Source: Magnetococcales bacterium | GTDB taxonomy: Bacteria > Pseudomonadota > Magnetococcia > Magnetococcales > DC0425bin3 | Direction: 5' to 3' | Length of the DNA stretch: 34,909 bases | Assembly (NCBI GenBank): GCA_015231175.1 | Contig: JADGBZ010000022.1 | Location: forward strand, 7,871-42,779 | Shown here: positions 1 through 34,909 of the stretch, piece by piece | Numbering within the stretch: the stretch's first letter is position 1 | How the letters are laid out: each line of letters starts with the position of its first letter | The notes under the pieces: model-generated | What the model saw: only the letters and a program-made list of their open reading frames with translations | What the model was told of the DNA's origin: nothing | The model's database searches: none | Position numbers and translations under genes: made by a program

Positions 1-1
1 T

Positions 2-123
2 CTGGCCATGGAGGAGCTGCCTGCCGAGACCGCAGCGGAAGTGGTGCCCGAAGGGGAAGAAGATCTTCTGGCCATGGAGGAGCTGCCTGCCGAGACCGCA
101 GCGGAAGTGGTGCCCGAAGGGGA
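2..123 (+). repeat. Two tandem 66-bp coding repeats
   Basis: Units start at 2 and 68 and appear identical until about base 123. Each encodes a 22-residue unit beginning LAMEELPAETAAEVVPEG. More copies may lie beyond the window edge. Confidence 0.9.
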
Positions 124-1435
124 TGTATTGCTGGAAGAGGAAGAAATGTTGGTTGCGGGGGAGCCGTCAGCCGAGGTTGCAGCCGAGGTCTCCCTTGCGG
201 TGGATGCGTTGGCCAGTGTTGAGGAGCTGTTGGCGGCGGAGGATTTGTCAGCCGAAGTTGTACCCGAGGCCGATGCACAGGCCGCCGAGGTTGCCTTGGC
301 AACGGAGGATTTGGGGGAAGAGAAGATCGACTTCCCGGGGACGGAGGATTTGGCGGCGGAGTTGTCTCCGGAGGCATCGCCATCGGAGGTGGATGCCCCG
401 TCGTTGCAAGTGGAGGCTGACGCAGAAGAAGAACCCCTTGAGTTGGGACTGGACTCCCTGGTTGCTGGACCTGCCGCAGAGGGCGCCGAGAGTGCTGGAG
501 AGCTGGATGAGGCTGCCCTTGCCGCAGAGGGCGCCGAGGGTGCCGGAGAGCTGGACGAGGCTGCCCTTGCCGCAGAGGACGCCGAGGGTGCTGGAGAGCT
601 GGACGAGGCTGCCCTTGCCGCAGAGGTCGCCGAGAGTGCTGGAGAGCTGGACGAGGCTGCCCTTGCTGCGGGGAGTGACGAGGCGGTCGTGGCGTTGGAC
701 GAAGCCGCGCTGGTCAAAGATGACACCGAAGGGTTGGTTGAAGAGGCTGTGGACGCAGCGGATGGGATGGATCTGGATCACCTCGATGACGAAAAAGAGG
801 ATGACGCCCTGTCGTTGTTGTCGCTTGACGGGCCGATTGAGGTGGATGGACCCGCAGTTCCCGAGACCCTGGCGGATGACCTGCCATTGACCGAGGATGA
901 ACTGGCCTCGGCTGAAGAGATTGCGGCGGTTCCACAGACGGGTGAGGATCCTCCCGATGTGCCGGAACAACTGGTTGCGGACAACCCCTTGACCCCGGAT
1001 GAACTGGCCTCGGCTGAAGAGACTCCGGCGGTTCCACAGACGGGTGAGGATCCTCCCGAGGTACCGGAACAAATGGTTGCGGACAACCCCTTGACCCCGG
1101 ATGAACTGGCTTCGGCTGAAGAGACTCCGGCGGTTCCACAGACGGGTGAGGATCCTCCCGAGGTACCGGAACAACTGGTTGCGGACAACCCCTTGACCCC
1201 GGATGAGCTGGCCTCGGCTGAAGCGGTTCAGGGTGGCAGGACGGATGGGGGGGCGCCCCTCGCCTCCCCCGATCTTGCTCCGGCGGCGTTGCGGGAAGCG
1301 TTTGGGGAACGGGTGGAACGCCTGGTTGAGGAGTTGGCCCGGACCATGCTTGAAGAGATGCTGCCCGGCATGTTGGAGGAGGCCATTCGCCACGAGATCA
1401 GGCAAATCCGGGGAGAGTCCTCCGGGGAGGGATGA
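2..1435 (+). CDS. Acidic tandem-repeat protein, PopZ/DUF2497-like C-terminus (5' partial)
   Basis: The reading frame is open at the left edge, so the true start probably lies outside the window; the first in-window ATG (base 8) sits inside a repeated unit and another ATG occurs at the same place in the next unit. The visible product is about 477 residues, extremely rich in Glu, Asp, Ala, Leu and Pro, and built of three kinds of tandem repeat (22, 16 and 34 residues). The last ~50 residues differ: a helical, repeat-free segment with the pattern LVEELARTMLEEMLPGMLEE followed by basic AIRHEIRQIR. This resembles the C-terminal oligomerisation region of PopZ/DUF2497 proteins, which in many Alphaproteobacteria are encoded just upstream of valS, as here. 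PopZ also has a long acidic, proline-containing disordered linker. I infer a PopZ-like polar scaffold; a FimV-like or other acidic structural protein is the alternative. No catalytic motif is seen. Confidence 0.6.
   Translation: MAMEELPAETAAEVVPEGEEDLLAMEELPAETAAEVVPEGDVLLEEEEMLVAGEPSAEVAAEVSLAVDALASVEELLAAEDLSAEVVPEADAQAAEVALATEDLGEEKIDFPGTEDLAAELSPEASPSEVDAPSLQVEADAEEEPLELGLDSLVAGPAAEGAESAGELDEAALAAEGAEGAGELDEAALAAEDAEGAGELDEAALAAEVAESAGELDEAALAAGSDEAVVALDEAALVKDDTEGLVEEAVDAADGMDLDHLDDEKEDDALSLLSLDGPIEVDGPAVPETLADDLPLTEDELASAEEIAAVPQTGEDPPDVPEQLVADNPLTPDELASAEETPAVPQTGEDPPEVPEQMVADNPLTPDELASAEETPAVPQTGEDPPEVPEQLVADNPLTPDELASAEAVQGGRTDGGAPLASPDLAPAALREAFGERVERLVEELARTMLEEMLPGMLEEAIRHEIRQIRGESSGEG
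473..669 (+). repeat. Four tandem 48-bp coding repeats
   Basis: Four near-identical units encode the 16-residue motif GAGELDEAALAAEGAE with minor changes. Differences are a few single bases, which suggests recent expansion by slippage or unequal recombination. Confidence 0.9.
857..1222 (+). repeat. Three and a half tandem 102-bp coding repeats
   Basis: The 34-residue unit begins VPEQLVADNPLTPDELASAE and ends VPQTGEDPPE. The first unit is divergent (VPETLADDLPLTEDELASAE), the next two are almost identical at DNA level, and the last is cut short before the C-terminal helical domain. Confidence 0.9.
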
Positions 1436-1525
1436 TTCCGTAACGCCCCGGGTGATGGGGGGCATCCCGGCGAAGAAGGTCAATTTGATTTCCGACAAGA
1501 TTTGAGATCATGACGATGGGTGACC

Positions 1526-4321
1526 ATGGCTGAAGAGCTGTCGAAAAGTTATGGACCGGCTGGTGTGGAACGGCACTGGAACGCGGTGTGGGAGGGCAGG
1601 GGATATTTTGCCCCGCGCTTGCAGGAGGGGAGGCAGGCGTATTGCATCATGATCCCGCCGCCCAATGTGACCGGCAGCCTGCACATGGGGCATGCCTTCC
1701 AGGACACCATCATGGATGCCCTGATCCGTTATCATCGCATGCGGGGGGATGCAACCCTCTGGCAGACGGGGACCGATCACGCCGGCATAGCGACCCAGAT
1801 GGTGGTGGAACGGCAATTGGAGGCCGAAGGAAAAACCCGCGACGATCTGGGCCGGGAGGAGTTTATCCGCCGGGTTTGGGAGTGGCGCAACACCTCCGGT
1901 GGGACCATCGTCCGCCAACTGCGGCGGCTGGGTGCATCCTGCGATTGGTCGCGGGAACGTTTCACCATGGACCCGGGGCTCTCCCGCGCCGTCACCGAGG
2001 TGTTTGTCCGGCTTTATGAAGAGGGATTGATCTATCGCGGCAAGCGCCTCGTCAACTGGGATCCGGTGCTGCTGACAGCTGTTTCGGATCTGGAAGTGGT
2101 TGCCGAGGAGGAGGATGGTCACCTGTGGCATATGCGTTATCCCCTGGCGGATGGTTCCGGTCATCTGGTGGTTGCGACCACCCGGCCAGAGACCATGCTG
2201 GGCGATACGGCGGTGGCCGTTCATCCTGAGGATACCCGATATCAGCATTGGGTTGGCCGGAAGGTGCGTCTCCCCCTGGTCGAGAGGGAAATTCCCATCA
2301 TTGCCGATGCCTACGTGGACCCGGCGTTTGGCACCGGGTGCGTCAAGATTACGCCGGCCCATGACTTCAATGACTATGCCATGGGTGAGCGGCATGGTTT
2401 GGAAAAAATCAACATTCTGACCGACCACGCGACGCTCAATGATGCGGTGCCCCCGGCTTATCGGGGGTTGGATCGGTTTGTGGCCCGTACCCGGGTGGTG
2501 GCGGACCTGGAGGCGCAGGGCCTGTTGGCGAAGGTGGAACCCCATCGGCTGATGGTCCCGCGTGGCGACCGGAGCAAGGCGGTGGTGGAGCCCTATCTGA
2601 CCGATCAATGGTTTGTGAAAAGCGCTCCCTTGGCGGAGGAGGCGATCCGCGTGGTGGAGACAGGCCGTGTCCGTTTTGTGCCGGCCAACTGGGAAAAGAC
2701 CTACTTCGAGTGGATGCGCAACATCCAGGATTGGTGCATCTCCCGACAAATCTGGTGGGGTCATCGCATTCCGGCGTGGTATGGCCCGGATGGCCGGATT
2801 TTTGTTGGTCGCAGCGAGGAAGAGGTGAACGCTGCGGCGGCGCACCACTACGGCGAACCCAGTCCTCTGACCCAGGATCCGGACGTTCTTGACACCTGGT
2901 TCTCCTCGGCGTTATGGCCCTTTTCGACCCTTGGCTGGCCGGAACGGACACCGGAGCTGGCGCGGTTTTATCCAACCCAGGTGTTGGTGACCGGATTTGA
3001 CATCATTTTCTTCTGGGTGGCCCGGATGATCATGATGGGACTCAAGTTTGCGGGGGATGTGCCGTTCCATGAGGTGTATATTCATGGCCTGATCCGTGAC
3101 GGAGAAGGTCAGAAAATGAGCAAATCCAAAGGCAACATCCTGGATCCGCTGGATCTGATCGACGGCATTGGCCTGGAAGATCTGGTGACCAAACGGACCC
3201 GTGACATGATGCAGCCCCATTTGGCCAAAAAGATCGAGGCGGCTACCCGACAGGATTTTCCGCAGGGCATTCCCCCCTTCGGCACCGACGCTCTGCGCTT
3301 CACCATGGCCAGCCTGGCCACCCAGGGGCGTGATGTCAAATTTGACCTGGGACGCATCGAAGGGTATCGAAACTTTTGCAACAAATTATGGAATGCCAGC
3401 CGCTTCGTGTTGATGAACACTGCCGGGCGGGCGTGCCTTCCGGACGAGAGGAGATTGCCGTTTTCAGTCGCTGATCGCTGGATCGCGTCGCACCTCCAGC
3501 ACTTGATTCGAGACACCGGACGGGCCTTGCTGGAGTATCGGATCAACGATGCGGCCCATGCTCTCTATCAATTTTTGTGGGGTCACTATTGCGATTGGTA
3601 TCTGGAACTGGTCAAGCCGCTTCTGTATGGAGCCCATGCAGAAGAAGAGAATCGGTTGGCTGTTCGCTTCACCATGCTGGATGTGTTGGAGACCGCTTTG
3701 CGGTTGCTCCACCCATTGATGCCGTTCATCACCGAGGAGTTGTGGCAAAAAGTGGCCCCCGGAGTGGGGCGTCTGGGCGAGACCATCATGCTGGCTCCCT
3801 GGCCGGAGGTGGATCCGGCGCGGCAGGATCCGGAAGCGGAGCAGGAGATGGGGTGGGTGATGGCTTTCATCACGGCGGTCCGCACCATCCGCGCCGAGAT
3901 GGATCTCTCCCCCGGGCAGCCATTGGCGGTGGCGGTCGCTGGTGAGCCGTGGGCGGTGGCGTTGCTGCAACGGCACCAAGAGGTGATCCACGCCTTGGCG
4001 CGGATCTCGGAGTGGCGGGTGTTGACGGATGCAGCGCCTACAGGGTGTGCCACTGGTGTCGTTCAGGGATTGCGTTTGTTCATCCCTCTGGCCGGAATCA
4101 TCGACCTGGACGCCGAAGAGTCCCGCCTGGAAAAAGCCATCGGCAGGGTGGAAGGTGATCTCCAGCGTGTTCTTGGCAAACTGGGGAATGAAAATTTTCT
4201 CGCCAAGGCCAAACCCGACATCATCGACAAGGAACGTCACAAACAGCGTACCATGGAGGAGCAACGCCAGGGGTTGGCCGAAGCATTGGAACGAATTCGT
4301 GCCCTGAGGAGGGAACAATGA
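1526..4321 (+). CDS. valS: Valyl-tRNA synthetase
   Basis: Cytoplasmic class I aminoacyl-tRNA synthetase that charges tRNA-Val. The 931-residue length is normal for ValS. The nucleotide-binding HIGH motif appears as HMGH at residues 53-56 after PPNVTGSL, and KMSKS is at 530-534 ([10 protein letters not shown]). The CP1 editing domain lies between them ([24 protein letters not shown]), followed by the anticodon-binding domain with [10 protein letters not shown] and a C-terminal coiled coil of about 65 residues ([12 protein letters not shown] onward), a ValS hallmark. I chose ATG 1526 ([11 protein letters not shown]); an in-frame GTG at 1520 would add two residues, and neither has a strong Shine-Dalgarno sequence. 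The stop overlaps the nadC start in an ATGA junction, so the two are probably co-transcribed and translationally coupled. Confidence 0.98.
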
Positions 4322-5154
4322 CATTTCCCTGGTTGGACATCGTCAGGAGTGCCCTGGCCGAAGACGTGGGACGGGGTGATGTGACCACCAATGCGCTCCT
4401 GGGAGCAGGGCAGGGGGTCAAGGCCAAACTGGTGGCCCGCGAGGATCTCGTCGTTTGTGGCCTCTCCGTTATGGATGAGGTCTTCCGACTGGTGGATCCC
4501 CGGGTGCGCATGCTGCCCACCATCCAGGAGGGGTTTGGGGCCATGGCCGGCAACACCATCTGCACGATTCAGGGACCGGCCCGGGGCATTTTGACCGGGG
4601 AGCGGGTGGCGCTCAATTTTTTCCAACATTTGTCCGGCGTCGCCACGCTGACCCGCCAATATGTCGAACGTGTGTCGGGCACCGATGCCCGTATCGTGGA
4701 TACCCGCAAGACTGTGCCGGGTCTGCGTCTGATGCAGAAGTATGCCGTTCGGGTGGGCGGTGGTCACAACCATCGCATGGGTCTTGACGATGGTGTCCTC
4801 ATCAAGGAAAACCATATTGCCCTTGCCGGTGGATTGAAGGCGGCTGTGGAACAGGTGCGCGCCACGGTCCACCATTTGCTGCGCATCCAGGTGGAGTGCG
4901 AAACCTTGGAGCAGGTGCAAGAGAGCCTGGATGTGGGCGTGCATGCCGTTTTACTTGACAACATGGACCTGCCCACCATCGCCAGGGCGGTGCAACTGGT
5001 GAGAGGCCAGGCGTTGGTCGAAGCCAGCGGCAACATGACCCTGGAGAAGGTGAGGGCCGTGGCGGAAACCGGGGTCGATCTGATATCCGTCGGCGCCATC
5101 ACGCGCAGCGCCACCAGCCGGGATGTCTCCCTGCTCATCGATGACGATGTCTGA
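4318..5154 (+). CDS. nadC: Nicotinate-nucleotide pyrophosphorylase (carboxylating)
   Basis: Quinolinate phosphoribosyltransferase: converts quinolinate and PRPP to nicotinate mononucleotide, CO2 and pyrophosphate in de novo NAD synthesis. The 278-residue length fits. Visible family motifs are [12 protein letters not shown] near the N-terminus, [10 protein letters not shown], the substrate-binding [20 protein letters not shown] with HNHRMGL, the ENH(I) segment, LLDNMD, and the C-terminal [11 protein letters not shown] and SVGAIT. The start overlaps the end of valS by four bases. The 3' end overlaps the birA start by eight bases, giving a tight valS-nadC-birA run. nadC-birA adjacency is common in bacteria. 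Confidence 0.98.
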
Positions 5155-6151
5155 ACTTTTGACAGCTCTACGCCTGGCGCGTGGATCCTCCTTGTCGGGA
5201 AAAAATTTGGGGGAGAGGTTGGGCATCTCCCGGGCCGCCATCTGGAAGCGGATCCGGGCTCTCAACCGGAACGGGTATGTCGTCGAGGCCAGACGTGGCA
5301 TGGGGTATCGCCTGGTGCGTGAACCGGATGTGTTGACCTGGGAAGCGGTGGCTCCCCTGCTGCCGGAGGGCCTGTTTCAGGCTGATCGCTACCACTATCT
5401 GGCGGAGGTTGGATCGAGCAACGAGGAGGTCGTCACCCGGGCGCGACAGGGAGCCCCGGAGGGCACGGTCGTGGTGGCGGAAAGCCAGACCCATGGCCGG
5501 GGTCGCCTGGGCCGGCGCTGGAACTCCCCACCGGGGATGAATCTCTATTTCTCCTGCCTGTTGCGTCCCGACATGAGTCCCAATCGGACGTTTCAGTTGA
5601 CTCTTCTGGCAGGGTTGGCGCTGGCCGAGGCGGTGCAGGAGGCTGGATTTGCCGAGGCGACCATCAAGTGGCCCAACGATTTGTTGTTGCGCGGTCGCAA
5701 ATTGGCCGGGATCCTGACAGAGATGAGCGCCGAGATGGACCGGGTTCACTATGTTGTGGTCGGCGTTGGTTTGAATGTTCATCTTACGACAGCGGCGCTT
5801 CCATCCGAGTTGCGTGATATCGCCATCGGTTTGGCCGATGTCTACGCTGCGTCCAGTGTGCCGGGGGGGGGTGCGGCGCCCGCGCCTCCGTTGCGTCGGA
5901 ATCTGCTGGTTGGATTTTTGGGTCGATTTCAGGAGTGGTACCAGCGCTATCGGGAGAGGGGTTTTGGCGTGGTGCGGGAGGCCTGGATGGAAAGGGCGCG
6001 TATCCAGGATCGCCGGGTCACCGTCCACTTGTTGAAGGAGACCTTCACCGGCACGGCCCTGGAGATGGACCCGGACGGATTTCTCCTGGTGAGATGCGAT
6101 GAGGATCAGACAATCCGCCGCGTGGTGGCAGGTGATGTGGCCATGGTGTGA
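5147..6151 (+). CDS. birA: Bifunctional biotin-protein ligase / biotin repressor
   Basis: Activates biotin with ATP and transfers it to the acceptor lysine of biotin carboxyl carrier proteins. The N-terminal ~65 residues form a winged helix-turn-helix (LGERLGISRAAIWKRIRAL, then YVVEARRGMGYRL), so the protein may also repress biotin genes. The catalytic domain shows SNEEV, the ATP/biotin-binding GRGRLGRRW, MNLYFSCLLRP, KWPNDLLL and the C-terminal SH3-like region ending RRVVAGDVAMV. In-frame start candidates are 5123, 5141 and 5147; 5147 ([11 protein letters not shown]) was chosen because it gives the usual N-terminus with minimal overlap with nadC. Length about 334 residues. birA followed by coaX is a recurrent pairing. 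Confidence 0.95.
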   Translation: MSELLTALRLARGSSLSGKNLGERLGISRAAIWKRIRALNRNGYVVEARRGMGYRLVREPDVLTWEAVAPLLPEGLFQADRYHYLAEVGSSNEEVVTRARQGAPEGTVVVAESQTHGRGRLGRRWNSPPGMNLYFSCLLRPDMSPNRTFQLTLLAGLALAEAVQEAGFAEATIKWPNDLLLRGRKLAGILTEMSAEMDRVHYVVVGVGLNVHLTTAALPSELRDIAIGLADVYAASSVPGGGAAPAPPLRRNLLVGFLGRFQEWYQRYRERGFGVVREAWMERARIQDRRVTVHLLKETFTGTALEMDPDGFLLVRCDEDQTIRRVVAGDVAMV

Positions 6152-6254
6152 GGCTGCCACCTCATCCGATAAAATATACGCTTGAGTTGTGGTCAGGGAG
6201 TGTCGAAGAGACTTCAGGTATATGGACCCTGTGGGAAAGAGTGGAGCGCGGACC

Positions 6255-7022
6255 ATGTTGCTGGTGGTGGATGTCGGAAATACTCATATCGTCTGGGGTG
6301 TGTACGAACGGGAAGATCTGGTTCGACATTGGCGGGTCTCCACCCGGGTGGAGTGCACCGGCGATGAGTATGGTTTCTTGATCGCTAACCTGTTCAGCTC
6401 TTCCGGCATGGATCGGAGTGCCGTGGAGGGGGTGATCATCTCAAGCGTGGTCCCCCCGGTGCAGTCGGCCCTGGTACGTGCCGTGCGCCGCTATTTGGGG
6501 TTGACGCCGCTGATCGTTGGTCCAGGCTTGAAAACAGGCATCTCCATCCGCTACGACAACCCCAAGGAGGTGGGTGCGGATCGGGTTGTCAATGCGGTGG
6601 CGGCCTTCCACATGTTGCAGCAACCCGCCGTGGTGGTGGATTTTGGTACGGCCACCACCTTCGACCTGGTAGGCCCCAAGGGGGAGTACCTGGGTGGCGC
6701 GATAGCCCCGGGTTTGGGTCTGGCCATGGATGCCCTGTTCGAACGGACCGCCAAACTGCCCCGCATCGAGTTGGCCCAGCCATCCGTGGTCATTGGCCGG
6801 GATACGGTCAGTTCCATGCAGTCCGGTCTTTATTGGGGGTATGTCGGATTGGTGGATGGATTGATCGAGCGCATGGAGGAAGAGTCCGGTTTCAAGCCGT
6901 TGCGGGTGTTGGCGACGGGGGGGTTGGCGCGGTTGATTGCCCAAAACAGCCGCCGTGTCGAGATTGTCGATGAGTTTCTGACCTTGACCGGGTTGCGTAT
7001 TCTCTACGAAAGAAATCGGTAG
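6255..7022 (+). CDS. coaX: Type III pantothenate kinase
   Basis: Phosphorylates pantothenate, the first step of coenzyme A synthesis; type III enzymes belong to the ASKHA fold superfamily. The protein starts [15 protein letters not shown], containing the N-terminal phosphate-binding DVGNT motif. Further motifs are [44 protein letters not shown] and ATGGLA. Length of 255 residues is typical. The frame is open further upstream (to 6189), but the ATG at 6255 puts the DVGNT motif at the position normal for the family. The next gene begins nine bases after its stop. Confidence 0.96.
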
Positions 7023-7030
7023 GGGGTATC

Positions 7031-7948
7031 ATGATGCGAGCCATGACAGCCACCATGGACCAGTCGGGCGCCTCTGGCCTGCCGTCGGTCGTCCTTCGTT
7101 TCGGACCTTTGGCTTTGGTGGTTTTGCTCTCGTTGCTGAATCTTTACCTGCTCCTGGTTTCCCTGAAACAACCGGAAGTGAAACTCTGGACCGGTCCGCT
7201 CATGACGGGCAAGGTGCTTCCTCTCCAGGTCAAATCGGCTGAGATGGCTGGCAAGGATACCAAGCAGGAGCACTCCCCTGCTGCCGAGACGCACCAAAAG
7301 AAGGAAAAAGTCGTCGAAAAGCCGCCTGCGGCCCAGTTGCACGCCGTATCCAAGCCCGTTGTCGCCCATCCCGAAACCAAAAAGCCGACTTCCACCCCTG
7401 CGGTGGCTGCCGCTCCGGAACCCGTTGCGGCTGTCGGTACTGCCCCGGATGGCAGCGGCTACTACGTACAGGCTGGCAGCTTCTCCCTGCGCAAGGGCGC
7501 TGACAGTCTGTCGGCGCGTTTGCAAACCAGGGGGTTGCGTCCCCGCACTTTGCATCAGACGGATATGGTGTTGGTCAACAACGTGCAGGCCGGTCCCTAT
7601 CGGGTTTTTGCGGAAGCCAAAGAGGCGGAGATCAAGTTGCGTTCGGCGGGCATCATGGCCAAGACCGATAACACCTGGGAAGGGTACATCATTTCGATCA
7701 GCCGGGATGTCCAGCTTGGCGGTGCCATCGACAGCATGGGCCATGCTGAAAAATTGGGTGTGAGGCCCTTGCGCGTCATCAAAGTGGAAGATGCCCTGAA
7801 ATTTTATAAGGTGATCCTCGGACCCTATAAAACCGAAAAGGACGCCAAAGAGATGAGTGCAACCTTGGCAGAGTCGGGCCTGGCTGTGCCCTTGATCAAA
7901 AAGTGGGAAGGCAGTGGAGAAATGGCACAAAAGGATTCCGAGGGTTGA
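7031..7948 (+). CDS. Membrane-anchored SPOR-domain protein
   Basis: A 305-residue protein with a short cytoplasmic N-terminus and one hydrophobic segment (about residues 25-47, VVLRFGPLALVVLLSLLNLY). A Lys/Pro/Ala-rich linker and a periplasmic SPOR domain starting GYYVQAGSFSLRKGADSL (about 137-210) follow. A second SPOR-like segment occurs near the C-terminus (KFYKVILGPYKTEKDAKEM, about 258-295). SPOR domains bind denuded septal peptidoglycan in division proteins such as FtsN, DedD and DamX. Topology and layout suggest a division or cell-wall role. A strong AGGGGG Shine-Dalgarno precedes the start; a second ATG lies at the next codon. It closes the valS-coaX gene run, followed by a tRNA gene. 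Confidence 0.85.
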   Translation: MMRAMTATMDQSGASGLPSVVLRFGPLALVVLLSLLNLYLLLVSLKQPEVKLWTGPLMTGKVLPLQVKSAEMAGKDTKQEHSPAAETHQKKEKVVEKPPAAQLHAVSKPVVAHPETKKPTSTPAVAAAPEPVAAVGTAPDGSGYYVQAGSFSLRKGADSLSARLQTRGLRPRTLHQTDMVLVNNVQAGPYRVFAEAKEAEIKLRSAGIMAKTDNTWEGYIISISRDVQLGGAIDSMGHAEKLGVRPLRVIKVEDALKFYKVILGPYKTEKDAKEMSATLAESGLAVPLIKKWEGSGEMAQKDSEG

Positions 7949-7990
7949 CTCTTCCGGGGTTGCAGGTAGAATCACCTGCGCTGGCGGTGT

Positions 7991-8067
7991 GGCGGGGTAG
8001 CTCAGCTGGTCAGAGCAACGGATTCATAATCCGGAGGTCGGGGGTTCAAGTCCCCCCCTCGCTACCA
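7991..8067 (+). tRNA. tRNA-Met (CAT), elongator type
   Basis: A 77-base cloverleaf with encoded CCA end. The acceptor strand GGCGGGG pairs with CCUCGCU (with G-U pairs, including the terminal pair). D-arm region GCTCAGCTGGTCAGAGC, anticodon CAT at 8025-8027 in loop TTCATAA, and T-arm GGGGGTTCAAGTCCCCC are all present. The body resembles elongator tRNA-Met; a lysidine-modified tRNA-Ile2 also carries CAT and is the alternative. The outermost anticodon-stem pair appears as A-G. Confidence 0.93.
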
Positions 8068-8085
8068 GATAAAGTAGGGAGTTAT

Positions 8086-8114
8086 GGCCACTTACTGAGT
8101 GGCCGTTTTTGTTT
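8086..8114 (+). terminator. Rho-independent terminator after tRNA-Met
   Basis: A stem GGCCACT/AGTGGCC (8086-8092 with 8098-8104), loop TACTG, then GTTTTTGTTT. It lies 18 bases after the tRNA and probably ends the tRNA transcript. Confidence 0.8.
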
Positions 8115-8660
8115 GGCCGAGGTAAGCTTGCCTGCGCGGCCTCACCCTGCACAGCTTCCAGACCTTGCTCCATAGTGTGGAATCCCTGGCCTGCAACCGT
8201 TGTCAGATGCTGCCAGAACCGGAAGGTTTTTGGTCTCTGTTGCGTTCACGGCTCAGGCCACATCGGAGCATATCACAGGAGAAGTTACCGATATATTTGG
8301 GGTTTTTCGAGTTTATCCATAACGTGAGAATGCGGGGCAAGCGGGTACTGCATTCCCTGTTGGATCTCCTGATGCGATAAGCACCGGAATCCCTGTTGAG
8401 CCTTTCAAAAAATGGGTCAGCGGCACGCCGTTTTACCTGCAATGACCTCGGATTGTCGCTAAAATGGATTCCAAATGGTGGGATGTGCGGGTATCATGGG
8501 CGGAGTTCGGGTGGTTCCGCCCGAATATGCCGAACATTTGGCCTTCTCCCCGATATCGCTTGGCTGTCACGACGCTGATACATCTTTCAGGCGCTATCTG
8601 CGCCATCTTCCGGCTCGGAATGGATGCACGGAGCCGCTGGAATCAAAGAGATCGACAACC
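8115..8660. other. Gene-poor intergenic stretch
   Basis: About 550 bases between the tRNA terminator and the HD-GYP gene. Apart from the possible transposase remnant listed separately I see no convincing gene, repeat or riboswitch. The HD-GYP frame stays open upstream of 8661 to 8475, but that extension does not look protein-like for the family and is not adopted. Confidence 0.5.
8204..8380 (+). pseudogene. Probable 3' remnant of a transposase gene
   Basis: The + frame reads EGFWSLLRSRLRPHRSISQE, then KLPIYLGFFEFIHNVRMRGK and ends at a TAA at 8378. This looks like the extreme C-terminus of DDE-type transposases, where the final catalytic Glu precedes a Phe-Trp and a LYLxFFEFxHNxR-type segment. 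No upstream catalytic domain, no start with a ribosome binding site and no inverted repeats were found, so I treat it as a decayed fragment. The family assignment is from pattern memory only. It sits just downstream of a tRNA gene. Confidence 0.4.
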
Positions 8661-9926
8661 ATGATCAAAAAAATACCCGTCACCTCCCTGCACCCAGGCA
8701 TGTATGTCCACGATTTCAACCACAGCTGGAAAGACCCCTGCTGTGGTGGCGGGAATCCTCGTTTTCCCACCCAACCCCGTCTGATCCGGACCGAAACCGA
8801 GGTCAGGGAGATCATCGACCACGGTATCCGTGAACTTGATATCGACACGGACAAGGGGGAGGACGTGGCCGGTTCCCGGGATCGTGCCAGAGTGGAGGAG
8901 GAGTTGGCTGCCCAGCTCTTGGCCCTGGGAGATGACGACGATGATGACGGCACGGCCGAGAGTGGTCCAACGTTTACCCAGGAGTTGAATCGCGCCGCCG
9001 AAGTCAAGACTCGCGCCCGGCAACTGGTGGGCAATGTCCTCGAAGATGCCCGCATGGGTAAGCAGGTCGAGCTGGGCCCCATGCGCAGCATGGTGGAGGA
9101 GATGGCCGAATCCATGTTTCGTAACCAAGACGCCATCCTCAGCCTCAGCCTGATCAAAAAAAAGGATGAGTACACCTTCATGCATTCGGTCAATGTGGGT
9201 GTCTTCATGCTTTCATTCTGTCAAGCTCTGGGCATTACCTCACAAGATCTGGTCGATGTCGGTGTGGGCGCCGTGCTCCACGATATCGGCAAGATGAAAA
9301 CCCCGCCCGGCATCCTCAACAAACCCGGCAAGTTGACGGATGAAGAGTTCAAAATCATGAAGATGCATGTCACCCACAGTCGCCGCATTCTGGAACGTTG
9401 CCCCGGGATCAGCGAAGTCAGCATGAGCGTGGCCTACCAGCACCACGAACGTTATGACGGCAGCGGCTACCCTGAAGGGCTCAAGGGGGATAAAATCAAC
9501 ACCTTCGGCCAGATGGCGGCCATCTGTGATGTCTATGACGCCATCACCTCCGATCGGGTCTACCATAAAGGCAATGTGCCGCACACCGCCCTGAAGCGCA
9601 TGCTGGAGTGGAGCAAATACCACTTCAGCGCCGAGCTGTACCACAAATTTGTCAAATGCGTCGGTATCTATCCCATCGGCTCGTTGGTCCGCCTGAGCAA
9701 TGACCATCTGGCGGTCGTGGTCTGCTCCAACGCGGAGAGCCAGTATCACCCGGTCGTCAAGGTCATGGCCAACGCCAAGATCAAAAAAAAGGTCGAGCCG
9801 ATCGAAATCAACCTGATGCACCACAAGGACGTTTCCAACGGTCTCTCCATCGTCGGCTGCGAAGAACACACCAAATGGGGCATCGATCCCAAGAAATATA
9901 TGCCTAATCCGAAGGTTTTTGAATAG
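8661..9926 (+). CDS. HD-GYP domain cyclic-di-GMP phosphodiesterase
   Basis: A 421-residue cytosolic protein predicted to hydrolyse cyclic di-GMP. The N-terminal ~70 residues (KKIPVTSLHPGMYVHDF to IRELDIDTDKG) match the DUF3391 region often fused to HD-GYP. An acidic stretch with six Asp residues (near 95-100) links it to the catalytic domain. HD-GYP residues are visible: HSVNVG (His 175), LHDIGKMKTP (His 207, Asp 208), HVTHSRRIL, the paired His at 261-262 in HHERYDGSGYPEGLKG, and AAICDVYDAITSDRVY. Conservation of HDIGK and HHERYDGSGYP argues for an active enzyme. No transmembrane or receiver domain is seen. The ATG at 8661 was chosen because it starts exactly at the DUF3391-like region; the ribosome binding site is weak. 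It appears monocistronic. Confidence 0.93.
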   Translation: MIKKIPVTSLHPGMYVHDFNHSWKDPCCGGGNPRFPTQPRLIRTETEVREIIDHGIRELDIDTDKGEDVAGSRDRARVEEELAAQLLALGDDDDDDGTAESGPTFTQELNRAAEVKTRARQLVGNVLEDARMGKQVELGPMRSMVEEMAESMFRNQDAILSLSLIKKKDEYTFMHSVNVGVFMLSFCQALGITSQDLVDVGVGAVLHDIGKMKTPPGILNKPGKLTDEEFKIMKMHVTHSRRILERCPGISEVSMSVAYQHHERYDGSGYPEGLKGDKINTFGQMAAICDVYDAITSDRVYHKGNVPHTALKRMLEWSKYHFSAELYHKFVKCVGIYPIGSLVRLSNDHLAVVVCSNAESQYHPVVKVMANAKIKKKVEPIEINLMHHKDVSNGLSIVGCEEHTKWGIDPKKYMPNPKVFE

Positions 9927-9941
9927 AAACGATCCGGTACT

Positions 9942-10056
9942 CTTCCAAGGAATGGTCTGGACATGAAAGCCTTGGTCAGGGTTTCGTCCCGAACCCTACC
10001 AGGGCGCTGCCCTGGACCCGCCAGGGAGCCAGCCCCTTGGACCCCAATGCGTCGCC
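9942..10056 (+). repeat. Dispersed hairpin repeat, copy 1 (short-stem form)
   Basis: Starts with GGACATGAAAGCCTTGGTCA, continues through GGGTTTCGTCCCGAACCC, then a CCAGGGC-GCT-GCCCTGG hairpin and a second CCAGGG...CCTTGG element. Belongs to a family found at least seven times in this window. It stands in tandem with copy 2 between the HD-GYP gene and the cobalamin operon. Confidence 0.85.
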
Positions 10057-10063
10057 CTTTCTT

Positions 10064-10155
10064 GATATGAAAGCCTTGGTCAGGGTTTCGCCCCGGACCC
10101 CGCCAGGAGGAAGGGCACAGCCTTTCCTCCTGGATCTCCATCCCAGTCTTTTAAT
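10064..10155 (+). repeat. Dispersed hairpin repeat, copy 2 (long-stem form)
   Basis: Same head (ATGAAAGCCTTGGTCAGGG) but with a 14-bp stem CCAGGAGGAAGGGC / GCCTTTCCTCCTGG, loop ACA and one G-U pair, and the tail CTCCATCCCAGTCTTTTAA. It ends 18 bases before cobH and could act as a terminator or transcript-stability element. Confidence 0.88.
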
Positions 10156-10173
10156 CCTTTTTCTGGAACTCCC

Positions 10174-10830
10174 ATGACTGCATCCTCTTCTGCCCCACCT
10201 CTGGTGGCCCAGGGCGCCGCCATTGAATCGGCCTCCTTCCAATACATCGACGCCCACGCCGGTGATCACACCTGCTACGCTGCCGCCCAATGGCCCCTGG
10301 TGCGGCGGCTTATCCACACCAGCGGCGATTTTGCCTTCAACGGCCTGACCTGTTTTCATCCCGAGGCCATCACCGCCGGCGTGGCGGCCTTGCGGGCCGG
10401 AGCTCCGCTGGTGGTGGATGTGGAGATGATCCGCTCCGGCCTGACCCCGCGACGCCTGCAACCATTTGGTCTTCGCCCGCAACAATTCATCGCCGATGCC
10501 GATGTTATCGCCGCTGCCCAAACCAACGGCACAACCCGCGCCACGGAGGCCATGCGCAAGGCATGGCGCCTGGATCTCCTGAGCGGCGGGGTCATCGCCA
10601 TCGGCAACGCTCCGACGGCCCTGTTGGAGTTGTTGCGCCTGATCGAGGTCGAAGGGGTGCGCCCGGCCCTGGTGGTGGGGGTGCCGGTGGGGTTTATCTC
10701 GGCAGCCGAGTCCAAGGCTGCCCTGGCCGCCACCACCCAAATCCCCTGGATCACCATCACCGGCACCAAGGGAGGATCGCCGCTGGCTGTGGCCGCCCTG
10801 CACGCCCTGCTCGACCTGGCTGCCACCTGA
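10174..10830 (+). CDS. cobH/cbiC: Precorrin-8X / cobalt-precorrin-8 methylmutase
   Basis: Moves the C11 methyl group to C12, giving hydrogenobyrinate or cobyrinate in corrin ring synthesis. Visible family features are the substrate-binding/catalytic His 48 in RRLIHTSGDFAF, the VVDVEMIRSGLTPRRL segment, AIGNAPTALLELLRLI, and the conserved VGVPVGFISAAESKAAL followed by TGTKGGSPLAVAALHALL. The length of 218 residues is typical. It is the first gene of the cobalamin run; cbiD starts two bases after its ATG-proximal neighbour's stop, i.e. immediately downstream. Since cbiD and cbiG are present, the substrate is probably the cobalt-containing cobalt-precorrin-8. Confidence 0.96.
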   Translation: MTASSSAPPLVAQGAAIESASFQYIDAHAGDHTCYAAAQWPLVRRLIHTSGDFAFNGLTCFHPEAITAGVAALRAGAPLVVDVEMIRSGLTPRRLQPFGLRPQQFIADADVIAAAQTNGTTRATEAMRKAWRLDLLSGGVIAIGNAPTALLELLRLIEVEGVRPALVVGVPVGFISAAESKAALAATTQIPWITITGTKGGSPLAVAALHALLDLAAT

Positions 10831-10831
10831 C

Positions 10832-11944
10832 ATGAAGCGGGGCGAATCACCCCAACGCGGCAAACGCACCGGCTTTACCACCGGCGCTTGTGCCGCCGCC
10901 GCCGCCCGGGCTGCCATCACCAGTCTGCGCAACGGCACTGTCCCGCAACAAGTGGCGGTGTTGCTGCCCAACGGCGCGGTGGTTACCTTCGCCGTGGCCG
11001 AAGGTTCCTGCACCCCCACCACCGCCCGCTGCGTGGTCATCAAAGATGCCGGCGATGATCCCGACTGCACCCATGGCGCCCGCTTGACTGCCGTGGTCCA
11101 ACGCCTCCCCGATCCGATCGGCGCCGTCATGCTGCGGGGCGGTGAAGGGGTCGGCGTGGTCACCCGCCCCGGTCTCGGCACCCCGGTCGGAGAACCAGCC
11201 ATCAACCCCACTCCCCGGGCCAATATTCTGGAAAACATTCGGGCCGCCGCCGGCACCATCCTGGAACAGGCCGGCCTGGAAGTGACCCTCTCCATTCCGG
11301 GTGGCGAGGAGTTGGCCCGCCGCACCCTCAACGCCCGCCTGGGTATCACAGGGGGGTTATCCATCCTGGGCACCACCGGCATCGTCTATCCCTACTCCAC
11401 GGCGGCCTACAAAGAGGCGGTGCGCCAATCCGTCCATGCCGCAGCCGCCATGGGCCTGCCTGCGGTGGTCCTGACCACCGGACGCCGTACCGAACGTTTT
11501 GCCCGGGGCATTCTGGTCGATCTGCCGGAGAGCGCCTTCATCCAGATGGGTGATTTTGTCGGCGCCGCCCTGGAGAGCGTCGCCGCCACAGGCATGCCCC
11601 AGGTGATCGTTGCCGCCATGGCGGGCAAACTGGCCAAAATAGGCCAGGGCGTGGCCAACACCCATGCCCACAAGGTGCCCCTCGACATGGAACGGGTGGC
11701 CTACCTTGCCGCCACCGTGGGCGCCGGAGCAGCCGAGCTGGAACAGATCCGCACCGGCATCACCGTCCGCCACGCCGCCGACATCCTGGCCAAAAAAGGT
11801 CTGACCCCAGTCTTCTACCAGAGATTGGTCTCCGATGTGATCACGGCCCTGTATCAGCGTCTTCCCCCATCCACCCGGCTGGAGGTGTTGGCTTTCGATG
11901 CCGAAGGCCTGCTGCTGGCGCACATCAAGGCGCCCACCCCATGA
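10832..11944 (+). CDS. cbiD: Cobalt-precorrin-5B (C1)-methyltransferase
   Basis: Methylates C1 of the corrin ring in the anaerobic cobalamin pathway. The N-terminus carries the CbiD signature KRTGFTTGACAAAAARAA, followed by GDDPDCTHGARLTA, a glycine-rich GEGVGVVTRPGLGTPVGEPA, GGLSILGTTGIVYPYSTAAY, and GKLAKIGQGVANTHAHKVPLD. The length of 370 residues is typical. CbiD is specific to the early-cobalt-insertion route and so marks the pathway type. Its stop overlaps the ATG of cbiET (ATGA), indicating coupled translation. Confidence 0.96.
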   Translation: MKRGESPQRGKRTGFTTGACAAAAARAAITSLRNGTVPQQVAVLLPNGAVVTFAVAEGSCTPTTARCVVIKDAGDDPDCTHGARLTAVVQRLPDPIGAVMLRGGEGVGVVTRPGLGTPVGEPAINPTPRANILENIRAAAGTILEQAGLEVTLSIPGGEELARRTLNARLGITGGLSILGTTGIVYPYSTAAYKEAVRQSVHAAAAMGLPAVVLTTGRRTERFARGILVDLPESAFIQMGDFVGAALESVAATGMPQVIVAAMAGKLAKIGQGVANTHAHKVPLDMERVAYLAATVGAGAAELEQIRTGITVRHAADILAKKGLTPVFYQRLVSDVITALYQRLPPSTRLEVLAFDAEGLLLAHIKAPTP

Positions 11945-13233
11945 CCGGCACCTGCTGGATACTGGGGGTGCTCGATGCCGGGCCGGACTATTTGACCCCC
12001 GCCGCCGTCCGCATCCTGGGCCAGGCCGAGTTGCTCATCGCCGACTCACGTTTTCTTGACCTGTTCGCCCACCTGGCCCCTCCCGAAGCCGAACAACGCT
12101 CCCTGAACGGCAGGCTCGCCGAACTCCCCGGCTGGATCCAACAGGCCCAGGCGCAAAATCGGCAGGTGGTCGTTCTGGCCACCGGTGATCCCCTCTGTTT
12201 TGGCGTGGGAGGGTACCTGCTGCGCCACTTGCCGGCCAACACCTGCCACATTTTGGGCAACGTCTCAACCCTGCAACGGGCGTGTGAACTTTTGGGCCTC
12301 GCCTGGGGTGACGCCGTGCGACTCTCGGTGCATGCCAAGGATTCAGGCGTTTGGCGTCGCGACTCCGGACCGGAACATGCGCTCTTTCCTTTGCGCCGGG
12401 CCCTGCTGCAAGCAGCCCCGATCACCCTCCTGACCAGTCCCGCCAACACCCCGGCGCGCATCGCCGACATGCTCGTGACCTTGAGGTTGGACCTCACCTG
12501 GGAAATGGCCGTGGCCCAACGTCTGGGCCACCCTGATGAAAGCATCACCCACTGGATGCCACCCTCCATGGCCCAAACCAAATCTTTTGCCGATCCCCAT
12601 GTCGTGGTGCTGCGCCGTTCTCCGTCCGGTCAAATCGCCCCGGCCACCCTGGAGGCGCCCATCCTGGGCATCTCCGACGCCGTTTTCCAAAAACGCACTC
12701 CGGATCGCGGACTGATCACCCGCCGGGAGATTCGCGTCGTCGTTCTGGCGCACCTTGGTCTGCAACCCCACAGCCAGGTCTGGGATATCGGCGCCGGTTC
12801 CGGCAGCGTCGGCCTGGAGGCTGCCCGTCTTGCCCCTCTGGGAGCCGTCCACGCCGTGGAGATGCATCCCGAATGCATCCGCATGATCCAGGAAAATCGC
12901 CAGCAATTGGGGGTGACCAACCACTTTTTACGGCACGCCAAGGCACCGGACGGCCTGGACGCATGGCCCGATCCCGATGCCATCTTCATCGGTGGTTCAG
13001 GGGGAGTCCTGACGGAACTCATTTCCTTGTGCTGGCAACGTCTGCGACCCGATGGCCACATGGTCATGAATTTTGCCACCCTGGAAAATCTCCACACCGC
13101 CACCAACACCATGGATCGACTCGGCGCACCCTGGGAGATGATCCAGTTGCAACTCTCCCGCACCAGACCCATCGGCGCCATGCACCGGCTGGCGGGGGAA
13201 AATCCAGTATGGATCGTGACGACGACCAAATGA
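11941..13233 (+). CDS. cobL/cbiET: Fused precorrin-6Y C5,15-methyltransferase / C12 decarboxylase (CbiE-CbiT)
   Basis: A 430-residue fusion of two S-adenosylmethionine-dependent enzymes. The N-terminal ~200 residues form the CbiE tetrapyrrole methylase (WILGVLDAGPDYLTPAA; VVVLATGDPLCFGVGGYL; ILGNVSTLQRACELLGL) acting at C5. The C-terminal ~190 residues form the CbiT Rossmann methyltransferase that methylates C15 and decarboxylates the C12 acetate chain. It begins TPDRGLITRREIR and has SAM motif I at 281-288 (WDIGAGSG), then AVEMHPECIRMI and IFIGGSGG. The fused form is the CobL type, common in Proteobacteria even where the rest of the pathway is CbiD/CbiG-like. Overlaps cbiD by four bases. Confidence 0.96.
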   Translation: MTGTCWILGVLDAGPDYLTPAAVRILGQAELLIADSRFLDLFAHLAPPEAEQRSLNGRLAELPGWIQQAQAQNRQVVVLATGDPLCFGVGGYLLRHLPANTCHILGNVSTLQRACELLGLAWGDAVRLSVHAKDSGVWRRDSGPEHALFPLRRALLQAAPITLLTSPANTPARIADMLVTLRLDLTWEMAVAQRLGHPDESITHWMPPSMAQTKSFADPHVVVLRRSPSGQIAPATLEAPILGISDAVFQKRTPDRGLITRREIRVVVLAHLGLQPHSQVWDIGAGSGSVGLEAARLAPLGAVHAVEMHPECIRMIQENRQQLGVTNHFLRHAKAPDGLDAWPDPDAIFIGGSGGVLTELISLCWQRLRPDGHMVMNFATLENLHTATNTMDRLGAPWEMIQLQLSRTRPIGAMHRLAGENPVWIVTTTK

Positions 13234-13246
13234 GGTTCCCAACACC

Positions 13247-13253
13247 AAGGAGA
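13247..13253 (+). promoter_or_regulatory. Strong ribosome binding site for the GTG start of cbiL
   Basis: AAGGAGA lies seven bases before GTG 13261 and supports this non-ATG start. Confidence 0.75.
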
Positions 13254-13260
13254 AACCACC

Positions 13261-13986
13261 GTGCAACAATCCGGTCGCCTGATTGCCGCATCTCTTGGCC
13301 CGGGAGATCCAGGCCTCATCACCCGCGCTGCCTGGCAAGCCCTGGAGCAAGCCTCCTGCTGGGCGTGGCCGGTTGGTCGCCGCGATGGCGAAAGCTACGC
13401 CCTGGCCATCGTCCAACGCACCGGGTTGCCGCAACCTGCCCGCCTGCTTCCCCTGGATTTTCCCATGACCCGGGATCCTGTCGCCCTGGCACGGTATTGG
13501 CACGCTGCTGCTATCCAAACCCTGGCCGTGTTGCAGGAAGGGGTGGATGTCGTCTTCCTCATCGAGGGGGACGCCTCGTTTTTTGCCACTTTCGGCTATC
13601 TGTCGCAGACCGTGCGTACCCTGGATCCCACGATCCGGGTTACCGTCATTCCCGGGGTTGCCTCCCCGCTCGCCGCCGCCGCTCTGGAAGGGGAACCCCT
13701 CTGCGCCGGCGAAGGCTCCCTGGCTATTCTCCCCGGTTCGACCGATCTGGAACGTATCGGGCGGTTCCTTGATGAATTTCAAACCGTGGTTCTGCTCAAG
13801 GTGCGACCTGTCTTGCCGGCCTTGCTGGACCTTCTGACACGACGGAATTTACTGAAACACGCCGTTTTCGTCGAGCGCGCCGGTGCCCCGGAGGAGCGGG
13901 TGGTGCGCAACGTCGCCGAACTGCGTGATCAGCCTGTCCACTATCTCTCCCTGCTGATCGTCCATGTTGACCGGTCGAGATCGTAA
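13261..13986 (+). CDS. cobI/cbiL: Precorrin-2 / cobalt-factor II C20-methyltransferase
   Basis: Tetrapyrrole methylase of 241 residues adding the methyl group at C20. Features are the N-terminal LIAASLGPGDPGLITRAAWQ, a LDFPMTRDP segment characteristic of CbiL/CobI, VVFLIEGDASFFATFGYL (the GDxxxF SAM-binding loop), VTVIPGVASPLAAAA, and LLKVRPVLPALLDLL. Start is GTG with a strong AAGGAGA site; a 27-base gap separates it from cbiET. Directly after its stop comes a dispersed hairpin repeat and then the oppositely oriented antiporter gene, so it is the last + strand gene of the first half of the cobalamin operon. Confidence 0.94.
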   Translation: MQQSGRLIAASLGPGDPGLITRAAWQALEQASCWAWPVGRRDGESYALAIVQRTGLPQPARLLPLDFPMTRDPVALARYWHAAAIQTLAVLQEGVDVVFLIEGDASFFATFGYLSQTVRTLDPTIRVTVIPGVASPLAAAALEGEPLCAGEGSLAILPGSTDLERIGRFLDEFQTVVLLKVRPVLPALLDLLTRRNLLKHAVFVERAGAPEERVVRNVAELRDQPVHYLSLLIVHVDRSRS

Positions 13987-13997
13987 AAACAGAACGA

Positions 13998-14075
13998 TTG
14001 AAAGACTGGGATGGAGGTCCAGGAGGAAGGGCTGCGCCCTTCCTCCTGGTGGGGTTCGGGGCGAAGCCCTGACCA
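13998..14075 (-). repeat. Dispersed hairpin repeat, copy 3 (inverted, long-stem form)
   Basis: Reverse complement is identical over 78 bp to 15678-15755. It contains the 14-bp stem CCAGGAGGAAGGGC/GCCCTTCCTCCTGG. Together with copy 4 it brackets the nhaD gene as inverted repeats. Confidence 0.92.
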
Positions 14076-14078
14076 AGT

Positions 14079-14113
14079 CTTTCTTTTCAAGCTTTCTTTT
14101 CAAGCTTTCTTTT
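14079..14113 (+). repeat. Short tandem repeat of a 13-mer
   Basis: CTTTCTTTTCAAG occurs twice in tandem (14079-14091, 14092-14104), followed by a partial third copy. It lies where the head of the dispersed repeat would be expected and precedes the 3' end of nhaD. Confidence 0.8.
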
Positions 14114-14145
14114 CCTGGCGCCCGACTTGACTGCGTGTGCGCCGA

Positions 14146-15483
14146 TCAGGGCGCGGTGACGGTCGGCTCCCAGCCTACGACTCCCAGGAGGATAAAAAAG
14201 CCGATCACATAAGCCACGGACACAGGCCAGCCATTTTTCATCCAGGAGAAGGTGTTGCGCATCTCCGGGTACATGTTGGCAAGTCCGACCCCGGCTGAAG
14301 AACCAAACCAGATCATGGATCCACCAAAACCAACCGCAAAGGCCAGCATGCCCAGATCGAAGCCTCCCTGGGCGATAGCCAGTGCGGTAAGGGGAATGTT
14401 ATCAAATACTGCGGAGACAAAACCAAGGACATAGGCAGTATGCCAGGAGGCCGGCGGCAGTTTGTCTACCGGCATCAAGGAGGCTGCCATCACCAGGCAA
14501 AGGAGGAAGATGGTTCCCTTCAGATTCTTCGGGATCAGGGACCAATTGGGTCGACGAATCGGGGCCGTGACCAAAAGGGTCGCCCATACGGTCAGGCCAA
14601 GGACAGGCAGATGAGTCGCCAGGCCCCTGAAGACGACATTGGACAGATAATTCACGACGATCACCGCAATCAGCACCAGAAAAACGATTCCAAACCGCCC
14701 CCAGTCGGTCTCATGGTGATGGGCAGCATCAGGGGGGGAGAAGGGAGCATGCTGCTCCTGAATGATGGCGCAGGGAATTCCGAAGATAAACAGGGCGGGA
14801 ACGGCGGCCACATAGGCGTGCAACACATCCACGGGATTGGCGCCGGCAATCCACATCATGGTAGTGGTGGTATCACCGAGCACGCTGCCGGAACCACCCG
14901 CATTGGAAGCGGCGACAATGGCCGCAAGATAGGTGATATGAACCTTGCCATGATAGACGGAATAGGCGATGGTGCCGCCGATCATGGCTGCGGCGATGTT
15001 GTCCAGGAAACTGGAAATGATGAAAATCAAGACCAGAAGGAGAAAGCCTCCGACCCAGGAGTTCGGCAAAAATCTGGGCAAAAGTTCCGGGATGCCAGTC
15101 CGCTCGAAATGGTCCGCCAGAAGGGAAAAACCAAGGAGCAGGAGAAACAGGTTGCTCAAGGTCACCCACTCATGCGCCATTTGCAGGCCAAAACCACCCA
15201 GTCCAGGCCCGAATTTGAATCCGGTAAAAAAGAACTTGTAGGCCAGTATGACAGCGAGCCCGATGATTGCTACCTGGAAGGTGCGTTCCGGCAGGATGGC
15301 CACACCCAAAAGGATCAGGGAAAAAAGGATAAAATCGATCGGGGTCGTCCCGAAGAGCATGCGGGTCTGCTCCATGGATGCCGCGACAGCCTGACCCTCG
15401 GTGGCCCAACCCAAGGCCGGCAAAAAGAGAACGCCAACCAACATGAGCAGGAATACCCCTGCTGAATGGTTTGTTGATTTCAT
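14146..15483 (-). CDS. nhaD: NhaD-family Na+/H+ antiporter
   Basis: A 445-residue integral membrane protein of the ArsB/NhaD ion-transporter superfamily, probably exchanging cytoplasmic Na+ (or Li+) for external protons. Start is ATG at 15483 with a GAGGA site just upstream; the longer in-frame extension lacks family character. The N-terminus looks like a signal sequence (VFLLMLVGVLFLPALGWATE), then about eleven hydrophobic segments. Conserved-looking motifs are SSFLDNIAAAMIGGTIAYSV, AAIVAASNAGGSGSVLGDTT, FVSAVFDNIPLTALAIAQ and GGSMIWFGSSAGVGLANMYP; the two SxxxDN half-sites (FLDN, VFDN) and the SNAGGSGS loop are typical of NhaD. It runs against the surrounding cobalamin genes and is bracketed by identical inverted repeats. 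Confidence 0.92.
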   Translation of the reverse strand: MKSTNHSAGVFLLMLVGVLFLPALGWATEGQAVAASMEQTRMLFGTTPIDFILFSLILLGVAILPERTFQVAIIGLAVILAYKFFFTGFKFGPGLGGFGLQMAHEWVTLSNLFLLLLGFSLLADHFERTGIPELLPRFLPNSWVGGFLLLVLIFIISSFLDNIAAAMIGGTIAYSVYHGKVHITYLAAIVAASNAGGSGSVLGDTTTTMMWIAGANPVDVLHAYVAAVPALFIFGIPCAIIQEQHAPFSPPDAAHHHETDWGRFGIVFLVLIAVIVVNYLSNVVFRGLATHLPVLGLTVWATLLVTAPIRRPNWSLIPKNLKGTIFLLCLVMAASLMPVDKLPPASWHTAYVLGFVSAVFDNIPLTALAIAQGGFDLGMLAFAVGFGGSMIWFGSSAGVGLANMYPEMRNTFSWMKNGWPVSVAYVIGFFILLGVVGWEPTVTAP

Positions 15484-15648
15484 ATGGTTCCTCGATAATG
15501 TTTGCATAGGACGCCCCATCGGGGCGACCTTGCCTTGCCAGCTTCCGTCGGTGGAACAAAACCGCGATCCGTTCCAAGGTTGCCAACCCCGCCTGGCGGC
15601 ATACTGGCCTGCCTGTTCCAACAACGTCAAGGCAAAATGAGGGTCCAA

Positions 15649-15755
15649 TTCAAGAAAAGCCTGGACATGAAAGCCTTTGGTCAGGGCTTCGCCCCGAACC
15701 CCACCAGGAGGAAGGGCGCAGCCCTTCCTCCTGGACCTCCATCCCAGTCTTTCAA
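15649..15755 (+). repeat. Dispersed hairpin repeat, copy 4 (long-stem form)
   Basis: Head TTCAAGAAAAGCCTGGACAT, then GAAAGCCTTTGGTCAGGGC, GAACCCCACC, a perfect 14-bp stem at 15704-15717/15721-15734 with loop GCA, and tail CCTCCATCCCAGTCTTTCAA. Its last 78 bases equal copy 3 in inverted orientation. It ends 24 bases before cbiG. Confidence 0.92.
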
Positions 15756-15779
15756 GCGGTTTTTTTGGAGACTCCCCCT

Positions 15780-16913
15780 ATGAAAACTCCCGCCCTGGTG
15801 GCCATCACCCGCTGCGGCGCCCAGCATGCCACCCGTTTGCGCAACGAAAAATGGCCCCAGGCCAGAGTGTTTGTCCTGGATGCCGGACATGCCGCCACCC
15901 CCGACCAGATTCTGCCCCTTCCTTTGCGGGATCACATGGAAAATATGCTACAAACATATGATCCACTGGTCTTTTTTGCGTCCTTGGGCATCGTCGTCCG
16001 CCTGGTCGCACCCTGGCTGCGCTCCAAACGGGAGGATCCGGCCATCCTGGCCATCGACGAGAGTGCCCGTTTCGTGATTCCCGTCGTCTCTGGCCATATC
16101 GGCGGGGCCAATGAACACGCCCGGCAAGTGGCGGCCTTTTTCGGCGCCACTGCCGTCATCACCACCGCTTCGGATCTTGCCAATCTCCCTGCCGTCGATC
16201 TCCTGGGCCAGGCATGGCAGTGGCAGGTCGAAGGGGAACCTGCCGCCCTCACCTGGTGCGCCGCCCGGGTGGTCAACGGCGACCCCGTCGCCCTGGTGCA
16301 GGAGACAGGAACGCGACGTTGGCGGGAGGCATGGCAACCCTGGCCACCCCATATCGAGGATGTGGGCCCCCTCGCCCGCGCCGATCCATCCCGGCACCAG
16401 GCCCTCCTCTGGATTACCCGTCAACCGATCCAGGAGAGTTTGCGGAGCGACTGGCCTCATCGCCTGGTGGCCTATCGTCCTCCCCCGGGGCAGGGGGAAC
16501 CTCTGGTCCTGGGCATCGGCTGCGATCGGGATACCAGCTCCGCCACCCTGAGTATGGCATTGGAGCGAGTCATGACCGCGCACGGCCTCGCCATGGAGGA
16601 TGTGGTCGCCCTGACAACCCTGGACCGTAAAGGGGACGAACCTGCCCTTCTGGCCCTGGCCAACGCATGGGGCCTTCCCCTGCACCTGTTTTGTGCGGCA
16701 CAATTGTCCCAGGTGAAGGTACCCAACCCATCGACCCGGGTATCCACCCATGTGGGCACCCCGTCCGTCGCCGAAGCCGCCGTGTTGTTGTTGACCGGGC
16801 GTTCGGCCGATGACCTGCTGGTGACCAAACAAACCTATCGGGGCGAAGATGGCAAAAACGTCACCATCGCCCTGGCCGTTGGACCCGTGGTGGAGGCCCC
16901 TGCCCATGTCTGA
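15780..16913 (+). CDS. cbiG: Cobalt-precorrin-5A hydrolase
   Basis: Opens the delta-lactone ring of cobalt-precorrin-5A, releasing the C20 fragment as acetaldehyde, in anaerobic cobalamin synthesis. The 377-residue protein has the N-terminal CbiG domain (VFFASLGIVVRLVAPWL; VIPVVSGHIGGANEHARQVA; ATAVITTASD) and the C-terminal domain (LVLGIGCDRDTSS; LTTLDRKGDEPALLALA; VAEAAVLLLTG; KNVTIALAV). ATG 15780 has GGAG nine bases upstream; a TTG five codons earlier in frame overlaps this site and is less likely. It overlaps cbiH by eight bases. CbiG with CbiD identifies the oxygen-independent route. Confidence 0.95.
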   Translation: MKTPALVAITRCGAQHATRLRNEKWPQARVFVLDAGHAATPDQILPLPLRDHMENMLQTYDPLVFFASLGIVVRLVAPWLRSKREDPAILAIDESARFVIPVVSGHIGGANEHARQVAAFFGATAVITTASDLANLPAVDLLGQAWQWQVEGEPAALTWCAARVVNGDPVALVQETGTRRWREAWQPWPPHIEDVGPLARADPSRHQALLWITRQPIQESLRSDWPHRLVAYRPPPGQGEPLVLGIGCDRDTSSATLSMALERVMTAHGLAMEDVVALTTLDRKGDEPALLALANAWGLPLHLFCAAQLSQVKVPNPSTRVSTHVGTPSVAEAAVLLLTGRSADDLLVTKQTYRGEDGKNVTIALAVGPVVEAPAHV

Positions 16914-17724
16914 TGTTCGCCGTGGCTCATTGAGTGTGGTCGGCCTGGGACCGGGCGCCCTGGAACACCTGACCGCCCGCGCCCGGGAAGTCATCGCCGA
17001 GGCCAGTGTCATCATCGGGTACAAAACCTACCTGCGCCTCGTCGCCGACCTCTTGAAAGGCAAAAGGGTGCTCGAAAGCCCCATGCGCCAGGAGCTTGCC
17101 CGCTGCGCCGAGGCCACCCGCCTGGCCCTGGTTGGAGAGCGGGTGGTTTTGGTCTCCTCCGGCGACGCGGGCATCTACGGCATGGCCGGACCCCTTCTGG
17201 AGATGCTCTTCCACGCCGGCTGGCAACCCGACGCCGGTATCCGTTTCGAGGTGGTTCCCGGGGTCACCGCTCTGAGCGCCTGCGCCGCCCTGGTGGGAGC
17301 GCCCCTGACCCACGATTTTTGCGCCATCTCCCTGTCGGACCTGCTCACCCCCTGGCCGCAGATTGAAAAACGTCTGGAAGCCGCCGCCAGCGCCGATTTT
17401 GTCACCGCCCTCTACAACCCCAGAAGCGGACGCCGTACCTGGCAGATCGAACGCGCCCAGGAGATTTTTCTTCGCCATCGCTCCCCTGCCACCCCGGTGG
17501 GCCTGGTGACCGCCGCCTGTCGTGAGCATCAAGCCATCTCCCTGACCACCCTGGCCCACATGGATGTTACCACCATCAACATGCAAACCACGGTCCTGAT
17601 CGGCAACCATCGGACGTTCACCAAACATGGCCTCATGGTCACCCCCCGGGGATATGCCGACAAATACAATCTCCAGGACCATTTGCAGGCCGAATCCGAC
17701 CCTGACGCCTCGCCCCCCTCATGA
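16906..17724 (+). CDS. cobJ/cbiH: Precorrin-3B / cobalt-precorrin-3 C17-methyltransferase
   Basis: Tetrapyrrole methylase of 272 residues responsible for C17 methylation and ring contraction. Visible are the N-terminal [30 protein letters not shown] (a CbiH/CobJ signature), [20 protein letters not shown] (SAM-binding loop), [51 protein letters not shown], and the C-terminal VLIGNHRTF. The ATG at 16906 overlaps the end of cbiG and is favoured over an in-frame upstream extension inside cbiG. It overlaps cobQ by four bases. Confidence 0.95.
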
Positions 17725-19190
17725 CCGCCACCAGCCTGATGATCCAGGGAACCACATCAGACGCCGGGAAATCCCTCCTGGTCACGGCCCTGTGCCGCGC
17801 CCTGCACCGTCGTGGCCTCCGGGTCGCCCCTTTCAAGCCACAGAACATGGCCCTCAACAGCGCCGTCACCGTCGATGGCGGGGAGATCGGTCGGGCACAG
17901 GCTGTCCAGGCATTGGCCTGCGGGCTCGCGCCCCACACCGACATGAACCCCATTCTCCTCAAGCCCAACTCCGATATCGGCGCGCAGATCATTGTCCAGG
18001 GCCGACCGGTGGCCAACCTGGACGCCCAGGCCTATCGTCACTTCAAGCCACGCGCCATGACCTTTGCCCTGGACTCTTTCCATCGGTTGCAGACCCAATA
18101 CGATATCCTTCTCATCGAAGGGGCCGGCAGTCCGGCGGAGATCAATCTCCGGGAAGGAGATCTGGCCAACATGGGGTTCGCCGAACGGGTGGATTGCCCG
18201 GTCATCATTGTCGGCGATATTGATCGGGGAGGGGTTTTTGCCCAGTTTGTCGGCACCCTGGAACTTCTCGCCCCTGCCGAGCGGGAGAGGGTCCGGGGTT
18301 TCGTGGTCAACAAGTTTCGCGGCGACATCACCCTGTTGCAGCCGGGTTTGACGTGGCTGGAGGAGAAAACCGGCAAGCCGGTTCTGGGTGTCATGCCTTT
18401 TCTGCCCGGCCTCTACCTGGCTGCCGAAGACAGCTTTTTTCAGGAGGCCTCCTCCGTCCCGACAGATACCCTATCGCTGTTTCGCGTCCTGGTGCCGCGT
18501 CTGCCCCGCATCAGCAACCACACCGATCTGGATCCCCTGCGCCTGCATCCGGGTATTGAACTGCTGTGGGGCGAGAGCGGCAGACCCATCCCCGGCGCCG
18601 ATCTGATCATCCTCCCCGGCAGCAAGAGCGTCCGCGCCGATCTGGCCTGGTTGCGCCAGAACGGCTGGGAGTCCGCCATCGCCCGACACCTGCGCTATGG
18701 TGGCAAGGTGATCGGCATTTGCGGTGGATTTCAAATGCTGGGGGAACGCCTGGAAGATCCCGGCGGCATCGAAGGCCCACCCGGCCATGAACCCGGCCTG
18801 GGCTGGTTGGCCATGACCACCCGCTTTCTCGCTGACAAAACCCTGACCAACGTCACCGGCCACCTGGTCCGGGACCAGGCCCCGGTAACAGGATATGAGA
18901 TCCACATGGGCCAGAGTCACGGCCCGGCCCTGAACAATCCCGCCATGTTTCTGCACGGCCAGCCGCACGGCGCCATCTCCTCCGATGGCCAGATCCTGGG
19001 TGGTTATCTGCATGGCTTGTTCGACCGACCCGAGGCTTGCCACTCCCTCCTTGCCTGGGCGGGCCTGACCAAAACTCACCCCGTCAACCTCGCCCAACGC
19101 CGTGACAGCGACTTTGACCGCCTGGCCGACGCCCTGGAACAACACCTTGATATGCCAGGGATTTTGAGTTTATTGTCACTGCCCAGGTAG
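17721..19190 (+). CDS. cobQ/cbiP: Cobyric acid synthase
   Basis: Amidates four side chains of adenosylcobyrinate a,c-diamide using glutamine and ATP. The N-terminal ATPase domain has the deviant P-loop [13 protein letters not shown] (residues 8-20) and [10 protein letters not shown], then [19 protein letters not shown] and [12 protein letters not shown]. The C-terminal class I glutamine amidotransferase-like domain has the nucleophile Cys 334 in [22 protein letters not shown] and His 431 in GGYLHGLFD. The length of 489 residues is typical. The start overlaps cbiH (ATGA). It is the last cobalamin gene in the run; cbiA, cbiB, cobD, cobU/S/T, cbiF and cbiJ are not in the window. Confidence 0.97.
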
Positions 19191-19286
19191 CCTTTTCGTA
19201 ACAAGGGTTGGCAGCGCACTCTTTCAAATGCGATTGCCCTGTGATTTTGGGTTGTGCCCATGTGGAAATCGTCTTATGCTCCTGGC

Positions 19287-20690
19287 ATGGACACTCTTTT
19301 CACCTCCCTGCTCAAGGATGACGTGGAGTTTGTTGTTGCGCGTGTTGGAACAGCTTGGCAGCCGCTGCGAAATGGACGGATCTTTCTGACCGGGGGCACC
19401 GGTTTCTTTGGTATCTGGCTGCTGGCAACCTTGCAAGCCGCAAACCGCATGCTTGGCCTTGACTGCCGGATCACGGTTTTGAGCCGGTATCCTGAGCGTT
19501 TCCTTGCCCGCTTTCCGGGGTTTGGCAACGACCCGGCCATCGAGTGGCTTACGGGCAGGCTGGAGTCGTTCGTTTTTCCCAAAGGATCTTTCACCCACCT
19601 GATGCACGCCGCCGCCGAAACCAGTGGCGAAGTCGAGGGGCACCCCCTCCTTTCCCTGGAGCGCATGTATGGCGGGACACGGCGCGTCCTGGAGTTTGCC
19701 GGTGAAGCAGGTGTGCGGCGCCTGCTCTATTTGAGTTCGGGCGCGGCATATGGTCCTCTGCCGCCGGATTGCCAGGGCGTTCGCGAGGATATGAACCTGG
19801 CGCCGGCAACGGACGATCCCCGCGCCACCTATGGCATGGGCAAGCGTCTCTCCGAACACCTCTGTCTGCAATTTGCCCGTGAGCGCAACGTGGCAGCGAC
19901 GGTTGCCCGCTGCTTCACCTTCGTCGGTCCGTTCATGCCCATGGGTGCGCACCTGGCCATCGGCAGCTTTATCGTCGAAGCCCTGGAGCGAGAGGCCATC
20001 CGGGTCAAAGGGAGTGGTTCGCCTGTGCGGGCCTACATGTACGTCGCCGACCTGATCGTCTGGCTCTGGGTCATGTTGACACAAGAAGCACCCCATACCA
20101 TCTACAATGTCGGCTCCGACCAAACCCTCTCCATCGCGGACCTGGCCCGCTTGACCGGACGGATCCTCGCCCCGGACAAGCCCGTGCTTATCGAAGGGCG
20201 CCAGAGTGCTGACAACCACCGCCATGTTTACGCCCCGGCCATCACACGGGCCCGGCATGACCTGGGGCTCGGTCTTCACTTTGATCTGACCACGGGCATC
20301 ACCCGCACCGCAGCCTGGTATCAGACCATGCGCACTCAACCGGAGAGACCCCAACCGATTCCGACACCCGCGAAGTCCGAGACGTTTGTTATCGATATCG
20401 ACGGCGTGATCGCCACCCTCACCCCCGGCAATGACTACGCACTGGCCGCACCCTTGACCCACAACATCAAGGCCATCAATGCCCTGCATGCCGCCGGACA
20501 CCGCATCATCCTGTTGACCGCCCGGGGCTCGGCAACCGGCATCGACTGGCACGACATCACCCGCAACCAGTTGGAGACCTGGGGCCTGCGCTACCATGAG
20601 TTGCGCTTTGGCAAACCAGCGGCGGATTATTACGTCGATGACCGCCTGGTCTCCCTGTTCGCACTCTCCGAACTCGCAACTGGCTCGTAA
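19287..20690 (+). CDS. Fused NAD-dependent sugar epimerase/dehydratase and HAD phosphatase
   Basis: A 467-residue two-domain protein. Residues ~30-340 form an extended short-chain dehydrogenase of the nucleotide-sugar type: LTGGTGFFGIWLL with the NAD-binding GGTGFFG at 36-42, the catalytic pair Tyr 182/Lys 186 in ATYGMGKRLSEHL, LLYLSSGAAYGP, and VKGSGSPVRAYMYVADL. Residues ~365-467 form a HAD-family domain with motif I DIDGV (Asp 370, Asp 372), LLTARG, a conserved-looking WGLRYHELRFGKPAADYY and VDD. This HAD type is found in capsule and lipopolysaccharide loci as a sugar-phosphate phosphatase. The natural substrate is unknown. ATG 19287 was chosen because the N-terminus MDTLFTSLLKDD suits the family; ATG 19260 and GTG 19254 are in frame. 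Starts the glycan locus. Confidence 0.85.
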   Translation: MDTLFTSLLKDDVEFVVARVGTAWQPLRNGRIFLTGGTGFFGIWLLATLQAANRMLGLDCRITVLSRYPERFLARFPGFGNDPAIEWLTGRLESFVFPKGSFTHLMHAAAETSGEVEGHPLLSLERMYGGTRRVLEFAGEAGVRRLLYLSSGAAYGPLPPDCQGVREDMNLAPATDDPRATYGMGKRLSEHLCLQFARERNVAATVARCFTFVGPFMPMGAHLAIGSFIVEALEREAIRVKGSGSPVRAYMYVADLIVWLWVMLTQEAPHTIYNVGSDQTLSIADLARLTGRILAPDKPVLIEGRQSADNHRHVYAPAITRARHDLGLGLHFDLTTGITRTAAWYQTMRTQPERPQPIPTPAKSETFVIDIDGVIATLTPGNDYALAAPLTHNIKAINALHAAGHRIILLTARGSATGIDWHDITRNQLETWGLRYHELRFGKPAADYYVDDRLVSLFALSELATGS

Positions 20691-20765
20691 TATGCGTGGG
20701 CAAGCCCTTACTGGCCAGCCCCGGTCTCCCGCTTTATTACCTATTTTGACCCGAAGAGGTGTCCC

Positions 20766-22286
20766 ATGACGCACAAAATCCCCGACCGGCTCTTCATTCT
20801 GGAGATGGCCAATAACCATATGGGCGATGTCGATCATGGCGTACAACTCATTCGCGCCTTTGCCGAGGTCTGCAAAGACTTCCCCTTCCGCTTTGCCTTC
20901 AAGATGCAATACCGGCAGTTGGACAGCTTCATCCATCCGGATTTTCAGAAGCGCATGGACATCAAGTACATCAAGCGTTTCGTGGAGACCCGGCTGAGCC
21001 GTGAGCAAACCAGAAGGCTGGTGGATGAGATCAAATCCCACAGGTTCCTTCCAATCTGCACCCCCTTCGACAACGACTCCGTGCCCCTGATCCTGGAGGA
21101 TGGCTTTGCGATCCTGAAAATCGCCAGTTGCTCCTTCACCGACTGGCCTCTCCTGGAGCGCATGGTCCAAAGCGACGTGCCCATCATCGGCTCCACAGCG
21201 GGCATCACTCTGGAAAATATTGACAATGTGGTCAGTTTCATGGACCACCGCAGTAAAGAGTTTGCCTTGATGCACTGCGTGGCCGAATATCCCACCCCCA
21301 ACGACCACCTGCAACTTAACCAGGTCGACTTTCTCAAGGATCGCTATCCGCATCTGCGTATCGGCCACTCTACCCACGAGGCCCCCTCCGAGACATCCAT
21401 CATCGGCATGGCCATCGCCAAGGGGTGCAACATTTTCGAGCGGCACGTCGCCCTGCCCAGCAAGGTCCATGCGGTCAACGATTACTCATCGACCCCCGAG
21501 CAGTTGCATGCCTGGCTGACCGCAGCGCAAAAGGCCTTCGCCGCCTGCGGTGTCGTCGGGGAGCGCTGTGAACCCAATGAAAAAGAGCTGGCCAGCCTCA
21601 TCTCCCTGCGCCGGGGCCTGTTCGCCAAAACCGATCTGGCCGCCGGTGTCCGTGTGCGTGACAGCGACATCTTCATGGCCATCCCCACCCAGGATGGCCA
21701 CATCACCGCCAACGACTGGTCCAAGTACAACCAGTTTTACACCACGGAAGCGATCCGGGCCGGGGCGCCGCTGCTGGTCGGCAATACCCGTCTGGAGCCG
21801 GTGCGTCAGCGGGTTTATGCCATCGTCCAGCGGGTGAAGGAGCTGTTGAAACAAGGCAATGTCATTGTTCCCGGTCAGGCCGATCTGGAGATATCCCACC
21901 ACTATGGCATCGAGCGCTTTGACGAAGTGGGCATCAGCATGATCACGGTGGTCAACCGGCAGTATTGTAAAAAGTTGATCGTTGTCCTGCCCGGTCAATC
22001 CCACCCGGAGCAGTACCACAAGCAGAAAGAGGAGACTTTCCACACCCTGCACGGCACGCTGAATCTGGTTTTGGACGGCAAGTTGCGCATCTGCCGACCC
22101 GGCGACGTGGTGACGGTGGAAAAAGGGGTGCGGCACGCCTTCTCCAGCACAGACGGCGCAGTTTTGGAAGAGATCTCCTCTACCCATTTTGTGGATGACT
22201 CTTTCTACGTCGATCCCGACATTGCCAAAAATCCCAGCCGCAAAACCTTCATCTCTTTCTGGTTGGGCGTCAAACACCCGGCCTGA
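20766..22286 (+). CDS. NeuB-like ulosonate synthase with SAF and cupin domains
   Basis: A 506-residue protein, longer than the usual ~350 of sialic acid synthases. Residues ~8-265 form a NeuB-type TIM barrel (FILEMANNHMGD; FAFKMQYRQLDSF; ICTPFDNDSV; FAILKIASCSFTDWPLLE; LRIGHSTHE; CNIFERHVAL), predicted to condense phosphoenolpyruvate with an aldose or aldose phosphate. Residues ~275-345 resemble the SAF/antifreeze-like domain (SLRRGLFAKTDLAAGVRVRD). Residues ~390-490 form a cupin (VVLPGQSHPEQYHKQKEETF; RPGDVVTVEKGVRHAF). The cupin might isomerise or bind the sugar substrate; that is inference. An AGAGGTG site precedes ATG 20766. No CMP-sugar synthetase (NeuA-type) is seen nearby. Confidence 0.85.
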   Translation: MTHKIPDRLFILEMANNHMGDVDHGVQLIRAFAEVCKDFPFRFAFKMQYRQLDSFIHPDFQKRMDIKYIKRFVETRLSREQTRRLVDEIKSHRFLPICTPFDNDSVPLILEDGFAILKIASCSFTDWPLLERMVQSDVPIIGSTAGITLENIDNVVSFMDHRSKEFALMHCVAEYPTPNDHLQLNQVDFLKDRYPHLRIGHSTHEAPSETSIIGMAIAKGCNIFERHVALPSKVHAVNDYSSTPEQLHAWLTAAQKAFAACGVVGERCEPNEKELASLISLRRGLFAKTDLAAGVRVRDSDIFMAIPTQDGHITANDWSKYNQFYTTEAIRAGAPLLVGNTRLEPVRQRVYAIVQRVKELLKQGNVIVPGQADLEISHHYGIERFDEVGISMITVVNRQYCKKLIVVLPGQSHPEQYHKQKEETFHTLHGTLNLVLDGKLRICRPGDVVTVEKGVRHAFSSTDGAVLEEISSTHFVDDSFYVDPDIAKNPSRKTFISFWLGVKHPA

Positions 22287-22300
22287 CAGGTCAAACCACC

Positions 22301-24133
22301 ATGGCCCAAACCATACGTGTCGCAGACTATATTTTTTCCTTCGTGGCCCGACAGGGGGTGGAGACCGTCTTCATGGTCCCCGGCGGGGGGGCCATGTATC
22401 TGGTGGACGCCCTCGGCCAGCAACCCGGGCTCAAGGTCGTGCCCAACCTGCACGAACAAGCCTCGGCCATCGCCGCCGAGGCCTACGGGCGCGTGCAGGG
22501 GCGGCTGGGCGTAGCCCTGGTCACCACCGGCCCGGGCGCCACCAACGCCATCACCGGCGTTGCCGGCGCCTGGATTGAATCCACACCTCTGCTGGTCATC
22601 TCTGGTCAGGTTAAACGCGCCGATCTGATTGGCAGCTCCGGCGTGCGCCAAATGGGGCCGCAGGAGGTGGATATCATCGCCATGGTCCGCTCCATCACCA
22701 AATATGCCGTGACCGTCATGGATGCCCGCTCCATTCGCGGCCACCTGGAAATGGCCGTCCACCTGGCCACCAGCGGGAGGCGTGGTCCGGTCTGGCTCGA
22801 TGTCCCCCTCGACATCCAGGCCAGCCCCATCGACCCCGACGACTTGCCGGGTGATGAAACGGTCTCCACACTCCCGGCCCACGTCACCTCAGCCGACCTG
22901 GATGCTGAAGCACAAAAAACCCTGGCGCTGATCGATCAGGCCGAACGCCCTCTGCTGCTGGCCGGCCACGGCATCCGCCTGGCCGAAGCTGCACCGGAGT
23001 TCCAGAAACTCTACACCACCCTGAACATTCCCGTGGTGGCCACCTGGAACGCCATGGATCTGATCCCGTTCGACCACCCCTTGTGTGTGGGTCGTCCCGG
23101 AACGGTGGCCCTGCGTGCGCCCAACTTTGCCGTGCAAAACAGCGATCTGATCATCGCCATCGGCGCCCGGCTGGACAATGTGGTGACCGCGTTCAATCCC
23201 GCCGGCTTCGGACGCGAGGCCAAAAAGGTGGTGGTGGATGTGGATCCCCATGAACTGGCCAAACACCACATGCCCCTGGCCCAGGCCATCCAGGCCGATG
23301 CCAAGGCCTACATCGCCGCCCTGCTGCGGCACGGCAGCGGGCAGGCACCGCGCAAGCGCGACCCATGGCTTGCCCGCTGCGCCGACTGGAAGGCGCGCTA
23401 TCCCACCGCCGATGGCCAGCCCTTCCCGGAAACAGGCGAGATCAGCCACTATCATCTGGTCAAGGTTCTCTCCGAGGAGATTCCCGAAGGAAGCCTGATC
23501 GTCACCGGCAGTTCCGGCCTGGGCGTCGAGGTCTTCTACGCCAATTTTCGCAATAAGCCGGGCCAGCGCATCTTTCTCACCTCCGGACTGGGCGCCATGG
23601 GGTACGGACTTCCCGCCCTCATCGGCGGCGGCATGGCCTACAAGGGCGCCTCCCTGGTGGGCATCGAAAGCGACGGCAGCCTGCACATGAACATTCAGGA
23701 GTTGCAAACCCTGACGGCCCAAAACCTGCCGGCACGGCTCTTTATCATCAACAATGCGGGCTATGCCTCCATTCGCAACACCCAGCGCAACTACTTCTCC
23801 GGGCGCTATGTTGGCACCGGCCCCGAGGCGGGGCTCCACCTGGCCGATCCGGGAAAAGTGGCAGAAGCCATGGGCATACCCAGCGTGCGCATCGACGATG
23901 CTCGCGACCTGCGCGATAAAATTCGCGCCGTTCTCGCACAACGCGGTCCCATTCTGTGCGATGTCCGGGTGGTGGCCAACGAGACGCTGTGGCCCAAATC
24001 AGCCGCCATCCCGCAACCGGATGGCTCGATGCTCTCCATGCCCCTGGAAGACATGTCCCCGCTCCTGCCACGTGATGAGCTGCGTGCCAACATGCTCATT
24101 CCCCTGGCCCCGGCGTCGGAACGTATTCCTTAA
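22301..24133 (+). CDS. Thiamine-diphosphate-dependent acetolactate-synthase-like enzyme
   Basis: A 610-residue three-domain ThDP enzyme of the acetohydroxyacid synthase family. The N-terminal pyrimidine-binding domain has the cofactor-activating Glu 52 in NLHEQASAIAAEAYGR and VTTGPGATNAITGVAGAW. The middle domain has PLLLAGHGIRL and IAIGARLDN. The C-terminal diphosphate domain has TSGLGAMGYGLPALIGG and IESDGSLHMNIQELQTL, where the usual GDG metal motif is SDG (457-459), and a retained Asn pair (INN). Its place among sugar genes rather than with ilvN or ilvC argues against valine/isoleucine synthesis. YerE-type enzymes use pyruvate to add a two-carbon branch to CDP-keto-sugars, which is a plausible analogue because rfbF and rfbG occur downstream. 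The true substrate is unknown. Confidence 0.85.
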   Translation: MAQTIRVADYIFSFVARQGVETVFMVPGGGAMYLVDALGQQPGLKVVPNLHEQASAIAAEAYGRVQGRLGVALVTTGPGATNAITGVAGAWIESTPLLVISGQVKRADLIGSSGVRQMGPQEVDIIAMVRSITKYAVTVMDARSIRGHLEMAVHLATSGRRGPVWLDVPLDIQASPIDPDDLPGDETVSTLPAHVTSADLDAEAQKTLALIDQAERPLLLAGHGIRLAEAAPEFQKLYTTLNIPVVATWNAMDLIPFDHPLCVGRPGTVALRAPNFAVQNSDLIIAIGARLDNVVTAFNPAGFGREAKKVVVDVDPHELAKHHMPLAQAIQADAKAYIAALLRHGSGQAPRKRDPWLARCADWKARYPTADGQPFPETGEISHYHLVKVLSEEIPEGSLIVTGSSGLGVEVFYANFRNKPGQRIFLTSGLGAMGYGLPALIGGGMAYKGASLVGIESDGSLHMNIQELQTLTAQNLPARLFIINNAGYASIRNTQRNYFSGRYVGTGPEAGLHLADPGKVAEAMGIPSVRIDDARDLRDKIRAVLAQRGPILCDVRVVANETLWPKSAAIPQPDGSMLSMPLEDMSPLLPRDELRANMLIPLAPASERIP

Positions 24134-24165
24134 CCTGCTCCCTGTCGTGGAGGGATGGACCCAAA

Positions 24166-25131
24166 ATGGAACAAAGAAAACGGATCAGTGTGGTTGTGCC
24201 CTGTTTCAACGAAGAAGAAAATGTTGGCCCCATGTATGAGGCATTGCGCAAGGTTTTTTCAGGCCTCGACAAATACAATTTTGAAATCATCTTTATTGAC
24301 AACTGCTCTACGGATGGGACCGTTGCCATTTTGAAGCAGTTGGCTGCCTCGGATCCCGACGTTAAAGTGATCCTCAATGCCCGCAACTTCGGTACGGTGC
24401 GGTCGCATTTTTACGGTATTCTTCAAACATCTGGCAATGCTGCCGTGACCCAGGCCGCTGATTTTCAGGAACCACCCGAGTTGATCCCCGAGCTGATCGC
24501 ACAGTGGGAAAAGGGGTTCAAGATTGTCATAGCTGTCAAAAAAGGTGCAGAAGAGTCGCCATTCATGCAGTTCGTGCGCAAAATCTACTATGCAGCCCTC
24601 AGCAAGATCGCCGATGTCGACCTGGTGCAAAATTTTAATGGAGCCTGCCTGATTGACCGGCAAGTCGTCGAGATCGCCCGCAACATGGATGATCCCTATC
24701 CATACTTTCGTGGCATGCTCGCCGAGATTGGCCTGCCCAGGGCAGAGGTGCCTTACGTCCAGAAATTGCGCCGGGCCGGCAAAACAAAAAACAATTTCTT
24801 CACGCTCTACGACGTGGCCATGACGGGTGTCACCAGCCATTCCAAAGCGCCTCTGCGACTGATCACCTTCGTCGGTTTTTTGATGTCTGGCATTTGCTTC
24901 TTGATCGCGGCTGGTTACATGTTTTACAAGTTGATCATGTGGGAAAGCTTCCAGATGGGCATGGCGCCACTCATCATTGGCCAGTTTTTTGTCAATGGTA
25001 TCATTCTGACTATTCTTGGTTTGTCTTTTGAATACATCGGAAGCATCAATATGCGTCTGCTTAAACGGCCACTTGTTATAGAAAAAGAACGCCTCAATTT
25101 CGAAAAAAACAGTACAGATTCTGCGAAATAG
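24166..25131 (+). CDS. GtrB/DPM1-like family 2 glycosyltransferase
   Basis: A 321-residue membrane-anchored GT2 enzyme predicted to transfer a sugar from a nucleotide donor to a polyprenyl phosphate. The N-terminus has ISVVVPCFNEEENVGPMYEA and FEIIFIDNCSTDGT, then LNARNFGTVRSHFYG. The usual DxDLQ metal motif reads AADFQEPPEL (97-106), so the first Asp is replaced by Ala. Two hydrophobic segments near the C-terminus (about 228-250 and 268-295) match GtrB topology. A GGAGGG site precedes ATG 24166. With the GtrA and GT39-like genes nearby it forms the elements of a three-component glycosylation system. The gene looks less GC-rich than its upstream neighbours. Confidence 0.9.
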   Translation: MEQRKRISVVVPCFNEEENVGPMYEALRKVFSGLDKYNFEIIFIDNCSTDGTVAILKQLAASDPDVKVILNARNFGTVRSHFYGILQTSGNAAVTQAADFQEPPELIPELIAQWEKGFKIVIAVKKGAEESPFMQFVRKIYYAALSKIADVDLVQNFNGACLIDRQVVEIARNMDDPYPYFRGMLAEIGLPRAEVPYVQKLRRAGKTKNNFFTLYDVAMTGVTSHSKAPLRLITFVGFLMSGICFLIAAGYMFYKLIMWESFQMGMAPLIIGQFFVNGIILTILGLSFEYIGSINMRLLKRPLVIEKERLNFEKNSTDSAK

Positions 25132-25220
25132 CCGTCCTGGATCGCTCATTAACTTATTTATAGGTCTGTTTGTTCAAAATGTTTTTGAATAGGCCTTGGT
25201 AGTAGCGCATCATGTTGGTG

Positions 25221-25226
25221 GGAGGG
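25221..25226 (+). promoter_or_regulatory. Ribosome binding site deciding a TTG start
   Basis: GGAGGG lies six bases before TTG 25233. The next in-frame ATG is 19 codons later, just inside the first strand of the predicted B12-binding domain, so the TTG is the better start. Confidence 0.7.
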
Positions 25227-25232
25227 TGAGAG

Positions 25233-27080
25233 TTGAACGAGTCGAACCATAAACAACATACCAACATAAGAAAACGTTTTCTTCTGGTCATGCCACAGTT
25301 GGTTCAACAGGTAGGTGATGGCTACTCCTTTCCCCTGGGTATCGCTTATATCTCCGGCAGTCTGAAAGCAGCCGGGTTTGATGTTTACACCCTCAATCTG
25401 AACCATCGTGGGGGAGATGTCACGGAAAATATCCAAAAGGAAATTCGAGAAAAACGGATCGACGTTGTGGCAACCGGTGGCCTCAGCTTTCAGTACAACT
25501 CAATCCGGACCGTCGTCATGGCAGCCAAAGATGTGGACGCACGCATCATCACTATCGTGGGTGGCGGTATCATAACCAGCGACCCGGAACCAGCCATGGA
25601 TGCTTTGGAATTTGTTGACTACGGTGTTGTTGGCGAGGGAGAATTGACTGCCGTTGAGTTATGTCACTATCTGGAAGATGGTGGCGATGCCAGTAAAATT
25701 AACGGCGTGATCTATAAAAACGGGGCAGGCTACCACACAACCCCCTCTCGCACGGAAATCCAGGATCTTAATGCGCTGCCATGGCCAGACTATGACGGAT
25801 TTGAGCTGGAACAGTACCTTAACTTTACACCAGCCATCAGTGGCATCAATCGAACCAACACCGTCTTCATGATTGCCAGCCGTTCCTGCCCCTACAATTG
25901 CACCTTCTGTTTCCATACCACAGGACAAAAATATCGTCAAAGAACCATGGACAGTTTTTTTGAAGAGCTGGATTACATGGTCTCCCGCTATAAAATTGAC
26001 TATTTGTGTCTGGCTGACGAGTTGTTTTCCACCAACTCGCACCGGGTGCGTTCGTTCTGTGAGCGCATTAAAAAATATGGTATTCGCTGGTGGGCACAGT
26101 TTCGCGTTGACAAGATATCGCCGGAACTGCTCGGCATGCTTAAAGAGTCCGGTTGCGATGTTATGTCCTTCGGCCTGGAGAGTGCTGACGACAACGTCCT
26201 GAAAAGCATGCAAAAATTCACCACCCGCGCCGATATGGAACGCACATTGAAAATGGTCTACGAGGCCGGCATATCGTTTGAAGGGGCGTTCATCTTTGGC
26301 GACATCAATGAAACCTGGGAAACAGCCAACAACACCTTGACATGGTGGCGAAATCATGCCCACTATAAAATTACGCTCAATCTCATCACAATTTTTCCAG
26401 GCACACCTCTTTACCATGATGCCTACCGAAGGGGCATCCTGAAAGACAAGGTCAAATTTTTGCGGGAAGGGTGCCCACAGATCAACGTTTCCAAACTCAG
26501 TGACGACGAATTCGCCGGGTTGGTGCGCATCATCATGGAATCACCCATAACTTTCCTCAAAACCTTGGATGATATACGCATTGATGAGGTCGATTATATC
26601 ACTGGGCGGGTCAATATTACCGGAACCTGCACCGCCTGCCAACATAGGGGTGATTGGCCAAAAATCAAACTCATGGCAGCTACCTTTGTCTCCTGCCCGG
26701 AGTGTGGACAACGCTACAATGTTGTCCTTCCAAACGTCTTGCGCCAAAATGTTGAAGCCAACATTGAGAAGCTCCTCAAACGCTATGGCAAACTGGCTGT
26801 CTGGGGTATCAACTACCATACGGCAAGCCTGATCAAAAACTCCAAGGCGCTGCTGGGTTCCGGTGTTTTTCCCATCGATATCTCCTCAACCAAACGCATG
26901 ATGGACCTCTACGGAAAAAAAATCTCTGCACCCGAAGTGCTGCGTGAAAAAAAAATCGAAGCACTCATCATTCTGATACCGGTCTACTTCAGCGAAATCG
27001 CCGGACATGTCCGCTCTACCTATCCGGAAGTGAAACAAATTGTGGATGTCTGTTCCCTGCTTAACCCGGCGTTTGAATGA
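25233..27080 (+). CDS. B12-binding radical SAM protein with zinc ribbon and C-terminal Rossmann-like domain
   Basis: A 615-residue protein. Residues ~15-150 resemble a cobalamin-binding domain (LGIAYISGSLKAAGFDVYTL; VATGGLSFQYNSIRTVV; IVGGGIITSDPEPAM; GVVGEGELTAVEL). The radical SAM core follows, with the iron-sulfur motif CPYNCTFC (Cys 219, 223, 226), then CLADELF and MSFGLESADDNVLKSM. Residues 466-491 hold two CxxC pairs (466/469, 488/491), a likely zinc ribbon. The C-terminal ~95 residues form a Rossmann-like module starting LAVWGINYHTASLI, similar to the end of the methyltransferase two genes downstream. Class B radical SAM enzymes often methylate unactivated carbons; in this locus a sugar or lipid target is likely but unproven. 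Start is TTG with a strong GGAGGG site. Confidence 0.85.
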   Translation: MNESNHKQHTNIRKRFLLVMPQLVQQVGDGYSFPLGIAYISGSLKAAGFDVYTLNLNHRGGDVTENIQKEIREKRIDVVATGGLSFQYNSIRTVVMAAKDVDARIITIVGGGIITSDPEPAMDALEFVDYGVVGEGELTAVELCHYLEDGGDASKINGVIYKNGAGYHTTPSRTEIQDLNALPWPDYDGFELEQYLNFTPAISGINRTNTVFMIASRSCPYNCTFCFHTTGQKYRQRTMDSFFEELDYMVSRYKIDYLCLADELFSTNSHRVRSFCERIKKYGIRWWAQFRVDKISPELLGMLKESGCDVMSFGLESADDNVLKSMQKFTTRADMERTLKMVYEAGISFEGAFIFGDINETWETANNTLTWWRNHAHYKITLNLITIFPGTPLYHDAYRRGILKDKVKFLREGCPQINVSKLSDDEFAGLVRIIMESPITFLKTLDDIRIDEVDYITGRVNITGTCTACQHRGDWPKIKLMAATFVSCPECGQRYNVVLPNVLRQNVEANIEKLLKRYGKLAVWGINYHTASLIKNSKALLGSGVFPIDISSTKRMMDLYGKKISAPEVLREKKIEALIILIPVYFSEIAGHVRSTYPEVKQIVDVCSLLNPAFE

Positions 27081-27111
27081 TCTTGGATACGGCGGCCAAT
27101 CTGGAAAAGTC

Positions 27112-27525
27112 ATGCTGCTGAAAATCGCGTTGGGTGACTTGTGGCGACAACATCAAAATGTCATTCGCTATCTCATTGGGGGCGCCTACAACACCCTTTT
27201 TGGTTTTCTGTTTTTTGCGGGTATCTACTACCTGTTTGCCGACGTTGTGCATTATCTCCTGCTGTCAGTTGTTTCACAGGTCGCATCCGTTACCAACGCC
27301 TTTTTGGTTTATCGACTGTTTGTCTTTAAATCCAAAGGAAATGCGCTCCGGGAATATGTTCGCTTTTATCTTGTTTATGGTGTCTCTTTCATTGTCGGCA
27401 TCGTGTCGATGTGGATTATGGTGGAGGTTTTTGCCATCCATCCCATTGTCAGCCAACTCCTGATCCTGCTCTCCACCGTCACCATCAGCTATTTTGGACA
27501 CAAAAATTTTTCCTTCAAGGGGTGA
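27112..27525 (+). CDS. GtrA-family membrane protein
   Basis: A 137-residue protein with four hydrophobic segments and the GtrA pattern: RYLIGGAYNTLFGFLFFAGI at the N-terminus, ASVTNAFLVYRLFVFKSKG in the middle, and YFGHKNFSFKG at the C-terminus. GtrA proteins are proposed to flip polyprenyl-phosphate-linked sugars across the inner membrane and usually accompany a GtrB glycosyltransferase, present here at 24166. The ATG at 27112 follows the upstream stop by 31 bases; the longer open frame begins inside the preceding gene. The next gene starts four bases after its stop, so coupling is likely. Confidence 0.9.
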   Translation: MLLKIALGDLWRQHQNVIRYLIGGAYNTLFGFLFFAGIYYLFADVVHYLLLSVVSQVASVTNAFLVYRLFVFKSKGNALREYVRFYLVYGVSFIVGIVSMWIMVEVFAIHPIVSQLLILLSTVTISYFGHKNFSFKG

Positions 27526-27529
27526 ACAC

Positions 27530-28669
27530 ATGCGTTGCCGGGCCTGTACTGGATCTCTTCACACCCACCCCCTGTTGCGGCTGGAAGACATGCCCGATGC
27601 TGCCCAGTTTTTGCCCGACGCCGCAGCCTTGGCCAGCGAACGTGGCGCGGATCTCGACCTCCTCCAGTGTGCGGCCTGTGGTTTGATCCAGCTGGGCGGT
27701 GCCCCGGTTCATTACTATCGGGAGGTGGTTCGTGCGGCGGCCTACTCCCCGGAAATGGGCGCCTTCAGGGAAGAACAGTTACGCGGTTTTGCCCGGCAAT
27801 TTGGTCTCGTGGGCCACAAGGTGCTCGAAATAGGTTGTGGAAAAGGGGAGTATCTCACCTTGCTGCAAAAGGTGGGCATGCAGGCCCATGGCCTGGAGTT
27901 CTCCTCCGCTTCTGTCGACCACTGCCGGGAACAAGGACTGACTGTCCATGCGGGATATGTCGAGAACGAAGAGACTCTTGTTCCGGATGCACCCTTTGCG
28001 GCCTTTTTCATCTTCAATTTTCTCGAACACATGCCTGATCCACGCACCTCCCTGCGTGGCATGGCCCACAATCTTGTCCCGCATGGCGTCGGACTGGTGG
28101 AAGTCCCCAATCTTGACATGATCCTGCGTCACAAACTCTTTTCGGAGTTCATTCGCGACCATCTGACCTACTTTACCCGGGCAACCCTGACCAACCTGTT
28201 GGCCATGTGCAGCTTTGAGGTGATCGACTGTCAGGAGGTCTGGCATGACTACATTCTGTCCGCCACGGTCCGGAAACGCTCCCCCACCGATGTCTCATCC
28301 CTGATTCAGCATCGGGAACACATTCACCGGGACATTCACCAATATCTGGACGGGTTCATGCCCCGCCGGGTGGCGGTCTGGGGGGCCGGCCATCAGGCGT
28401 TGGCGATTTTGAGCCTGGTCCGAATCCAGGATCGCATTCGTTATGTGGTGGACTCCGCCCCCTTCAAACAGGGACGCTTCACGCCCGCCACCCACCTGCC
28501 CATCGTCGCGCCACAACACCTGCTTGCCGACCCGGTCGATGGCATCATCGTCATGGCCGCTGCCTACTCCGACGAAGTTGCCAAACGGATTCAACAGCAG
28601 TATGATCAGGTCAAGGGGGTGGCCATCCTGAGGGATTACGGGTTGGAGATTGTGAAAAATCATGCGTAA
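27530..28669 (+). CDS. Sugar C-methyltransferase-like SAM-dependent methyltransferase
   Basis: A 379-residue three-domain protein. The N-terminus has two CxxC pairs (MRCRACTGSL; LLQCAACGLIQL) forming a zinc-binding domain as in Methyltransf_13. The central class I methyltransferase domain has motif I VLEIGCGKGEYL and FFIFNFLEHMPDP. The C-terminal region (from about residue 280, RVAVWGAGHQALAIL with Trp 284) matches the Methyltransf_14-type domain. This order is typical of NDP-sugar C-methyltransferases that methylate next to a keto group. rfbF/rfbG downstream could supply a CDP-4-keto sugar, but the substrate is not determined here. An AAGGGG site precedes ATG 27530; the frame is open slightly further upstream inside gtrA. 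Confidence 0.87.
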   Translation: MRCRACTGSLHTHPLLRLEDMPDAAQFLPDAAALASERGADLDLLQCAACGLIQLGGAPVHYYREVVRAAAYSPEMGAFREEQLRGFARQFGLVGHKVLEIGCGKGEYLTLLQKVGMQAHGLEFSSASVDHCREQGLTVHAGYVENEETLVPDAPFAAFFIFNFLEHMPDPRTSLRGMAHNLVPHGVGLVEVPNLDMILRHKLFSEFIRDHLTYFTRATLTNLLAMCSFEVIDCQEVWHDYILSATVRKRSPTDVSSLIQHREHIHRDIHQYLDGFMPRRVAVWGAGHQALAILSLVRIQDRIRYVVDSAPFKQGRFTPATHLPIVAPQHLLADPVDGIIVMAAAYSDEVAKRIQQQYDQVKGVAILRDYGLEIVKNHA

Positions 28670-28695
28670 CCGTTCAGAACCCTTGCCAGGGTAGA

Positions 28696-28812
28696 CTCGG
28701 ATATGGAGATCTTGGTCTGGGTTTTGCCTCGAACCCCACCATGACGTTGTCCATGGCCCTGCCAGTGGGCCAGCTTTCTGGACTCCAATTCGTGACCGGG
28801 CGGTGAGTAGTT
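28696..28812 (+). repeat. Dispersed hairpin repeat, copy 5 (degenerate)
   Basis: Recognisable head GGATATGGAGATCTTGGTCTGG and GAACCCCACC. The stem is CCATGAC/GTCCATGG with a bulge, and the tail GGACTCCAATTCGTGACCGG resembles copy 6. It fills the gap before the Nudix gene. Confidence 0.75.
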
Positions 28813-28818
28813 GCGACC

Positions 28819-29481
28819 ATGCATACTCTGGAACGTGCGATCGCCGCAGTGGATGCGGCAGCCAACAACCCGAACGAAGGGTTGCCTGAGCCGGTTTTTC
28901 TCATGGTAAGTCGTCTGACCCCGATGGTCAACGTCGATCTCCTGATCCAGAATCCAACCGACGGGACAACCCTCCTGACCTGGCGAAATGACCGGTTCCA
29001 CGGGGAAGGGTGGCACATCCCGGGTGGCATCGTCCGCTTCAAGGAGACCTTCGCCGAGCGGATTCATCAGGTCGCCCGCCAGGAGTTAGGCGCCAAAGTC
29101 CGCTTCGATCCCCAACCTTTGATGATTCAGGAGCCCATCGTCCGCGACCGCGCCGACCGTTCGCATTTTGTTTCTCTGCTTTTCGCCTGTTCCCTGACCC
29201 ACCAGCCGGACGAATCGATGCGCTTTTTCAACGGCCAACCACAAGCCGGACAGTGGGCTTGGCATAAGGGATGCCCGGGGAATGTGCTGCCGATCCATCG
29301 ACTCATGTATCGGCATGTGCTGGAATCAAAAACGATAGGCAACTGTTCAAGACCTTTTCAAGAAAGGCTTGGATATGAAAGCCTTTGTCAGGGCTTCGCC
29401 CCGAACCCCACCAGGACTCCGTCCTGGACCTGCCAGGGAGCCAGCCCCCTGGACCCCGATTCGTTACCGGGTGCTGAATAG
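28819..29481 (+). CDS. Nudix hydrolase, GDP-mannose mannosyl hydrolase-like, with repeat-derived tail
   Basis: Residues ~1-175 form a Nudix protein: MVNVDLLIQNPTDG, WHIPGGIVRFKETFAERIHQ, VARQELGAKV. The Nudix box is altered (the REUxEE part reads QVARQE), as in GDP-mannose mannosyl hydrolases, which also have this N-terminal context and hydrolyse GDP-sugars to GDP and sugar. The last ~41 codons (from about 29357) lie entirely within a dispersed intergenic repeat and encode an atypical tail (GYESLCQGFAPNPTRTPSW) before a TAG inside the repeat. The native C-terminus was therefore probably replaced or extended by repeat insertion. Its role may be to control sugar-nucleotide pools in this locus. 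No strong ribosome binding site is seen. Confidence 0.8.
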   Translation: MHTLERAIAAVDAAANNPNEGLPEPVFLMVSRLTPMVNVDLLIQNPTDGTTLLTWRNDRFHGEGWHIPGGIVRFKETFAERIHQVARQELGAKVRFDPQPLMIQEPIVRDRADRSHFVSLLFACSLTHQPDESMRFFNGQPQAGQWAWHKGCPGNVLPIHRLMYRHVLESKTIGNCSRPFQERLGYESLCQGFAPNPTRTPSWTCQGASPLDPDSLPGAE

Positions 29482-29482
29482 T
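29357..29482 (+). repeat. Dispersed hairpin repeat, copy 6, read through by the Nudix gene
   Basis: Head TTCAAGAAAGGCTTGGATAT, then GAAAGCCTTTGTCAGGGC and GAACCCCACC. The stem is CCAGGAC-TCC-GTCCTGG, followed by a second stem CCAGGG/CCCTGG and tail GGACCCCGATTCGTTACCGG. It encodes the last ~41 residues of the Nudix protein. Confidence 0.88.
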
Positions 29483-29548
29483 TGTCACAACAAACTGAAA
29501 TGTGCGGCCTCGCCGAACGTTCGTGCCCATTGGAAAGGTTGATAGATC

Positions 29549-30655
29549 ATGACCACTCAGGATGAGATGACCAGAGTGTCTGAGCAGAGCAAACGCAACA
29601 AACTGAAAGAAGAAAAGCCCTACGTCTACGACAAGGTCGTTCGCTACGAAGAGAAAGTCAAGCGGGGCGAGAGCATCGCCATCCTGCAATTTCAGTACGA
29701 CTACACCTGCAATTTTCATTGCGAACATTGCTCCGCCGACAAATTCATGGTCAAAACGAAAAGCGCCAAAAATGCCGACAAGCGGCGCTTCTTCACCCTG
29801 GAAGATGTGCGGGAACTCTCCCGTCAGGGTGATGCGATGGGCTTGGCCAATATCGTCATCACCGGTGGAGAACCCCTTGTCTATCCTGATTTTGACAAGG
29901 TTGTCGAAGCCATCGACCCTGCCAAGTGGTATGTCACCTCCGACTCCAACGGTTGGCACCTCGACCTGAAGCGGGCGCGACATTTGAAATCCATCGGTGT
30001 GGATAAAATTCAACTTAGTCTGGACAGCTTCCGCCGCGAGGAACATGACAGGTTTCGTCAAAAACCCGGTTCCTACGATCGGGTTATTCGTGCCGTTGAT
30101 GCCTGTCTGGAGGCAGGACTCAACCTGATCTTCCAAACCGTGCTTTGGAAAGAGCGTTGCTACTCCCAGGAGTTTATCGACATGCTGGAGTTCGGCCAAA
30201 GCAAGGGCGTAGGAACCTACGTCACCTTTGCCAAGGCCGTCGGGGCGTGGGAGGGACGCATGGAGGTTCTCTGCGGTGACGCCGAGTGGAATTACGTCCA
30301 CGATCTCGAAAAAAAATATAATGTCTTCACCCACCTGACACCGGGTTACGGCATCGATGTCGGCTGCATCGCCGTCAAACGCATGGTCTCCATCACCAAA
30401 TATGGTGATGTCATGCCCTGCCCTTATACCCATACGTCACTGGGTAACTTTTTTGAAGAACCCCTTGAAAGCATCATCAACCGTGGCCTGCGCATCAAAT
30501 ACTTTGGCTACGGTCAAAAGCACGTCTGCCTGGTTGGCAACAAGGATGACCCGTTCATCGAGGAGCGCAGTAAAAGAATGTATGGCAAACAGGTTCCGGT
30601 ACCATTCAAGGAGGTCTTTGAGGATATCGATTTTGTCGATAACAAGTGCTGCTGA
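29549..30655 (+). CDS. Radical SAM protein with SPASM-like C-terminus
   Basis: A 368-residue enzyme with the 4Fe-4S motif CNFHCEHC (Cys 54, 58, 61) after LQFQYDYT. The SAM-binding GGEP motif is in IVITGGEPLVYPDF, followed by YVTSDSNGWHLD and KIQLSLDSF. The C-terminal part has further cysteines at 273, 291 and 327 and a terminal Cys-Cys (367-368), with the context VSITKYGDVMPCPYTHTSLGN resembling SPASM/twitch auxiliary-cluster domains. Such proteins modify peptides, sugars or other small molecules; the substrate is not evident. No small precursor peptide gene is visible next to it, which favours a sugar or lipid substrate in this glycan locus. ATG 29549 is preceded by GGAAAGG at a slightly long spacing. 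Confidence 0.85.
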   Translation: MTTQDEMTRVSEQSKRNKLKEEKPYVYDKVVRYEEKVKRGESIAILQFQYDYTCNFHCEHCSADKFMVKTKSAKNADKRRFFTLEDVRELSRQGDAMGLANIVITGGEPLVYPDFDKVVEAIDPAKWYVTSDSNGWHLDLKRARHLKSIGVDKIQLSLDSFRREEHDRFRQKPGSYDRVIRAVDACLEAGLNLIFQTVLWKERCYSQEFIDMLEFGQSKGVGTYVTFAKAVGAWEGRMEVLCGDAEWNYVHDLEKKYNVFTHLTPGYGIDVGCIAVKRMVSITKYGDVMPCPYTHTSLGNFFEEPLESIINRGLRIKYFGYGQKHVCLVGNKDDPFIEERSKRMYGKQVPVPFKEVFEDIDFVDNKCC

Positions 30656-30724
30656 CCAGTTCGGGCCGTGATCATCGTTTCGGTTACCCATGGGCATGGG
30701 GGTGGGGCTCTGCTTCAATTCTAT

Positions 30725-30778
30725 CCAGGGAGAAGTGCGCGGCCCTTTTCCCTGGATTCCCGCCCCATTTTTTTTGAA
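30725..30778 (+). repeat. Dispersed hairpin repeat, copy 7 (partial, diverged)
   Basis: Only the hairpin and tail are retained: CCAGGGAGAAGTGC / GCCCTTTTCCCTGG with loop GCG, then ATTCCCGCCCCATTTTTTTT. The T-run makes it a plausible terminator for the radical SAM gene. Confidence 0.65.
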
Positions 30779-30810
30779 TGTAGTCATGGCCGAAAGGATG
30801 ATCAAGATCG

Positions 30811-31521
30811 ATGAGTGACGAAATGCGTAAAAATTTATTGTCTTTGTTGTTTCTTTCTTTGTTGTTCTTCCTGTATTATGCTCATGTCATGAATGCGCCT
30901 GTAACAAATGACGAGAGCTTTTTTGCGGGCGCTTCAGTATGCGCTGTCGATTACACGTTATACAAAGATTTTAATTATAATCATTTTCCAATCTATCCTT
31001 TATTTTTTTCGCAAATATTCAGCCATATTGATCATTCATATTTATTTATTGCAAGAATTTTTACGTGCGTGTTTGCCACACTGGCCGTGTTCGTTTTCTT
31101 CAAGGCTGCCAAACTTGTCGGTGGCACGCCCAGCGCTGCCTGGGTCACATCGCTTCTGGTGGCCACATCGACTCTGCACATGAGCACCTTCAAAACGGCT
31201 CGCAACGACCCCCCTGCCATTTTGCTTAATCTCATTGGCATTCTTGCAACCTTGACGGCCATCAATCAGGTCAAAAACAGGTCGCTTTTATATTTTTCAG
31301 GCGGCTTGGCCTTTGCAATGGCTATTGGGATGCGAGTCAGTTTTTTCTATTTTCCTGCGATCTTTCTGTTCTACCTGGTCTTTGAATCGCGTCAGAACTC
31401 TTTTCGGTATGATATAAAAAATATTTTCTTGCCTTTTGCTGCCGGAGGCGTGTCGGGCCTGACCCCGGTTTTGTATTATCTCATCGTCACCGAAGATGCT
31501 TTTATCAGAAATACATGTTAG
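30811..31521 (+). pseudogene. Truncated GT39-type membrane glycosyltransferase
   Basis: The 236-residue product begins LLSLLFLSLLFFLYYAHVMN and has NAPVTNDESFFAGA at the first periplasmic loop, as in ArnT/PMT-type glycosyltransferases where an acidic pair after the first membrane helix is catalytic. About six hydrophobic segments follow. Such enzymes are normally 450 residues or longer, so the C-terminal half is missing; the frame stops after TEDAFIRNTC. A short open frame just downstream (to 31681) ends NEYLLNSPEYDKIVTS and might be a remnant of the lost end after deletion or frameshift. The region is markedly AT-rich at its 5' end compared with neighbours, suggesting transfer. It could have been the GtrC-like third component for the GtrA/GtrB pair. 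A functional short protein cannot be excluded. Confidence 0.6.
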
Positions 31522-31729
31522 TTGTTTATCCATGGCGAGCCATATGCTTGGAACCACGGATGTTAGAACCACTCTCAGTTATAAAATTTACCGCCACCTC
31601 ACAAAATCGGGCATATGCAATGAATATCTTCTGAATTCACCGGAATATGACAAGATTGTAACATCACGGATCCGGCATTGATGCCGGAATGATCGATCCT
31701 TTAGAGCGGCTGATTGATGAGGTGTCCCT
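31522..31729. other. Gene-free gap with possible gene remnant and hairpin
   Basis: Two hundred bases between the truncated glycosyltransferase and rfbF. A small open frame ends at 31681. An inverted repeat CCGGCA-TTGA-TGCCGG lies at 31672-31687 without a T-run. A GAGGTG site precedes rfbF. Confidence 0.5.
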
Positions 31730-32512
31730 ATGCAGGTCGTTATTCTATGTGGCGGGTACGGCACCCGGTTGCGCCAGGAGACCGAATTCCGGCCCAAGCC
31801 CATGGTCGAGATTGGGGGTAAGCCGATCATCTGGCACATCATGAAACTCTTTGCCCACTACGGCATGAAACAATTCATCCTGTGCCTTGGTTACAAGAGC
31901 TTCATGATCAAGGAGTATTTCATCAACTATGAAATGATGAACCGGGATTTTACCATTACCCTCGGCAACAAACATCACGTCCTGCTGCATCGCAGCCACA
32001 CCGAAGATGATTATCAGGTCACCCTTGCCGATACCGGGTTGGAGTCCATGACCGGTGGCCGCATCAAGGCGGTTGAACGCTACCTCCAGGAAGATACCTT
32101 CATGGTCACCTACGGTGACGGCTTGAGTGATGTCAACCTTGAACAACTCCTGGCCTTTCACCGCAGCCACGGCAAACTGGCCACGGTCACCTCGGTCAAC
32201 CCCCTCTCCCGCTTTGGCATACTCAAAGTCGGTGATGATGGCCAGGTGGCTGATTTCAGAGAAAAACCACGTGTCGATGGCAAAATCAGCGCCGGCTTTT
32301 TTGTCTTCAACCGTGCCGTGCTCGACTATTTGGACAAAGGTCCAGCCACCATACTGGAAGAAGAACCTCTCAGTCGCCTTGCCCAGGATGGCCAATTGAT
32401 GGCCTTCCAACATGACGGCTTTTTTTACGCCATGGACACCTATCGGGAGTATCAATATCTGCAAAAATTATGGGACTCCGGTGCCCCGCCCTGGAAGGTT
32501 TGGTCACCATGA
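31730..32512 (+). CDS. rfbF: Glucose-1-phosphate cytidylyltransferase
   Basis: Makes CDP-glucose and pyrophosphate from CTP and glucose 1-phosphate, the first step to CDP-linked 3,6-dideoxy and 6-deoxy sugars. The 260-residue protein begins with the nucleotidyltransferase signature VVILCGGYGTRLRQETEFRP then KPMVEIGGKPIIWHIMK. It also has FMVTYGDGLSDVNLEQLL (metal-binding Asp), SRFGILKVGDDG, FREKP and AGFFVFNRAVLDYL, all typical of RfbF/DdhA. A GAGGTG site lies just upstream of ATG 31730. The stop overlaps the rfbG start in an ATGA junction, so the two are translationally coupled. Base composition returns to high GC. Confidence 0.97.
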   Translation: MQVVILCGGYGTRLRQETEFRPKPMVEIGGKPIIWHIMKLFAHYGMKQFILCLGYKSFMIKEYFINYEMMNRDFTITLGNKHHVLLHRSHTEDDYQVTLADTGLESMTGGRIKAVERYLQEDTFMVTYGDGLSDVNLEQLLAFHRSHGKLATVTSVNPLSRFGILKVGDDGQVADFREKPRVDGKISAGFFVFNRAVLDYLDKGPATILEEEPLSRLAQDGQLMAFQHDGFFYAMDTYREYQYLQKLWDSGAPPWKVWSP

Positions 32513-33612
32513 GCAAAATCGCCCAGTGGTATCGGAATCGCCGGGTATTGATTACCGGTCATACCGGTTTCAAAGGCAGTTGGTTGACACTCTGGTTGCA
32601 CCACTGGGGTGCGCGTGTGTCCGGTCTGGCCCTCCCCCCTGCCACCCAGCCCAGCCTGTTCCATGTGCTAAAACTCCCGACCCGCATGGCAGGACACCAG
32701 GAGGGGGATGTCGGAAATATGGCCGCTCTGCGGCATGCCGTGGAGACTTCCGATGCCGAGGTCATTTTTCATCTGGCTGCCCAAGCCCTCGTTCGCCCCG
32801 GTTATCAGGATCCTGTCACAACCTTCCACACCAACGTCATGGGGGTTGTCAATCTCCTGGAGGTGGTCCGGCAACGACAACGCCCTTGTGTGGTCATCGT
32901 GGTGACCAGTGACAAGTGCTACGCAAACCATGAGCACGTCTGGGGGTATCGGGAGTGTGATCCCATGGGGGGTGACGACCCCTACAGCGCCAGCAAAGGC
33001 GCTGCGGAGCTGGTAGTTTCCGCCTACCGTCACTCCTTCTTCCCTCCAGGAAGGATATCCGGGCACGGTGTCGCCCTGGCCTCGGTCCGTGCGGGCAACG
33101 TGGTCGGTGGCGGAGATTGGGCCAAGGATCGGCTGGTTCCGGATATCGTCCGTGCTGTGAGCTCCGGATCATCCGTTTTTCTACGCAACCCCAAAGCGGT
33201 GCGCCCCTGGCAACATGTCCTGGATCCACTGCACGGCTACCTTGTCCTGGGTGAGCGTCTGGCAAACGCCCAGGATCAGGCAACAACCCTCTGTAGTGGC
33301 TGGAACTTTGCTCCATTCAACCAGGACACATCCGTCACGGTGGGCGAGATCACGCAACGCTTCACGGAACTTTTCTCCGCGCCGCCCTGGCAGTTTGACG
33401 CTGGTCATCACCCCCATGAGGCCCACACACTGCGCCTCTCCATCGATAAAGCCCTCAATGGCCTGCCCTGGCACCCCGTCTGGAATGTACAAACCACGAT
33501 TGAACACACAGCGCGCTGGTATCAAAACCACCAGACAAATCCGGAAAAAATGCTGACCTTCAGCCTGGATCAAATCGACACATTCCTGCACGACAGCAGG
33601 CGAACACCTTAA
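32509..33612 (+). CDS. rfbG: CDP-glucose 4,6-dehydratase
   Basis: Converts CDP-glucose to CDP-4-keto-6-deoxyglucose. The 367-residue extended SDR has the NAD-binding motif VLITGHTGFKGSWLTLWLH typical of RfbG, VIFHLAAQALVRPGYQDP, the catalytic region VVTSDKCYAN with DPYSASKGAAELV (Tyr-x-x-x-Lys), RAGNVVGGGDWAKDRLVPD and RPWQHVLDPLHGYL. ATG 32509 overlaps the rfbF stop. The expected next enzyme for 3,6-dideoxyhexoses (RfbH/DdhC, PLP-iron-sulfur dehydrase) is not in this window, so the product could instead be used directly by a C-methyltransferase or the ThDP enzyme upstream; that is inference. Confidence 0.97.
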   Translation: MSKIAQWYRNRRVLITGHTGFKGSWLTLWLHHWGARVSGLALPPATQPSLFHVLKLPTRMAGHQEGDVGNMAALRHAVETSDAEVIFHLAAQALVRPGYQDPVTTFHTNVMGVVNLLEVVRQRQRPCVVIVVTSDKCYANHEHVWGYRECDPMGGDDPYSASKGAAELVVSAYRHSFFPPGRISGHGVALASVRAGNVVGGGDWAKDRLVPDIVRAVSSGSSVFLRNPKAVRPWQHVLDPLHGYLVLGERLANAQDQATTLCSGWNFAPFNQDTSVTVGEITQRFTELFSAPPWQFDAGHHPHEAHTLRLSIDKALNGLPWHPVWNVQTTIEHTARWYQNHQTNPEKMLTFSLDQIDTFLHDSRRTP

Positions 33613-33649
33613 CCCATCAAGATGACACCTTTGTTATGGGAGCCCCTCC

Positions 33650-34807
33650 ATGGAAGTGACCCTTATTGGCAGCGGGTTTGCTGCGTTGGCCGCAATCCAC
33701 CGGTTGCGCCAGCTTGATCCGGGCCGCCGCATCAAGATCACCATGGTGGCGCCACGGGCTGAGTTTGTCTACCTACCCAGCCTGATCTGGATTCCCTCCG
33801 GCATGCGGAAGGGGTCGGATCTGCGCGTTGATTTGCAGGGCTTTCTTGACCGGATGGGGGTCGATTTTCATGCCGGCAGCGCCCGAGAGATTCAGGACGG
33901 GGGGCGGAGCGTGGTCACCTCGACCGGCGTCGTTGCCAATGATGCCTTGCTGATTGCCAGCGGGGCGGAGTATCTCCAGAAAATTCCTGGTGTTGGCCAC
34001 ACGCTCAACCCATGCTCCGGTATCGCTGCCGTCGACATGGTGCGGCGGCGCATCCAGACTCTGGAACGGGGTGTGATTGCCATGGGTTTTGGTGGCAATC
34101 CCCATGAGCCCACAGCGATTCGCGGTGGGCCGATGTTTGAATTTTTGTTTGGTCTGCACACCCAGTTGCGTCGCGAACGGCGGCGGGGGGCATTCAAGCT
34201 GGTCTTTTTTGCCCCCATGGCCGAACCGGGGAAACGGATGGGCCCCCGGGCGGTGGGAGGGTTGTTGAAGGCGATGGCCAAGCGAAATATTTATGCCCAT
34301 CTCGGCCACAAGATCACCGCATTCGAGCCGCAACGGGTCAGCACGGAAGGGGGCGATATCCCGGCGGATCTGGTCTTGTTTCTGCCGGGCCTGACTGGTC
34401 CGTCCTGGTTGGCCAAAACCGGTCTTGCCCTTTCTCCGGGGGGATTTTTACAGGCCGATGCACAGGGCCGGGTGGCGGGTGGCGAGCGGGTCTATGTCGC
34501 TGGGGATGCTGGAAGTTTTCCGGGACCGGAGTGGCGGGCCAAACAGGGGCACATGGCGGAGTTGCAGGCGCGGGCCGCCGCTTCCAACATCTATGCCGAG
34601 CTGACGGGTCACGCAGCGCAACACACCTTCCGCACCGAATTGATCTGCATTGTCGATACCCTCAACCAGGGGATGCTGGTCTCCCGGTTCAAGAGGTTCA
34701 GCCTCATACTTCCTCCCACCCCGCTGATGCATTGGGTCAAGGAGTGGCTGGAATGGCGCGCCCTGCGGCCCTTTCGGTCATTCGGGAAGGATACGTCCTT
34801 GCGATAG
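33650..34807 (+). CDS. SQR/NDH-2-like FAD-dependent oxidoreductase
   Basis: A 385-residue flavoprotein of the disulfide-oxidoreductase superfamily. The N-terminal dinucleotide motif is VTLIGSGFAALAAIHRL; then ITMVAPRAEFVYLPSLIWIP, LLIASGAEY, PADLVLFLPGL and the second FAD motif VYVAGDAGSFP. The C-terminus ends in an amphipathic segment (HWVKEWLEWRALRPF), as in membrane-surface quinone reductases. Only two cysteines are present: Cys 122 in NPCSGIAAVD and Cys 333 in LICIVDTLN. Sulfide:quinone reductases normally use a redox cysteine near residue 160 plus one near 350; the position near 150-160 here (MGFGGNPHEP) lacks Cys. So an SQR-like fold is likely but sulfide oxidation is uncertain. A GGAG site precedes ATG 33650. 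It is probably outside the glycan pathway. Confidence 0.8.
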   Translation: MEVTLIGSGFAALAAIHRLRQLDPGRRIKITMVAPRAEFVYLPSLIWIPSGMRKGSDLRVDLQGFLDRMGVDFHAGSAREIQDGGRSVVTSTGVVANDALLIASGAEYLQKIPGVGHTLNPCSGIAAVDMVRRRIQTLERGVIAMGFGGNPHEPTAIRGGPMFEFLFGLHTQLRRERRRGAFKLVFFAPMAEPGKRMGPRAVGGLLKAMAKRNIYAHLGHKITAFEPQRVSTEGGDIPADLVLFLPGLTGPSWLAKTGLALSPGGFLQADAQGRVAGGERVYVAGDAGSFPGPEWRAKQGHMAELQARAAASNIYAELTGHAAQHTFRTELICIVDTLNQGMLVSRFKRFSLILPPTPLMHWVKEWLEWRALRPFRSFGKDTSLR

Positions 34808-34909
34808 TGGTCCTACGGGGTCGGTAACCATGTCGGCGCCCTTCCAAAGAAGTTGGGTGGTGCCCGACATTGACCTAATTGCCTGATGTGGCGTAAATTT
34901 TCTCTGACA

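Follow-up and report, generated by a model that had tools for sequence, protein, structure and literature searches.

A Methyltransf_14-like module common to a B12-binding radical SAM protein and a sugar C-methyltransferase in a conserved gene cassette

The window, meaning the whole 34,909-nucleotide stretch of Magnetococcales DNA analysed here, encodes a B12-binding radical SAM protein and a sugar C-methyltransferase whose C-termini look alike. An initial annotation read this as a common substrate- or carrier-docking module on two chemically different enzymes, possibly forming a composite C-methylation system, which raises the question of whether the likeness reflects homology and, if so, what it says about the joint work of the two enzymes. 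The features concerned are:

25233..27080, + strand: B12-binding radical SAM protein, 615 aa, TTG start, family without a name
26628..26705, + strand: zinc ribbon of the radical SAM protein, C466-C469-x18-C488-C491, forming beta-hairpins in the AF2 model
26745..27077, + strand: Methyltransf_14-like Rossmann module of the radical SAM protein (residues 505-615), hhalign 97.9%, AF2 pLDDT 94.1
27530..28669, + strand: sugar C-methyltransferase of the TcaB9/KijD1 type, 379 aa, ATG start, Methyltransf_13, _23 and _14
28349..28666, + strand: Methyltransf_14 module of the methyltransferase (residues 274-379), PF08484 at 54.1 bits against a cut-off of 23.5, AF2 pLDDT 89.9

The two enzymes and their common module

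The radical SAM protein carries both hallmarks of class B (cobalamin-dependent) enzymes, a B12-binding domain (Pfam, 69.2 bits, residues 30-143) and an invariant CxxxCxxC (C219/C223/C226) within a Radical_SAM domain (62.3 bits, residues 214-369). This order of an N-terminal B12-binding domain and then the radical SAM core is that of the class B methylases PhpK, KedN5, TokK and CysS; unlike them, the window protein belongs to its own nameless family and adds a C-terminal zinc ribbon and the Methyltransf_14-like module. All 25 NCBIfam equivalog matches listed are far under cut-off, the best being BchE at 150/481 bits.

The methyltransferase is a full-length relative of TcaB9, KijD1 and MtmC with the same three domains (zinc, SAM and Methyltransf_14) in a single chain; its PDB matches over residues 2-364 include TcaB9 (E 1.5e-20) and KijD1 (7e-19), the latter full-length. 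For the residues mutated in TcaB9 according to PDB titles, reading off the alignment shows H181 and H225 kept as H167 and H211, E224 replaced by D210 and Y222 by I208, and Y76 without a clear counterpart. The ATG at 27530 is preferred as the start and agrees with Trp 284, the residue from which the similarity had been described; a 391-aa reading puts the same residue at W296.

From that Trp, and from Trp 524 of the radical SAM protein, the motif layout originally described is present in both ORFs, which lie at the positions first given: VWG, then ...ID / VVD, SAPEVL / VAPQHL, LIILIP / IIVMAA, SEIA / DEVA and YPEVK / YDQVK (radical SAM / methyltransferase). The ribbon ahead of the module is likewise real, its four cysteines being invariant in 30 relatives, and it is also retained in many radical SAM relatives without the C-terminal module. 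The paired N-terminal CxxC motifs of the methyltransferase are its Methyltransf_13 zinc domain (29.4 bits, slightly below the 31.3 cut-off). The parallel suggested between these two cysteine-rich elements did not hold up, as hhalign gave 11.8% over 11 columns, and homology between them was rejected.

For the modules themselves, residues 505-615 and 274-379 are homologous beyond generic Rossmann likeness. Comparing a profile of 31 radical SAM modules with one of 11 methyltransferase modules in hhalign gives a probability of 97.9% (E 3.4e-13), and the local BLOSUM62 score of the two modules is 68 against 24.9 +/- 4.4 in shuffles, none of 2000 scoring as high. A genome search with the radical SAM module directly matches a cassette methyltransferase (E 1.9e-4). 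That the similarity should amount to generic Rossmann features is hardly tenable: Foldseek with either module does also return Rex repressors and other Rossmann proteins, but the methyltransferase SAM domain (0.1%), the epimerase (2.4%), RfbG (0.4%) and the ThDP middle domain (0.2%) all fail against the radical SAM module, the range over Rossmann controls from the cassette being 0.1-5% against 97%. In reciprocal HMM searches over 3864 ORFs, too, each module's own family is followed directly, or almost directly, by the counterpart module. Generic similarity was rejected because these control domains from the same cassette score far lower.

The methyltransferase module is already known as PF08484, with structures in TcaB9, KijD1 and MtmC. 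Among the families listed, PF08484 is absent from the matches of the full radical SAM protein at E <= 1 and of 30 relatives at E <= 0.1; this copy is claimed by no Pfam family, and its homology is shown at the level of sequence by the profile-profile comparison and the reciprocal HMM searches. The folds predicted by AF2 for the two modules point to the same known domain, the C-terminal one of sugar C-methyltransferases: with the radical SAM module, MtmC and KijD1 give the top TM-scores among the Foldseek matches listed, at 2.8-3.2 A over 109-110 columns, and with the methyltransferase module KijD1 is found at E 1e-5. A nameless domain of a B12 radical SAM family can in this way be named after a homologous domain for which structures have been solved.

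In addition to the predicted fold, the radical SAM C-terminus shares with the PF08484 domain of TcaB9, KijD1 and MtmC the key motif V/I-D-(S/I)-x-x-x-K-(Q/R), then I-x-x-P, which stands out most strongly in outlying radical SAM copies (VDSSPFKQG, VDSTPLKQ) that follow the methyltransferase pattern VDSAPFKQG. It differs in lying under Pfam detection, in its radical SAM host and in a degenerate glycine loop, the window copy reading WGINYHT where WGAGHQ is expected; the radical SAM module may therefore have lost nucleotide binding.

Spread and history of the module

At least six other types of enzyme carry the module at their N- or C-terminal end, the hosts being FkbM methyltransferases, SPASM radical SAM proteins, GT8, LicD-like proteins, a GT2-radical SAM fusion and the N-terminus of a B12-radical SAM protein. 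In place of it, some relatives of the radical SAM protein carry TPR-like tails, a formyltransferase domain or nothing. In a tree of 116 usable columns in which many forks are weak, the window methyltransferase copy falls among methyltransferases (99/98) and the radical SAM copy among radical SAM proteins (94/95). A recent swap of the module between the two genes was rejected, as the copies sort by host enzyme and not by cassette.

The module is thus old, reused widely among glycan enzymes as an add-on and not special to this pair, so its sharing is by itself no proof of a two-enzyme methylation machine. A plasmid search with the module gave no match, and an open-access library yielded no paper on the TcaB9/KijD1 C-terminal domain question or on B12 radical SAM proteins in glycan clusters.

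The cassette and its distribution

The two genes stand within a larger group, in which the following members are found in the window:

19254..20690, + strand: NAD-dependent epimerase (Pfam Epimerase) with a C-terminal segment, HAD-like by sequence reading only; recurs in the cassette
20766..22286, + strand: NeuB-type synthase with C-terminal cupin (Pfam NeuB and Cupin_2), cassette core
22301..24133, + strand: ThDP-dependent carboligase, YerE/JanthE-like, cassette core; closest PDB entry 8rph, JanthE, E 8e-114
24166..25131, + strand: GT2 glycosyltransferase of polyprenyl-phosphate type (Glycos_transf_2), PgfS-like by NCBIfam, under cut-off
27115..27525, + strand: GtrA-type membrane protein (Pfam GtrA_DPMS_TM)
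28819..29481, + strand: NUDIX protein (Pfam NUDIX), ORF 3' end lengthened by a dispersed repeat
29549..30655, + strand: radical SAM/SPASM protein (Pfam Radical_SAM and SPASM), recurs in the cassette
31730..32512, + strand: RfbF-like glucose-1-phosphate nucleotidylyltransferase (NTP_transferase), cassette synteny
32470..33612, + strand: RfbG-like CDP-glucose 4,6-dehydratase (GDP_Man_Dehyd / Epimerase), cassette synteny

YerE/JanthE-type enzymes branch CDP-4-keto-3,6-dideoxyglucose (PMC12247030). The ThDP enzyme of the window scores 384 bits with JanthE, and the best acetolactate synthase reaches 273. CDP-4-keto-3,6-dideoxyhexose genes stand beside it: the window itself has RfbF and RfbG, and RfbH adjoins RfbG in three loci (L018, L135, L136). 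RfbH is present too in the cassette of L030 and on contig C121 of the same genome. These genes and the ThDP enzyme are shared with the YerE-type clusters for yersiniose, erwiniose and caryophyllose, to which the window cassette adds the NeuB-cupin, the C-methyltransferase, the SPASM radical SAM protein and, optionally, the B12 radical SAM protein. No description of this gene combination was found in an open-access library. The window also has adjacent cobalamin genes; as no such link was found upstream of the G010 cassette, they are taken as incidental.

With varying completeness the cassette is found in L018, L026, L028, L030, L032 and L042, its recurring genes being RfbF, RfbG, RfbH, NeuB-cupin, ThDP, epimerase, radical SAM, methyltransferase, SPASM, NUDIX (adjoining the methyltransferase or elsewhere within the cassette), GT2 and GtrA. 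It is conserved yet patchy, in several phyla, and more unusual than the sharing of the module. Within the order, the methyltransferase, ThDP enzyme and NeuB occur in the same 8 of 48 genomes; the module-bearing radical SAM protein is present in 4 of these 8 and in 0 of the 40 others, a distribution with a chance of ~4e-4 if genomes are independent, three of the four positive genomes being of one genus. The radical SAM protein is dispensable to the cassette, for it is missing from G018, G020, G030 and G039, which do have the core. The cassette recurs across phyla, indicating a real functional link between the two genes, but many module-bearing radical SAM loci (L029, L034-L039) have no recognisable cassette methyltransferase nearby.

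Module function and candidate pathway

The module is probably a holder for nucleotide-linked sugars, the likely substrate class of the radical SAM family to which the homology points. Docking is plausible by analogy of fold with the acetyltransferase domain of the PglD type, which binds UDP (PMC8040287): the N-terminal domain of PglD, VioB and PerB, which binds the UDP/dTDP-sugar nucleotide, is likewise small and Rossmann-like and is a Foldseek neighbour of the methyltransferase module, although no close sequence relation was found and in those N-acetyltransferases a left-handed beta-helix follows instead of a methyltransferase or radical SAM core. A common module on two chemically different enzymes, as read in the initial annotation, is supported, with docking as its plausible role; that the sharing is peculiar to the pair is not supported.

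It is somewhat unlikely that the module is an ancient generic add-on for folding, oligomerisation or protein-protein docking, with nucleotide-sugar binding lost in the radical SAM protein. Its terminal position in many unrelated glycan enzymes, the eroded glycine loop of the window radical SAM clade and its substitution in some relatives would suit such a role, but the strand-2 Asp is almost invariant and the subsequent basic residue is kept in most close copies, a pattern more in keeping with ligand binding than with a bare scaffold. Exchange of the module between the two genes, bringing both enzymes to one carrier-bound substrate, is improbable; the genes share a cassette and are often adjacent (L024, L026, L030), but the sorting by host enzyme, the many other hosts and the four genomes with a methyltransferase core and no radical SAM protein argue against it, and the composite system that sharing had seemed to imply is not supported.

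With docking as the preferred role, the best overall proposal, which we regard as evenly balanced, is that both enzymes tailor the product of one cassette, a C-branched, C-methylated CDP-deoxysugar which their modules dock. The old module copy of each enzyme would most likely grip the nucleotide part and so bring the sugar carbon within reach of the catalytic core. The SAM-binding domain of the methyltransferase would put a methyl beside the keto group, as in TcaB9-type enzymes, and the radical SAM protein would use cobalamin and a 4Fe-4S cluster to alter an unactivated carbon, either in the same intermediate or in the one that follows, with methylation as the most likely change; the sugar would then be moved to polyprenyl phosphate and on to a surface glycan. 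The analysis shows the module homology and predicted fold, the domain make-up and the conservation of the cassette; the CDP-sugar substrate and its docking, step order and radical SAM methyl transfer are what we infer here. A more speculative and rather unlikely extension is a new route in which NeuB-cupin makes a long alpha-keto (ulosonic) acid that the ThDP enzyme decarboxylates and couples to the CDP-4-keto-deoxysugar, the long-branched sugar being C-methylated by the class I and B12 radical SAM enzymes through the same type of docking module. Four ways of working on carbon-carbon bonds would come together in the compact cassette (NeuB condensation, ThDP carboligation, class I C-methylation and cobalamin radical chemistry), and a branched surface sugar of a new kind is predicted from it.

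The radical SAM protein may instead be no methylase, using cobalamin and SAM for another radical reaction (a deoxygenation, epimerisation or rearrangement) on the branched sugar, with the carbon methylated only by the class I enzyme; this is a tentative alternative of some weight. By sequence, its closest relative with a solved structure is AprD4, which NCBIfam names a radical SAM diol-dehydratase; BchE and HpnJ are among its NCBIfam neighbours, every one of them far under cut-off, and radical SAM pairs, tandem or fused (L017/L023, L027, L028), suggest two steps. Methylation is still the favoured step, as many of the NCBIfam neighbours listed are cobalamin-dependent methylases (PhpK, KedN5, rSAM_ocin_1), and the B12 domain largely keeps its NLNHxxG and GGGI residues.

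Homology of the C-terminal module

The two enzymes were recovered as open reading frames at the positions given in the initial annotation, and every motif it had listed is present:

25233-27080, + strand: B12-binding radical SAM protein, 615 aa, module at residues 505-615
27530-28669, + strand: sugar C-methyltransferase of TcaB9/KijD1 type, module at residues 274-379 (PF08484, Methyltransf_14)

The ATG at 27530 fits best as the start of the methyltransferase, giving 379 aa as previously counted. Among proteins of known structure it is related to TcaB9, KijD1 and MtmC. Pfam recognizes in it a Methyltransf_13 zinc domain (scoring slightly below the cut-off), a SAM domain of class I and, at the C-terminus, Methyltransf_14. 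As read off a pairwise alignment, His181 and His225 of TcaB9 are retained (H167 and H211), Glu224 corresponds to Asp210, and retention of Tyr222 and Tyr76 is not clear. In the radical SAM protein, Pfam recognizes the B12-binding domain and radical SAM core and has no named family for the C-terminal module; the protein falls far below the cut-off of each NCBIfam equivalog among the matches listed. The previously noted zinc ribbon, C466xxC469-x18-C488xxC491, is confirmed and is invariant in 30 relatives.

The proposal that the module is shared beyond generic Rossmann features was borne out by shuffles, by hhalign with controls and by reciprocal HMM search, and the modules are almost certainly homologous. 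Radical SAM residues 506-615 align with the methyltransferase C-terminus at a score of 68, compared to 24.9 +/- 4.4 for 2000 shuffles, none of which scored as high. Relatives were collected by whole-genome search and by scanning a single genome for each species, and profiles of 31 radical SAM and 11 methyltransferase modules matched in hhalign with 97.9% probability (E 3.4e-13); a second pair of module alignments gave 96.9%, and control comparisons against further Rossmann domains from the cassette 0.1-5%. Among 3864 ORFs, the top match of the radical SAM-module HMM outside its own family was a cassette methyltransferase (E 2.6e-10), and the methyltransferase-module HMM recovered the radical SAM copies. 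Judged on sequence, the most telling feature of the module pair is VDSxxxKQG followed by I-x-x-P, which the methyltransferases share with outlying copies from radical SAM proteins (e.g. loci L037, L044 and L063).

AF2 models of the radical SAM and methyltransferase pieces are confident (pLDDT 94.1 and 89.9). The highest Foldseek TM-scores of the radical SAM piece, relative to its 156-residue query, are to MtmC (0.54) and KijD1 (0.53), at 2.8-3.2 A across 109-110 columns, with weak E-values and with Rex repressors and 3nkl ranking beside them. The methyltransferase piece clearly matches KijD1, MtmC and TcaB9, followed by 3nkl, Rex and the VioB/PerB acetyltransferases.

Hosts and possible role of the module

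Sharing of the module by these two enzymes is not very special. It also occurs on FkbM methyltransferases (L037, labelled from sequence, and L040), simple methyltransferases of class I (L040, L060), radical SAM proteins, SPASM-type or other, where it may sit at either terminus (L017, L032, L037, L041, L053), a GT2-radical SAM fusion (L036; L108 is similar), proteins read from sequence as GT8-like (L114) and LicD-like (L116), and a further B12 radical SAM protein, there at the N-terminus (L021; PF08484 E 3e-4). Many members of the radical SAM family carry the zinc ribbon, and the segment after it is exchangeable, being the module, an apparent TPR-like tail, a formyltransferase domain (L049) or nothing. 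In a tree of 64 modules, copies cluster according to host enzyme; given this and the many hosts, a dedicated two-enzyme system does not follow from the sharing. The initial observation of a shared module stands, and its interpretation as common docking, possibly within a composite C-methylation system, is partly supported. The radical SAM enzyme is predicted to act, probably, on the sugar of the cassette; that it does so by methylation is an even call.

By analogy of fold with the UDP-binding domain of PglD-type acetyltransferases (PMC8040287), docking of a nucleotide sugar by the module is slightly favoured. The strand-2 Asp, near-invariant in both modules (D549 and D308), could be a candidate docking residue; counting against this role, the radical SAM copy of the window has a worn glycine loop (WGINYHT).

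In L049 (4934-6805), a radical SAM relative carries a C-terminal Formyl_trans_N (E 9e-22) in place of ribbon and module. A free-standing 129-aa radical SAM module copy, 45% identical to that of the window, occurs at L022 7194-7580 (G000:C5:37187-37519), with a transposase-like remnant on one side and a further B12 radical SAM gene on the other; it may be what is left of a lost paralogue. Two paralogous clades of the radical SAM family adjoin in several genomes (L028 8153-11821, L017 4207-7983, L027 184-5830).

The cassette and a proposed pathway

The cassette comprises an epimerase with HAD-like tail, NeuB-cupin, ThDP enzyme, GT2, radical SAM protein, GtrA, methyltransferase, NUDIX, SPASM, RfbF and RfbG; RfbH adjoins RfbF/RfbG in relatives, and its orthologue here lies on a small contig (C121). 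Across 48 genomes of Magnetococcales, the order to which the window's genome belongs, orthologues of the methyltransferase (at least 56% identity), ThDP enzyme (at least 72%) and NeuB-cupin (at least 64%) occur in an identical set of eight. The module-bearing radical SAM protein is found in four of these eight (three from one genus) and in none of the other 40, and is therefore an optional addition to a stable core. Rearranged cassettes occur in MAGs labelled Omnitrophota (L030), Magasanikbacteria (L028), Alphaproteobacteria (L032), Oligoflexia (L042) and Magnetococcales (L018), and in one labelled archaeon with binning unchecked (L026). Cassette enzymes are further tied by fusions: two radical SAM proteins of the paralogous clades head to tail in L028 (1223 aa), and epimerase with C-methyltransferase in L032 (18518-20743, 742 aa).

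As alpha-keto acids are the products of NeuB-type synthases, the NeuB-cupin and HAD-like tail may supply the donor for carboligation. The acceptor sugar would come from RfbF/G/H, and the ThDP enzyme would couple the two; the methyltransferase could methylate beside a keto group, with an unactivated carbon as the possible site of action of the B12 radical SAM protein. The nearest solved relative of the ThDP enzyme is 8rph, the YerE-like carboligase JanthE (PMC12188165). YerE couples CDP-3,6-dideoxy-4-keto-D-glucose with a unit derived from pyruvate; ErwE accepts longer hydroxylated keto acids (PMC12247030). At the ThDP-binding motif the window enzyme (22301-24133) has SDG (IESDGSLHMN) rather than GDG, as do those of L018 and L032; JanthE is known for CDG.

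Other features of the window

A run of apparent cobalamin biosynthesis genes, read from translations, lies upstream of the cassette (10174-19190); it was not found upstream of the cassette in genome G010. Intergenic copies of a dispersed repeat, about 76-125 bp long, lie at 29372-29464, 10061-10162, 13987-14091 and 15677-15766; the repeat artificially lengthens the NUDIX ORF. For one form, the 3.8 Mb genome contains at least 52 matches, most 99-100% identical, with many more unscored candidates and at times close tandem pairs. At 1-1432 lies a Glu/Ala-rich ORF with internal tandem repeats of 48 and 102 nt.
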